In this document: one piece after another, positions 1 to 64,000 of the stretch
Numbering within the stretch: the first letter of the stretch is position 1
Layout of the letters: every line of letters starts with the position of its first letter
Program-made: the position numbers and the translations under genes
The notes under the pieces: model-generated
Seen by the model: only the letters and a program-made list of their open reading frames with translations
The model's database searches: none
Told to the model about the DNA's origin: nothing
Assembly: GCA_030710605.1 (NCBI GenBank)
Contig: CP092886.1
Span: 164,589,302-164,653,301, forward strand
Source: Cordylochernes scorpioides
Lineage: Eukaryota; Arthropoda; Arachnida; Pseudoscorpiones; Chernetidae
Direction of reading: 5' to 3'
DNA length: 64,000 nucleotides

Positions 1-640
1 CAGATATAATATACACCTTTTGTAGAAAAGTATGCTCTTAATCTATTTCACGTTTATACAGTACAAAGGGTAATTGTATAGAATTAGGTGATAAAAAATG
101 CCATATTATGATCTGACAGCTTCCATAATACACTTCAGGATATAATAATGTCCTGAATTTAAGATAGTTTTGTAAAAAAACGACTAATTCCTTTTCCAAT
201 ATGGAGACACAAAGGCCTGTTGGCCTAGATTTTGCCCCCCTTTTCTAGTAACCGTTGGGCCGAACCCTCGTCCCCCCCCCCCCCCCCCCTTTGTAATTTG
301 AGACCACGGAGTAAGCACGACAGATGAAGTGCGACCATTTTGTCCTGCATATTAAAAGAGTACTTTTTTACGTCCTTATCAATAAATGGATATTTAGCGA
401 TATTTATACCTTCTCTTAAAAAAAAATATTTGTATACAAATTTTCGGGCCGCCATTTTGATAAGTGGATTTAAAATTGAGTTTTACACACAATAAAGTCT
501 ATTACTGACTTCTAGAGGCCGCCACTATTTCTACCATCAATACATATACACCCCTGTGTATTGTTTATAATATAATCTCGGAATGGAAAAATAGCCACTA
601 GTCAAATTTATATATTTTTGATAGTAAAATAAGGCGAAGG
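1..640. other. AT-rich stretch without recognisable gene
   Basis: No coding region or known element is supported here. An 18-base run of C lies at 272-289. The remainder is AT-rich single-copy-looking sequence. Confidence 0.5.
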
Positions 641-860
641 ATCTGGAGAATAAGGGGGTAAGGCATCACACTAACACCTATTTCGACCAGAAACTGATTG
701 ATCGAAATTACCGTGTAAGACCTTACATTATCGTGCAGCAAAAAGAAGCCTTTTTTGTACCGGAGTTGTTATATTTTCTTCTTAATTTTGGTAAAACGAA
801 GATCCAGTATTTCTCCATAGTAATGTTGGTTAACTGTTTGCCCTTCTGGCACCAATTCTC
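641..860 (-). pseudogene. mariner-type transposase relic
   Basis: Read on the minus strand in mixed frames, this stretch resembles the catalytic half of a mariner transposase. A segment around HDNVRSYT matches the second-aspartate block (usually HDNARPHT). It is followed by QFLVEIGVSVMPYPPYS, the block that precedes the third catalytic residue. Upstream there is an ITMEKYWI-like segment, but stops and frame changes interrupt it. The terminal inverted repeats and N-terminal DNA-binding part are not visible, so this is a dead fragment. Motif matches are from memory of the family, not from an alignment. Confidence 0.55.
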
Positions 861-879
861 CCATTTCTGGCACGGGTAC

Positions 880-909
880 CCGTAGAAGGGAGTTTTGGCC
901 GAAAGCTTG
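880..909 (+). other. family C hairpin motif (hammerhead-like, degenerate)
   Basis: GTAGAAGGG, a short loop, then CCGAAAGC. The same motif occurs at 37.05, 37.66, 43.58 and 53.27 kb. The block resembles hammerhead strands flanking stem II, but the first core strand is incomplete here. It ends 9 bases before the Helitron at 918. Confidence 0.25.
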
Positions 910-917
910 TACGTTCA

Positions 918-1465
918 TCTATATATAATACAGTAACAGAGTTTTTAATTATGAAGTTTCAAGCAATCTCCTCCACAAAGATACTGAACTATACATAGCG
1001 ATCTATATACCAAAATTTTCTTTATTTTTACTTCGTGTGTCACACTTATTTTTATTCTCCAAATATTTGTAGTTATATTTATTTTTTAATTTATTCCATT
1101 TTCCAATCGTAGATTTTTTTGCTTTCAAATTTTACTTTATTTAGTTATCATCATCAAATTGAATTGTTTTCAAAACATGTGCGTTTGAATTATTGAATTA
1201 TATTGATTTCTAATGATAGATATTTCGTGTTTCTAATTCAATTGTTAATTGTCTTTATCATAATTGTTAGTATAATTTAGTTTTTTTTATATAAGCAAAG
1301 TATTTACATTATAGAAAGTATTTACATTTAATACATTAAATGAAATGCTGCTTCTAAGAAATCAGAATATACACATTGCAATTTTGAAGCCAACATCTAT
1401 ACACTTAATTTGTCTTCTTAGGCTTTTCGGGTAAACCCGGGGCGTTGCCCGGGTCACTCGGCTAG
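918..1465 (+). mobile_element. non-autonomous Helitron, 548 bp
   Basis: The element begins TCTATATATAATAC immediately after an A. It ends in CTAG immediately before a T, as Helitrons do when inserting between A and T without target duplication. A GC-rich hairpin (CCCGGGGC/GCCCGGG) lies about 10 bases upstream of the terminal CTAG, the typical Helitron 3' signal. There is no ORF. The first 200 bases match the start of the larger Helitron at 29277, and the 3' end matches that at 34122. It is therefore best read as an internally deleted derivative of the same family. Confidence 0.8.
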
Positions 1466-1471
1466 TTCTCT

Positions 1472-1570
1472 TATATAAAGAAGCTCTTCTCTCCCCGACC
1501 TTCTCTCTGTGTTTCTTCTTCTCCAAATAAGGACAAACCATGGTGAGAATTAAACAGAAAATACTTAAGG
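1472..1570 (+). promoter_or_regulatory. possible TATA promoter with pyrimidine-rich start and short first exon
   Basis: A TATATAAA box at 1472-1479 is followed about 25-30 bases later by a pyrimidine-rich tract (CCTTCTCTCTG), like the TCT/TOP starts of translation-machinery genes. An ATG in good context (AAACCATGG) lies at 1540. Ten codons follow, ending AAG at 1569, directly before GTATCT, a plausible splice donor. Without splicing the frame stops after 13 codons. No downstream exon was found, so this may be chance. Confidence 0.25.
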
Positions 1571-1669
1571 TATCTTTATGAAAAATTAAATATTAACTCG
1601 CAAATTCAATGCAATGCATCATGAAACTCTCTATTAAGCGTTTTTATTGGCCGAATTAATTTCTCTTTA

Positions 1670-1843
1670 CACTCATTGACAAAACTTGAGAAAGTTGTAC
1701 CTTTTAGCATATTTTATACACAGTGACTTTTATTGAAGAGACACACAAGATAGCCAAGTGTGAACAAAATTACTTCTGTTTAAAAGCAAAAGACCGGCGA
1801 CATCAAAGAGACTTTCCACTTCCTTAAGTCTTGTCCATGCGTG
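1670..1843. mobile_element. Tc1-type MITE (family M), copy 1
   Basis: Short element with inverted ends like CACTCATTGACAAAACTT and ...GTCCATGCGTG, flanked by TA on both sides. The internal sequence (GATACACAGTGAC-type segment, then GTGTGAACAAAATT) is shared with eight other copies in this window. There is no coding capacity. The TA target site fits mobilisation by a Tc1/mariner transposase. Confidence 0.7.
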
Positions 1844-2794
1844 TAATATAATTTGTGTGAATGGCCTTACCGAACCTTAACTTATATATGCTTACGCAAA
1901 TATTTATAGAACAAAATCATATATAATATATTTCGACTTTCTCAAGTAGATGTGATGAAGGCCGTGATAATCATGGTGGGATGTTAGCTACTACATTTAC
2001 TGTAATACCATGTATATGTGAAGATATTGAAAGTAGTTTTGAAAAGTTTCGAAAGTGAGAATTCCCTGAATAAAAGGCATTTCCATTGTTCTATCTGTTA
2101 AAGGACATGGATCAATTGCCTTCTGTCTTGAAATGTTTCGCCTCTGGTTGAAGTTTAATGGCGCCTTTTGTGTCCGGCGAATCCGAATCGATCGAGGGAA
2201 AGTTCGATAATTCCGGACGTGTTAGAAACACAAGTTGCTATGTAGGGCCATTGATTTGGTGCTAAATGTGATTTTTCACTTTACAGAATCTATCTTCTGC
2301 CACGCTTCGAAAAATGCATTTCTATTAGTTGAATTATTGATTATTTTGTGTTTTTGTTAGAAAGAGAAAACGATATGCTCCATTATTAGCAATCATTAAT
2401 ATTTTCAGTGAAGGTTGATTTTATGTATGAGCCTGTGTGTGAAGAAGGACGAAAACATATTTTTGCGAATGTTCAATATGCATTTGAATAATTTATATAT
2501 AAAAATCACATAAATTAGTGTACGTGGCTTATAACATTAGATAACATTGTAATAAATTACATATGTACACTATATTCACCCTATATATACACCCATATCC
2601 CAATATATCACACGTTTATCTTATAAATACATTATATATACACTTATAGCTGAACACACACATTAAATATACGAAAACAGATTATTAATATCCCACACAA
2701 CAGAGTAATGCATGGATAAACAACAATGTATACGTAAATTGTTGTCCCAATCAATCTGCCTATACATTAAAAAAGTCTGGTTCTCTGTATATAT
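1844..2794. other. no gene; contains one dispersed-repeat fragment
   Basis: A segment near 1945-2040 containing GATAATCATGGTGGG recurs at about 16.5 kb and 60.5 kb, so it is a dispersed repeat, possibly SINE-derived. I see no supported gene in the rest. Confidence 0.4.
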
Positions 2795-3008
2795 ACTCGT
2801 GGACAAAACTTTGTCAGCCGCTCACAGCTTTTTGGTGTTGTTGTTGTTATTTTTGTTGAAAGAGACAGAGGCAATTTTGTTCATACTTGGTTATCTCTCG
2901 TGGTTCAATAAAGGTCACTGTGTATCAAATATCTTTCAGAGTTATTGTCAGAATCCCCCGATATATATGATAATAGGTACAACTTTACCAAGTTTTGTTC
3001 ATGAGTAT
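2795..3008. mobile_element. Tc1-type MITE (family M), copy 2
   Basis: Ends ACTCGTGGACAAAACTT and GTTTTGTTCATGAGT are inverted repeats of each other and match the other family M copies. The internal part is in the opposite orientation to copy 1. Confidence 0.65.
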
Positions 3009-4036
3009 GAATCATTTTCTGGTTGTAAATTGTCTATGAAAAGACTATAGATGTTGTTGTTGTTTATTATTCCATTGTGTAAAGATTACATGAATTCCAT
3101 GATTCAATCTCATGGAATTGGGTGTAGGGATGCATCTTTCGTTGATCATGGCACCATGATCCAGGCACACTAGACTATAGATACACACATCAATCGATCT
3201 TCAGTTGTTTCTTTCCTGACGTTTTGTCGACACAGTCCCCTTCTCCTCAGGGACATTCCCCTGATGTTGGTGAAAGTAAGTAGCCGAAACGTCGGTTGTA
3301 AGAAGCTGAGGAACGTTTGAGTTGTGGGTTATCTATTGAATCTAATTTTATAAAAAGAGCGCGTACCTAGATCTGTGAAAAAAAAAACGATTAAAAAAAA
3401 ATATATATATATATTTCGAGAGATTGTTTCCTCTTTATCAATTTTTTTATTACACACATAATTTAAAATCAAATTTAAAAATCCTATAGATTACATGCAA
3501 ACAACTTTTTCATCATTTTAATCACAAAGTTGTCTCCCCATGATCACATTTATAACTTGCTTTCAAGTTGTTGTGCAATAAATTGATAAAGAGGGAGGAA
3601 TATCTTGAAATATTTTGAAAAAAAAAAGAAGAAGTTTTTCCACGTATCCGAGTACGCACCCTTTCTTTATAATTAAAAAACGTCATTTTCTCTTGAGTTC
3701 CAATGGATTGAGTGTTCATGGTTCTCCTGAAAGAAGCCGGCCGAACAGCCGCATCGTAATATTGAACGATTTCAATAAAGAATAAAAATTCATAAAAGAT
3801 TATCGTTTTTCATAAAAATCAACGGACAATTCCTATTTATAACCATTTTGTAACACCTTCATTGAAGCACTGCGCCGACTGGCTACTGATGTGAGCGTCT
3901 CGTGCGTTCGAATGCTTTTGTTTCTGAGCGTTGAATAAACGTTCATTTTTTGCTTCCTCTCTACCTCCATATTTATTGTATTTATCTTATTTAAACTTTT
4001 TAAAATTATAATTGTTTCGGATACGATCACTGCCCC
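3009..4036. other. no supported gene; weak hammerhead-like motif at 3255-3300
   Basis: CTGATGTTGG at 3261 followed by CCGAAACGTC at 3284-3293 resembles a hammerhead core, but the A9 position is T and stem II is poor. The rest is AT-rich. Confidence 0.25.
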
Positions 4037-4042
4037 ACTTAC

Positions 4043-4199
4043 TAAGCTCGGAAAGCTTGCCGCATCCTGGATGTGTCTGGACTTATCTAAATACAGTAGT
4101 TGTGGCAGAGCTTCTGTATCTTCTTGCCAGACTTCTTCTGATCTCCAACCGAATTGAAGCCTATATGCTTCTTTAAAAGTGCCCACAACACCAGAAAGC
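4043..4199 (-). CDS. exon-like open stretch, function unknown
   Basis: On the minus strand an uninterrupted frame runs from an acceptor-like CATCAG (AG at 4201-4200) to a consensus donor GTAAGT at 4042-4037. The translation begins LSGVVGTFKEAYRLQFGW and ends DAASFPSL. It has several Trp, Gln and Glu residues, more protein-like than most random ORFs in this AT-rich window. I do not recognise a family. The open frame continues past the donor into sequence of low-complexity composition, which supports the exon ending there. No neighbouring exons were identified, so it could be a retained gene fragment or chance. Confidence 0.3.
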
Positions 4200-4856
4200 C
4201 TGATGACACTAATAATTCACCAACATCCGATTTATTACTGACACACGTTTATTAAACTTTCACATCCTTATATACAGAATTATATTTACAAATATGTAAA
4301 TATTCTGGCTGAATAAGAAAAAAAAAAGAGAAATTTAAATAACCGGCGTCTCCAATAATCTTATTAAACACTTATTTATATTAGAATTCGAAACCATTAT
4401 AGACGCGTATGATTCTTTTACAAATTAAACAATTTTAATTAAACAGATGGCGCTTTAATGTATCACTTATTTATATCTTACACTTTTGTGACCTTTATTG
4501 TCATTTATCATTGAGTAGACGTCTGTTGCATAACTCAGCGAATTCAATGTCACAATATTGTAATAAAATTACACCGGTGTCTCAGAGTTAACATCGCCAC
4601 CGTGGCCGTACACAATTACCGGCCGGGAGTCACGCAACCAACGCGGCATTGAGAGACTTGAATCTCTCCGAGCAATTAGCCCGCCCACGTGCCATTGATA
4701 GACTCCCGAGGATAGTACGAGAACTCTCAAGGAGTAATTATCTCGAATCAATTTTTAATTAACGTCATTATTACTTGGCACGCAGAACGAGAGACGAAAG
4801 AGACCTGAAACTACCTACAATGGAAACAATTTATGTTCGGATAGTGGTATTATATA
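4200..4856. other. no secure gene; family F remnant and a GC-rich patch
   Basis: 4384-4470 contains outer parts of a family F element (GACGCGTATGATTC and AGATGGCGC), with its centre deleted. 4569-4751 is GC-richer with a 60-codon minus-strand frame that I cannot assign. Confidence 0.35.
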
Positions 4857-5110
4857 ATGTGAAAAAAATAGTACAAAAGTGAAATTGTACTGGGATCAGG
4901 TGGATAAATTTAAAAAAGGCATCTCCTGATCGTGTAACTAAATTTTACTGATGGCTTTGGCCATCTATCGGAATAAATATCAACTATTCGTTGATTTTTT
5001 TTTATTATTATTCCATAAATAGCCAAATACCCATTCTTGATTAATTAAGAAAAGCTAATCGCGTACGCGTTTCGGGCTGTTGGCCCTCGTCAGCGTGGTG
5101 TCTTTTTCTT
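4857..5110 (-). mobile_element. family A retrozyme-like element, single partial copy
   Basis: The order of conserved blocks is the same as in the 57 kb monomers: GTGAAAAAAATAGTAC, GGCATCTCCTGATCGTG, the hairpin GATGGC...GCCATC, AATACCCATTCTTGATTAA, then the ribozyme. The part downstream of the ribozyme is missing. The hammerhead strand is minus. It carries no ORF. Confidence 0.65.
5059..5099 (-). ncRNA. hammerhead ribozyme, type I, family A copy 1 (stem I damaged)
   Basis: On the minus strand: CTGACGA (5093-5087), stem II GGGC/GCCC closing loop CAACA, GAAAC (5073-5069), then GTA at the cleavage position. These match the invariant hammerhead core (CUGANGA, GAAA, NUH). Stem I has two mismatches compared with the other copies, so activity is doubtful. 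Stem III is the self-complementary ACGCGT. Confidence 0.65.
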
Positions 5111-5424
5111 AAATTATTCAATGTGTCTGAATTCTGGAGATCCATAAAAGGATATGTTACTTGGAGATTGAGGTTTACAAAGTCGACTTCGACCATTTAT
5201 AGACCTGTCGAAGAGTTAATTTCACAACCAAATAGGACCTTTTGAGGTAGATAGTACGAATGGACCTATTAGATTCAGGGAGATCGTGAGATGCACGATA
5301 CAGTTGGCAAAGAACGCGAACACCGTATGTAAAATTTTGTATAGATTAGAAGCAGCCTGGAAAATTTATATAGAACGAGATCGATTTAAACAGATTTGTA
5401 ATAGAATATTTTTAACAAATTGTT

Positions 5425-5634
5425 GTTTTAAAATTACAAAATATTTTCTCACAATGAGTTTCTTTTTATTTCAAAATGCTAACTTCCAAGCGATAATTGC
5501 TCTTCAACGGGCGTAATAAAACAATATCGACTATTATTTTTTATTAAGCCCGTTGAAGAACGATTATCGCTTGAAAGCTATCGTTTTGAAATGAAAATAA
5601 ACTCATTGTGAGAAAATATTTTGTAATTTTAAAA
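5425..5634. repeat. foldback element, about 87-bp arms
   Basis: 5425-5512 and 5548-5634 are inverted copies (GTTTTAAAATTACAAAATA at the outside, CTTCAACGGGC at the inside), separated by about 35 bases. No coding capacity. Confidence 0.8.
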
Positions 5635-5944
5635 CGTTTTTCACAATTTTATCATGAATAGAAATTGTTGTTAATTGATTCTAATTACCGATGGAATTAA
5701 AGTGAAGCAAGTAATCAGCTGTATGATCTGGGAGACTTGATCCAAACGAACAGAAGAGGTTGTTGGGGAAGTCATTTGTAGCCTCACAAATGTGAAGGAA
5801 GAATCTTAAAGAATAGAAACTCGTTTGCACCTTTAAAACGCTCCGTTATATAAACAGAAAAAACCGCTACTAGCTGCTCAACCTCGCTATTTAGGCTTCA
5901 ACACAAAATATTATAAAAATTGAAATATTTTAAGCGCTACACAT

Positions 5945-6110
5945 ACTTTTCTTTTAAATATATATAATTAAAAACTATTTCTATACAACCATTATACTGA
6001 TATGAATGAAAATTGAAAGAAATTCACCGCTAATGAACCACGTCCTCCCTTGTTATTCATTGCAGTATATTCTAAAAATAGTTTTAATTATATATATAGA
6101 AGAAAAGTTG
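5945..6110. repeat. short inverted repeat
   Basis: TATATAATTAAAACTATTT near 5957 recurs in inverted form near 6075-6100 (AAATAGTTTTAATTATATA). The spacer has no recognised content. No gene is seen from 5635 to 6235. Confidence 0.6.
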
Positions 6111-6235
6111 CGTCTAGAATTTTTCACATTTTCAGCAATAGAAAGGCACTAAGTTGATATTTACAAAATCTACAAAAAAAAAATCTAAAACTGCCTCAAA
6201 TAATTAAAAAAAATCGTTTTCAGAAATTATTTAAC

Positions 6236-6480
6236 ATTTTTATCTCTAACGAATGAAGATATTAAGACGCGAATTTTCTTTTCACAAATAAATCAAACTT
6301 CTACTGCCCTTACAGCGATGAAAAAATATTGGGAGGGTTCACAACTGATGAGCCAAGCCCTCCCAATATTTTTTCATCGCAGTAAGGACAGTAGAAGTTT
6401 GATTTATTTGTGAAAAGAAACATTCGGGTCTTAATGCATTCATTCGTTATATATAGATGGCGCTTTATTGTTTTATATTA
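6236..6480. mobile_element. family F foldback element
   Basis: Arms run outwards from a centre at 6332-6360 (GGGAGGGTTCACA, CTGATGA, GCCAAG, CCCTCCC). They include CTTCTACTGCCCTTACAGCG and its inverse. The outer sequence reaches AGATGGCGC. This copy lacks the GGCGAAACCGC part found in other family F copies. Confidence 0.65.
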
Positions 6481-7245
6481 TTTTATCTTTGTAATTTGTT
6501 TCTATTTTATCAGGCTTCGTTTGAAAATAATTTACAGAATTTTGTCAAAAACATTTCAAGCTATTCAACGGGTAATTGGCGACTTCTCAACGCTACAAAA
6601 ACTTGTTCAGCCAATAAATAATTAAAACATGTGTTTGAATTGAATTTACAGTCAGATATAAGTATTTTGATGACTAATTTAATTTGAGACGTTGCTTCTT
6701 GCGTCCCCTACAGTGGCTTCAGTCCCTGCGGGCTGACACGGATGGTCAAACGGAAGTCCACGCATCATTACTCAGCCACTAGACCTCGGCTAGAGAAGAA
6801 ACGTTCCCGTTAAGAGAATGGATTCCCAATAAAGTCGATTAGATCGAAACTAGGCCCAAATGTAATATGGCCGCGCGGTGACAAACTACAAAGTCGTCAT
6901 GTGTCCACGTAAGAGTCGGTTCCAGTAGCAAGCTTCCAACCACGTTATCTCTCTTCCTCGTTAGTCAACATTCCAATTTTTTAAATCCAACTCTTCAAAC
7001 TATAAAACCATCAAAAACCAGTTTAGTACATTACGTGTACTACTATAGAATTCAAAATAACTTTGCATTTCTCTTAAGAACTGATAATTCCATTTTGCGA
7101 GCTCAAGTCCGTTTCAAATAATAAGGTTAAATATAAAAAATAAATATAAATATGTGTAAATAAGAATAAATAAGGATATTTATGTGAGTAAATAGATGTA
7201 AATTTATAAAATAATTGATAAATATACATTATATATATATTACGA
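6481..7245. other. no gene seen
   Basis: 6700-6960 is GC-richer and looks unique, but no frame or motif is convincing. The remainder is AT-rich, with TATA-type microsatellite near 7230. Confidence 0.4.
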
Positions 7246-7425
7246 TGCACTAGCGCGCCATCTGTTATCAAATTACAAAACTATTTTAGAGGCGTAATAT
7301 TCTTTTTAAAATAAAACAATTTCTACTGTCCTTACTGCGATGGAAAAATTAAAGGGAGGGCCTGGCTCATCAGTGGTGAACCCTCCCAGCGGTTTCGCCA
7401 GTTTAATCTACCATACCGCTGTTAT
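7246..7425 (-). mobile_element. family F element, split by the 7436-9112 inverted repeat
   Basis: The left part runs from GCGCGCCATCTGTTATC through CTACTGTCCTTACTGCG to the structured core, read on the minus strand as CTGGC, GAAA, CCGC..., CTGATGA, GCCAG. The complementary outer arm (CGCAGTAAGGACAGTAG) reappears at about 7722-7740, so the element was interrupted. Confidence 0.6.
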
Positions 7426-7770
7426 ATTGCTTTTTTTTTTATGGAGCTTCTTTTCTATGGAGAGTCTTTTTATGGTATCGTAGGGTCTTCTGAAATTGTT
7501 CATTAATTCATTTCTCTACATTCCAGTTCTTTCTTCCATAGCTACCTCAAGTAATACCTTTATATATTCCGAGTATTAGGCTCCCAGTAATCTACAGTAG
7601 GTGTCATATTCCTTCAAGACCATCCAAAGTAAGATAAACTCATGTGCCATATCTTGAGTATTTACAGCATCAACTGTTTACTTACATTGTTTCACTCGAC
7701 CAAATATACATTAATTTATCCATCGCAGTAAGGACAGTAGAAATTGTTTTATAAATTTTTTCATATATAT

Positions 7771-8121
7771 ATATATGAAAAAACAATAGAAAAAAAAAGA
7801 TAAGTGGGTCAGGTGTTGATATTAAAAATAAAGAAGGCATCTCCTGACCACAAGCACATGTGCTTTTTAGATGGCAGAGCGCCATCTAGTGGAGTAAAAA
7901 TAAACTAAACGTTTATTTAGCTTACTCCGAGATATTTGGCCAACCCAATTTCTTGATAAATCAAGAAAAGCCATCCACGAACGCGTTTCGCGCTGTTGGC
8001 GCTCGTCAGCGTGGAGAAGGCTGTAACCATTGCGACCAAAAAGGTTTTTTGGACCCAATGGCTTCCCGAGAAATCAAGAAATGGGTATTTAAGGCCAAAT
8101 TTGCGTAAAGACGCTTAACAC
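7771..8121 (-). mobile_element. family A retrozyme-like monomer, about 351 bp
   Basis: A complete monomer containing one hammerhead (7974-8015). The next copy starts at 8122 with the same words (ATGAAAAAACAATAG, then AAGATAAGTGGGTCAGG), giving head-to-tail repetition. The unit carries a hairpin around GATGGCAGAGCGCCATC and no ORF. It is diverged from the 57 kb monomers, but the block order is the same. Confidence 0.75.
7974..8015 (-). ncRNA. hammerhead ribozyme, type I, family A copy 2
   Basis: The minus strand carries core strands CTGACGA (8009-8003) and GAAAC (7989-7985) and the cleavage triplet GTT (7982-7980). Stem I is 6 perfect pairs (TCCACG with CGTGGA). Stem II is GCGC/GCGC around loop CAACA. 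The other copies have GGGC/GCCC, so both strands changed together, which is strong evidence for a selected RNA helix. Stem III is only ACGCGT. All invariant core positions are intact, so self-cleavage is expected from family knowledge. Confidence 0.85.
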
Positions 8122-8440
8122 ATGAAAAAACAATAGAAAAAAATAAAAGATAAGTGGGTCAGGTGTTGAGATAAAAAATAAAGAAGGCATCTCCTGACCA
8201 CAAGCACATGTGCTTTTTAGATGGCAGAGCGCCATCTAGTGGAGTAAAAATAAACTAAACAGCGCGAAACGCGTTCGTGGATGGCTTTTCTTGATTTATC
8301 AAGAAATTGGGTTGGCCAAATATCTCGGAGTAAGCTAAATAAACGTTTAGTTTATTTTTACTCCACTAGATGGCGCTCTGCCATCTAAAAAGCACATGTG
8401 CTTGTGGTCAGGAGATGCCTTCTTTATTTTTTAATATATA
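8122..8440. mobile_element. truncated second family A unit joined to an inverted copy
   Basis: 8122-8262 repeats the start of the preceding monomer in direct orientation. At about 8262 it switches to the opposite strand, starting inside the ribozyme stem II loop (AGCGCGAAACGCGTTCGTGG), and runs back to AAAGAAGGCATCTCC. Half a hammerhead (8261-8283, plus strand) remains. Confidence 0.7.
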
Positions 8441-9112
8441 TATATATATACAATTTCATCATTTGTGCATTTAAAAACTCAGGGTTCTAAAAAAAATTGG
8501 AAACACACACACACAAATTATAGATTACATGTTATACTCAAATAAAATATTTGTCGTTTACATAGTTGAATATTTAACAAGTATTTTGTTGAAAATTTTA
8601 TTTTTAAAGAAAATTTCTTAGAAAAAAAATCATATATCTCTCTCTCTCCCTCATATACTTAAAAATGTGAGAGTCCTTGAATTCAATTAATCATGTGTTT
8701 TCTTGTTTCGTGAAAAATCCATTTATGTATTTAATGTCTCTATTTCTGTGTTCAACGACCTTATACGAATCACCAGTCATCAGCTCTATGCCAGTCACAA
8801 TTTCTCTATTTTCCACTTTAAAAAGTTCGGAACAATATCGTGTATATTTGGTCAAGTGAAACAATGTAAGTAAACAGTTGATGCTGTAAATACTCAAGAT
8901 ATGGCACATGCGTTTATCTTACTTTGGATGGTCTTGAAGGAATATGACACCTACTGTAGATTACTGGGAGCCTGATACTCGGAATATATAAAGTTATTAC
9001 TGGAGGTACCTATGGAAGAAAGAACTGGAATGTAGAGAAATGAATTAATGAACAATTTCAGAAGACCCTACGATACCATAAAAAGACTCTCCATAGAAAA
9101 GAAGCTCATAGA

Positions 9113-9616
9113 GTACAGGACTATTTCTCAACAACCTATGGCTTGAAAACAAAAAAAAAAGATTGATAGATCATTTTTACTATTTTTTTCCTTCTCAAGT
9201 AATTTTTATCTAGTACTCGTTGTTGGAATCTGTTTCCAATACTGTCTTGTTTCTGTTTCCAATGCTCTCTTAGGTACTTTCTTCGGGAATTTTTTTTCAA
9301 TGAATTGAAAGTGTCCTTTAGTAAGTGTTGTTTGAAGAAAGTATGCCCATATAGCATTATTTGATATATCTCGAGTTACCATTCTTATAAAATAGGCTAG
9401 AAAGGAGTGAGGAACAAGAACCATGACCCTCCATAGCCCCATCCTTAGAGTAACAAGTATATCTTATTAATTATAAAAGACTGACAAGAATTGGGAAATG
9501 AAAAGACGCTAAACCCTTAAAATTGAATTGACTTTAGAAACCAAGTATTTCTAGCCTAGATTGCTTTCAACAAAGTATCCAACAAATAGAAGCAATTAAT
9601 TCAAAACAAATATTTA
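9113..9616. other. no supported gene
   Basis: Two overlapping minus-strand frames (9136-9442) have biased but unrecognisable translations. Nothing else is seen. Confidence 0.35.
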
Positions 9617-9816
9617 CCTGGTTGTCCCAAAAGTTCGTGAACATTTGCAAAAAATTGAAATACCAATATTATTCGCTTTTATGTATAATGTCTTTGTATT
9701 ATGTATAAAGTAATTATATTATGTATTGTATATTATGTATTCGCCGTAATAAATTTATTCCCCAAGTAATAAGAAAAATAAAGTTTCAAGAAAAACACGA
9801 ATTTTTGGGACAACCT
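9617..9816. mobile_element. mariner-type MITE, 200 bp
   Basis: Near-perfect terminal inverted repeats (GGTTGTCCCAAAAGTTCG and its inverse with one change), with TA at both outer edges. No coding sequence. The end sequence is typical of mariner elements. Confidence 0.75.
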
Positions 9817-10559
9817 TATATTATAAATGGATGCTGTCTGGCCGGCACTTATGTTTAGTATTGAAGGGACACCTGGCCAGACGAAATTTCTTTATTTTCA
9901 ATGTAGATATCATCCGAATAGAACATTTATTTTTAAATAATAGCAGATTATTTCGTATAGGTTGTTTTTAAAATCAACGCTCTCTTTAGATCTTCCTATG
10001 TACTATTAGGCCAAGGAAAAAGACGACAAAACAGATAGGCCTAGGGAGATGTAGATTTATAGAGGCTGCAATGTTTGGAGCAAACATCGTTGTAATCATT
10101 AATGGCGGTCTTGCTAATAAACAGCCTAATGACCATGTCTACACACGTCATCTCTTCATCATCTACTCAGACAACAACAAGCGCAACTAGCAACAAAGTT
10201 TTCACCTGAATATTCAAAATTATTTTATATATTTTTTTAATAATAGCAATCTATATAAATACGACGTCTGTCTGTGTGCGAAGACTGGAGTTGGGAATTT
10301 ATTTTCCAGCGATTGTTTAAGATCTCAAAGGAGGAATAAATCTAAATATTCAGGTTCCTATCTAAAACTTCCTTAGAATATAAAGCAAAAACACTGTCAA
10401 AATGCGAGATAAATATTTATCCGAAATTTTTAAACTATTTTTGAGGCGTATGTTACTTTTAAGATATAAAACGATTTTCTACTGCCTATACACGTCAAAT
10501 ATAGTTCAATTTTCTTATAACAGATGGCGCGCTAATGCATTATATAAATATTTATTTTG
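9817..10559. other. no gene; family F remnant at 10431-10550
   Basis: 10431-10550 holds outer parts of a family F element (GAGGCGTATGTTAC, TTTCTACTGCC, CAGATGGCGCGC) lacking the centre. TCTATATAAATACGACGTC near 10250 resembles a Helitron 5' end, but no matching 3' end was found. Confidence 0.35.
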
Positions 10560-10775
10560 AAAATAGAGCAATCCATAAATAAATCTTAAAATAAAAAGGC
10601 ATATATTGGATCAAAAAATCATTTATTTTACCAATATTTCAGTTGGCTGAACGCCAACCTTTATCAAGACACATTAAAATGTTATAACACCTTGATAAAG
10701 ATTGGCGTTCAGCCAACTGAAATATTGGTAAAATAAATTATTTTTCTGATCCAATATATGCCTTTTTAATTTAAA
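10560..10775. mobile_element. family E foldback element
   Basis: Arms begin GAGCAATCC/AAAAGGCATATATTGGAT and converge on a hairpin near 10680. Each arm holds a 7-bp stem (GGTTGGC/GCCAACT in one orientation) followed by GAAA. Related copies lie at 14.4, 18.9, 46.6 and 54.0 kb. Confidence 0.75.
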
Positions 10776-11425
10776 AAATATATATTTATATATCTGTTAT
10801 AATCTAGTAACATTTTACAAATATCATTAAGCATATATTTATATGCATTATATCTCTTTAAATATAAATTGTCAACGTAGGTAAATATATATGGGTAAAA
10901 CTTTAATAAGGCTTAGAAATACTAGACCCCTTGATAGAAGCTAAAATCTATTAGTATATATATATAATTAGAGCAAGCTAAAAAAACAATGCAACAATCA
11001 AGAACGATCATAAGTTATGTACTTTTTTCAAGAGAAATAAAACCTTATACAAAATTAATTATAAAAAAGCGACTTTTCTCGAAAACTTGCTTGTTTGTTA
11101 AAAGGAAAAACCTTTCGAATTTTTTTTTATTTTTATGGAAAGCTATTATAAAACCCTTAACAACATTACCTAATATTTAGAACAATATATAATTGTCCTT
11201 CCTTATATATTTAGGAGAGACATTGTTCCTCAATCCGCAGCTCCGACAAGATTATCAATCCAAATCCATAGTCTTCAACTGTTGGCAAGGTGTTGTCTGA
11301 TTTCTTATTTCAGTTGGTTTACTAATATAGCACGAGGGCGTCCTCCTTATCTGCTACCTTAAATTTTCTCGTATTCTCACTTGTATACTGGAGATTTTTT
11401 TTCCCAGGTTCTACTAGATGCTACG
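10776..11425. other. no gene seen
   Basis: AT-rich. A 63-codon plus-strand frame at 10989 is lysine- and phenylalanine-rich and not convincing. Confidence 0.4.
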
Positions 11426-11429
11426 ATTT

Positions 11430-12640
11430 GGGAGGCCTCGTGAGTCTATTTATCTACTTGTAGTTCTTAGTGTTATTTTTAGATGAAACTTGTCAACCTG
11501 TGAGGCTGAAGGAATGTTCCACACTACCAGTGGTCTGGGGGCCTTGTAAGTCTATTTGCCTACTTGTAGTTCTTAGTGTTATTTTCAGATGAACCTTGCC
11601 AACCTGTGAGGCTGAAGAAATGTTCCACACTACCAATGGTCTGGGGGCCTTGTAAGTCTATTTGCCTACTTGTAGTTCTTAGTGTTATTTTCAGATGAAC
11701 CTTGTCAACCTGTGAGGCTGAAGAAATGTTCCACACTACCAATGGTCTGGGAGCCTTGTAAGTCTATTTGCTCACTTGTAATTCTTAGTGTTATTTTCAG
11801 ATGAACCTTGCCAACCTGTGAGGCTGAATAAATGTTCCACACTACCAGTGGTCTGGGGGCCTTGTAATTCTATTTGCTCACTTGTAATTCTTAGTGTTAT
11901 CTTTTAGATGAACCTTGTCAACCTGTGAGGCTGAAGAAATGTTCCACACTACCAGTGGTCTGGGAGCCTTGTAAGTCTATTTGCTCACTTGTATTTCTTA
12001 GTGTTATCTTTTAGATGAACCTTGTCAACCTGTGAGGCTGAAGAAATGTTCCACACTACCAGTGGTCTGGGAGCCTTGTAAGTCTATTTGCTCACTTGTA
12101 TTTCTTAGTGTTATTTTCAGATGAACCTTGCCAACCTGTGAGGCTGAAGAAATGTTCCATACTACCAGTGGTCTGGGAGCCTTGTAAGTCTATTTGCCTA
12201 CTTGTAGTTCTTAGTGTTATCTTTTAGATGAACCTTGTCAACCTGTGAGGCTGAAGAAATGTTGCACATTACCATTGGTCTGGGAGCCTTGTAAGTCTAT
12301 TTGCCTACTTGTAGTTCTTAGTGTTATTTTCAGATTAACCTTGCCAACCTGTGAGGCTGAAGAAATGTTCCACATTACCATTGGTCTGGGAGCCTTGTAA
12401 GTCTATTTGCCTACTTGTAGTTCTTAGTGTTATTTTCAGATTAACCTTGCCAACCTGTGAGACTGAAGAAATGTTCCATACTACCAATGGTCTGGGAGCG
12501 TTGTAAGTCTATTTGCCTACTTGTAGTTCTTAGTGTTATTTTCAGATTAACTTTGCCAACCTGTGAGGCTGAAGAAATGTTCCACACTACCAATGGTCTG
12601 TGGGCCTTGTAAGTCTATTCGCCTACTTGTATTTTTTATT
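11430..12640. repeat. satellite array, about 106-bp unit, about 11 copies
   Basis: CCTTGTAAGTCTATTTGCC recurs every 106 bases or so (for example at 11542, 11648 and 11754). Units differ by single substitutions and small indels (ATTTTCAGATG versus ATCTTTTAGATG). The last unit at about 12600-12700 decays. Short frames inside are periodic artefacts. Confidence 0.9.
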
Positions 12641-12764
12641 ATTTTTTTATATTAATCTTGCTATAACCACCTGAAGAAATGTCCCACACAACCAATGATC
12701 TGTGAGGCCTCGAGAAACTATCTAGAGCTATTCTTTCTATTTTAAGAATAAATAAACTTCTTAT

Positions 12765-12880
12765 TACCCTTATTGTAATGTGTAAAATATTTAGAGGGTG
12801 CAACCCTGATGAGCCAGGCGTTTCCATTATTTTTCTCATTTCAGCAATGGCAATAAGAAACTGCTTCATTAAAAATAACC
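12765..12880. mobile_element. decayed family F element
   Basis: CTGATGAGCCAGG at about 12813 lies between diverged inverted arms ending AAGAAACTGCTTC. The GGGAGGG/CCCTCCC pair is eroded. Confidence 0.5.
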
Positions 12881-13114
12881 ATCGGGCTCTAAATAGTTTC
12901 CAATTTTAGATATATTTACCTTGTATTAAGTTCAAAATATTGTTAAAATGACAATACATAAATTAATTAAAAATTAACAATAAGTTTCTATCTATTGTGA
13001 CAAAGCAAGCTTTCGAGAAAAAATGGTCTTCTACTGGCTAATCAAAGTTATAAGGAGAAATACAGGCTGTTTATAAAATCAAATGTTTAACTGCACACGT
13101 GCGGGTTAATTAAT

Positions 13115-13350
13115 TTCTATGATGCATTAGCGCGCCATCTGTTATCAAAATTCGAAACTATTATAGACGCGTATGATTCTTTTTTAAAAATAAACAATTT
13201 CTACTGTCCTTACTGCAATGGAAAAATTACTGATGAGATCACCACTGATGAGCCAGGCCCTCCCATTAATTTTTCCATTGCAGTAAGGACAGTAGAATTT
13301 TTTTTTTTTTTTAAGGATCATACGCGTCTATAATAGTTTCGAATTTTAAT
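13115..13350. mobile_element. family F foldback element, near-perfect arms
   Basis: CGAAACTATTATAGACGCGT and CTACTGTCCTTACTGCAATG on the left are mirrored on the right at 13270-13345. The centre has CTGATGAGATCACCA followed by CTGATGA-GCCAGG. No ORF. Confidence 0.75.
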
Positions 13351-14380
13351 TAATTTCTATATTTATATAGCTTGTGTGTGCTCAATATAATCGCGATAAG
13401 AGAGTGGAAACACATCAATATAGACCTGGTCATAGCCCAGGTGACACAATTCTCCTTCAACAAGCAGACAAAGTAGAATGGAAGTAAGCCGAGAAGATCA
13501 ACCAAGAAGGGCTGCTATTGATTCGTCCCATTCAATATTTACGAAAGTATTGTAAATCGTTGAGAGGTCGCCCAGTCTGTTTTGGACGTTAATATCTAAA
13601 TTGAAGGGGAAGTTAATTGGATTATATCTCGTTCTATTTAAGATGAGTGCATTGATTATATTCCACAGTAATTAACAGAGATTAATTGATATTATCAATT
13701 TGTGACGGGGACATTTGATATCAAGGATGATATATATTGAAAGGAATTATCTCATTGTGATATTATTTTTTACTCTTTCACATTTTTTTCCTTAATAAAT
13801 TCTTTGTTTCATCGCGAGAGTCGAGACGCAGCTACATTAGACGCATTAACAATAGGAGATGTACGGGAGTTGGAGGGCCAGGGTTTGGTAGCGTTGGTTG
13901 GATGTGATCTTCTTCTTTATATATAAATGTTCATATGAGCGGTCAGGATATGCCTTTTTCATTATTAATATATATATTTATATGTCATTAAAAAAAACGT
14001 ATATTCTGGTTACGTTACCTTTCATGCAGTCGTGGATAAAAAGAAAAAATGAATATAATAACCTTTTATGTCTTAAATTATATTTATTTTCATTATTTCT
14101 CAAAGCAAACAGTTTTACATACCAAGACAATCCAACAATGATGTATTATTTTAAAAAAATAGCAAAATAGGTTATATTCTTTTTGTTTGGCATTCCTTTA
14201 CATTTTAAAAATTAACTCTGTGTGTTTATTTCTTATTTTTAATTTTATTATTTAAATTATAATTTCAGTTATATTAGGAAAACAATTTTAATAAATATTA
14301 TGGTTATGTAATTACTTTGTTCTAGAATTTTACTTATATTATGAATAATAAAAATCATATTTTTATTATGTCATATATAT
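13351..14380. other. no supported gene
   Basis: 13430-13880 is less AT-rich but shows no convincing frame. 13910-13970 shares words with family A relatives (GGTCAGGATATGCC). A 90-codon frame at 13898-14170 overlaps low-complexity sequence. Confidence 0.35.
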
Positions 14381-15020
14381 AAAGGCATATATTGGATCAA
14401 AATATCATTTATTTTACCTATATTTCAGTTGGAGGAACGCCAACCTTTATCAAGGTATTATAACATATTAATGTGTTAACACAAAATTAATTTATGCCTA
14501 ACTGGCCTTGTCTTTATTGTTTGCCGAAGAGCATTGCTCGATGCAAATATTTGAATGTAATTCTACTGTCCTATAAGCTTATGTCCATAGTTTTCTTAAA
14601 AACCATTTCTGAGATTCCATCCTTCAGTGCTGCGTATATAAGCAGAATCGTTCAATACAGTATTAGAGCTCTGAGAAGCGGTCTGGTGGATTAAATTGGC
14701 GAAATCGCTGAGGGGGTTCACCACTGATGAGCCAAGCCCTCCCAATATATTTTTTCATCGCAGTAAGGGCAGTAGAAGTTTGTATTATGTATAAAAGAAA
14801 CATTCGTGCTTTTAAATCCTTTCATTTTATATATATTAATCAGGCATACTTTAGCCACGTTTTAAAAGTTAAAGAGAAAACGAAAATATAGCGTGGTGAG
14901 TTTCTTTTTAATAATATATATTAATGTTTCAACAATATTGGTAAAATAAATGATATTTGATCCATTATATGCCTTTTTAATTAAAGAATCATTTATGGAT
15001 TGCTCTATTTTCAAAATATA
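14381..15020. mobile_element. family E element interrupted by a family F element
   Basis: The left arm (AAAGGCATATATTGGATC at 14383) and right arm (GATCCATTATATGCC at about 14955) are the two ends of one family E element. Between them lies a family F sequence (about 14560-14830). Confidence 0.65.
14677..14740 (+). other. structured family F core (type II hammerhead-like)
   Basis: Potential helices: AGCGGT (14677-14682) with ATCGCT (14704-14709), and TTGGC (14696-14700) with GCCAA (14731-14735). GAAA follows TTGGC and CTGATGA precedes GCCAA. The order GAAA ... CTGATGA is that of a permuted (type II) hammerhead, but no stem I can form. Confidence 0.35.
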
Positions 15021-15027
15021 TTTAAAT

Positions 15028-15180
15028 GAAAAATATAAAAAATGGTCATGTGTTGATATTAAAAATCACACACACACACAAATTGTATTTCCTGACCACT
15101 CACTTGAGCTCTCTGCTTTCTAAAATGTTCATGTAAGCGGTCAAAAAATACCATTTTTGTTTTTAATATATATATTAATA
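15028..15180. mobile_element. remnant related to family A
   Basis: Shared words GGTCATGTGTTGATATT and TTTCCTGACCAC, as in the 8 kb unit, with an AC microsatellite inside. No ribozyme. Confidence 0.4.
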
Positions 15181-15539
15181 AGGAATATTTTTGCGATTAT
15201 TCTTTGCTCTTCAATCAAATCTTCCAGAGTGACTTAAAGTGGCATATACTAAATTGATTCCTTTTTTAAATAGGTGTTTTCATTAGGAAAAATGCTCTTA
15301 ATCTAGCCGAGATTCTCCATATCAGAAGTATTATATTTTTGGCGATTAGCAGTCTAAGGTAGCAGTTAATGTAAATTCTTTTGGGCTAATCATTGGTTAA
15401 GATAGCCAATAGCCGTCATGTGCCGCCATCTTTAGGTCGTTTTAATAACTATTCAGAGGTGCTTATTCTTCTTCGTAAAATCTTAACAAAATATTTGGCA
15501 TAATACAAGATGAATTGATTGAGAGAACATCATTATTTT

Positions 15540-15812
15540 TTAAATAGTACAAAAGTGAATTTGTACATGGATCAGGTAGATAAATTGAGAAAAGGGGGAC
15601 AATTCCTGATCATGCAACTAAAAGCTATTGATGGCTTGCGCCATCTATCGAAAAAAATATTAACTAATCGTTGATTTTTAATTATTCCAATTTGGCAAAT
15701 TATGGAATAATAATAAAAAAACAACGATTAGTTGATAGTTATTCCGATAGATGGTGTAAGCCATCACAAACTTTTAGTTGCACGATCAAGAAATGCCCCC
15801 CTTTTTTCAATT
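15540..15812. mobile_element. family A foldback remnant lacking the ribozyme
   Basis: Starts like a family A monomer (TAGTACAAAAGTG, GATCAGGTAGATAAATT, ATCTATCG hairpin). It turns back at about 15695-15705, in the position just before the ribozyme, and runs as an inverted copy to 15812. The hammerhead itself is absent. Confidence 0.65.
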
Positions 15813-16060
15813 ATTATTTGTGTTGTGTGATTACAATCATATATATATTTATATCATATATGGGTTCCAAAACAATGGGAAAAAAGTACCCTGATTATTT
15901 ATTAGGGCAATACGTTAAAATAGTTTGTGTCAAATCTATATTAATTGAATAAACAAATATTAAATTTTTCTCACCCACCCTAGGACATCTTGGAAAATAA
16001 CCTTAGAAAAATACGACTTTAAACATCAGCCATAACCCTATATTATCAAAACATGGCTAT
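15813..16060. other. no gene seen
   Basis: AT-rich sequence with no motif that I can support. Confidence 0.4.
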
Positions 16061-16062
16061 GT

Positions 16063-16250
16063 TCAATAAAACAAGTCCCTTATCCAACCTGTGCACACTG
16101 TCGAGATTAAGAACAAAACGTGGAACATCTCCTCTTCCACTGCCCAGCATTCCAACTATAACGATTCCGAAGACTAAACTTCTTGTGTCATTTAATTCAA
16201 GACAAAAAAGAGAATTGTAGAGGCATTTTTATTCTTTATGGTCACTCATG
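16063..16250 (+). pseudogene. LINE C-terminal zinc-finger relic
   Basis: Mixed frames give CAHCRD..., then NVEHLLFHCPAFQL. This is the Cys-Cys-His-Cys pattern found near the C-terminus of several non-LTR retrotransposon polymerase proteins. Stops interrupt it and the upstream polymerase is absent. Confidence 0.5.
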
Positions 16251-16274
16251 AATGTGGGAGATGGACTTTCAGAA

Positions 16275-16770
16275 AAGAAGAAAGAAAAAATTGAAGTCTT
16301 TGAAATGTGGACATGGAGAAAGCTGCTCAGAGTGCCATGGACAGATAAAAAAAAAGGTCAAATGTTTCAACCTTAAATAAAATTAATCCTGTTAGATCCA
16401 AATATGTAAACAAATACTGACTTACTTCGGACACATAGTGAGTGCGAATGGTTTGGAAAAGACGTTGATGTTTTTTGCGTATCCCTAGTACACGTGGTAC
16501 AGGCCATGATAATCATGGTGGGTAGAAGTTGGCGACTGCTTTTGCTGTAAGTTTACCACATGTCTACACATGTGAAAAGCAGTTCAACTTTACACTTATA
16601 AATGTGCCAGAGCCCCGTTTGGTCATCACGTTGATGTTGAAAAATTAAAATAAGAGAGGAAGACCTCCAATAAGCTTGGTAGAAAGTTCAAGAAATCTAC
16701 CGAAAGGTCACCACTATATGAGCTCCAAGACTAGACGTCACCGCGGCAAGCGCTAACCTAATGTATATAC
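16275..16770 (+). pseudogene. LINE reverse-transcriptase 3' end, split by an inserted repeat
   Basis: The first part reads EKIEVFEMWTWRKLLRVPWT, then LTYFGHIVSANGLEKTLM. These match the conserved C-terminal blocks of an RTE-like or related LINE (FEMWCWRRMLRI..W, FGHI.R...LE). After an insertion at about 16475-16640 the frame resumes with GRPPIS and LYELQD, the next blocks of the same proteins. The insert contains GATAATCATGGTGGG, the dispersed repeat also seen at 1.95 and 60.5 kb. Stops and frameshifts show it is dead. Confidence 0.65.
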
Positions 16771-17520
16771 CCCTCTCTTCTCTCTTTCTCTTTGAGATGT
16801 AACATTGTCTAGAAGACAATAAATAATTTTCAATTGTCAATTGTCACCACTATATGAGCTGCGAGTGATGGTCACTAACGGATTAATATAATAAACACTA
16901 ATAAAAACACTCCTTGGATTTCACTCTTCCAACATTACTGCTCTGTTGAATCAACCAAGAAACAAACTTGTGAAAACACTTGGTGGATTGGTTCACTAAG
17001 GCAAGCAAGACAGACTCTTAAACCGCAGGACAGCCCGGGTAGTTGGCGATCTATTCATACGTTCCTGGAGCCTGTGTTATTAATATTACGGACTACTTAA
17101 ATTTTTCAATTAACGAACTTGAAAGGTGCAGTGTATTGAGATTTAAAAAATTATCCCTAGTGTGAAATTGGCCTAACACGAATAGAAAAAAAAAAGACAA
17201 TCAGCATCTGGTGAAATGAAAGAAAATGACTTCACATCTGCACACAGCTTCATCAGATGATTGATGTAATAATAATTTCTTGAGTGTCACAAGTGTGACC
17301 AAACAGCCCTCGAATTACGTGGACGGAGAAGAGCCAATCACCTAAGTGAAGTAACGGAGCCCTCACGTTGGTGGTTTCAGGTTTCCCATATACCTAATGG
17401 ACTCTTGCTCCGAACTGAATCAATTCCTGGTCCAAGGTCGCGTGGTTTATGGAAATTTCTTCGGCTGCTCTTTTTTTCCGTTATCTGAAATCTTAATTAT
17501 TTTTCCGGATTTCTCCTTAA
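16771..17520. other. no supported gene
   Basis: Contains CT-rich simple sequence at 16765-16800. A CTGATGA on the minus strand near 17255 lies next to GAAGTC but lacks a proper GAAA strand. Confidence 0.4.
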
Positions 17521-17522
17521 GA

Positions 17523-17894
17523 TCGTTAACTTTTATAATACAATATAATATAATGCGGCTTGTGATTGTAAAACGACATTTGAAAATTACCCCGCATGTG
17601 TTTCTTTTCAACGAAAAATCAAAATTTATTTTAAGGAGAAATAACGATTATTTCTAACCTTAGTGATGAGGTATGAAAGGATGAATTTTGAAGAGTAATG
17701 ATAAACGGAAAATTCCCATTCCTGGACACTTTTATTTTTCCGTTTATCATTACTCTTCACAATTCATCCTTTCATACCTCATCCCTAAGGTTAGAAATAA
17801 TCGTTATTTCTCTTTAAAATAAATTTTGATTTTTCGTTGAAAAGAAACACATGCGGGATAATTTTCAAATGTCGTTTTATAATCGTTAACTTTT
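17523..17894 (-). mobile_element. foldback SINE with 12-bp target duplication
   Basis: Two inverted arms of about 140 bp meet at a centre (17708-17735) that contains ATTCCCATTCCTGGACAC, the 3' end of a tRNA-like head. The tail (inverse: CAATCACAAGCCGCATTAT) is on the left, so the element is in minus orientation. TCGTTAACTTTT occurs at 17523-17534 and again at 17883-17894, a direct repeat of the length typical for LINE-mobilised insertions. Confidence 0.75.
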
Positions 17895-18100
17895 GTTGCG
17901 TTTCCTCTTTTTGGGTAAAGCTCATTACGGCGCTTCAGGATCATTTCATGATATCCATTCACCAGTGAATATTAACACATACAATAAGTTACAAAATCGA
18001 ATTTAATTAAGTGAAATAAGTGTAAAAGATTCGGTTGCATAGTATTTCTATTTTCTCTTCTAATAACATATTTTTCCAAGACTAAATTCGATGATAAACA

Positions 18101-18225
18101 CAAGGTAATAAGATCAAATCCAGATAAATAAATAGTTTGTGACGTTTCGGTAACAGGGTTATTGCCGAAAGGTTACACACTTTTTATTTATTTAGATTTG
18201 ATCTTATTATCTTATGTTTATAAAA
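18101..18225. repeat. family D foldback
   Basis: AATAAGATCAAATC and its inverse bound a centre with GTGACGTTTCGG (inverse CCGAAACGTCAC). Related foldbacks lie at 29.76 and 53.81 kb. The GAAACGTC string recalls a hammerhead strand, but no CTGANGA partner is intact. Confidence 0.55.
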
Positions 18226-18855
18226 TATTATCCAAATTGTGTGCCTTATCATAAATGCATATGAGTGAAACATAACAGAATCAAATACTCAAATAAGTAG
18301 ACTGAATTTTAATAATCGCTTAAACGCCAAATCCAAACGATAAGAAACTGCAATGATGCGTTGAACGCCGGATATATTATACGGAATGACATTGTATTAA
18401 TGAAATTATTGTTTTACGTGCAACACCCTTACCTTGAAAGAGGCCTTCTGAAAGTTTCAAGAAGATAATACGCAATCTCAAGATTCCACAAACCATAGTT
18501 GTTCAACAGATTGCACTTGGTCCGCTCGCTCACCCTTCAAACACATCTAATCGATGTTAACCAAAAGATTGACCCATCGCACACCACTCACGATATGTTG
18601 TACTAGATTCGACAACGTGTAAGAGCGTAAAGACTGACCCAAGTGTATAGTTCTTTATTTCATTGCGCCAAGTGGTGTCGTAACAGTTATCGTCAACCAT
18701 GGCAAAGCCTGGCGGTTATCCAGAATATTCATTCTTTCGTGCCCGCGAGTCGAACGGACTGAAAAACATTCATTTTATTCATATACCTGTTAGTTTATCG
18801 TCTATTTATAGAGGGAAGAGACGACCTTTATTTGTAAATAGTATATATTAATATA
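18226..18855. other. no gene seen
   Basis: Moderately GC sequence at 18430-18760 with no supported frame. Confidence 0.4.
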
Positions 18856-19817
18856 TAGATCATTATGAAAATAGAGCAATCCATACTTAATTCATTAGAT
18901 AATAAAAGGCATATATTGGATTTTATAAAATACTAGCGGATGTACCCGGCTTCGCCCGTGTTTTACCCGAGTAAAGGTCTGTCTAACGAACATTTGTTAA
19001 AACAATTCTCTATTACTTATAAAAAGAAATAGATATATTTTGATAATTTGAAACTGATAAAGTGATCATTTTTTCCCGGTCCCTGTGTGCCGTGTCATTC
19101 TGAATTTTGTCTTTCCTAATTTTCTACATTACAAAATCATCGTTTTATCTAGTGAACATTTTTTCCCGGTCCCTTGAAAAATACTCGATAAGGTTGAATA
19201 AATTCATGGTCGTTTATGGAAGATGGACGAAGTTCCCGGAGGTCATCTTTGGCAAGCTCCCGCGAGGCTTTTTTTCTTGTCTACTTGGCACAGCTGTGTC
19301 ACCAACTCTGCCCTGATTGGTCGGTGGGTACTTGGACTGTCGGCCGGCGGCCGGACGGATCCATTCCCTCACGGGGTGGGGCAGACTTAAGCCTATCTCC
19401 GTCGCAAGGCGGCGCTGCTTGCGAGCTAAAGCTACAAATCTGCAAATAACTCTAAGGATATTAAAGATATTCAAGAAATTATTTTTCGTAAACCTTTCCG
19501 GGGATACACCTAATAATATCCCAAAATTTCACGGCGATTGGATGTATGGTTTTTGAATCCATAGAGGACACACACACACACAGACATTCATTTTTATATA
19601 TATATAGATTTATTTTGCCAATATTTCGGCTGGCTGAACGCCAACCTTTATCGAGGCATTACATTTTTGTATACACAAAAGCGGCGCTGAGTTTGTGTAT
19701 ACAAAAATGTAATGCCTCGATAAAGGTTGGCGTTCAGCCAGCCGAAATATTGGCAAAATAAATATTTTATAAAATCCAATATATGCCTTTAATTATCTAA
19801 TAGATCATTATGAAATA
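18856..19817. mobile_element. family E element with 18-19 bp target duplication, interrupted by a Helitron
   Basis: The direct repeat TAGATCATTATGAAATAG (one extra A in the left copy) occurs at 18856-18874 and 19801-19817. The left arm (AAAAGGCATATATTGGATT) and right arm (ATCCAATATATGCC) are inverted. The left arm is cut by the Helitron at 18933-19608. When that is removed, the left arm matches the right arm exactly across the junction. Confidence 0.75.
18933..19608 (-). mobile_element. non-autonomous Helitron, 676 bp
   Basis: In minus orientation it starts TCTATATATATATAAAAATG after an A and ends in CTAG before a T. A hairpin (CGGGCGAAGCCGG-like) precedes the end. It sits inside a family E arm between A and T with no duplication, exactly as Helitrons insert. 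An AC/GT run follows the 5' end. The internal 19200-19440 is GC-rich, with overlapping frames on both strands that I do not recognise. Confidence 0.8.
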
Positions 19818-20095
19818 GAATATTTAGCTGAAAAATGCCTGTCGAAAGTAACTTCAATTCGAAATCTTGAAGAGAGAGACTACCTGGATGCATTCATATT
19901 TCTATAGAATAATGGACACTTGGGTAAGTTTTATTTCATCGAGGTTTCCATAAAAAATATCTGTCAAACGTCGATGAAGTCAAAAATACATAAGTGTACT
20001 CAATATAAGTGTATTCAATATATTCGTATTCAATATGAAATGTACAATAGAGTATAAATATATGTTTAATCTCGTGTTAAAATGCCATACGAAAG
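19818..20095. other. no gene seen
   Basis: AT-rich. Nothing supported. Confidence 0.4.
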
Positions 20096-20400
20096 TGAAC
20101 TTATATGAAAATTTTTCCGTGAGGTAATTAATCCATTAAAGCAAAGGTCGCCTCTTCCATCAAAATAAGCGTCAAAGCCGTCACTGCAAACTAGCGGCCT
20201 CGGGTTGGAGACAAAGCCACAACACCTACTTTGGCAAACTAAGAAGCGTCCACCTAGAGACTGTGGTTTCGGACTATAACCCTCTTCAGCCATTAGTCTC
20301 CAGTTGGACGCTTCTCAGTTTGCCAAAGCTAGTGTTGTAGCTTTGTCATCGACCCGAGACCGCTAGTTTGCGGCGACAGTCAATATATAGAGGCGACCGT
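20096..20400 (-). mobile_element. family B hammerhead element, foldback form
   Basis: Left part (GCAAACTAGCGGCCTCGGGT, then CACAACACC, TTTGGCAAACT) matches the 41 kb family B element. After the ribozyme at 20253-20290 the sequence returns as an inverted copy (GGACGCTTCTCAGTTTGCC ... GACCGCTAGTTTGC). No ORF. Confidence 0.7.
20253..20290 (-). ncRNA. hammerhead ribozyme, family B copy 1 (stem I disrupted)
   Basis: On the minus strand: CTGAAGA (20289-20283, allowed by CUGANGA), stem II GGG/TCC, GAAAC (20270-20266), four bases, GTC (20261-20259). The core is intact. The 5' strand of stem I was replaced at the foldback junction, so helix I no longer forms well. Confidence 0.6.
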
Positions 20401-20822
20401 TGCTTTCATTAAGTAATCTTAGTAATTTGATAGCAACAATAATGATATAAATAACTTCGTATGTTTCTTAAGATGGATTGGGTGTTACTTGCGTTTATTA
20501 ATCTTCAAGTTCAGCGTTGAAGGTCCTCATGACGTCGCTGCGTCGGCTCTATACTGGACACAGCATGAACACATGTCACATCGCGACATAGTGAAGTCTC
20601 ACACTCAAATGTGCTGTGTATGTTGAACGAATGACACAAATATATTCCAAAATCTAAATAGTGTTGAAAGCGTACCTGGATCGGTATAAAAAAAAAGAAA
20701 GAAAATATTTTGAAGGGTTGTGCTCCAACCTTCTCGGTTATTGGTAGATAATATAAACTGAGAATGAGGAATCATTCCCATGATATATTTAATTGTTGTC
20801 CTTTTTTTCATACAGATCCAGG

Positions 20823-21113
20823 TATATATATATTATAAAAAGAAAAGATGAGATTTTCTGTTGTATTTAGATCATGTTGAGGGTTATGGTAATGCAGTCG
20901 TGGTCAATAATCTTGAAAATACGTATAAAGTTTTGATCAGAGATTTCTTTATTTGAGCTAAGGATATATGTATAATATAAAAAAAAAGAGATTTTCTGCT
21001 TGAATTTAGATCATGTTGAGGATTATTGTAATGGTGATGCAGTCGTGGTTAAATCTTGAAAGAATAATAACAAGAATGGTTTTGATTAGAGGTTGCTTTA
21101 ATTGAGCTAAGGA
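20823..21113. repeat. tandem duplication, about 145-bp unit, two copies
   Basis: Both halves contain TTTAGATCATGTTGAGG, ATGCAGTCGTGGT and TTGAGCTAAGGA in the same order. Units differ by several substitutions. Confidence 0.7.
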
Positions 21114-21334
21114 ATATATAAAATACATAATTCGATTAAAGTACTGCCTGGCTTAAGGCGAGTGGATCAAGGAAAAAAAAGAATATTTACATAATGTACA
21201 AAGATTTGAGCCGGCCAACGGGGAACAACAACAACGAATTTTTATAGTGAAAACGGCGACCTCTGGTGGTCGATTTAGCAGAGTATTTTATCTATGAAAT
21301 ATATTTGAAAAACATATTTTATATAACATATATA

Positions 21335-21530
21335 CACTCATGGACAAAACTTAAGGAAGTGGAAATCGTCTGTTTTCTTTTAAGACTACAGAGGCAATTT
21401 TGTTCACACTTTGGTTATCTCGTGTGTTTTCAATAAAGGTCACTGCATATCAAATATCTTTCAGAGTTATTATCTGAATCCCGATATACATGACAAGAGG
21501 TACAACTTCCTCAGGTTTTGTCCATGATTG
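21335..21530. mobile_element. Tc1-type MITE (family M), copy 3
   Basis: Starts CACTCATGGACAAAACTT after TA and ends with the inverse before TA. Internal words are shared with the other copies in inverted orientation. Confidence 0.75.
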
Positions 21531-22185
21531 TATATATACGCTTTTTATTTACTATATCTGTATTTAATCGTTTGTGTGTGCCAATTAACTGATACTATTC
21601 CAAAATGTCATTAAATGCTAATACAAAAGATAACAAAATGTCCCATGTCACATCGCGACATAGTGAAATCTCACGCATTCAAATGTCCAGTGCAGATTAA
21701 ACCAATGACAGACTTATTTAAAAATGTTATTGAATAAAAAAACGAATTATTGGCCATGTTTGCTAGAAAACAGGGTTCGAAATCATAGTCCAGGATTTGT
21801 TAGAAGGGCTCGCCATAGCAACCGCTCGGTTAGCATATTCTCTATTATGTATGGAATATATTGGGGAGTTCCTTCTATAGCTGGCCGGAACACTCTTACA
21901 TCTTATGTAAAATAGACATAGAAAAACTAACAGTTCAAACTAGAATATATTATCCTCTATGTAATTTAAATAAATTTAGGTGAATTATATATCACAGTTC
22001 ACCAAACATTTCTAGTAATCATATATATTATGACCATACCTTTGAATATTTGGAAAGATCTTCATTTATAAATAAAGTTTTAAAGGTTAAAATTTAAAAT
22101 GTACCTATTTTGAAACTGAAATATCATGCGTCTAAATTTTTTTTTCTGCTATATTTTTATTGGAAGTGTATAATCCTAACACACC
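21531..22185. other. no supported gene
   Basis: A 63-codon frame at 21724-21915 is open, but I recognise nothing in it. Confidence 0.4.
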
Positions 22186-22189
22186 GCAC

Positions 22190-23395
22190 ACCGATGATAA
22201 GATATGAGGATTTGTTCATGGCCATTAACTAACTTTGTGCTAGATAAAACACGACGCCAATCACAAGCGCTACGAGGATTCGTTCATGACCATTAATTAA
22301 CTTTGTGCTAGATAACACAACGCCGATTACAATCTATAAGGATTCATTCATGACTATTTATTAAATTTGTGCTAGATAAATCACGACACCGAGGTCGCAA
22401 GTTACGAAGATTCATTCATGACCATTAATTTACTTTTTGCTATATAATACAACGCCGATTACAAGCTATAAAGATTCATTCTTGACTATTGATTAAATTT
22501 GTGCTAGATAAATCAGGACGCCGAGGTCGCAAGTTACGAGGATTCATTCATGACCATTAATTTACTTTGTGCTAGATAACACAACGCCGATTACAAACTA
22601 TAAGGATTCATTCATGACTATTAATTAACTTTGTGCGATAAATCACAACGCCGAGGTCGCAAGTTACGAAGATTCATTCATGAGCATTAATTTACTTTGT
22701 GTTAGATATCATACAGCGCAGATCGCAAGCTATAAGGATTCATTCATGACTATTAATTAACTTTGTGCTAGATAAAACACGACGCCAATCCCAAGCGCTA
22801 TAAGGATTCATTCATGAGCATTAATTAACTTTGTGCTAGATAACACACAGCGCCGATCACAGGCTATGAGGATTCATTCATGAGCATTAATTAACTTTGT
22901 GCTAGATATCATACAGCGCCGATCGCAAGCTATGAATATTCATTCATGAACATTAATTAACTTTGTGCTAGATAACACACAGCGCCGATCACAGGCTATG
23001 AGGATTCATTCATGAGCATTAATTAACTTTGTGCTAGATATCATACAGCGCCGATCGCAAGCTATGAAGATTCATTCATGACCATTAATTAACTTTGTGC
23101 TAGATAACACACAGCGCCGATCACAAGCTAAGAGGATTCATTCATAAGCATTAATTAACTTTGTGCTAGATAAAACACAGCGTCGAGATCGAAAGCTATG
23201 AGTATTCATTCATGTGCATTAATCAACTTTGTGCTGCATAACACAGAGCGCCGATCACACGCTATGAGGATTCTCATTCTGAGACGATCTTTAAGCCTTG
23301 TGATAGATAACACACTACACCGATGATAAGCTATGGATACTCATTTATGAACAATCATTTAAATCGTGATGAATAACACAATTGAAAATGTAAAC
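22190..23395. repeat. satellite array, about 66-bp unit, about 18 copies
   Basis: GATTCATTCATGA, TAATTAACTTTGTGCTAGAT and a variable ACACAGCGCCGATC segment repeat throughout. In 22320-22700 two unit types alternate (one with ACCGAGGTCGCAAGTTACG), a partial higher-order pattern. Units at both ends are degraded. Confidence 0.9.
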
Positions 23396-23499
23396 TATAT
23401 ATAACGTGAATTGATTTTTCAAATAAAGAAACTTATCCTTTTTGAATCTATTCGTTATTATATAACGTGAATGTTGATTTTTAAATAATACAATTTTAT

Positions 23500-23580
23500 A
23501 CTGCGCCATTACTTCAATGATTCAAATGATGAGAGGGCCTGGCTCATCAGTGATCAACTGAATGGATCGCCGGAAAGGTT
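23500..23580 (-). mobile_element. short family F remnant
   Basis: GAGAGGGCCTGGCTCATCAG (minus: CTGATGAGCCAGGCC) is the family F core. The arms are almost gone. Confidence 0.45.
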
Positions 23581-23813
23581 AAATATACTTTTCTTGGCTA
23601 ATCACGTTTGTGATAACACCGTTATTGCATATTACACAATGGCATAGGCGAATGGTTGAAAAATTACAAATCCCTTAACCGTATCTCTGTGTTGATTTAC
23701 ATCGATACATATTGCTAATATATGTGTGGTTAATATGTGTGCGACTTATTTGAAAGATGATTGGCTTTCAAATATCACGTAACCTTAATTATCCAATCAT
23801 CGTGCCATATATT

Positions 23814-23880
23814 TTAGCTCAGTGGTTGCATTGAGCAACGAAGTACTACATTAAATATCGTGGATTCGAGTCTTGGAATA
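23814..23880 (+). repeat. tRNA-like sequence, probable SINE head
   Basis: TTAGCTCAGTGGTTG resembles a tRNA A box, and GTGGATTCGAGTC about 45 bases later resembles a B box. Acceptor pairing is poor, so this is more likely a decayed tRNA-derived SINE promoter than a tRNA gene. Confidence 0.4.
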
Positions 23881-23964
23881 TAATCTTTTTTTTATGAGAA
23901 AATGTTTTTATTTCTGTCATTCATTTGTACTTTTTGAAGCAATATAATTTTACTGTTATATATA

Positions 23965-24180
23965 CACTCATAGATAAAACTTAAGGAATTTTTACCTGTT
24001 AGCATGCATTTCGGGATTCGGACTCTGAAAAACATTTGATACACAGCGATCTTTATTGAAGACACACGAGATAACCAAGTGTGAACAAAATTATCTCTGT
24101 CTTATTCTTCTTTTTAAAAAAAATAGACAACCGGTGACATCAAAAATATGAAAAACTTCCTTAAGTATTGTTCATGAGTG
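23965..24180. mobile_element. Tc1-type MITE (family M), copy 4
   Basis: CACTCATAGATAAAACTT at the left and CTTAAG...TCATGAGTG at the right, with TA on both sides. Confidence 0.75.
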
Positions 24181-24457
24181 TATATGAATCAGATTTGATA
24201 TTAGGCATTTTAATCTTTATATTATAGGGATATGACGTTTGATCTCATTAACCTATAATGGTAATTTTTAACGGCGTAAGAATATATATGTAGTATATAT
24301 ATATAGTTCGCTTTTTATTACATCGATATATTTTGGGGTTTATTTGGGAAAATCTTTGTTGAGGATGTGCTAATGCTCTCGTCTATATGAGGGAACATAT
24401 TCTCCCAAATTATCTGCGCATTTTATGCATAGACTAAGAAGCATTTATATATATATA

Positions 24458-24628
24458 TGATACATTTTGAATGATAGAATGTAAATTTTATTTTGTTTAA
24501 CTAAATGGTGTATGTAAATTTTGTTTTGTTTAAAAAGATTTGAGGAAAATAAAGAGATGATTATTGAAGTGGAGACGGCCACAAACGACTGCTAATTCTT
24601 TTCACACATCTAGAATAGAATTATATCA
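24458..24628 (+). repeat. 5' LTR of Ty3/gypsy element, 171 bp
   Basis: Begins TGATACATTTTG and ends ATTATATCA. It reads identical to the 3' LTR at 29091-29261, which implies a recent insertion. A 4-bp TATA flanks both outer edges, though the site is TA-rich. AATAAA lies within it. The sequence right after the LTR does not start with the usual TGG of a tRNA primer site. Confidence 0.9.
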
Positions 24629-25403
24629 GCTAGTCGACAGGATCGCTGCCTACGGGAATAAATTCGAAATGACATCGAAGAAAGACTTGAAAACTTTACA
24701 GAAAGAAGAGGTTGTTACCGGAGCGAGAGTAGACAGTTCAATTAAAGAAATCTTGCCGATTTTCAACCCGGATACAGGCCTTACGTATCAAGAATGGCGA
24801 AATATTTTTGAAAGAACAGTCAAACTTCAAAATATTTCAGAAAATGATGCTCTAACGATGATTCCAAGCATCTTTAAGGGAAAAGCGTTAGAGATATACG
24901 CCTCGATGTGCCAGGATGTGTTCACGTTGGATGAACTTCACCAAGCTATGAATACATTTTTCCCGGTATCGACCAGTGGATTGATGAGGCAGTTTTGGAC
25001 TGAAAAGAAGCTACCATCGCAACCCCTTATGGACTACTACTTTAATAAACTGAAGTTGGCAAAAATATTGAATATAAGTTCGGAGCAGACCCTGGAAGCG
25101 CTTTCTTCGAATGTAAACGCAAAGCTGAGACCATTTTTGATCGCTGCCAATCCGGCTAATCTGGACCTGTGGATTAAGATTGCATCCTCCCTGGAAGAAG
25201 GATTTCGACAGGAAGAGACATCTTCACCCTTTAATGGCCCCAGATATCGACGGGACTTTCAAAATGTCGACTCAAGGAATGCAACGCCTTCACAGGATTC
25301 TCTTCCTTCAGGTGCCCGCCCCGGCAGAGAGGTTGGCGACCGGCAAGAAACCCGGCAAAAGCAGTTTTACCAAGACTTTCGAGGTAATGTAGGGCAACAT
25401 TGA
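24564..25403 (+). CDS. gag: Gag-like protein of Ty3/gypsy retrotransposon
   Basis: The open frame of 279 codons begins at an ATG inside the 5' LTR. A second ATG at 24669 (residue 36) lies outside the LTR and is the more usual kind of start. The middle resembles retrotransposon capsid: EWRNIFERTVKL (about residues 85-96), GKALEIYASM (about 111-120), LDELHQAMNTFFP, then FWTEKKLPSQPLMDYYF. These fit the all-helical Gag capsid common to gypsy elements. No complete CCHC zinc knuckle is seen. The frame stops at TGA 25401-25403, and pol continues in exactly the same frame. So Gag-Pol would need stop-codon readthrough, or the stop is a mutation. Confidence 0.8.
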   Translation: MKWRRPQTTANSFHTSRIELYQLVDRIAAYGNKFEMTSKKDLKTLQKEEVVTGARVDSSIKEILPIFNPDTGLTYQEWRNIFERTVKLQNISENDALTMIPSIFKGKALEIYASMCQDVFTLDELHQAMNTFFPVSTSGLMRQFWTEKKLPSQPLMDYYFNKLKLAKILNISSEQTLEALSSNVNAKLRPFLIAANPANLDLWIKIASSLEEGFRQEETSSPFNGPRYRRDFQNVDSRNATPSQDSLPSGARPGREVGDRQETRQKQFYQDFRGNVGQH

Positions 25404-25415
25404 TGGTGCCCAGGA

Positions 25416-28400
25416 GTGATGAGCGACGTTGGGGTAGATTCATTGCTCTTGGGAACCTATTTAGTACTCTTTGATTCCGGCAGTGACATTAATATTATTT
25501 CAGTACACCTATTACCTGAATGCCTTTTAGATAAGATAAATAACTCTAGCCAACAACACACAAACACACCTAATATAATTAGCACTGTATCTAACCGTAT
25601 TGGAATATTTGGACACATTTGTTTAACGATCAGAATTGGAGATATAACTAACAATATGTTATTCTATATTATTGATAATCCAAATTTGAATTTTCTGATA
25701 GTATCCACTAAGTACCTGAAATATTTTAACCTAAAGATTGATTTTGATGAGAATGTTATTATGCAAAATAATGTGTTTTTATCCAAATTTCAATATACAT
25801 TTTCTAAAGATGAACTCAATGCTTTGCAATATTGTGATAACTCAAAAAAATATTTTGGTGTTTCTAATAATGTTAAATATTGTAAAAAACATAATTATTG
25901 TTTAAAACTTTCAGGAAAATGCAATCACATAAAAAAGTTACCTCTTTTAGATAAAACTATTGATCAATATAACATAAATGTCCCCTCTTGTTTTAAATCT
26001 AAACTCGTTTACCAACCAAACTTTCGACCCTTACCCTTGCCAAATCTAGAAGACAGCTATCTAAATAATGATGACAAACTTAAGAATAATTTCTACATTT
26101 TATTAAATCGCTATAATGATATTTCTGGTGAAAACAAGTATAATATCAGACCATTAAAAGTAGATCCCCCCAGGTTAAGACTCAAAGATAAAACTCCTGT
26201 TTGTCTCAGACCTTATCGACATAATCCCAGGGACACCGAAATAATTAAGGAACAAATTAGGCAATTATTAAAATATGGGATTATTAGGCATGCTTCTTCT
26301 CCATATAGTTCGCCAGTAACTTTAGCACATAAAAAGGGAGAAAATTATAAATCTAGACTATGTATCGACTTTAGGAAATTGAATTCAAAATTGATAGGAG
26401 ATAGTTTCCCAATTCCTTTAGTTGAAAATATCATCCAAAAGGTGCAAGGCTCAAAAGTATTCTCGTGCCTTGATATTCTAAGTGCATACTGGACTATTGG
26501 TTTACATGAAAAAGATCAACCTATTACTTGCTTTACCACCACAGAAGGCTCTTACCAATGGTGCAGATTACCATTTGGATTGCGGACAGCTCCTGCTATT
26601 TTTAACAGGATCCTCACTTCCATATTGCAGAAATATGAACTTAAAAATATTATATCTTACTTTGACGATATATTGGTTTTCTCAAAAGATACCGAATCCC
26701 ATTTAGAACACCTTGGGGAAATATTTGCAATCCTACAAGAGGAAGGTATCCAACTTAGGAAAGACAAATGTTTGTTTTTTATGCAAAAGATAAATTATTT
26801 GGGTTACGAAATTTTTGGAGATCAAATCTCTCCTTCAAGTACTAATGTTGGTATAATTAAATCTTTGCCCCCTCCTCGTGATGTTAGATGCTTAAGGTCA
26901 TTTTTGGGCAGCGTTACGCATTATGCAAAATTTATAGATAATTTTAATAAGTTGAGAGCGCCTTTAAATGATCTATTGAAAAAAGATGTAAAATTCACGT
27001 GGAGTGAAGAGTGTCAGAGGAGTTTTGAAGCCCTTAAAGAAGCATTAGTTTCGAAACCAATACTCCAAATTTATAATCCATTGTTAGCTACACATATCTT
27101 TTGCGACGCTAGTATTTCAGGTTTAGGAGGCGTACTTAAACAGGAGTATCCTGATGGCACCTTAAGACCCATAGCGTTTTATAGTAGGGCTTTAAGGGGA
27201 GCAGAATCCAAGTATACAATAACAGAACTTGAATTATTGGCGATAATAGAAACATGTAAAAGATATCATCCCTATATTTCAGGTCAACATGTGATAGTTC
27301 ATACCGACCATAAGGCATTAATTTGGTTAAATAATTTCAAACATACTAACGGTAGATTATTCCGATGGGCGCTAAAATTATCAGAATATGATTTGGAATT
27401 TAAATATAATAAGGGATGTGAGAATCATGAAGCCGACATGTTGTCTCGACTGCCATATACCTGCTTCTTAACTGTTCAAAATATAGAACAAGAACAAAAA
27501 TCATTACTTAAGCCTTCATCTAAACTATATTTCATTAAAAACGGTATTACTTATATTAGGCTAAAAATTAGAGATAGGATTATAGTACCACCCTCCTTAC
27601 AACAACAATTGATAAGCAGGGCTCACGAAAGTTTAGGACACCCAGGCATAAGTTCAATGGCTAGAGTTATCTCAACTCAATATTATTTCAAAGGAATGAT
27701 AGGACAAATAAAAAATTATATTTTGAAATGTAAAATATGTCAGTCTGTAAAGAAGCCAACTACACCTTCGTATGGACTCATGGGTAATTTACCACTAGCT
27801 GAGAAACCATTTGATGTAGTTGCCCTTGACAGTATTTCAGGATTAGGGGATTATAACAGTACAAAAAATTGTCTTCATGTGATAGTTGATCATCACTCAA
27901 GATACATCTGGGCTTATCCTTCTAAGAGTACGTCTATAGCAACGTACATCAATATAATAAATCAGTTATTAAATGTAGGTAAACCAAAAATTATCGTTAC
28001 TGATAGGCACCCCTCATTTGTGTCCCAAAGGTTTAACAAATTTCTACAAGAAAAGGGCATAAAACACGTGATGACATCCCCTTCGCACCCACAGTGTAAT
28101 GGGCTTGTAGAGAGGGCGAATGCGACAATTATCTCAAAGCTTAGACTTCACCATCAACAAAATCCCAGAATACCATGGCCCAAATTATTACAAAAGGCCT
28201 TAGAAGAATATCGGAGTATTCCTCATTCCATAACTAAAATGCCTCCCGTTTATTTACTTTTTGGCATAACGCCATCATATATCAATAAATTAACAATAGC
28301 ATATCCACCCATAGAAGAGGCTAGGAAAATTGCAACTGAAAATACCGAAAAATTACATCTTAAATTGGTAAAAAGATATAATGAATCCCATAAAACGCCT

Positions 28401-28889
28401 AATCTAAAAATAGGGGATAAGGTCCTTTATAAGATCCCTTACCAATCAGGTCAAGGTAAGCTCATGCCAGCCTTTTATCCAGAACCATACACCATAATTT
28501 CCATACCCTCACCACAAACCATAGAAATAGATAAGCCTTGCCAACCCGAAAATAAGCATGCAACAATAGTTAATATTTCTAAAGTAAAGCTCTGGGATCC
28601 GGTAACTGAAGACAATACTGAACCACCATTCCCATTTCAGGAAGAAGAGGATTTGGAGGGATGCTTGGGTATCGAACCTAACAAGCAAGCTTCCACCGAT
28701 AGTCCTCAGGTTTTATTCTCTTCCATTAAAGAAAAAAAAATCCAGATCACCCCACAGAGCCCCTGGAGAAACTACTGCCGGTTTCGGGAAAATAACAAAA
28801 AAAAGTTGCCCTGGAATGGGATTCTACATGGAGAGTGTCTCCATAGACATGTAATGTCCATATCATTTTTTTTCCCTGCCTATTGTTAG
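25416..28889 (+). CDS. pol: Pol polyprotein (PR-RT-RH-IN) of Ty3/gypsy retrotransposon
   Basis: 1157 codons without a stop; the first ATG is at 25419, but the frame is continuous with gag across a single TGA. Aspartic protease: LFDSGSDINII (about residues 18-28). Reverse transcriptase: LRPYRHNPRD (about 265), SRLCIDFRKLN (about 312), LPFGLRTAPAIFNRIL, catalytic YFDD (about 415). RNase H: FCDASISGLGG (about 560), TELELLAI (about 604), HTDHKALIW (about 629). Integrase: zinc finger HESLGH...CKICQSVK (about 736-775), then catalytic D (about 805), D in VTDRHPSF (about 861) and E in LVERAN (about 897), spaced DD35E. All catalytic residues are present, so the enzymes look functional. The C-terminal 60 residues are lysine- and serine-rich with no recognised domain. 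Confidence 0.95.
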   Translation: MMSDVGVDSLLLGTYLVLFDSGSDINIISVHLLPECLLDKINNSSQQHTNTPNIISTVSNRIGIFGHICLTIRIGDITNNMLFYIIDNPNLNFLIVSTKYLKYFNLKIDFDENVIMQNNVFLSKFQYTFSKDELNALQYCDNSKKYFGVSNNVKYCKKHNYCLKLSGKCNHIKKLPLLDKTIDQYNINVPSCFKSKLVYQPNFRPLPLPNLEDSYLNNDDKLKNNFYILLNRYNDISGENKYNIRPLKVDPPRLRLKDKTPVCLRPYRHNPRDTEIIKEQIRQLLKYGIIRHASSPYSSPVTLAHKKGENYKSRLCIDFRKLNSKLIGDSFPIPLVENIIQKVQGSKVFSCLDILSAYWTIGLHEKDQPITCFTTTEGSYQWCRLPFGLRTAPAIFNRILTSILQKYELKNIISYFDDILVFSKDTESHLEHLGEIFAILQEEGIQLRKDKCLFFMQKINYLGYEIFGDQISPSSTNVGIIKSLPPPRDVRCLRSFLGSVTHYAKFIDNFNKLRAPLNDLLKKDVKFTWSEECQRSFEALKEALVSKPILQIYNPLLATHIFCDASISGLGGVLKQEYPDGTLRPIAFYSRALRGAESKYTITELELLAIIETCKRYHPYISGQHVIVHTDHKALIWLNNFKHTNGRLFRWALKLSEYDLEFKYNKGCENHEADMLSRLPYTCFLTVQNIEQEQKSLLKPSSKLYFIKNGITYIRLKIRDRIIVPPSLQQQLISRAHESLGHPGISSMARVISTQYYFKGMIGQIKNYILKCKICQSVKKPTTPSYGLMGNLPLAEKPFDVVALDSISGLGDYNSTKNCLHVIVDHHSRYIWAYPSKSTSIATYINIINQLLNVGKPKIIVTDRHPSFVSQRFNKFLQEKGIKHVMTSPSHPQCNGLVERANATIISKLRLHHQQNPRIPWPKLLQKALEEYRSIPHSITKMPPVYLLFGITPSYINKLTIAYPPIEEARKIATENTEKLHLKLVKRYNESHKTPNLKIGDKVLYKIPYQSGQGKLMPAFYPEPYTIISIPSPQTIEIDKPCQPENKHATIVNISKVKLWDPVTEDNTEPPFPFQEEEDLEGCLGIEPNKQASTDSPQVLFSSIKEKKIQITPQSPWRNYCRFRENNKKKLPWNGILHGECLHRHVMSISFFFPAYC

Positions 28890-29079
28890 TTAGGTTTTGT
28901 ATGGCCACCTTTTCCTGTGATTTTCCCCAACTAACAGGCTTTGGTCGCCTTTTTTTACCTCTAACAATATGGTTACTTGTGTAATATAATTTTTTGCAAT
29001 GTATCTTATCCTTTACCTTCCATCCCCTCCCAACCTCCGTTGAGAAAAAAATTAATACAATTTTTTTTTTTTTTTTTTT

Positions 29080-29090
29080 GTGGGGGGTAG
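29080..29090 (+). promoter_or_regulatory. polypurine tract of the gypsy element
   Basis: A G-rich run (GTGGGGGGTAG) lies immediately upstream of the 3' LTR, after a poly-T stretch, the expected position of the plus-strand primer. Confidence 0.7.
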
Positions 29091-29261
29091 TGATACATTT
29101 TGAATGATAGAATGTAAATTTTATTTTGTTTAACTAAATGGTGTATGTAAATTTTGTTTTGTTTAAAAAGATTTGAGGAAAATAAAGAGATGATTATTGA
29201 AGTGGAGACGGCCACAAACGACTGCTAATTCTTTTCACACATCTAGAATAGAATTATATCA
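29091..29261 (+). repeat. 3' LTR of Ty3/gypsy element, 171 bp
   Basis: Reads the same as the 5' LTR over its full length (TGATACATTTTG ... ATTATATCA). No difference was found by eye. Confidence 0.9.
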
Positions 29262-29759
29262 TATATATTCAATGTATCTATATAGATAATACCGTAACAG
29301 AGTTTTCCATTGTAAAGTCCTGAGCTATCTCCTCCGAAGATTCTGAACTACACATAACAATCTATATACCAAAATTTTCGTTATTTTTTTCTTCGTATGA
29401 TAGGCCTGTTTTTATTTTCCTAATGTTAACAGTTATTTTTATTTTTTAATTTAATCTATTTTACAATCGTAGATTTTTTGCATTTATCATCATCAATTCA
29501 TTTGTTTTGAAATGCGTAAAAATGTGTTTTGAAATAATATATATTTCTGATTCATTTGATTATGTAAGTACTTTGTTATAGTTTTTCATTTAAATATATA
29601 AATTTTTCGAATTGTAGATTGAATTATTACTTTTATTCTATAATAATTATCTTTTATAAGTGTTTGTTATAGTTTTTCATTTGAATTTAGCACAATTTTT
29701 GTATCTGGTTATCTTTTTTGGCATCTTTTCATCTCTCTTTGGCATCTTTTTTTTTCTCA

Positions 29760-29905
29760 TTAATAAGACCTAATCCAAATAATTTAATAGTGTGTGACGT
29801 TTCAGCAACAGCATCAGACAGAAGAATAAATGAACTAAAGAATAAAATCTCATTTTTTCTTTTGTCTGATGATGGTGGCATTTGGATTAGGTCTTTTTTT
29901 TTTTT
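29760..29905. repeat. family D foldback
   Basis: AAGACCTAATCCAAAT and ATTTGGATTAGGTCTT bound it. On the minus strand the centre reads CTGATG-C... then CTGAAACGTCAC, which resembles a hammerhead with a damaged A9 and a very short stem II. Confidence 0.5.
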
Positions 29906-30039
29906 ATTAATTTGTTATAGTTTTTCATTTGAATTTAGCTCCATTTTTGTGTCTTATTTCTTCTTTATATTAAAGTTTAGAATTAAGCTTTGCTTTTTTA
30001 TATACATGTTTATTACACATTTAGCAATACTTTTTCTTT

Positions 30040-30175
30040 ATTAAAAATATAAAGTTAAGTGCCAGGAGAAAATGTTTTTTATTAATCGAATACACGAGCT
30101 TATATAAGCAATAAGCTCGTGTATTCGATTAATAAAAAACATTTTCTCCTGGCACTTAACTTTATATTTTTAATA
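30040..30175. repeat. near-perfect palindrome, about 65-bp arms
   Basis: 30040-30104 and 30111-30175 are inverted copies with only about six bases between (AAGCTCGTGTATTCGATTAA inside, AAGTTAAGTGCCAGG outside). It would extrude a long hairpin. No known family. Confidence 0.85.
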
Positions 30176-30269
30176 TCCCAAGGAGAAAGTTTCTACGATT
30201 AAATAACTTTTTCTTTATATTTGCTCTTATTTACTCATTTTTTTACTCTTTCACAATCAGATTTTGAAA

Positions 30270-31817
30270 ATGGCTAAATGGCTTCACTTCTCCCTATTTG
30301 CTTTTGTAGCTTTTCTTATAAAAAAATATTAGAACTTAGAATTAAGCTTTGCTTTTTTATATACATGTTTGTTACACATTTAGCAATATATATACCAAAA
30401 TATTTTTTTGAATACTTACCTCTTTTAGTGAATTTTTGTCAGGGGGGCTGCAAAAGTGCCGTACTTATGCAGTATTTTGATGCTTTTCCTGTGAAAAGGA
30501 TAATGAAATTTAAAATTAAGCTTTGCTTTTTTATATACATGTTATTTACACATTTAGCAATATATACACAGAAATATTTTTGGAATATTTAACTTTTTTG
30601 GTGAATTTTTGTCAGGGAAGCTATGGACTGCCGTAATCATGCGGCTGCAAAAGTGCCGTACTTATGCAGTATTTTGATGCTTTTCCTGTGAAAAGGATAA
30701 TGAAATTTAAAATTAAGCTTTGCTTTTTTATATACATGTTATTTACACATTTAGCAATATATACACAGAAATATTTTTGGAATATTTAACTTTTTTGGTG
30801 AATTTTTGTCAGGGAAGCTATGGACTGCCGTAATCATGCATTATGTTGATGTTCTTCTCATAAAAAAAATATTTGGGTTTGGAATTGGGCTTTGCTTTTT
30901 TGTATACATGTTTTTTACATATTTAGAGCAATTTACACACAGAAAAATTTTGGAATATTTAACTTTCTTGGTGAATTTTTGTCAGGGAAGCTATGGACTG
31001 CCGTAATCATGCGGCTGCAAAAGTGCCGTACTTATGCAGTATTTTGATGCTTTTCCTGTGAAAAGGATAATGAAATTTAAAATTAAGCTTTGCTTTTTTA
31101 TATACATGTTATTTACACATTTAGCAATATATACACAGAAATATTTTTGGAATATTTAACTTTTTTGGTGAATTTTTGTCAGGGAAGCTATGGACTGCCG
31201 TAATCATGCATTATGTTGATGTTCTTCTCATAAAAAAATATTTGGGTTTGGAATTGGGCTTTGCTTTTTGTATACATGTTTTTTACATATTTAGCAATTT
31301 ACACACAGAAATATTTTGGAATATTTAACTTTCTTGGTGAATTTTTGTCAGGGAAGCTATGGACTGCCGTAATCATGCGGCTGCAAAAGTGCCGTACTTA
31401 TGCAGTATTTTGATGCTTTTCCTGTGAAAAGGATAATGAAATTTAAAATTAAGCTTTGCTTTTTTATATACATGTTATTTACACATTTAGCAATATATAC
31501 ACAGAAATATTTTTGGAATATTTAACTTTTTTGGTGAATTTTTGTCAGGGAAGCTATGGACTGCCGTAATCATGCATTATGTTGATGTTCTTCTCATAAA
31601 AAAAATATTTGGGTTTGGAATTGGGCTTTGCTTTTTTGTATACATGTTTTTTACATATTTAGCAATTTACACACAGAAAAATTTTGGAATATTTTACTTT
31701 CTTGGTGAATTTTTGTCAGGGAAGCTATGGACTGCCGTAATCATGCAATATGTTGATGTTCTTCTCATAAAAAAAATATTTGGGTTTAGAATTGGGCTTT
31801 GCTTTTTTATATACATA
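30270..31817 (+). repeat. dimeric tandem repeat, about 367-bp higher-order unit
   Basis: GTCAGGGAAGCTATGG occurs at 30612, 30807, 30985, 31178, 31347, 31544 and 31717, with alternating spacing of about 195 and about 173 bases. The long monomer carries GCGGCTGCAAAAGTGCCG; the short one carries ATTATGTTGATGTTCTTC. Both contain AAGCTTTG. The array is cut at 31817 by the inverted Helitron end. Confidence 0.85.
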
Positions 31818-34122
31818 CTAGCCGAGTGACCCGGGCAACGCCCCGGGTTTACCCGAAGGACCCACAGGTGAGAAACTATAGAAGAAAAATTTTAACAAAT
31901 CAGAAAATGAAATTGCAAACAACAGAACTACACTACTTTAAGGACATGAGAGCACATGCACTGTATCACCATACGTGTACCATTTTCAAAGACCCTGCTT
32001 AGGATTAAAACTTCTCAGAAGCATAACAATAGTACCAACCTAGAGGTTAACTGGTGTGGATGCATTCCTCTGGGAGTGAGACTATTGAGAAATTCAGTAG
32101 GGAGTTATTTTGCTTCTCCGCATTCTAACACTCCAACTGTTAACACTGTGGAAACACTGACTCATGTTTGGTAAGCAATTTCAGGGACGAAACTATAGAC
32201 ATTGGATTAAATAAATTATTAATTAAATTGCATTAAATAAAAATTATTAGATTTAAATAAATATTATTAGAGTGAAAAAAAAAAGAAAGAAATTAACAAA
32301 TTAGAAAATAAAATTTCGAAAAATACAACTATATTGCAGATAAGATAAGAGGACCTTATTAAAAAATACATAAACAAACTGTAATTCGACACTCGATAAT
32401 TCGACACTTTCGATAATTCGACACTTTCGATAATTCGACCATTTTAAAAATCAAATTTACAAGGTTGATTGTTGTTTAAATACAACTTTGCTTTTGCATG
32501 CATAAACACAGGCTCTTGTAGCAAGAACCCAAATATTATTTATAGTCATAGCAAAAGCCAACTTTAGTGAAAACTGATGCCTCTTCAGAATGAATGGAAG
32601 ACTGAAATCTGAAGGAGCAGAAGATATGGGTCATTTATACTTTCACCAATGCCTTTAGGATCTTTGCGATGGAACGCGTATGGTGTTTCAGCGCATGTGC
32701 TCTCATGTCCTTGAAGCACATATACTGACAGTGCCCAAAGTTGAACACACTGTATAGTGTCTGAAATATCTTTGGCCCCTTCGGATACCAACTTTCGCTT
32801 CATTCTAGAGAGGCGTTAGTTTTCATGTCATATCTGTAATATAGTTTTGTTGTTTGCAATTTTCTTTTTTTTTTCCTTTCAAATATGTATCCACTCTGAA
32901 ATATAGTTTGTAAATTTTTATTCCAATTTATTTTCTTATATATATATGTATTTTTTTTTTCATTTCCAAAATATTTATTTATACTTTCACCAATGCCTTT
33001 AGGATCTTTGCGATGGAACACGTATGGTGTTTCAGCGCATGTGCTCTCATGTCCTTGAAGCACATATACTGACAGTGCCCAAAGTTGAACACACTGTATA
33101 GTGTCTGAAATATCTTTGGCCCCTTCGGATACCAACCTTCGCTTCATTCTAGAGAGGCGTTAGTTTTCACTAAGGTTGGCTTTTGCTATGACTATAAATA
33201 AGGCTCAAGGCCAAACCTTGGCTACAAGAGCCTGTGTTTACGCACGGACAACTTTATATGTGGCTTTTTCAAGTGTGCGAACATTGGATAGCATACATGT
33301 AAAGATGACCCATATCTTCTGCTCCTTCAGATTTCAGTCTTCCATTCATTCTGAAGAGGCATCAGTTTTCACTAAAGTTGGCTTTTGCTATGACTATAAA
33401 TAATATTTGGGTTCTTGCTACAAGAGCCTGTGTTTATGCATGCAAAATCAAAGTTGTATTTAAACAACAATCAACCTTGTAAATTTGATTTTTAAAATGG
33501 TCGAATTATCGAAAGTGTCGAATTATCGAAAGTGTCGAATTATCGATAGTGTCGAATTACAGTTTGTTTATTTATTTTTTAATAAGGTCCTCTTATCTTA
33601 TCTGCAATATAGTTGTATTTTTCGAAATTTTATTTTCTAATTTGTTAATTTTTTCTTTTTTTTTTCACTCTAATAATATTTATTTAAATCTAATAATTTT
33701 TATTTAATGCAATTTAATTAATAATTTATTTAATCCAATGTCTATAGTTTCTTCCCTGAAATTGCTTACCAAACATGAGCCAGTGTTTCCACAGTGTTAA
33801 CAGTTGGAGTGTTAGAATGCGGAGAAGCAAAATAACTCCCTACTGAATTTCTCAATAGTCTCACTCCCAGAGGAATGCATCCACACCAGTTAACCTCTAG
33901 GTTGGTACTATTGTTATGCTTCTGAGAAGTTTTAATCCTAAGCAGGGTCTTTGAAAATGGTACACGTATGGTGATACAGTGCATGTGCTCTCATGTCCTT
34001 AAAGAAGTGTAGTTCTGTTGTTTGCAATTTCATTTTCTGATTTGTTAAAATTTTTCTTCTATAGTTTCTCACCTGCGGGTCCTTCGGGTAAACCCGGGGC
34101 GTTGCCCGGGTCACTCGGCTAG
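31818..34122. mobile_element. palindromic Helitron with 3' ends at both edges
   Basis: Left arm 31818-32634 and right arm 33305-34122 are inverted copies of about 817 bp. Each outer edge is a Helitron 3' end (CTAG plus the GC-rich hairpin), facing outward. The spacer (32635-33304) holds a direct repeat of about 195 bp (near 32635-32830 and 32977-33171) and a helicase relic. No 5' TC end is seen inside, so one 3' end was probably copied in inverted orientation. Confidence 0.7.
33176..33330 (+). pseudogene. Helitron Pif1-type helicase relic
   Basis: The translation AFAMTINKAQGQTL is the highly conserved C-terminal motif of Pif1-like helicases in Helitron Rep/Hel proteins. It is followed by LYVAFSSVRTLDSIHVK, matching the next block (GQLYVAFSRV). 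The intervening segment is shortened and the rest of the helicase and the Rep nuclease are missing. A truncated duplicate of the same motif lies near 33374 on the plus strand and near 32560 on the minus strand, in the palindrome arms. Confidence 0.75.
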
Positions 34123-34679
34123 TATATATATATACACATATATGCTATACATATATATATGCAATATATTCTAATATATACTTATATATCATATGTTATA
34201 TAGCTATAGTATAATAACCAAAATTGTAAAACAATTTAAATCGCCAGTTCAGCCATTATGTAATGCACGACAAAATGAAATTCGATTGAGTGACAGCCGG
34301 CGCCAGGACAGGAAAAAGGTCTGAAAAACATGTCGGGGTTACCAGGTGTGCCCCCTTCTTGCTAAAACAGATCAGTCCGCTTTGAGACACGATGATTGAC
34401 AGACCCCCCTGGAGAGATTTGCCTTGAACGGCGTCGGCTTCACTTGCTCTCTAGCCTTTTCTAAGGTGACATCCAACAGGCCTTGTCCTTTTGTGTAATT
34501 CATTCCACGCCTGAAACCACTCTGAACATTGTGGCCACAACGACTGCATTTAACCAACATGCCACACTACATTCATCCTACAGGAGATAAACTACATTAC
34601 AACATATATGTTATTGGAGTGTGTGTAATACACAATAATTTATGGTCCCAGAGAGAGTTATTAACATCAGCTCTAATTT
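34123..34679. other. no secure gene
   Basis: TA microsatellite at 34123-34200. A minus-strand frame at 34372-34560 includes a CSRCGHNVQSGF segment, but no family is recognised. Confidence 0.35.
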
Positions 34680-34860
34680 GAAAACGAGATATCTTTTGGA
34701 AACGAAATTCCCCACTCCCCGGGCCCCCGGACCGCGTGACGTCAGTACCTTCTATTTTGGCGGGTGACAGGTGGCGATTTCGCCGGCGGTGGCGTTGATT
34801 GAATTTCGGGTCGATGGGATCGATGACAATAGAGGCCGCCGGGCTCACAATGCCCGCGGC
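34680..34860. promoter_or_regulatory. GC-rich island with a palindromic CRE-like site
   Basis: This stretch is unusually GC- and CpG-rich for the window. TGACGTCA, the full cyclic-AMP response element, is at 34737-34744. A minus-strand frame crosses it and contains a possible splice donor (GAAG then GTACTG) near 34745-34755. It could be a promoter or a first exon of a host gene. Neither is proven. Confidence 0.3.
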
Positions 34861-35228
34861 AGTCGATAGAGCTAATCACTTGATGCTAAAAAGAAGGACT
34901 ACGTAGTATTGTTCTCCTATCTGCGTGACCATCTTTCCTTGCTTGACATCTTTGCTCTATAAACCAATTTATTGTATTACGAGTGATCCAATCTGTCCAA
35001 AGTCCTTGTGACCGTACAATGCCAAAAGAACTAGAACATGTTTGCTAGAAAAATATAATCTGGTGATGTTCGCGTGCAGATATTGAAATAGTATTGAGGA
35101 ATCGTCCACGATCGTACAAAGACATTAGACGGGGAGAGCATATCTAAGAAAAGCGCTATTTTTAAACGTAGGCGGTTGCCGCATGAAATAGCTAAGTTAC
35201 TTGTTCAAGATTATAAATTACGATTTTA

Positions 35229-35437
35229 CACTCATAGACAAAATTAAGAAAGTTGTACCTTTCAGTATGTATATCGGGATTCAGATAATAACTCTGAAAG
35301 ATATTTGATACACAGGCATCTTTATTGAAGACATACGAGATAACCAAGTGTGAACAAAATTGCCTCTGTCTCTTTAAAAAAAATAGATGACCGACGACAT
35401 CAAAATATGAAACTTCCATAAGTTTTGTCCATGAGTG
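35229..35437. mobile_element. Tc1-type MITE (family M), copy 5
   Basis: CACTCATAGACAAAATTAAG at the left, inverse GTCCATGAGTG at the right, TA at both edges. Confidence 0.75.
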
Positions 35438-36143
35438 TAAATTACTTGAAAACAAAACAATTTTCCGTTCAGTTGTATGCCGAGGAATATGGCGTCTCCA
35501 GTCTTTTTAAAAAAAAAGACTATGATGATTGGGCCATCTGGCAAGATGTGTAATTGGTTCAACAATTGTTATAAAAAAGACTTAAAGTTTGTGAAAACGA
35601 TTTACGTTACAAAAGAAAAATTGTTAAGTAAACTGAAATTGATCATTACTTCTAATTTCAAAGTTAACACCTACTCACATATTCTCATGTCCAGCAATGG
35701 CCCGCAGCCTTGCAGAAAATGGACATAGACCCAGAGCAGCAGCTTTACACACCCAAGATAGTGGATATTGCTGCTGCTGTGATGGAGATGCATGGAGACA
35801 TCTGAGGCTCTTCTTTGGACACGACAACAACAACAATTGCAAAGTAGTAGAGGCAATGGATGCACCAGAGAACCAAGATAATTAGTTCAGTAAAAAAATC
35901 CCATTCTTCAGCATTTCATCCAACTCCCAAGGAGGAATGGAGTGATCACATGATGAAGGCCTTGACCCGTTTAACCGGATTACATGCGAACAATATTTTA
36001 TGTATGAAAAGCACTATAAATGTGAATATTTTTATTGAAGTGAAATCCTATGACGCAGGTAGGACACGCAAGAATGTGTCAATTAGCAAACACGTGGGAC
36101 GCTCGTGTTGTTTTAACGAGCGATTCATCGTTTTTAGAAATGT
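35438..36143. other. unassigned, moderately GC-rich
   Basis: A short plus-strand frame from ATG 35719 (MDIDPEQQLYTPKIVD...) has a coding feel but stops after about 28 codons. CAACAACAACAA simple repeat at about 35825. I recognise no family. Confidence 0.3.
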
Positions 36144-36662
36144 TCACATGTCCGCGTTTAAATAGTTGTTGAGACACTTTAATTTACAAAGATGTAAAAG
36201 ATGCTAAGTACAAAATAATTGAATCAATCAGTGTGAAAACTCCGAAGTGTGAAGAATACAAAGCTACCGTTCACATGTCCGCGTTTAAATAGTTGTTGAG
36301 ACACTTTAATTTACAAAGATGTAAAAGATGCTAAGTACAAAATAATTGAATGAATCACTCAGTGTGAAAACTCCGATGTGTGAAGAATACAAAGTTATCG
36401 TTCACATGTGCGCATCTAAATAGTTGTTGAGAGACTTTAATTTACAAAGATGTAAAAGATGCTAAGTACAAAATAATTGAATGAATCAATCAGTGTGAAA
36501 ACTCCGAAGTGTGAAGAATACAAAGCTATCGTTCACATGTCCGCGTCTAAATAGTTGTTGAGAGACTTTAATTTACAAAGATGTAAAAGATGCTAAGTAC
36601 AAAATAATTGAATTAATCAACTGTGAAAACTCCGAAGTGTGAAGAATACAAAGCTACCGTGA
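36144..36662. repeat. tandem repeat, about 127-131 bp unit, four copies
   Basis: CACATGTCCGCGT recurs at 36145, 36272, 36403 and 36534, followed each time by AAATAGTTGTTGAGA and ATGTAAAAGATGCTAAGTAC. Copies are almost identical. Confidence 0.9.
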
Positions 36663-36982
36663 CCTGGCGTGGTCCAAGGCGGAAGTGTTACAGGAAATGG
36701 GGATTTTATTGCTCTTTAATTGAAACGAATATTAATGATATAGCTCTTGCATAACATGCGCTCAATCAACTGTACCTAATTTCTGACATTTTTGCACTTT
36801 GGCTATACTCTCATGAAGAGTATTACGCTTCGAATCTTTTACTTATTCTCATTGTCAATGCCGTTGAAACACTTATGTTATCAAGGTCTTATAAAGTGAA
36901 TGAGTGTTTAGTAATGCTTTTCTTTCAATTAATTTTTATGTTTTATGCAACTTTTTTTAAAGGTAAAGACTCTTCTAGTAAG
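36663..36982. other. no gene seen
   Basis: AT-rich sequence with nothing supported. Confidence 0.4.
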
Positions 36983-37733
36983 GTATATCAATTAAGAAGG
37001 ATCAGAAGATGAGTTTCTTTTATTGTATGAATGCTACGAGCTTTCGGGCAAAAGCCCTTCGACAGGCAAAAATATAACTATACTAAGAAAGATAACGATT
37101 TATATATGTTAATCTTAACAGAAGACCGTTTTTTGAGAAAAGTAAATATTAAATCTGCAGTCTGAAACCACGAGACGGCGCGTGGTTTGGGCTATTGAAA
37201 TAAACAATTGGGAGGTTTAAATGTAGTTTGTGTAGGCTGCGGGGATGTCAATTTTTCTATTTATGCTGTGTAGCTTGGATGAAACTATGGATTCCAGAAC
37301 CAATCTCTGATGTAGGTTGGAGATATTTTTGTAGTGAATAGTTCTTCTGGCCATTCCTTTGACACTGCTAACCCAACTATTCACTACAAAAATATCTCCA
37401 ACCTACACCAGAGATTGGTTCTGGAATCCATAGTTTCATCCAAGCTACACAGCATAAATAGAAAAATTGACATCCCCGCAGCCTACACAAACTACATTTA
37501 AACCTCCCACATGTTTATTTCAATAGCCCAAACCACGCGCCGTCTCGTGGTTTCAGACTGCAGATTTAATATTTACTTTTCTCAAAAAACGGTCTTCTGT
37601 TAAGATTAACATATATAAATCGTTATCTTTCTTAGTATAGTTATATTTTTGCCTGTCGAAGGGCTTTTGCCCGAAAGCTCGTAGCATTCATACAATAAAA
37701 GAAACTCATCTTCTGATCCTTCTTAATTGATAT
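36983..37733. repeat. long near-perfect palindrome, about 360-bp arms, with family C motif
   Basis: The left arm starts TATCAATTAAGAAGGATC and the right arm ends with its inverse. The spacer is about 20 bases (near 37352-37372). Each arm contains the family C motif CTGTCGAAGGGC-TTTT-GCCCGAAAGC. Only a few mismatches were seen, for example CAATTGGG versus CCCACATG. Confidence 0.85.
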
Positions 37734-38414
37734 GCAACTTTTTTTATTATTATTTTTAGTTTTTTTGGATCAAATATCTTTTTTCTTTCAATATTCCGTA
37801 TGGATACACGTTAAACTTAATCGGGGAACAAGACTATTTTGAAATGTCAATTAATAAGTAAATATTAGATAGAATGGAAAACACGGCGGATATTGTCAAT
37901 CACGACGACAAATCACTTTATTAAGGCCGCTCGTCTCTTATATATAGACTCGTCTCGGAATTGAAAGATAAAAATATATACATTTAGAACATCAATATTT
38001 TTAACAGCTGTCAGCTATATACGGTCTTGGTGATGAGTAAAGGGCGGATTTTGGGTACCAAGTTTCAAAGAAATGGTGCTGGAAATTCTATAAAAAGGAA
38101 ATGTTTATCAATCTAAAATTCTTTGAAAACATATATATTTATCATATAATTAAAACCGCATTATAGAGTATATAAACATAAAAAATAATTTATAATATGA
38201 TAATGCCTCTATATATAACAATAAATAAAATATTGAAAATAAGAAATATATATTTATTAAATTTAAACGTTATTACTCTCCTTGTGTCCTAGAGTAAAAG
38301 CTTGCCTTTTATGATTTATAAGATGTGGAAAAATATGTGTAATATATGTAAATATGTGGAAAAACATCCCTCTCCACGTCCACACTAATTAATTTTGCAT
38401 ATTGTTTTTTATTC
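37734..38414. other. no gene seen
   Basis: AT-rich. Nothing supported. Confidence 0.4.
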
Positions 38415-39600
38415 TCTTAGTTTAAGATAAGATAAGCGGTGCCTAGAGCATTGCCCCTTCTGGAGAGTGGAGGCCGTGCGTGTGACCTCCTTGGGGCGTT
38501 GGGAGGTCGCTAGGTCTAAATAGAGGACTGGAGCCCTCCGTTGTCCGGGTGGAGTTTTTTAGGACGGGGGTTCTGGCGCATAGCGAGAGCATGGTGTCCT
38601 TGTCCGGCTCAGGCAAACACACAAAAAAAGAGTGTGTCAAATCTGAGGGCCACCTCCTAAAAGTCCTTAAACCGGGCGCTCCCTGAATAACCAACCAACG
38701 GTAGCATTACCCAAAACCATCATGGAGACTCCATATACTATAAACCCAAGTGCTACCTCCAGGGAAGCCGACGCAATCACTGCTCTTAGGATGGAAGGAT
38801 CGAGAAATGGATTAGTCCCACTAATTACCAGAACATTTTTAAATCATTCACTGTAACCTGAATGGAATAACTACCAGAGGACGTAAACAGAATTTGAATG
38901 AACTCCTTCTTCTAGCTGACAACCATAATGCAGAAGTAAATCTGCATACAAGAAAACAAGTTCAGACCGAACACAAAGTTTTCCCTTATAAACTACAACA
39001 TCCTTTGTCAGGAGAGGCCCGATAGCCAAAACGGAGGAGGTCTCCTTACTCTGATCAGAAACTTCTCGAATTAATTGCTATCACCCTCCAAACAAGCCTG
39101 ACTTCACACTCTCGTGTATCTCCCATACTCCTTGGAGACCTGAATGAAAAGCTCCCCATCTGGGGCTCTAGTGAAGAGAAACATTGAATGAATTTTTTTT
39201 CATGAAACCGATCTAATTTCGATAAATAAAGGAGAAATCACAAACCTGTCCCATTCCTATGGGACAAGTGACGCCCTCGCTGTTACTGCCGTTTCCCCAA
39301 CCTTTGCAGTAATACTCTTTGGCCTGTCCTTGAGACAATTAGAAGTGATCATAAGCCTATATTGGTAAACATCAATCCTAGGGGCACTAAATCTAAACTC
39401 GATAAGAAAAACTTCATTCGTATTTCTACTAAAAAAACTGGATAAAATTCAAATCAAACATCACAAAGCTTCTCAATAATAAACTCGAGCCAAGTGACCC
39501 AAACCAAGATTTTAAAGTCTTCAAAACAATCATAATAGAAGCAACCAAGAAAAGCATATACCCGATGGCTACATTAAAAAATATGATACCACACTATTCC
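38415..39600 (+). pseudogene. LINE fragment with APE-type endonuclease relic
   Basis: From 38855 mixed frames read NLNGITTRGRKQNLNELL, like the first block of LINE endonucleases (N.NG...K..EL). Later come GGGLLTLIR, LGDLNEKLPIWGS (the GDFN..H..WG block) and a SDALAVT-like segment. The tail contains a KKSIYPMA-like segment, like the start of the polymerase linker in Jockey-type elements. Stops and frameshifts occur throughout. The GC-rich 38430-38850 part is probably its 5' portion. Confidence 0.55.
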
Positions 39601-40104
39601 CAAGTCCACCAAATGCTACAAGAAAAATCCAATATAGAAACAATCTTTATCATGCACTTACAGAGACAAATAATCCGGTAAAAATCGAATAAAACAAAAT
39701 ACAAGTGGTGTAAATCTTCTTTGTCATCTTGCGCTATATTTTTCCATAATAAAGCATCTCTCGGGGATATATATTTCCAAGTTATGAGATTACAAACACA
39801 CACTCTAGAAACTAAATGTTATCTAACTAAAATGTGAAACATAACGATTAAAACTGCGCTATAAGAGATTCTGAGTATTATTGGAATTTTAACAAGTTAT
39901 TGTAAATTGCAAGAATCCTGAACACAATTCAATATTTACGAAGTCTTGTGAAATTTCAATCAAACCACTCAGTTAGGACGGAGATCGATGCCTATCAATA
40001 CTACAGGGAATACAATATGTGTTGCGGGGAAACACGAGAGCGTTTCCACGATACATACAGTGAACATTTTATAACACAATAACACATGTATATATTGTTA
40101 CACT
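39601..40104. other. no gene seen
   Basis: Nothing supported beyond short unrecognised frames. Confidence 0.4.
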
Positions 40105-40445
40105 GTCCTGGGGCTTCATGTCAATATTTGATTGGTCCATATCAAGATTATAAGTGAAACCAGAACGAGAAAAATCATAAACACATTCATTTTAAATACC
40201 ATTTCTAAGATTCCACCCTTTAGTGTAACATATAAAAGCAGAATGGTCCAATACAGTATTAGAACTCTAAAGAAGCGGTCTGGAAGATAAAATTGGCGAA
40301 ACCGCGGGGGAGGGTTCACCACTGATGAGCCAAGCCCTCCCAAAATTTTTGTATCGCAGTAAGGACAGTAGAAGTTTGATTTATCTGTGAAAAGAAACAT
40401 TCGCTTCTCAATGTCTTCATTCGATGTGTATAGATGGCGCGGTAT
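40105..40445 (+). mobile_element. family F element with upstream extension
   Basis: Shares with the 14.6 kb copy the upstream words CATTTCTAAGATTCCA and CAATACAGTATTAGA. The core follows: AGCGGT (40274), TTGGC-GAAA (40293), CTGATGA (40322) and GCCAA (40329). It ends with CGCAGTAAGGACAGTAG and AGATGGCGC. Confidence 0.65.
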
Positions 40446-40816
40446 TGCTTTGTATTAAGGAGAGTATTTACAAATTTTTCCAACCTCAAAAACAACCGAG
40501 AGAGAGATATATATAAACAAAATATTTATAAATAAAAAGCTGACGTCACGTGACTGATGATGATAAACCGAGTAGGCCACCACAGATTATTCTGTGACAA
40601 TATTTCAAGTTTTCAAACCTTTTTTAAAATAAACCCTTTTCGTTGAAACCCACTCACCCACGCGAAAGTGAACCCACGCACAAATAATTATCTTTACAAA
40701 TTTAAATAAACAATTTATATAATCTGTGTGTGGAGAAAGGGTTGTATATATAATTCAATCTATTGTTAACTAACAAAAATATGTAAAGTATATTTTTATA
40801 TTTACAAAAAAAATTA

Positions 40817-41004
40817 CACTCATGGACAAAAATAAAGGATGTTGTACCTTGTAGCATGTATATCGGGATCCAGACAATAACTCTGAAAGATATTTGATAC
40901 ACAGAGATCGTTACTGAAGACACGATATAATCAAGTGTGAACAAAATTGATTCTGTCTCCTTAAAAAAAAATAGATCAAAATATGAAACTTCCTTAAGTT
41001 TTGT
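40817..41004. mobile_element. Tc1-type MITE (family M), copy 6, right end truncated
   Basis: Starts CACTCATGGACAAAA after TA. The expected final GTCCATGAGTG is replaced by the family B element at about 41005. Confidence 0.65.
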
Positions 41005-41230
41005 TATTCGATAAAGATAAAGATCGCCTCTCTCGTCAAAATAGATGTCAAAGCTAGACGCCATCTATTGACCGTCGCCGCAAACTAGCGGCCTCGGGTC
41101 GGTGACAAAGCCACAACACCAGCTTTGGCAAACTGAAAAGCGTCCACCTAGAGACCATGGTTTCAGGCTAATGGCCCTCGTCAGCCTAGGGCGGACTTTA
41201 TTCCATTAGATCCCTTGTGGATATTTCAGA
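41005..41230 (-). mobile_element. family B hammerhead element
   Basis: Shares GCAAACTAGCGGCCTCGGGT, CACAACACC and GCGTCCACCTAGAGAC with the 20 kb element. It contains one intact ribozyme (41147-41190). Its left edge cuts into a family M MITE. No ORF. Confidence 0.7.
41147..41190 (-). ncRNA. hammerhead ribozyme, type I, family B copy 2 (intact)
   Basis: Minus strand: stem I CCTAGG with TCTAGG (six pairs, one of them G-T), core CTGACGA (41184-41178), stem II GGGC/GCCT around CATTA, GAAAC (41164-41160), cleavage triplet GTC (41155-41153). Stem III is ACC-AT-GGT, again self-complementary, so a dimer could form a stronger helix. All invariant positions fit. Confidence 0.88.
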
Positions 41231-41687
41231 GTTACCACTTACCCTTTGGTTAAATGCCGAAACCGTCAGATATATCATCATAGCTTGTACCATCCTGATG
41301 GAGTCCAATAGACTGTGTGTGGTTAGTGAGTAAACAAAGAAATCTGGACCAATATCATCTCACAATCTAAATCTGTGATATTCTATTACAATACATATAT
41401 GACGGTGTCTCATCTTTTCACACTGAGAACGAAAACGTGTGTAATTGAGATCACCTACTTCCAATTTTAAGCAAAACTATCCTCCACTATTCACATAGAC
41501 TTTTGTTGTTTTATTCTATTGCCATAATGATAGTAAGAAACGAGTGATTCTGCTAATCAGCCCACAAACATATTATCTTGACATTTATTTCTCCGAATAG
41601 TAGAATAATTCCATTGAAGGAGTTTGCCCTCAGGTCAATTAGCCTCTGCGATAGTCAGGTTACCTATCGACGGCCGGTAGCATGTTA
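41231..41687. other. no gene seen
   Basis: Nothing supported. Confidence 0.4.
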
Positions 41688-41898
41688 CACTCTTGGACAA
41701 GACGTAAAAAAGTTTCATATTTTTATTTCGCCGGCCTTCTGATTTTTTTGAAGGAGACAGAGGCACTTTTGTTTACACTTAGTTATCTCGTGTGTCTTCA
41801 ATAAAGGTCACTGTGTATCAAATATCTTTCATAGATTTTGTCTGAATTCATATATACCTGCTAAAAGGTATAACTTCCTTAAGTGTTGTCCATGAATC
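41688..41898. mobile_element. Tc1-type MITE (family M), copy 7
   Basis: CACTCTTGGACAAGACGT at the left and CTTAAGTGTTGTCCATGA at the right. More diverged than other copies. Confidence 0.65.
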
Positions 41899-42894
41899 AC
41901 AGTCACTTGTCTTGTCCATCTTTTCTATATTTTTCACACTTATTTTTGTGTTTGTTGAGAACTTTTAGAATTCTTCAGCATGTGACATTCGTAATCTCCA
42001 AATTATTTTAAGAAAGAAAAGTATTTGAAAAACGATAGACTTACGATATACCTATCAATCATCCGGCAATTCCTGCAGCCATTTGACGTTAATTACATTA
42101 ATGCAATTTCTCCTGCGGTAAGTGATACTCCGACCTTACACATTTCCTGAAACTTTCACGTTGTGATGCAACTATACTCAACGATAATGCTCGATTTTAT
42201 TATAACTCTTAATACAGTAGAATTGCGATTGCTAGAATGTAGTGTCACCAAGAGTGGAAATGAAGGGGGAGTAAGATAGTCGATGGCAAATAATCTATAT
42301 CTAATCTATAGCGACTATGATTGAACTTTAGGAATTATAATCACAAAATTGGCACGCATTCAATGTTTTCAATACACTCATTTTCTTTATGACATTAGAA
42401 TTTTAAGACAAAAATTTGATGAGGAGATATTCCAAGCCTTAAGAAATATGTTCATCTACTAAATCTAAATATCTATGGCGATCTTAAAATCTGTATTTTG
42501 ATAACGCATACCATAAATATCTGTCTAATATATGATAAATAGATATATTTTGCAAATAATTATCATCAATATAACTTTTTTTTTATTAACTGTGCACTTT
42601 TTAAAATAAGAAAATATAAACATGTGAGGCGCATTCATTCACGTGCTGCATGGAACAGTGGCAGGTGTTGCTGGGTTAAAGTATTTCAATTGGTAATAAT
42701 CTGATGGGTTTTTAATTTCCTGTTATATTGTTTGAATCAACTGAATAAAACCAGCTTTCTCTCTCTCTAAAAATAATCTTTCATGTTAAGTTGAATTTAT
42801 TAAAAATAATCAAAATCGAATATACCTTCTAATCATATTTAACATATGGAGTCTTCAATATTGGCGAACATTTCTAAGTATTTTAATTAGAAGG
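41899..42894. other. no gene seen
   Basis: AT-rich. No frame or motif supported. Confidence 0.4.
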
Positions 42895-43105
42895 CAAAAG
42901 CGCGCCATCTACACATAAGAAATGAAAGCATTAAAAAACACGAATGTTTATTTTATACATAAGACAAACTTCTACTGTCCATACTGCGATGAAATTGGCG
43001 AAACCGCTGGGAGGGTTCACCACTGATGAACCAAGTCTTCCCAATATTTTTCAATCGTAGTAATGACAGTAGGAGTTTGCTCTATATGTAAAATAAACAT
43101 TCGTG
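42895..43105 (+). mobile_element. family F element
   Basis: AAGCGCGCCATCTACACA, then CTTCTACTGTCCATACTGCG, core TTGGC-GAAACCGC-TGGGAGGG, CTGATGA-ACCAAG, and the inverse outer arm to 43105. The stem partner ACCAA pairs with TTGG(C) less well than in other copies. Confidence 0.6.
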
Positions 43106-43109
43106 CTTT

Positions 43110-43338
43110 AGAAAGAGGGAATCATATATCGCCGCAACTCTTTTTTAACTCCTTAATAGTTGACCACGTCAGAGAAACCGGACACACTCCAGACTTCAAT
43201 AATACCAGAATCCTCCATACAAATGCCAAAACTAAAACCCAAAGACTCATTCTTGAAGCAATAGAAACCATGAAGCACCCTAAACCATTAAACAAAAGTA
43301 TACAGTTGCCATCGCAGTACGTTCCCCTTCTATCCTAA
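43110..43338 (+). pseudogene. Penelope-like element GIY-YIG endonuclease fragment
   Basis: The frame reads VDHVRETGHTPDFNNTRIL, then RLILEAIETMKHPKPLN. This matches the C-terminal part of the GIY-YIG endonuclease domain of Penelope-like elements, where EH....TGH..DF......L is followed by R...EA.EI..H...LN. The catalytic GIY and YIG residues and the reverse transcriptase are missing. The open frame ends at 43338. A family C hairpin follows at 43571. Known Penelope-like elements carry hammerheads in their terminal repeats, so the neighbourhood is consistent. Confidence 0.7.
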
Positions 43339-43567
43339 AAATCTTCAAAAGTCTCCACTAAATCCTTTGTACTGTTTATAGTTGATTCTTTATATTTATT
43401 CAATTACGTAAATTTCTTTTAAGATATTTTTGTACTATATTATATTTGAAGTCAGGATCAGACATGACGTGGCCATGCGGTGCTATTGGGGCGTGGTAAT
43501 TTTATTTTATTTTATTTTATTTTATATTAAAAACTATATATAATCTCTCCTTGTTTGTACACTATAA

Positions 43568-43600
43568 TTAGCTGAAGAAGGGCTTGCCCGAAAGCTTCCT
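43568..43600 (+). ncRNA. family C hammerhead-like motif downstream of the Penelope fragment
   Basis: CTGAAGA (fits CUGANGA), one extra A, stem GGGC/GCCC with a two-base loop, then GAAAGC. Strand order is right for a hammerhead. Stem III and the cleavage triplet are unclear, so activity is not claimed. Confidence 0.4.
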
Positions 43601-44224
43601 TAATCGCGTTAATAAAAAAGAGTTGCGGCGATATATGAGTCCCTCTTTCTAATTTGTCGAAATCCGAAATCCGTTTACCATGAATTCGTGCTTTAATGTC
43701 ATCATTTCTTATACTTAAGTATCTCTGTGCTTTCTTTTCAAACCTGGCAAGAGGCATTGAAACCTAGTACTAGACAGTTAGTATTAAGCAATGTTATATA
43801 AAATGTGTCACACCAAAGAATCTCTTTCTAATATTGAAGAATACATTTCCGAAAAGGAACACCGATGTACATAGACATATCTTTCCCCCACAGTTCTACT
43901 TATTAAAAATATATATATTCCATCAACCTATATAAAACTAAATAAAAAAAGGTATAATGGAAGTATAAAACTTGGACTATCTGTAAAAATTCTCAGCTCT
44001 TGTTCCATATTAAGAATGCTAATTTCGGCAGACGAGAAGGCTTCATCACGCGAGGCGGAAATCAACCTATAAAACATACCCTCCATAGCTGTGGTTTTTA
44101 GGGTTAAACTTTTCTATTATACAAAATATCTGGTTAATATTTAATGGCGAAATTGAGAGAGAGGGAGACATTTTTTAACCCGAGTTTAATGGTGTACCAG
44201 GAAGAGAGCGCACATGGCTGTAGG
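43601..44224. other. no gene; inverted copy of the Penelope border
   Basis: GAGTTGCGGCGATATATGA at about 43619-43637 is the inverse of a segment at about 43120, so a foldback flanks the Penelope fragment. Nothing else is seen. Confidence 0.4.
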
Positions 44225-44294
44225 TCAGGAGGTAAAAGTCAATCCCCAATATGAATCTTTTATTCTACCAGTTTTAGCAAATTTGGACAAAAAG

Positions 44295-44340
44295 CAAACC
44301 TGTATACCATAGTTTTGGTCTATGGCCCTCATCAGTAGAG
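44295..44340 (-). ncRNA. decayed hammerhead
   Basis: Minus strand: CTGATGA then GGGCCATAGACC, then AAAAC in place of GAAAC, TATG, GTA. The layout equals family B, but G12 is lost and stem II is weak, so it should be inactive. Confidence 0.4.
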
Positions 44341-44858
44341 AAACGGTTTCGATTTCATAACATTCTACAAAAGAGGTTTTGAAATCGCTCGAATTTAACA
44401 AAAAGGTATTTAAGCTGGTGAAGTGGCAAGGGCCGATTTTCAGGCTAGATTTCAACATAAATTTGCGGGTCTTACGCATCTTTCTGATGCGTAATAAAGG
44501 GAGAGGTATCTCTTTAGGTACATACATATGTGTGGCTGCGTGCGCATGTGTGTAAGTATATATATTATCTAATTTGTGTCGGGGGGCGGGGGGGTGAGGG
44601 TTTATTGTTATAATAAATGTAGTTTTAAGATTAGCTTGTTTTTCGAAATACATGGGTATTATGGTATTGCTATGCAGTCGTAGAAGATACAATAAAACAG
44701 CTTTAATTACAATTTGCTTTAGTTGTATGTGTGCTTATAAAAATATTTAAAGGAAGAAATACTTAAGACGCGAAGAATAAAGAAAAGAAAATATTGCGTA
44801 TTTACATATCTATAAAATGATTTAAGCCAACCAAAGTAAAACAACATTAACGAGTTTA

Positions 44859-46278
44859 CACTGCGTGACATTGAAAATGGAACACCAAGAAATAGTGGCC
44901 AGAAAGTGATGAAACTCGGCAGACAGAGAGAGACAGGGACGAACAATAAGTGATCTTTATTTCAAAATGATAGTCATAATACAGAGCGAGAACGGCGTCG
45001 GCTTAGTAGCAAGTAGGACCACCGCGGACGGCGATGCACGCAGCAACACGTCTAGGTAGAGAGTCAATCAGAGTACGGATGGCGTCCTGAGGGATGGCTC
45101 TCCATTCCCTCTCAACCATTTGCCACAGTTCGTCTTCTGAACGCGGCTGTGGCAAGGCATGCAAACGGCGTCCAATGATGTCCTAGACGTGCTCGATTGG
45201 TGAGAGATCAGGAGAGTATGGTGGCCAGGGAAGCATCTGTACATCTTGCAGAGCTTGTTGGCTAATGCGAGCAGTGTGCGGTCGGGCGTTATCCTGCTGA
45301 TAAAGGGCATTGGGTACCCCCTGAAGGTAGGGGAGTGTCACCGGTCGCAGCACATCATCAACGTATCGTTGGGGCCGTCATAGTGCCCTGAATACGAAGT
45401 AAAGGTGACCTGGAATCATACGCGATTGCGCCCCAAACCATGATTCCACGTTGTCGCACGGTGGGGCGTTCCACAATTGCTGCCGGATTGGACCTTTCTC
45501 CACGTCGACGCCACACGCGTACACGGCGACTATCACTGGACAAGCAGAAACGCGACTCATCTGAGAACACGACCCTGTGTCATTCCGTCATCCACGTCGA
45601 TCTAGCCCGGCACCATTCCAAACGTTGGCGCCTATTCGGTGGGGTCAATGGCAGTCTTCTTAGCGGACGGCATGAGTGCAAGCCATTAGCAACCAATCGA
45701 CGGGAAATGGTTCTGGTCGAGTTGGAATGATCTAGGGTGTCTTGCACATGTTGCAGGATGGCGGTACAAGTGGCTTGTGGGGCCGCCACTGCTTGTCGAA
45801 GGATACGCCGATCCACACGTGCTGACGTCACTCTGGTTGCACCGACATTCCTATAAATTGCCACATTTCCTTGTTCCAACCATCTTCTCCACAGTCGGTG
45901 CACCGTGGACGCACCAAGGTGTGTATCAGCTGCGATTTGACGTATGGACCAACCTGCCCTTTTCAGTCCGATCACCATGCCCCTCGTAAAAGCGTCTGTC
46001 TGCTTGAACTGCCTCCGTTTACGATGACCTGGCATTCTCTGTTATTACTCGTGTCTTTTGACACAAGAACAAAATTTCTACAATGATTTTCCTTGAAGAA
46101 ATAACGACACGAATACTGTCCTTTCTGCAAGTTCCTTCCCTTATATCTTACTCCATGTGCGCACGAGGGCTGCGCATTTTACATCATTTGCATAACTCGG
46201 TTAGGCGCGTCTACCCTGAAATTTGCATAATTTTCTGGCCACTATTTCTTGGTGTTCCATTTTCAATGTCACGCAGTG
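44859..46278 (-). mobile_element. Tc1-like DNA transposon, 1420 bp, full length
   Basis: Perfect terminal inverted repeats of about 47 bp start CACTGCGTGACATTG at both ends. TA target duplications flank at 44857-44858 and 46279-46280. The length is typical of Tc1. It encodes one broken transposase on the minus strand. Confidence 0.92.
45003..46035 (-). pseudogene. Tc1 transposase (DDE), inactivated
   Basis: The N-terminal part (from ATG 46035) has the paired-like helix-turn-helix typical of Tc1: GMVIGLKRAGWSIRQIA, then STVHRLWRRW. The catalytic part has the first D in FSDESRF (about 45560), MVWGAI, the second D in QQDNARPHT (about 45285) and the E in SPDLSPIEHV (about 45200). The frame is broken by a TGA at about 45578-45580, a frameshift near 45355 and a TAG at about 45190, where Trp codons are expected at the two stops. 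The C-terminus ends with RGGPTCY. It could not make an active protein. Intact inverted repeats mean the copy could still be moved by an enzyme from elsewhere. Confidence 0.9.
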
Positions 46279-46380
46279 TATATAGGGAAAGCCGAGATAT
46301 CTGGCGGTCGACTTTACAGAGTTTGTTCTAGTAAATTTATTTCAAATTCAAATTTATAAATTTCTATATAACATATATAT

Positions 46381-46587
46381 TGTAGTGTATTTGCATATTG
46401 AATTATGGATATGCAAATATCCTGTTTTGCATAATGCTTTTCATATAATTTTCTATATAAATAGCGACAGTTTTTTAGCTACTAGCAGTCAGTCAATTGA
46501 TGTTAATAAACAAGATTTCTGCAGTCCGTTTTGCCTCAGCCTCGACACCTCACTCTTGGCCACCTCCCAACCTTCTAGGATAAAACA
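46381..46587 (+). repeat. probable solo LTR, 207 bp
   Basis: Starts TGTAGTGTATTTG and ends GATAAAACA, with TATAT on both sides. A TATA box (TATATAAATA at 46454) and a poly-A signal (AATAAA at 46505) are correctly ordered. The TA-rich flanks make the duplication weak evidence. Confidence 0.5.
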
Positions 46588-46604
46588 TATATATATATAT
46601 ATAT

Positions 46605-46716
46605 ATTGAAATAGAGAGCAATCCATAAATCCATAAATAGATCTTCAATTAAAAAGGCATATATATATGCCTTTTATTATCTTAAGTATGGATTGCTCTA
46701 TATTCAAAATATGTAT
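46605..46716. mobile_element. internally deleted family E element
   Basis: GAGCAATCCATAAAT ... AAAAAGGCATATA then immediately TATATGCCTTTTA ... TATGGATTGCTCT. The whole centre with the GAAA stem is missing. Confidence 0.65.
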
Positions 46717-46735
46717 ATATATATATATGAGAAAA

Positions 46736-46890
46736 CGATAGAGAGAAGAAAAAATAAATAAAAATATCAGGTGTTGATATTTAAAATAAATAAGGCATAT
46801 CCTGACCAAAGGCACATGTACCTTTTAGATGGCAGAGCTTTGATGTGCTTTTGGTCAGGATAGGCCTTATTTATTTTTAATATATTTATG
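46736..46890. mobile_element. family A foldback remnant without ribozyme
   Basis: ATCAGGTGTTGATATT, GGCATATCCTGACC, GATGGCAGAGC, then the inverse GGTCAGGATAGGCC. Related to the 8 kb unit. Confidence 0.5.
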
Positions 46891-47078
46891 TATGTGTTCT
46901 TTTTTTTTACGATTTATTATTATTTTCTCAATTTTTCCAAAACTCGTATTTGTTCCAAAGTGGAGCAATGATTTTTGATTCGAATTAGGGAACGTTCAGA
47001 ATCAAGTTGACTTTTGAACAACATAATTAAATAGAGAGAGCCGTGCACGTAGGTTCTCTACAAAAATAAAGCCCTCAC

Positions 47079-47533
47079 ATGCACATAGCACATACATATA
47101 TACCCACATATATAAATGTCCAATTTATCATTGATCATGGAAATTTTGGGAAATTTTTGGCAACTATCGACGCGGTGAAGGAACCGGGATGCTTCTGCGA
47201 AGGAGAAATTCAAGACTCGAAACATCTACTTCTGGAATGCCCAATTTTTCGGGATTATAGGGAAAGAAAATTTGGTAGCATCGGACAGCTATGTGAATTC
47301 GTAGATGAGAAAAGAACATGAAATTTTAATCAATTTTGTAGATATTTATGTATATACAACTATCTTTTGAACTGGGAAGCGAAGGAAGGAAATTTTGAGG
47401 GAATTGTTTTTGTATGTTTGTCTTTTTCTCCTTGTATATAGCCAATTTGTTATGATGTAAAGAAATGTATTAACGCAAATAGCCATGAGTTTGGGATATT
47501 TGCGTTATAGGATGTTAATAAAGTTAATAATAA
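47079..47533 (+). pseudogene. LINE 3' end (zinc-finger C-terminus and 3' UTR)
   Basis: The frame to 47321 reads IDHGNFGKFLATIDAV, then CFCEGEIQDSKHLLLECPIF. This is the C-terminal CCHC segment of R1/Jockey-type LINE polymerases (HG.F..YL, C.C.......H.L..CP). The 3' UTR (TGAGTTTGGGATAT, GATGTTAATAAAGTTAATAA) matches a second copy at 58735-58862. The upstream polymerase is missing, the usual 5' truncation. Confidence 0.7.
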
Positions 47534-47586
47534 CACATATATATTCGAAAAATATAAGAAATAGGAATATATATATATATATATAT

Positions 47587-47956
47587 ATAACAATAAATAG
47601 TTGTATAGTTTTATAGTTAAGTTTTGTATTAAAATTATCTTCATTATTTTGATTATTTAAATTCAAATTATAAAATTTGTAAATTGTTATTATTTAGTAT
47701 AGAGAGAGAGAAAAAAAAAAGTCCTTTACTTCTAAAACATCATCTAGTTAATTATATAAATAAAAAAATAAATTAAAATATATAATTAACTAGATGATGT
47801 TTTAGAAGTAAAGGACTTTTTTTTCTCTCTCTCTCTCTCTATACTAAATAATAACAATTTACAAATTTTATAATTTGAATTTAAATAATCAAAATAATGA
47901 AGATAATTTTAATACAAAACTTAACTATAAAACTATACAACTATTTATTGTTATAA
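47587..47956. repeat. long palindrome, about 165-bp arms
   Basis: The left arm (ATAACAATAAATAGTTGTAT ... CATCTAGTTAATTATATA) and right arm are near-perfect inverses with about 20 bases between. GA/CT simple repeats are mirrored too. No coding capacity. Confidence 0.85.
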
Positions 47957-48829
47957 TTAATTTAGATTTAGCTTGCTAATCTAACCAAATCTACTTGATA
48001 TGATTTATCATTCTTATCAGTTTGCTCCTTGAGTTTTAAATGTGGAATCACTGTTATATTTTTGTTATATAGTTTTTACACTATATATATATATATGTGT
48101 TATATAAAAATATTATTTTATTTTTCAAATTATATTTCATAGATTAAACTATTCTGTTAAGTCTACCACCAGATGTCGCGACTTCCCTTTATATAACCTA
48201 TTGTAGTTGTTTCCTGTTGGCCAGCTCAAACCTTTTGTAGTTATGTAAATAAGTCTTTCATTTTCTTTATTCTTACGCCTTAAATCAGGCAATACTTTCT
48301 CAGATTATGTATTCTATATTTTATAAGCTTAATTAAAACAAACTAGCAAATAATGATATAAACAGTTTTTATTATCTCTATCATGAGTTCAATATCACAT
48401 ACTCATGGATTCCAGGATCAAGCAAATCATCAATAATTCCTCTACAAGCAAATAAAAGCTTGCCTCAGTAATATTAAAAAAACAGCAGAAAATCATTTTT
48501 ATAATATATATATATACTTACACACACACATACGCACGCAGTCACACACACACATATATACCTAAAGAGGCACCTCTCCCTTTATTATGCATCCGAACGA
48601 TGCATAAGTCCTGCAACTTTACGTTGTATCCTATTGTGAATAGTTTTAATGAATGATTTAATAGTTTTGGAAGAGGGGAGAGCGACAACAACCCTAGAGC
48701 CTTTCATTTGTTCCTATATATAATATTGTTAATTACTATGTTTATATATCCTTTCATAAATTGTCATCCATTGTGGATGTCTATAAAGATCAAACAAGCC
48801 CGCCACATCATTATTTTATTTATATAGAT
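47957..48829. other. no gene seen
   Basis: AT-rich with an AC microsatellite at about 48525-48555. Confidence 0.4.
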
Positions 48830-49010
48830 AGCAGTGGTAGATTAAACTAGCGAAACTGCTGGGAGGGTTCACCACTGATGAGCCAGGCCCTCCCATTAGT
48901 TTTTCCATTGCAGTAAGGGCAGTAGAAATTGTTTAATTTTCAAAAGAATCATACGGGTCTATAACAGTTTCGAATTTTCATAACAGATGACGCGCTAGTG
49001 TATCATAATA
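48830..49010 (+). mobile_element. family F element
   Basis: Core helix AGCAGT (48830-48835) with ACTGCT (48855-48860), where other copies have AGCGGT with ACCGCT. GAAA follows CTAGC at 48847. CTGATGA (48875) precedes GCCAGG. The right arm runs to GACGCGCTAGTGTATC. Confidence 0.65.
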
Positions 49011-49481
49011 TAGATAGCAGTGATGTGAGTGAATTCATTCCTATTTGTTATCATCATTTTCTCATAATCACAATTTAGTCCGTTACTTGGTTTGCTTCAA
49101 TATTCTCGGTTTAAAAGCGACATCTTTCAGACCTTCCGCTATATCCTGATAAAATTTCATCCAAATAGATCAAATATTTCATATTTCTCTATAGGGATCA
49201 AACTAACAAACACACATCCGACTTTTATATATTTCACAAGTATGTATTATATCTATGGTAATTTAACCCAACAACCCCGTATTGTATAATACTTATAACA
49301 ATATTTTCATGTTGTATAATAGAAACACATCTGTAAATAATTATGCGCATTATTGACATGTGTCATTACATCATCATATGTAATGTACTTTGTACAAACT
49401 GAGGATAAATGAATAAAACTCTGTAATAGATTAAGAGTTGAGCTAAAGAAAAAAGTTGAAATGGAAGTCCCACAACAAGGT
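49011..49481. other. no gene seen
   Basis: Nothing supported. Confidence 0.4.
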
Positions 49482-49940
49482 CTAAAGATGGAAACTGCCA
49501 CGGCACCAGTGTACAATTTCGCCATCCGACCGACGTTCTTGTTGCATCTGCTGAAATGCAATACTTCCTCTCTCGGCAAAGATATATAAGACCTCCGCCC
49601 TAGCCAAAAATATAGTCACTTCACCATCAGCGGGAGCCCTTGTCATTTCATCTTCTGATGCTCGACCATGCCGTAGATCAGTAAGAAAACTTTTTATCTC
49701 TCCATCTTTCGCTCCTAGCTCAACTTTTATCTGTTCACGGAACTTTCCTAGTGCAACTGTGTCTTCGTTTTTTGTGTGGACATTCCCAAGCTTTCCACTC
49801 TGCCTCGACCACGACTGCCTGTACTCTGTGAGAACTGTTAAAGATCTTCCAAGGTGCAGAGAGGTACTGGAAAACTCTCCATCCTGACTGTTCCTCTCGG
49901 TCAACACAGTATAGCGAGAGTCGACAGGATCGCACACCAT
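49482..49940 (-). CDS. 152-codon open frame, function unknown
   Basis: A minus-strand frame in locally GC-richer sequence. It starts MVCDPVDSRYTVLTERNS and ends WCRGSFHL. The composition is charged and hydrophilic, with no transmembrane segment and no family I recognise. A frame of this length is unusual here outside the transposons. No splice signals, partner exons or repeats were established. The 14-base word GTCGACAGGATCGC near its start (plus strand, about 49920) also occurs just after the gypsy 5' LTR, which may be chance or hint at a retroelement origin. Confidence 0.25.
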   Translation of the reverse strand: MVCDPVDSRYTVLTERNSQDGEFSSTSLHLGRSLTVLTEYRQSWSRQSGKLGNVHTKNEDTVALGKFREQIKVELGAKDGEIKSFLTDLRHGRASEDEMTRAPADGEVTIFLARAEVLYIFAERGSIAFQQMQQERRSDGEIVHWCRGSFHL

Positions 49941-50835
49941 AGATTAAGTCGATTGGATACCTCATCACATTTTTAGTCGACAGGATTATACAAGAGTCAA
50001 CAGGACCTCATCACATATATTATTATATATATAAAATTACTTTGTATGTATATCGATTATAACTGTAGCTATATCTCTGTGATATGATACTGAGATTTCA
50101 GGCGTTGTATTACAAACGAAATGAGCTAAAGGATGGTAGCGAAAAAATAGATCAGAAGCGATAACAGCAGCAAAAGGATATATTTCATAAAAGTAAATTA
50201 AATATTTTTTAAACAATATTTTATTCCCCACAAATACCAATTCCCAAAATGAGTATATATAATCAAGGCGCTATATATTATTATTTCTGCCATTATTTAG
50301 TGAAACCTTTATGAATTAGATATGATCTGAAATAACGCGAAAACAAATCAATAATGCGTTGCTTGCCTCGAGGTGTTGGTTAGACATTGATTTAGACAAC
50401 CAGACGATCATAAATATTAATCCCTCCGTCTGCATTAAAGGTTATCGATTTAGGACAATTTAATCCTATTTACGTGTCACGAGCAAATTTGTCCTTTTTA
50501 TATCTATTTTATTTAGAAAATTACTGCATTCAATTAACGTTATTCGATTTTAGAATGTTGATCGACTTCGATATATTAAAGACATTTAAAATCGTTAACT
50601 AATTTTTAATTAATATATTTGTGTCACAGGTGGGTAACTGAGTTTCTAGGTTTCACACATAGATGGCGACACATGTAGTTGACATCCATGTGTAACGGTG
50701 TGTTTCTGGCTGGACATCTAGCAACAATAACCAGTCATAATACCAACATGTACTTAAAGAAAAAAGTTTTAGCAAAGAAATCGAGTTTTGTATGGGGAAA
50801 AGGATAAACAGCATGTGTGAGAAGCTTTGCTTTTG
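49941..50835. other. no gene seen
   Basis: Nothing supported. Frame 50653-50874 is short and runs into the satellite. Confidence 0.4.
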
Positions 50836-51960
50836 ATATAGAACTTGAGGAAATAAACCTACCTTAACTGCCAAGGTTTTTTAATATTAAAGTGGAATTT
50901 GATATAGAACTTGAGGAAATAAACCTACCTTAACTGCCAAGGTTTTTTAATATTAAAGTGGAATTTGATATAGAACTTGAGGAAATAAACCTACCTTAAC
51001 TGCCAAGGTTTTTTAATATTAACGTGGTATTTGATATAGAACTTGAGGAAATAAACCTAGCTTTACTGCTTATATTAACTCTCTAACGTGGTATTTGATA
51101 TAGAACTTGAGGAAATAAACCTAGCTTTACTGCCAAGGTTAACTCTAACGTGGTATTTGATATAGAACTTGAGGAAATAAATATAGCTTTACTGTCAAGG
51201 TTAACCCTAACGTGGTATTTGATATAGAACTTGAGGAAATAAACCTAGCTTTACAGCCTAGGTTAACCCTAACGTGGTATTTGATATAGAACTTGAGGAA
51301 ATAAACCTAGCTTTACAGCCTAGGATAACTCTAACGTGGTATTTGATATAGAACTTGAGGAAATAAACCTAGCTTTACAGCCTAGGTTAACTCTAACGTG
51401 GTATTTGATATAGAACTTGAGGAAATAAACCTAGCTTTACTGTCAAGGTTAACCCTAACGTGGTATTTGATATAGAACTTGAGGAAATAAACCTAGCTTT
51501 ACTGTCAAGGTTAACCCTAACGTGGTATTTGATATAGAACTTGAGGAAATAAACCTAGCTTTACTGTCAAGGTTAACTCTAACGTGGTAGTTGATATAAC
51601 TTGAAGAAACAAACCTAGCTTAACTGCCAAGGTTAACCCTAACGTGGTATTTGATATAGAACTTGAGGAAATAAACCTAGCTCTACTGCCTATATTAACT
51701 CTAACGTGGTATTTGATATAGAACTTGAGGAAATAAAAACCTAGCTTTACTGTCAAGGTTAACTCTAAAGTGGTATTTGATATAAAACTTTAGGAAATAA
51801 ACCTAGCTTTACAGCCAAGGTTAACTCTAACGTGGTATTTGATATAAAAATTGATGAAATAAACCTAGCTTTGCTGTAGAAGTTAACTCTAACGAGGTAT
51901 TTGATATAGAACTTGAGGAAACAAAAACCTATCTTAACTGCCAAGGTTAACCCTAACCGA
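50836..51960. repeat. satellite array, about 62-bp unit, about 18 copies
   Basis: GATATAGAACTTGAGG recurs at about 62-base steps (for example 51159 and 51221), with CTAGCTTTACTG and GTTAACTCTAACGTGGTATT between. The first three units are a diverged subtype (TTTTTTAATATTAAAGTGG). Confidence 0.9.
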
Positions 51961-52239
51961 TAAAGGTCGATAATAACAATCGGGAGATACCAATATAGAT
52001 TGGAAGAGATAGGTAGAATAAATATAAATATTGAACTTATTATGAATAAATGACTAGATTAGTGAAATAATTAAATGAATAATAAAGTAGAACTAAATAT
52101 TTTAGTATGCACGATATTAATATTTAGCAAACGATATTGACTCGAAATTACTTATTAGAAGTTATTCTCTCGTTTATTCTTATTTTTAAACATTAAAAAT
52201 AAGTAAATTTTTGCTGGTATCATTAATAAATTAATAATA

Positions 52240-52518
52240 CACCAATACCTCGCTTTGCGTCGTTTCGTTTTGCGTTTTTTTCGAAGTTGCGTCGCTGCTT
52301 AATTTTTACTGATTATAACTGTGCGTCGTTAGATTTTCGAAGTTGCGTTGTTTTGGATTTGAGTCTTTATTATTATTTTTTTTTTTTTGAATTTTTTTTC
52401 CTAAAATATGCAACACCTTTGTTTTTGATTGCGCCTTCACATATTTTCACTTTGCGTCGTTTCAATTTGCGTCGTGTTTTTTTGGAACGTAACCCCGACG
52501 CAAAGCGAGGTATGGGTG
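52240..52518. mobile_element. pogo/Tigger-like MITE, 279 bp
   Basis: Inverted ends ATACCTCGCTTTGCGTCG, with TA outside on both sides. Internal GTCGTTTCG/GCGTCG words repeat. The end sequence resembles pogo/Tigger elements. No ORF. Confidence 0.7.
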
Positions 52519-52809
52519 TATATAAATGACTTGAAATTTAGAATATACCCATTTTTATCATAAATATTTCAAATATTATAGAGTCATATATTTTAATTGT
52601 TGTTAAATGTGTTCTCTGGGTGAGAGAGGCGATCTCTCTCAAAATTATATATATATTCGAAAACTGAGCAATCCCTATTTTATTTATTTGAAAAATTCTC
52701 ATTTTTTCTATCAAACATCTTAATTATTGTTTGTGTGCCATACACACACACACGAAATATTGAATTAATAAAGATATTTGATCCAAAATGATAAATCTTT
52801 AAATGAATA

Positions 52810-53042
52810 TACTCATAGACAAAACTTAAGGAAGTTGTACCTTTTAGCATGTATATGTGCATGTGTGTGTATATATATTGGGATTCAGACAATAACTCTG
52901 AAAGTTATTTAATAGATAGTGACCTTTATTGAAGACACACGAAATAACAAAGTGTGAACGAAATTGACTCTGTCTCCTTCAAAAAAATAGAAGACCGGCG
53001 GCAACAAAGACTCTCCATTTCCTTAAGTTTTATCCATGAGTG
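52810..53042. mobile_element. Tc1-type MITE (family M), copy 8
   Basis: ACTCATAGACAAAACTTAAG at the left and TTTTATCCATGAGTG at the right. A GT microsatellite is inserted near 52860. Confidence 0.7.
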
Positions 53043-53261
53043 TATATATACATTTTTATAGACAGTGTCATATATACATATTGTATAATTGGAGATATCA
53101 AAATGAAAATAAACCATAAGTAAATCACAATTTATTTTATTAGATAGAAGGGGTTAATATATTGGACTTTGAGACATGGTATTTTCTGAACACATTTTTT
53201 AAACAAAAATTTTTAGATGAACCAGGCGATAAGGAAGATGGGTGTCTTTTTTATATAAAAC

Positions 53262-53297
53262 GAGCACGAGCTTTCGGGTAAAAACCCTTCTACAGGT
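53262..53297 (-). other. family C hairpin motif
   Basis: Minus strand CTGTAGAAGGGT-TTTT-ACCCGAAAGC. The stem is GGGT/ACCC, where the 37 kb copy has GGGC/GCCC, a compensatory change. Confidence 0.4.
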
Positions 53298-53529
53298 GGC
53301 TATCACATAGCAAGATGGATACCAATGGCAAGAGTTTCTCAAATATATCTCGTATATAGTAGAGGTAATTTGTATAAACAGCGTGAAAAGAAAGAAGATG
53401 CAAAATAGACAAAAAAATAAATAAATATATATGGAGAAAAGGCTCGAGATAACACAGAAACTATTACATTAAAGCTTTAAGAGATACCAGCAAATTATTT
53501 AACTGATTAGGTCCCCTAACAAAACGTTC

Positions 53530-53570
53530 ACGTGGACAATAGCCGGGCGAAGCCGGGTTATTTCATCTAG
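53530..53570 (+). mobile_element. Helitron 3' end
   Basis: Hairpin AGCCGGGCGAAGCCGGGTT, then about ten bases and CTAG before a T. It is the same type of end as the Helitron at 18933. The 5' end was not located. Confidence 0.55.
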
Positions 53571-53810
53571 TTTTCTATATATAAGAAAATGTCGCCTTCT
53601 AAACTAAATTGTTAGAAAAACATTGTCGACGCCGATAACCCCCCCCCCCCCCTCCTCTCTCTCGAAATCCAATATTTAAAAGAGCAAGAAAAAGAGATCG
53701 AGATTGAAACTACTTTTATTATATCGTTCATATAAGATTATATATGGTTAAATACAAAATTGAAAAAATAAGATTGATAAGGCACAATTTGGATTATAGA
53801 TTATAAAACA

Positions 53811-53884
53811 AGTTAATAAGACCAAATCCAAATAAACGTCACACACTATTTATTTATTTGGATTTGGTCTTATTACCTTGTTTT
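53811..53884. repeat. short family D foldback
   Basis: AATAAGACCAAATCCAAATA and its inverse, with AACGTCACACAC in the loop. Confidence 0.6.
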
Positions 53885-53969
53885 GAAAAAATAAGATTAA
53901 ATATTGATATATATATATATATGAATAAATAGAGGTAAATATATAAAAAATAAGTGATATATATATATT

Positions 53970-54015
53970 TAATTAAAAAGGCATATATTGGATCAAAATA
54001 TCATTTTTAGATTAT
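53970..54015. mobile_element. family E end fragment
   Basis: AAAAAGGCATATATTGGATC, then ATCATTTTTA; the rest is missing. Confidence 0.5.
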
Positions 54016-54390
54016 ATATTATATAATCTAAAATGCAAAAATATTTTATTTTTTTTAAACATGTATTTTATTTTCATCATTGACTATTCTACATTTTTGA
54101 CCATAGATTTAGAAGATAACATTTTTTGAATATTGTTGTAAATATGTATAGTTAACCTACCTTTTTTTAAATAACGAATATAGAATTCAATTTATAATTT
54201 CTATATTACTGTGACAAATAATATTATGTATAATTTGCTTCTCTCAAGTAATTCAAAATAAAAACTACTTGATATATATATATAAGTAAATAATTTATTT
54301 CCTATTTTTCACGACTGCACTTCCAATTCTATCTTTTTCAACAACAAAACAAAATAATTCATAACATATATATAATGTCGTTATTATTGG

Positions 54391-54402
54391 TGGCGCCCAA
54401 CG
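54391..54402 (+). promoter_or_regulatory. LTR-element primer binding site-like sequence
   Basis: TGGCGCCCAACG is the classic start of an LTR-retrotransposon primer site. A decayed LTR may lie just upstream (about 54240-54385), but no partner LTR or coding region was found. Confidence 0.3.
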
Positions 54403-54864
54403 CAAGAGAGAGAGATATATATAAATGACAAAGAGGGAAAAAAAACGTTTGATGTATTAATATAAAATTTAATAACTTACTGCTAAAGGTTTTTATTGCT
54501 GCCTCTAAATCACGATAATGCCGTGGAAGGTAAACATCACCATGCTGAATGCGGAAGTGAAGAATATCAACGCATTAGAATTCATGAGGAATAACTTATT
54601 GCACGCGAGTTTAAATCCTTCACGCGGGGTATGATTCACCCCCGGACGTTGTTGCTATTGTGTTCTGTGTTTGATGGTTCGCTTTATTGACACGACAATA
54701 GATTACATTGTTTATTAGAAATCGATATTGTTTTAAAGGTACTATTAATTAGCTTTCTTCATCACTTAAAGATATCCTACGCTAGTGGAAATAAAGTATT
54801 ACACCCTGAAGGAACTGGTGAAATATCATGAAATATTTTGGATGAAAGGGAGCAGGCAATTATA

Positions 54865-56177
54865 CTTAGTCTAGCCATAAATATTGTCACAAAACCAAAT
54901 CAGTGATAAAAATTTTAATTTGAATACGTGAAGTATTCTTTTGAATACAGTAGTTGTTATTTGAATATCTCGTGCACACGTGTTTAGAAAAAAAATCGGA
55001 ATATATTTGTTTTTTGATAATGGATTAGGGGGTTAAAGAAAACCGTATAGCTGTAATAACCTTACACAAGGTAGGCCAAAGTCCTTCATCCATTTTTAAA
55101 CTTTTACAAAATTTGAATATTACGCGTCAATTTGTTTATCTAACCATTGTAAGGTTCAACAAGGCTGGCACTTAATGACCTTGAAAGATCTGGTCGACCG
55201 CGCGTGCAACGAACTCAAGCAGCTATAAAAGCCATTCGCGAAAGAATTCGTCGAAATCCACGCCGCAAACAAAAGATCTTAGCAAAGCAGATGCATTTAG
55301 CAGCTGAACCGTTTCCAGGATAATCAACGAAGACCTTGGACTGAGAGATTTCAAACGACGCACAGGTCATTTGATAACCCCTGCTCTTAGAGATATTAGA
55401 AGGGTTAGATCAAAAATGTTGTTGGCGCGGCATGATGGTCGGTGGCATGAGAGAATCCTTTTCACAGACGAGAAAAATTTAACTGTCGAGGAAAAGATTA
55501 ATCGTCAGAATGATAGGATATATGCTCGTAGCTCTCTAGAAGCTTCTTTGAAAGTCAGAAGACTTTTAAAAAGTCACCATCCTTCTTCTGTCATTGTTTG
55601 GTGGGGAGTTAGCTACCAAAGTGTAACAGATCTCCACTTCTGTGCCAAAGGGGTAAAAACTACAGCTAAAACTATCAAGAAGATATTTTTCAACAAATAG
55701 TAAAGCCTCTGAATACAAAACTGTTTAATGGAGAACATTGGATATTTCAACAAGATTCAGCTCCTGCTCACTAAGCTAAGTCAACTCAACAATGGTTGGA
55801 GACGAATGTTCCGGAGTTCATAAAGGCCAATGAATGGCCCTCTGGAAGCCCTGATTTAAAACCTCTTGATTACAGTTTGTGGGCATATTTAGAGGAGAAG
55901 GTGTGCTCTAAAAGATATCATAATTTAGATCAATTGAAATAGCATTGGTGAGAGCAATGAAAGAAATACCCTTAGAAAAGGTGCGTGCCGCCATAGATCA
56001 GTGGCCCGAACGTTTGAGATCCTGTGTCAAAAATAAGGGAGGACATTTTGAATGATTGTATATATTTAAAATATATGTCCTATTGGCTAATAAATATGTA
56101 TTTATATTCCATTAGTTTTTGTTCTTAATCATTTAATTTATAAAATTGTTTGTAACAGAATTTATGGCTAGACTGTG
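54865..56177 (+). mobile_element. mariner-like (DD37D-type) transposon, 1313 bp
   Basis: Inverted ends share AGTCTAGCCATAAAT, with TA outside both (54863-54864 and 56178-56179). The transposase inside is broken. Confidence 0.8.
55018..56055 (+). pseudogene. mariner/Tc1-superfamily transposase (DD37D-type), inactivated
   Basis: Reading across frames: an N-terminal helix-turn-helix-like part (VITLHKVGQSPSSIFKLL), then the first catalytic D in LFTDEKNLTVE, SVIVWWGVSY, the second D in WIFQQDSAPAH, and a third acidic residue in SGSPDLKPLDYSLWAYLE. I count 37 residues between the second and third, which suggests the DD37D (maT-like) group. The end block VRAAIDQWPERLRSCV...GGHFE matches the family C-terminus. 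Stops or frameshifts occur near 55165-55180, 55320, 55680, 55773 and 55940. It is not functional. Confidence 0.8.
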
Positions 56178-56222
56178 TATAGATCAAATGATTTTTAAAT
56201 GAAAAAAAACTATTTTTAACTA

Positions 56223-56443
56223 CACTTATGGACAAAACTTAAGGAAGTTTTACCTTTTAGCATGTGTACCGGAATTCAGACAATAACTCTGAAAAATATT
56301 TGATACACAGTGACCTTTGTTGAAAACACAATAGATAACCAAGTGTGAACAAAATTGTTTCTGTCTCCTTCAAAAAAATATATATGTATGGACGACCGGC
56401 GACATCAAAGACATCCTACTCCCTTAAGTTTTGTCCATGAGTG
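56223..56443. mobile_element. Tc1-type MITE (family M), copy 9
   Basis: CACTTATGGACAAAACTT at the left, inverse ending GTCCATGAGTG at the right, TA at both edges. Confidence 0.75.
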
Positions 56444-56904
56444 TATATAGTATATTTTTGGGATCGGTAAATTTTTCTTATAATATTTTAATAACTTATT
56501 TTCATTACCACTATCTCTCTCTACTTTTATATATATACTACAGCTAGAACTACTTCTATTGATATTAATATAATAACATAAATATAATTATAGATTAAAT
56601 TTAAAATATAGGTTTAATTTATAGATTAAAAGAGGCATCTCTCTCTCTCTCCCTTTAAATATGCTGTAAAACAATGCGCGCGCGCATTTTGTTTATCATC
56701 CTAGTAAAAACGTAAAAGAGGTGATAAATAATGAGCCACAACACCAGTTTTGCCAAATTCATACAAAAGCCTCTTTGCGTACATTAACTTTATATGTCAT
56801 ATGTAGTATAATATAAATCTTTGTTAAAGCAATATAGGTTGTGCAAACATTCACTCCGGCAAAACTCGGGCGATGCCGGGTCACAGGCACACATATATAT
56901 ATAA

Positions 56905-57190
56905 TATTTTAAATAATAATAAAATAGGCATTTCCTGACCGTGCTCACATAAGCTTTTTAAAATAGCAGAGCGCCATCTAGTGGAACAGAAATCAATTAA
57001 ACGTTGATTTAACCTATTTCCTCTGAATTTTGGCCAACCCATTTTCTTGACAAATCAAGAAAAGCCAACCACGAACGCGTTTCGGGCTGTTGGCCCTCCT
57101 CAGCGTGGTGCAGGCTGTACCTCTACGACCAAAAAATCTTTTGGTCCCAGAGTCTTCTTGAGAAATCAATATATGGGTATATAATGCACA
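56905..57190 (-). mobile_element. family A element, diverged subfamily
   Basis: Blocks GGCATTTCCTGACCGTG, AGCGCCATCTAGTGG, AACGTTGATTTAACC and CAAATCAAGAAAAGCC precede the ribozyme. GACCAAAAAATCTTTTGGTC follows. It is closest to the 8 kb unit. It lies directly next to the 57.2 kb array in the same orientation. Confidence 0.7.
57068..57109 (-). ncRNA. hammerhead ribozyme, type I, family A copy 3
   Basis: Minus strand: stem I ACCACG/CGTGGT (six pairs), CTGAGGA (57103-57097, allowed), stem II GGGC/GCCC with loop CAACA, GAAAC, GTT (57076-57074). The core is intact. Confidence 0.85.
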
Positions 57191-57353
57191 CACACATATA
57201 TATATGAAAAAAGAAAAAGGCATCTCCTTATCGTGCAACTGAAAGTTGCTGATGGCTGAGCGCCATCTATCGGAATAAATATCAACTATTCTCGTTGATT
57301 TTTTTATTCCATAATTGGCCAAATACCCATTCTTGATTAATCAAGAAAAGCTA

Positions 57354-57395
57354 ACCACGGACGCGTTTCGGGCTGTTGGCCCTCATCAGCGTGGT
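57354..57395 (-). ncRNA. hammerhead ribozyme, type I, family A copy 4 (intact)
   Basis: Minus strand: stem I ACCACG/CGTGGT, CTGATGA, stem II GGGC/GCCC with loop CAACA, GAAAC, then GTC (57362-57360), the most common hammerhead cleavage triplet. Stem III ACGCGT is self-complementary. Confidence 0.9.
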
Positions 57396-57701
57396 GCAAG
57401 CTGTACCTCAAAGACCAAAAAAAAAATTGGTCATTAAGGCATCCTGAAAAATCATGAAACGGGTAGTTAAGGCCAGAATTGCGTGAGGACTCTACACAAT
57501 GTGAAAAAATAGTACAAATGTAACATTGTACTGGGATAAGGTGCATAAATCATGAAAAAAGAAAAAGGCATCTCCTTATCGTGCAACTGAAAGTTGCTGA
57601 TGGCTGAGCGCCATCTATCGGAATAAATATCAACTATTCTCGTTGATTTTTTTATTCCATAATTGGCCAAATACCCATTCTTGATTAATCAAGAAAAGCT
57701 A

Positions 57702-57743
57702 ACCACGGACGCGTTTCGGGCTGTTGGCCCTCATCAGCGTGGT
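57702..57743 (-). ncRNA. hammerhead ribozyme, type I, family A copy 5 (intact)
   Basis: Identical to the copy at 57354-57395; GTC at 57710-57708, 348 bases from it. Confidence 0.9.
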
Positions 57744-58015
57744 GCAAGCTGTACCTCAAAGACCAAAAAAAAAAAAAAAATTGGTCATTAAGGCATCCTG
57801 AAAAATCATGAAACGGGTAGTTAAGGCCAGAATTGCGTGAGGACTCTACACAATGTGAAAAAATAGTACAAATGTAACATTGTACTGGGATAAGGTGCAT
57901 AAATCATGAAAAAAGAAAAAGGCATCACGCAATTCTGGCCTTAACTACCCGTTTCATGATTTTTCAGGATGCCTTAATGACCAATTTTTTTTTTGGTCTT
58001 TGAGGTACAGCTTGC

Positions 58016-58057
58016 ACCACGCTGATGAGGGCCAACAGCCCGAAACGCGTCCGTGGT
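58016..58057 (+). ncRNA. hammerhead ribozyme, type I, family A copy 6 (intact)
   Basis: Plus strand: ACCACG (58016-58021), CTGATGA (58022-58028), GGGC-CAACA-GCCC (58029-58041), GAAAC (58042-58046), GTC (58049-58051), CGTGGT (58052-58057). Confidence 0.9.
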
Positions 58058-58367
58058 TAGCTTTTCTTGATTAATCAAGAATGGGTATTTGGCCAATTAT
58101 GGAATAAAAAAAAAAATCAACGAGAATAGTTGATATTTATTCCGATAGATGGCGCTCAGCCATCAGCAACTTTCAGTTGCACGATAAGGAGATGCCTTTT
58201 TCTTTTTTCATGATTTATGCACCTTATCCCAGTACAATGTTACATTTGTACTATTTTTTCACATTGTGTAGAGTCCTCACGCAATTCTGGCCTTAACTAC
58301 CCGTTTCATGATTTTTCAGGATGCCTTAATGACCAATTTTTTTTTTGGTCTTTGAGGTACAGCTTGC

Positions 58368-58409
58368 ACCACGCTGATGAGGGCCAACAGCCCGAAACGC
58401 GTCCGTGGT
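58368..58409 (+). ncRNA. hammerhead ribozyme, type I, family A copy 7 (intact)
   Basis: Same sequence as the previous copy; GTC at 58401-58403, 352 bases downstream of the previous cleavage site. Confidence 0.9.
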
Positions 58410-58734
58410 TAGCTTTTCTTGATTAATCAAGAATGGGTATTTGGCCAATTATGGAATAAAAAAATCAACGAGAATAGTTGATATTTATTCCGATAGATGG
58501 CGCTCAGCCATCAGCAACTTTCAGTTGCACGATAAGGAGATGCCTTTTTCTTTTTTCATGATTTATGCACCTTATCCCAGTACAATGTTACATTTGTACT
58601 ATTTTTTCACATATATATATATAGATATATAAAATATATGTGTGTGTTTGTGTGTGTTGATATAACATATATTATATAAAGTGTTTTGCTTTGTTGTTTG
58701 TTTTTCTCTTTGGACAATTTTCTTTAGTTAATTT

Positions 58735-58862
58735 ATGTAAAATAATGAATTGAACAGGATTGTATATAGCCGAATTGCTGTAATGCAGTGAAATGTATTG
58801 GCGCAAATATCCCTGAGTTTGGGATATCGCGTTTCATGATGTTAATAAAGTTAATTAATATA
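58735..58862 (+). pseudogene. LINE 3' UTR fragment
   Basis: TGTATATAGCC, GAAATGTATTGGCGCAAATA, TGAGTTTGGGATAT and GATGTTAATAAAGTTAAT match the 3' end of the LINE at 47079-47533. Only the UTR remains. Confidence 0.6.
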
Positions 58863-59194
58863 AAATGTATAATATGTAAAATATTCACTTGTGGAAAAAA
58901 GAAAAGTATAAGAGCTTGTATGCTGCAAAAGACAAAAATCTAAAGTCTACTTGCGACTTCTCTAATGCTATTTGGAGCGTCTAACAATTGTGCGAGACCA
59001 ACTTGATCGAGGTCGTTAATAATTAACTAAGCTGCAATTAGCTTGTTGTTTTAATTGCGCAGGGATCGGTGCTGCCCGGAGAGAAACCTCTGCTGTACAT
59101 CGAGGAAACCTTGGTTTCACTCTCCTGGAAACATGTAAACTGATCCCTCCGAGCATATTTAATATATTTATAACTCTTTATCTTCATTTTTTAC
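58863..59194. other. no gene seen
   Basis: AT-rich with a moderately GC patch at 59060-59150. Nothing supported. Confidence 0.4.
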
Positions 59195-59563
59195 ATATAT
59201 GTTTCTTGTAAAACGACATTTGAAAATTATCCCGCATGTGTTTCTTTTGAACGAAAAATCAAAATTTATTTTAAGGAGAATAAACGATTATTTCTAACCT
59301 TAGGGATGAGGTATGAAAGGATGAATTGTGAAGAGTAATGATGAACGGAAAAATAAAAGTGTCCAGGGATGGGAATTATTTTTCCGTTTATCATTACTAT
59401 CCACAATTCATCCTTTCATACCTCATCCCTAAGGTTAGAAATAATCGTTATTTCTCCTTAAAATAAATTTTGATTTTTCGTTCAAAAGAAACACATGCGG
59501 GATAATTTTCAAATGTCGTTTTACAATCACAAGCCGCATTATATTATATTATATATGTTTCTT
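59195..59563 (+). mobile_element. foldback SINE with 13-bp target duplication
   Basis: ATATATGTTTCTT is repeated exactly at 59195-59207 and 59551-59563. Between lie inverted arms (GTAAAACGACATTTG ... CAAATGTCGTTTTAC). The centre at 59345-59390 holds GTGTCCAGGGATGGGAATT, the inverse of a tRNA-like 3' end. The 3' tail is CAATCACAAGCCGCATTATA. The same architecture and junction occur at 17.5 kb. Confidence 0.8.
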
Positions 59564-60139
59564 ATTATTTATCAATTTTATATTAAAATATTAAGCAATA
59601 TTCAAAGCAAGACTGATGGGCTCAAATCCAGTCGAGCTCAAAGGCTTTATAAATATCTATTTTGAAATGTTTATACTCAGGAGAAAAGCCTGTGAAAGAG
59701 TTTTTATCTCGAAAGCTTTCGAATACTAATAAATTAGTGAAGAAACCTTTTGCGGAGGACGTGATTAATTATTTTAAATTATTTTCTAAAGCTTTCTACG
59801 CGCGATGGAACATAATTTTAGTTTATTTTTTTAATATCGACGTTCTGAGCTCTCTAAGTGTTTGTAATATCAGTTCATTCAAATTTTGGACTAAAGTAAG
59901 CATTGTCGAAATAGTTTTCCTTGAGAAGGGCAACAGCAAGTCGCCAAAACGTCAGAATAAAGTTTTTTTTCCCCTAGTACACGTGGTACAGTCCATGATA
60001 ATCTTCTTCTTCTTCTTTCTTATTTCCACTCAATCATATTAAGGTATCAAGCTTGTAATGCTTGAGACTTTTGATGGTGTCTGCCGGGGAAGATTAGAGC
60101 TCATCAATAATTGAGTCAATACAGTCAATAATGTGTATA
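59564..60139. other. no secure gene
   Basis: A 126-codon plus-strand frame (59662-60042) has no recognised domain. It contains GAGAAGGGCAACAGC and AAAACGTCAG (59920-59955), a hammerhead-like string, and CTAGTACACGTGGTACAG, shared with 16.5 kb. Confidence 0.3.
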
Positions 60140-60480
60140 TTATCAGGGATGAGGTATGAAAGGATGAATTGTGGATAGTAATGATAAACGGAAAAAAATA
60201 CGTCCAGGGTAGCCTAGTGGACATGGCACCTGCTCGGTAAGCAGAAGGTTGTGGGTTCGATTCCCGCCCCTGGACACTTTTATTTTTCCGTTCGCCATTA
60301 CTCTTCACATTTTCACCCTTTCATACGTCATTCAATCATATATAGACCATTACTCTTCATATATTCAACCTTTTCATACGTCATCCAAAAAGTTAGAAAT
60401 AGTACATATTTCTCTTTAAAATTAATGTTAATTTTTCACAAAAAAGAAACTTATGCGAGGAGGCTTTAAGTATTACTTTA
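60140..60480 (+). mobile_element. foldback SINE retaining its tRNA-like head
   Basis: The left arm (GATGAGGTATGAAAGGATG ... AAACGGAAAAAAATA) is an inverse of the body that follows the tRNA-like segment (TTTTTCCGTT ... CCTTTCATACGTCA). The body then continues to the AAGAAACTTATGCGAGG block. Compared with the 17.5 and 59.2 kb copies, it keeps the full tRNA-like region. Confidence 0.65.
60203..60275 (+). tRNA. tRNA-like sequence (SINE head), threonine-type GGT anticodon if read as tRNA
   Basis: It folds as a cloverleaf. The acceptor TCCAGGG/CCCTGGA has seven pairs. TA lies at positions 8-9. The D stem is GCC/GGC. The anticodon stem CTGC/GCAG (four good pairs) encloses loop TCGGTAA. The T stem GTGGG/CCCGC encloses loop TTCGATT. 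The base before the anticodon is C, not the invariant T33, and the sequence sits in the centre of a foldback SINE. It is therefore more likely a SINE promoter than a working tRNA gene. Confidence 0.55.
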
Positions 60481-61540
60481 TATTATCATGTTGATAATCA
60501 TGGTGGGAAGAAATTGGTGTCTGCTTTTACTGTAAGTGCACTTTATCCCGTGTCGTAGCGGTCGAAAACCAACGGTTTAGACCACCCTTCCACTGACCCC
60601 CATAAAGTATTTTAGAAGGTTGAAGTAAATCATTTTTTAACTTTTTCTTCAGTTATAAAAAAAATCCAACTCTCTCTCTCTTTCTATTTGATTTACGACA
60701 AGGTTTGTCCAATAAATTCGCGGAATGAAAAAAAAAAACGTTAAATAAAAAAAAATTGAAGACTAAAAAATTGAAATCTCTCCATCAACAAGGCGGAATA
60801 TAATATCACGTGTCTCCACATGTGTAGATGGGTTTTTTTTTAAGAATGCATTTAAAACTATTTTCAATGTTGAAATGGGTTTAAAAAATGAACAGCGGGT
60901 TGTTATGTTATCAAATTTTGATACAAATTCAGTAACTCTACATTTGAAACTTTTAGAACTGCTGAAAAACGTTTTATTAAAATGCAATTAAAAGGATTAA
61001 ATAAATATAGTTCAGCTATATACCGCCATTGAACAATTAGATTTTTATGAGTCGAAATAAATACGGACGCTATCATCGTATATTGAGAGAAGAGGTAAAA
61101 TATAAGTGAACCATAGAAACCTGCTAATCGGCTGCTTCAAATTAAATCATATTAAGTTCGAAATTCATTATGATCGTTACCGCCATATGTGTTATAGAAA
61201 AATGTTAAAAATTTGTTCATAAAATTTGAAAATAAATTTAGAAATTAGTCCATTCCTGACAACCCAGAAGTCATAAATATAGTAGACTTGTATTGTTAAC
61301 AGGATTGAGCGAATGTAAAATATTCCAGACTTCTATATGGTCGAGAAACATATTAAAACTTGATTACACACACACAAAAAAAATATATATATAAATTTGT
61401 CCAGTTCCTATTACATTTTGAAAGAATTCCAGCCGCTCGTTACCTCAGAGAAACGGCTGCGCCTTTTCGTTTGAAAGAAAATTATTTTATCTAATCTATT
61501 CGCGACCATAATGGCCCTCTAGCAGTTAAGACTGATCAGG
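60481..61540. other. no gene seen
   Basis: GATAATCATGGTGGG at about 60492 is the dispersed repeat also at 1.95 and 16.5 kb. The rest is AT-rich. Confidence 0.4.
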
Positions 61541-61644
61541 AGATGACTTTTCTTAATTTATTCACTGTTCCTAGCACAATTTCTTTTTATACTATTTTTT
61601 CGTATATGTTTTTGTTCTAACGTACTTCTGGCCTAAAAAAGAAG

Positions 61645-61717
61645 TCGGTGGACGAGTGGGTAACACCCTCGATTCCCGACAGCCATGAACCGGGATCGAA
61701 TCCCGCGTTAACATTTT
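61645..61717 (+). repeat. tRNA-like SINE head
   Basis: GGACGAGTGGGTAACACC resembles an A box and GGGATCGAATCCC a B box, in tRNA order and spacing. Pairing of a full cloverleaf is incomplete. Confidence 0.5.
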
Positions 61718-61892
61718 GTTTAATATATGAATAACCTTCACGTATTATTCATCTTTGCAAATATCATAAACTAGATTGCTCTTGTTGAGCGGTACCTAAT
61801 AAAGTGATTTTGGAACTAGGAACTTTGGCCTCTTAAATACTCAATCCTTGATCTTTCAGGAAGCCTCTAGGATCAGTCTTTTTAGAGTCTCT

Positions 61893-61938
61893 ACCTCGCT
61901 GACGAGGGCCAACAGCTTGAAACGCTTACGTGTGTGGT
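61893..61938 (+). ncRNA. decayed hammerhead ribozyme, family A
   Basis: CTGACGA (61899-61905), GGGC-CAACA-GCTT, GAAAC (61919-61923), GC, TTA. Stem II keeps two G-T pairs, but stem I and the triplet pairing are damaged. Confidence 0.6.
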
Positions 61939-61990
61939 TGTCTCTTCTTTATTTATAAAGTAAGGGGTCTGTCCAATATTCTGGAATAAG

Positions 61991-63540
61991 TAATATTCAA
62001 CGATTATAGTTGTTAACTGAGAATGTTCGGTCACATACCGCTACAATTCTGCTAACATCTTTAGCCAAAAACATTATACTAATACTTCAGCAACCGTCTT
62101 AGTCTCCAGACATGACTCCAAACGATATTATCCTCTTTCCAGAACTCAAAATAACTTTATAAGGAAGTAGATTCAACAGTACAGAGGACACCATAGCGGA
62201 AATAGTACTGAAGAATATCCCAAAATAAGACTTTTGTAATGTTTAGAATCATGGGAGAAACGATGACAATTATTGTTTAGATGCGGGAAGGGAGCATTTA
62301 AAAAATATTATAATAAGCCCTTTTTTTGAAAAGCCAAAGAGGAAAACTTTTTACCACATTCTGCAAATTTATTGGAAACATCTTGTAATATGATTCCGAT
62401 TACAATCGCGGAGACTCAATTTTTTTTTTTCGATAAAAGAAGAATTGAAACAAGAATCAACTTCGCGTTTTATATTTAGCGAAAGAGATCTAATAAAAAA
62501 ATAGTTTAATCCTCAAAACGTGAGTAATGTTTGCAATATAAGACGACACTATTTTCGAAGCTGACTATAGATTTCGGGTTTGTATGAACATTGCTCAGAG
62601 AGAAAAAGAGACATTTTTATTAAATGTGACGGCGCATTTTAGATGTTATACGTTTTTTTTATGATATTTTAACACCCACACAGGCGTAACGTATATCTAT
62701 ATCATGATAACTATTCAAATATAAAGCATAAGATATATTCACATTGGAAACAAAAAGTAGTTAACGTGCTGCGCAAATTCAGTTTTATAAGAAATAATCT
62801 CGGAAATGTACTATTTTCGTGAAATATTGTAATGCTAATAGTACAATTATTGTTTTCAGACGCTGAAATGATATCAAGTTGTGGGAATGAAAACTCCAAT
62901 TTTTCAGCACAAATTTAGTCTACATTTTCTTATACAGAATGTTATATTCGTATGAAAATAATCCTAAATCACGTTTTACGTTTTAGATACATTTTACTTC
63001 GTTTCCTGTGGGAGTTGGAAAAAGAATTTCGACACATATATATTTTAGGATTTTTATAAATATCATCTCTATAAAATAGCGCTTTTGTCTTAGATAAATA
63101 CACAGAGTTGTGCCAAAAAACTTACAAAACCTTATGTAATTTTCCTTTCAAATCAGTAATCGAATGTTTAAACAGAATATTTTTCCGAACTAGGTTTCAA
63201 TTAAGATGCTTCAAACGCGCGATTTTTTAAATAGAATATAACTTGCAAAACAATTTATCAAATAATGTATTTCTTATTGTTTTTTGAATATAAGAAAAAA
63301 GTTTTTCTTTAAAACGCTATAGTTTTATGGTTAAAGTTCGTACTTTCGCAAGAAATTTCTCAATAGTTCACATTTAAAAAAAAGGATAATTAAAAAGTAT
63401 AATCACTCAGCCGTTTTGAGAGATATCATTTTTATATATTATTCCCACACTTAATACTAAAATTTTTATGATGGAAATTATTAATAATGATTTTTTTTAT
63501 CAAAAAAATATAATAGAAGCGCTTATATGACTTCTTTCAA
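61991..63540. other. no gene seen
   Basis: Long AT-rich stretch; short frames only. No repeats shared with the rest of the window were recognised. Confidence 0.4.
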
Positions 63541-63546
63541 AGTGAT

Positions 63547-63892
63547 TGTTAATCTGGGCGCGAGCAACAATATTGGAGCGGCAAACTTACCGAGCGGGCG
63601 GCTAGCGTGCGGGCGTTCGGCGGTGAGGGCCGGTCCACTAAGTAGGTTAGCCGCTCGATGCCAGGTCAATAGTTACTGGCAACGGTCTGGGATTAATATA
63701 ATTAGACCTTCCCTGATCTCTCGCCTAATACACTCTTCTCTGTGTACTTTGTCTCTTCTTTGTCTCTCATTTGAGGCGCTATTTTTCTCATCCAAACAAG
63801 AGTTCTATCGATTCTTTAGTTCTGAGTTTGCACACGATGTTGTTACTATATAAATTCACCTTTATTGAATTAACTTGACGCGTGCTGTAACA
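63547..63892 (+). repeat. LTR-like sequence, 346 bp
   Basis: Starts TGTTAATCTGG and ends GCTGTAACA, so the termini form TGTTA/TAACA inverted repeats. It is GC-rich in the first 170 bases. No matching flanking duplication and no second LTR are in the window. The open frame inside (63527-63853) is probably incidental. Confidence 0.35.
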
Positions 63893-64000
63893 TAAATAGA
63901 ATTAACTATTCAGAGAGTTATTATATACATTTTGTAAACTAGAAAAAAAAAGTGAATCCGTAGGTTTCGGCCCTTAACTCATTGCATTCTCAGCTAGAAC

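Follow-up and report, generated by a model that had tools for sequence, protein, structure and literature searches.

The insertion at positions 57204 to 58612 of the window (the whole 64,000-nucleotide stretch of the Cordylochernes scorpioides genome analysed here) is most probably an animal non-LTR retrozyme that was recently inserted by the machinery of Penelope-like elements (PLEs), each of the two target strands having been primed at its own fixed site of the element RNA. Judged by its sequence, it is best explained as a non-autonomous, non-coding retroelement of about 340-350 nt that carries one type I hammerhead ribozyme per monomer. Its most informative feature is the 5′-to-5′ geometry of its two arms, which is absent from the first-pass annotation of this DNA. 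That annotation had placed the insertion in an animal retrozyme-like class, an assignment in agreement with the type I hammerhead, the tandem non-coding monomer of ~350 bp, the strong self-pairing, the thousands of dispersed copies and the flank repeats described below.

Structure of the insertion and of its hammerheads

The features of the insertion are listed below. Unit positions refer to a unit of 352 nt whose position 1 is the first base 3′ of the cleavage site. Model R1 was derived from five window copies.

57204..57926, minus strand: left arm of two monomers in tandem (2.05 laps), without a tail; outer 3′ end at site S, unit position 160 (BLAST, exact mapping)
57925..58612, plus strand: right arm of two monomers in tandem (1.95 laps), with a tail; outer 3′ end at site T, unit position 213
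57925..57926: the arms meet 5′-to-5′ with an overlap of 2 bp; unit position 140 adjoins 226
58560..58612, plus strand: tail of 53 nt, unit positions about 161-213, at the outer end of the right arm only
57360-57389 and 57708-57737, minus strand: exact 30-nt hammerhead cores
58022-58051 and 58374-58403, plus strand: exact 30-nt hammerhead cores
57345..57406, minus strand: hammerhead, predicted cleavage after 57360 (model R1 87.2 bits, Rfam HH9 26.5 bits)
57693..57754, minus strand: hammerhead, predicted cleavage after 57708 (model R1, Rfam HH9)
58005..58066, plus strand: hammerhead, predicted cleavage after 58051 (model R1, Rfam HH9)
58357..58418, plus strand: hammerhead, predicted cleavage after 58403 (model R1, Rfam HH9)

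The monomers, with one hammerhead each, are spaced by 348-354 bp, which confirms the period of about 350 bp read initially and lies inside the range of about 150-450 bp of metazoan non-LTR retrozymes. The four of them are identical once homopolymers are compressed, the lengths of their A and T tracts being variable. The unit has a GC content of 38.9% and, folded as a circle, reaches −112.7 kcal/mol with 63% paired (z −7.8 relative to 100 shuffled sequences). The longest stop-to-stop frame overlapping the array has 108 aa (57017-57340) and lies mostly in a neighbouring copy (locus F, see below). No string of the reverse transcriptase (RT) or GIY-YIG type was found in the frames at the array; the monomer had correctly been called non-coding, and the unit is without an RT gene. 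The head-to-tail order attributed to the whole array holds within each arm, where the monomers are in tandem, and fails between the arms, which lie on opposite strands and meet 5′-to-5′. A single continuous head-to-tail array is excluded by the presence of hammerheads on two strands. The outer ends of both arms adjoin AT repeats. The left and right flanks of the insertion are dissimilar; the inversion therefore ends where the element ends, and an assembly fold-back is discarded for this locus on the same ground.

The pattern CTGATGA-N(8-30)-GAAAC has four matches in the 64-kb window, all within 57204-58612, for an expectation of 0.18, and none of 100 shuffled sequences reached this number. The four hammerheads have the same sequence, and their initial description as consensus ribozymes with a six-pair stem I, a four-pair stem II and a GTC triplet is borne out in each of them. 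The 6 pairs of stem I are followed by a TGC/T internal loop and by 4 distal pairs, the 4 pairs of stem II carry the 5-nt loop CAACA, and the cleavage triplet is GUC in the RNA. A tertiary contact between loops 1 and 2, which distinguishes canonical from minimal hammerheads, would have to be formed by this internal loop and CAACA. Helix III has only an A-U and a C-G pair that close the 2-nt loop GC (sequence ACGCGU), which makes these minimal-helix-III hammerheads. ACGCGU is a palindrome, so that a 6-bp helix III could be common to two RNA molecules; dimeric action is reported for amphibian hammerheads in which helix III is weak (PMC7229834). The predicted cleavage sites 58051 and 58403 are those given in the first-pass annotation, while its 57361 and 57709 should read 57360 and 57708. 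The hammerheads were assigned to type I by their open stem I, their intact core rules and a match to the Rfam model HH9 that lies below the gathering score. Comparison with the Rfam models, as suggested at the outset, gave this match in all four copies, at 26.5 bits each (E 8e-4 in 2.2 kb) for a gathering score of 52, and no hammerhead reached the gathering score in an Rfam search of the 64-kb window. The ribozyme pattern had no match in viral contigs.

Older copies and the paired S and T ends

BLAST identified older copies of the unit elsewhere in the window, and model R1 found a diverged hammerhead in four of them:

4856..5100, minus strand: copy E, single arm that ends at site T; hammerhead 5049-5110 with stem I broken
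7775..8437: locus B, older head-to-head copy; tail on the minus arm (7775-8257), none on the plus arm (8258-8437)
7965-8026, minus strand: hammerhead of locus B, with compensatory changes in stem II and stem I
13941..13983: older copy
15028..15175: locus H, old head-to-head copy, ends read by eye; hammerhead lost
15542..15805: locus C, older head-to-head copy, left arm tailed, right arm tail-less; hammerhead lost
46727..46883: locus D, old head-to-head copy, left arm tailed, right arm tail-less; hammerhead lost
56914..57187, minus strand: locus F, older copy with one arm only, its S end identified by eye; hammerhead 57059-57120
61548..62015, plus strand: diverged, interrupted copy; hammerhead 61882-61943

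Loci D and H have a flanking repeat in common and are possibly not fully independent. Changes in the older hammerheads affect N7, which is a free position, H17, and base pairs altered in a compensatory manner (GGGC/GCCC to GCGC/GCGC, AGCT/AGCT to AGCC/GGCT, and A-U to U-A). All eight core substitutions found in B, F and E obey the hammerhead rules (chance per copy 0.016, 0.125 and 0.125, respectively), and the fourth diverged hammerhead (61899) has one helix III pair broken. Covariation among the five window copies amounts to 3 cells changed on both sides, a value equalled by 39 of 500 shuffles and weak if taken alone.

Palindromic repeats are plentiful in the window. One of them, a second hammerhead family at 20178-20388, was dropped as support, being without the one-tail asymmetry: the far 3′ end is common to both of its arms, one of which has an internal deletion. 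A fragment of a Tc1 transposase (45580-46041) gives a 96% match in C. scorpioides and matches of up to 77% in spiders. A string scan of the 185 window frames of at least 60 aa found no GIY-YIG pattern; an RT-like xDD string was present in three frames, one of them a gypsy-type pol.

Together with the insertion under study the window holds five two-armed loci (starting at 57204, 7775, 15028, 15542 and 46727). Both 3′ ends point outward in each of them, and in 5/5 one arm ends at S (~153-160) and the other at T (~213), as read by eye for the old copies.

The same arrangement is found beyond the window. The exact 30-nt ribozyme occurs 9,777 times (4,936 + 4,841) in the 2.62 Gb and 24 contigs of the genome in which it was counted, and a reversed control pattern has no occurrence. 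We took the first 100 listed places of this 30-mer, which cover the first 42.4 Mb of contig C1, and mapped the 79 loci into which they group; every sampled locus was chosen for an intact 30-nt ribozyme and all lie on this one contig. They comprise 41 head-to-head loci, 37 in a single orientation, one complex locus (L032, which includes one plus-then-minus neighbour pair) and no purely tail-to-tail locus. Among the head-to-head loci, S is at the left and T at the right in 20, the reverse is found in 19, one end is unscorable in two (L065 and L066), and none is symmetric. One S and one T end are present in all 39 loci with both ends scored, an outcome with a probability of about 2e-12 if the arms picked S and T independently and equally. 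The T end (~213) lies ~60 nt beyond the S end (~153), and this difference is the tail. The bins used for scoring were wide (145-172 for S and 198-222 for T). S ends lie at 150-156 in 37/40 cases and outside 150-160 in 2/40 (L019 and L028); T ends lie at 207-215 in 36/40 and outside this interval in 4/40 (L029, L048, L062 and L084).

Neighbouring minus/plus arms were also scored pairwise. This was limited to arms both at least 85% identical and gave 36 S/T pairs, one S/S pair, five half-unscorable pairs and one tail-to-tail pair. Older copies below 85% are scored poorly with this unit. The symmetric S/S pair (L033), which is outside the scored set, belongs to a palindrome that takes in host flanks. 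Loci L009 to L011 are one composite in three copies, in which arms ending at 149 and 150 enclose ~250 bp of other sequence; as copies of one composite they are not independent, and they were entered as single-orientation loci. In six of the 37 single-orientation loci, inspection by eye shows a very short second arm whose type complements that of the first, as a short T-type end beside an S-type arm (L026, L042, L054, L058 and L068) or as an S-type end beside a T-type arm (L079). The motif flag of our script picks two of these six (L054 and L079).

The insertions are found in AT-rich DNA. In the 37 simple loci, the A+T content of the first 20 flank bases is 87% on the S side and 84% on the T side, compared to 66%, and an (AT)4 run at no more than 24 nt is found in 17/37 S flanks and 12/37 T flanks, compared to 2% of random 24-mers. 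Flank repeats were defined as the longest sequence common to both flanks, taking 20 nt outside and 4 nt inside each end. Repeats of at least 10 bp (10-19 bp) are present in 26/37 loci, whereas mispaired flanks (n = 1,332) have them in 9.8% of cases. If the count is limited to non-repetitive sequences, repeats of 9 bp or more are present in 8/37 versus 8/1,332 and reach 15 bp (see CAGAGAGGAATACTA in L050 and TTAGGACTGATTT in L086 for examples of this kind). No poly-A was found at the S or T ends of the 37 simple loci. The flank repeats fit one insertion event per two-armed structure, accompanied by target-site duplication (TSD).

Priming, template and candidate enzyme

PLEs provide a precedent for this organization. 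Adineta PLEs have head-to-head inverted pseudo-LTRs, one of which may carry a 31-bp tail at its 3′ end, and TSDs of 8-10 bp that are missing from some insertions (PMC3846280). With a purified Anolis PLE both DNA strands are cut and extended, AT-rich DNA is preferred, and reverse transcription begins at two internal sites, one at each boundary of the tail (PMC11167929). The PLE insertion traits, namely head-to-head arms, one tail, flank repeats and AT-rich targets, are all found in the retrozyme.

A locus of the same genome with this organization, L088, has a GIY-YIG frame (PF01541) inside two head-to-head arms of 874 nt each that differ by 4 mismatches. A 15-bp duplication (ATATGGATTTATATT) flanks it, and one of its arms, but not the other, carries a tail, which measures 25 nt if counted as far as the last complementary stretch and 30 nt if counted up to the duplication's edge. 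L088 is called PLE-like by its GIY-YIG domain and its geometry; the domain search identified no RT domain in it, and the comparison is based on this one copy out of two GIY-YIG loci encountered. A hammerhead-like string seen by eye at its 3′ end is missed by both Rfam and model R1. In the other locus, L089, a GIY-YIG frame precedes one that matches RVT_1 weakly (27.4 bits for a curated cut-off of 29.6), which is the order of Naiad-type PLEs; its coding region is broken into several frames. GIY-YIG proteins are annotated in C. scorpioides (P0065 to P0067), and no intact autonomous PLE was identified among the fetched loci. The retrozyme unit itself is non-coding and is therefore not classed as a PLE.

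Two-armed structures could also be produced from a single primed RNA site if the cDNA folded back and were copied (snap-back or antisense self-priming). Self-priming on an antisense template was proposed for Adineta PLEs (PMC3846280), and a quasi-palindrome is found at the inner junction of locus C. We consider this origin unlikely for the retrozyme. The tailed arm extends further 5′ in 11/37 simple loci, as snap-back would allow, but the tail-less arm does so in the other 26/37, and a tail-less arm that reaches further 5′ than the tailed one cannot be its copy. Nor could the tail be templated by a tail-less arm that covers less than one lap. In 28/37 the arms meet at the inner junction with no more than 5 nt of gap or overlap, which is also unfavourable to this scenario. 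As a general explanation snap-back is rejected, 26/37 simple loci being incompatible with it.

In twin priming an inverted 5′ piece is placed head-to-head with a direct 3′ piece; in that of L1 the position of the second priming event varies, and there is no overlap between the arms. If a LINE-type RT mobilised the element, the head-to-head form being ordinary L1-like twin priming, the same layout would be expected. Some of the flank repeats are long enough to suit a LINE (up to 15 bp when non-repetitive) and L032, one of the fetched loci, contains an RVT_1 fragment whose type is unassigned. Such an origin is nonetheless very unlikely: both end sites are fixed in 39/39 scored loci, many arms overlap, neither site ends in poly-A, and the PLE-like L088 of the same genome carries the same signature. 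L1-like twin priming was rejected on the first of these points, no variable second site being found in the scored loci.

An order created by recombination or by an assembly artefact (satellite or inverted duplication) instead of retrotransposition would suit the richness of the window in palindromic repeats and the inclusion of host flanks in the palindrome of L033, but it is scarcely credible for an inversion confined to the element between differing flanks, as at the window locus, and for copies with TSD-like flank repeats and fixed outer ends dispersed over thousands of sites. A MITE-like foldback DNA transposon carrying a hammerhead by chance would likewise be short, palindromic-looking, non-coding and bordered by short direct repeats at AT-rich sites; this highly improbable candidate was rejected by the unequal outer ends, which are not mutual inverted terminal repeats (~60 nt are present on one arm only), and is also opposed by the covarying ribozyme helices and by the arms longer than one lap (28 of 116 scored), which suggest a circular or multimeric template.

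The template is further documented by the array of L025, whose five hammerheads are in register, 338 nt apart, and by the 37 arms that were not chosen for an intact ribozyme, of which 13 cross the cleavage site, one stops there and 23 fall short of it. If cleaved linear monomers were copied by run-off, arm ends would accumulate at the cleavage site, so that ligated circles or uncleaved multimers are the more likely template. The four identical monomers of the window insertion fit a single circle as template, short of proof.

Model R1 identified 132 hammerheads across the 79 loci. Their alignment has 72 distinct rows with 94.4% of the cells paired and 36 changed on both sides, compared to 6.7 when shuffled and to 2-11 for slid structures; these counts are biased by the fitting of the alignment to the model, and the loci were picked for an exact core. 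On this measure the ribozyme helices covary across the sampled loci. Among copies that depart from the exact 30-mer, in a test of forms with up to 8 substitutions (28 distinct in all), 9/24 distinct forms keep all hammerhead rules for 3.1 expected. With just these nine keeping the rules, many genomic copies look dead.

Insertion by the PLE machinery with each strand primed at its own site, the reading that we favour, might proceed as follows. Tandem genomic copies would be transcribed and their RNA cut to unit length by the hammerhead, probably in a dimeric form held by the palindrome ACGCGU in helix III. The units would then be closed into circles, as known for other animal retrozymes. A PLE enzyme combining a GIY-YIG endonuclease and an RT, supplied in trans, would cut AT-rich DNA on both strands, at places about 10-15 bp from each other, a stagger deduced from the repeats that flank the insertions. 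Each cut 3′ end would prime within the RNA at S (~153-160) or T (~213), the positions observed at the ends of the arms, and each site would be used once per insertion. The cDNAs would run 5′-ward, often past the ribozyme cleavage junction and sometimes for more than one lap round the unit, before being joined 5′-to-5′ at the junction visible in the sequence. The product would be a head-to-head array with a ~60-nt tail on a single arm.

It is conceivable, and we put it forward only tentatively, that one circular RNA primes both target strands at the two fixed sites ~60 nt apart, each used once. This would explain the lack of S/S or T/T loci (0/39), the overlapping arms and the crossing of the ligated junction, and two-site, one-circle target-primed reverse transcription would then be common to retrozymes and PLEs. 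Alternatively, two circles paired through the palindromic helix III may be held on the two halves of a PLE dimer.

Relation to known retrozymes and Penelope-like elements

The retrozyme class is already known and the participation of PLEs was previously proposed: PLEs have been named as a strong candidate for moving metazoan retrozymes (PMC7229834), and retrozymes may rely on them (PMC8969392). A tick retrozyme RNA is published (PMC4918200), so that arachnid retrozymes are not new. The titles, abstract openings and selected passages covered by our literature search report no head-to-head arrays or paired unequal ends for retrozymes. The S and T ends bear on the question of which enzyme moves animal retrozymes: as a pair they are a sequence fingerprint readable in any genome assembly, and they tie retrozyme insertion to PLE chemistry. 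They also allow the model of two-site priming to be tested in vitro, an RNA as short as ~340 nt being sufficient, and the genome offers thousands of natural copies to work from.

Metazoan non-LTR retrozymes have a type I hammerhead in non-coding monomers of 170-400 nt arranged in tandem (Cervera and de la Peña 2020, PMC7229834). The element described here resembles them by its low GC content, tandem units, strong self-pairing and type I hammerhead, and its weak helix III is similar to the one of amphibian retrozymes (PMC7229834). It differs by being often head-to-head (41/79 loci) with fixed and unequal ends, whereas metazoan retrozymes are described as tandem repeats (PMC7229834). Their TSDs, when present, are longer than 4 bp, in agreement with the flank repeats found here, which are of at least 10 bp in 26/37 loci. 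The RNA of the Argas tick retrozyme is comparable, by its description, in coming from an arachnid and in having a type I hammerhead and a predicted structured RNA (PMC4918200). Plant LTR retrozymes are also hammerhead-bearing and non-autonomous, with a presumed circular RNA intermediate (PMC4918200). They have type III hammerheads, larger units, LTR, PBS and PPT, and a 4-bp TSD (PMC4918200, PMC7229834), in contrast to the type I hammerhead, the unit of ~340-350 nt and the flank repeats of 10-19 bp in 26/37 loci of our element.

The similarity to pseudo-LTR PLEs concerns the head-to-head arms, the tail on one of them, the short TSD and the AT-rich targets (PMC3846280, PMC11167929). Hammerheads occur in PLEs as well (PMC3846280, PMC11167929). 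Unlike PLEs, the retrozyme unit has neither an RT nor an endonuclease gene, and its one-arm tail is present in 39/39 fully scored two-armed loci, whereas the PLE tail is described as optional (PMC3846280). The two internal start sites of reverse transcription in PLEs (PMC11167929) have their likeness here in the S and T end sites, as read from sequence.

Repeats and genes around the retrozyme

An LTR retrotransposon of Ty3/gypsy type was recognized in the window by its terminal repeats and pol domains. It is apparently young. The terminal repeats, 171 bp long, are 100% identical. Its pol frame of 1161 aa contains domains for RT, RNase H and integrase, and the frame preceding pol, 280 aa in length, gave no match in Pfam. 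The numerous palindromic repeats of the window have a self-complementarity of 82–96%, and some are multicopy. The left flanks of three older head-to-head retrozyme copies (loci B, D and H) fall within such palindromes.

Further features of the window
24458-29261, Ty3/gypsy-type LTR retrotransposon
45580-46041, minus strand, Tc1-type transposase fragment with 96% identity to a C. scorpioides protein, a match that points to this species as the host
60203-60275, plus strand, tRNA-Thr (GGT) gene (ARAGORN; Rfam tRNA, 56.6 bits)
11429-12638, long tandem array, 106-bp unit
22191-23273, long tandem array, 66/132-bp units
30336-31746, long tandem array, 370-bp unit
36142-36660, long tandem array, 131-bp unit
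50832-51957, long tandem array, 62-bp unit
36985-37733, 5425-5635, 6241-6455, 10575-10785, 13144-13350 and 17564-17884, palindromic repeats

Symmetric retrozyme structures and PLE-like copies at other loci

Few symmetric structures were found among the retrozymes. One is a composite repeat present in three copies (fetched loci L009, L010 and L011), in which two retrozyme arms, each ending at ~150, lie around ~250 bp of other sequence. At L033:1787-2334 the arm pair is symmetric within a palindrome that takes in the host flanks as well; instead of an insertion, this pair represents either a duplication in inverted orientation or a fold-back introduced by the assembly.

Two fetched loci hold sequences resembling Penelope-like elements (PLEs):
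L088:1287-3187, PLE-like copy with GIY-YIG arms head-to-head
L089:135-2556, minus strand, degenerate PLE-like stretch

The first has a 15-bp flank duplication and a 25–30-nt tail on one side only. A hammerhead-like string, recovered by neither Rfam nor the covariance model, lies close to its 3′ end. The second is split into several frames, with the GIY-YIG frame upstream of a reverse-transcriptase-like frame (permuted order).

A second hammerhead-bearing repeat family

Three copies belong to this family:
20178-20388, window, minus strand
41063-41201, window, minus strand
L018:915-981, fetched locus

Segment 41135-41201 was matched with an E value of 5e-9 by R1, the covariance model built from five hammerhead copies of the window, despite which the Rfam search returned no hammerhead match for it. 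The 20178 copy folds as a ~90-bp hairpin (z −21.75), the tip of which is formed by a hammerhead-like core. Helix III is longer in this family (CCATGG in the 41 kb copy). Both arms of the 20178 copy share a common 3′ end, whereas those of the main retrozyme family have unequal ends.
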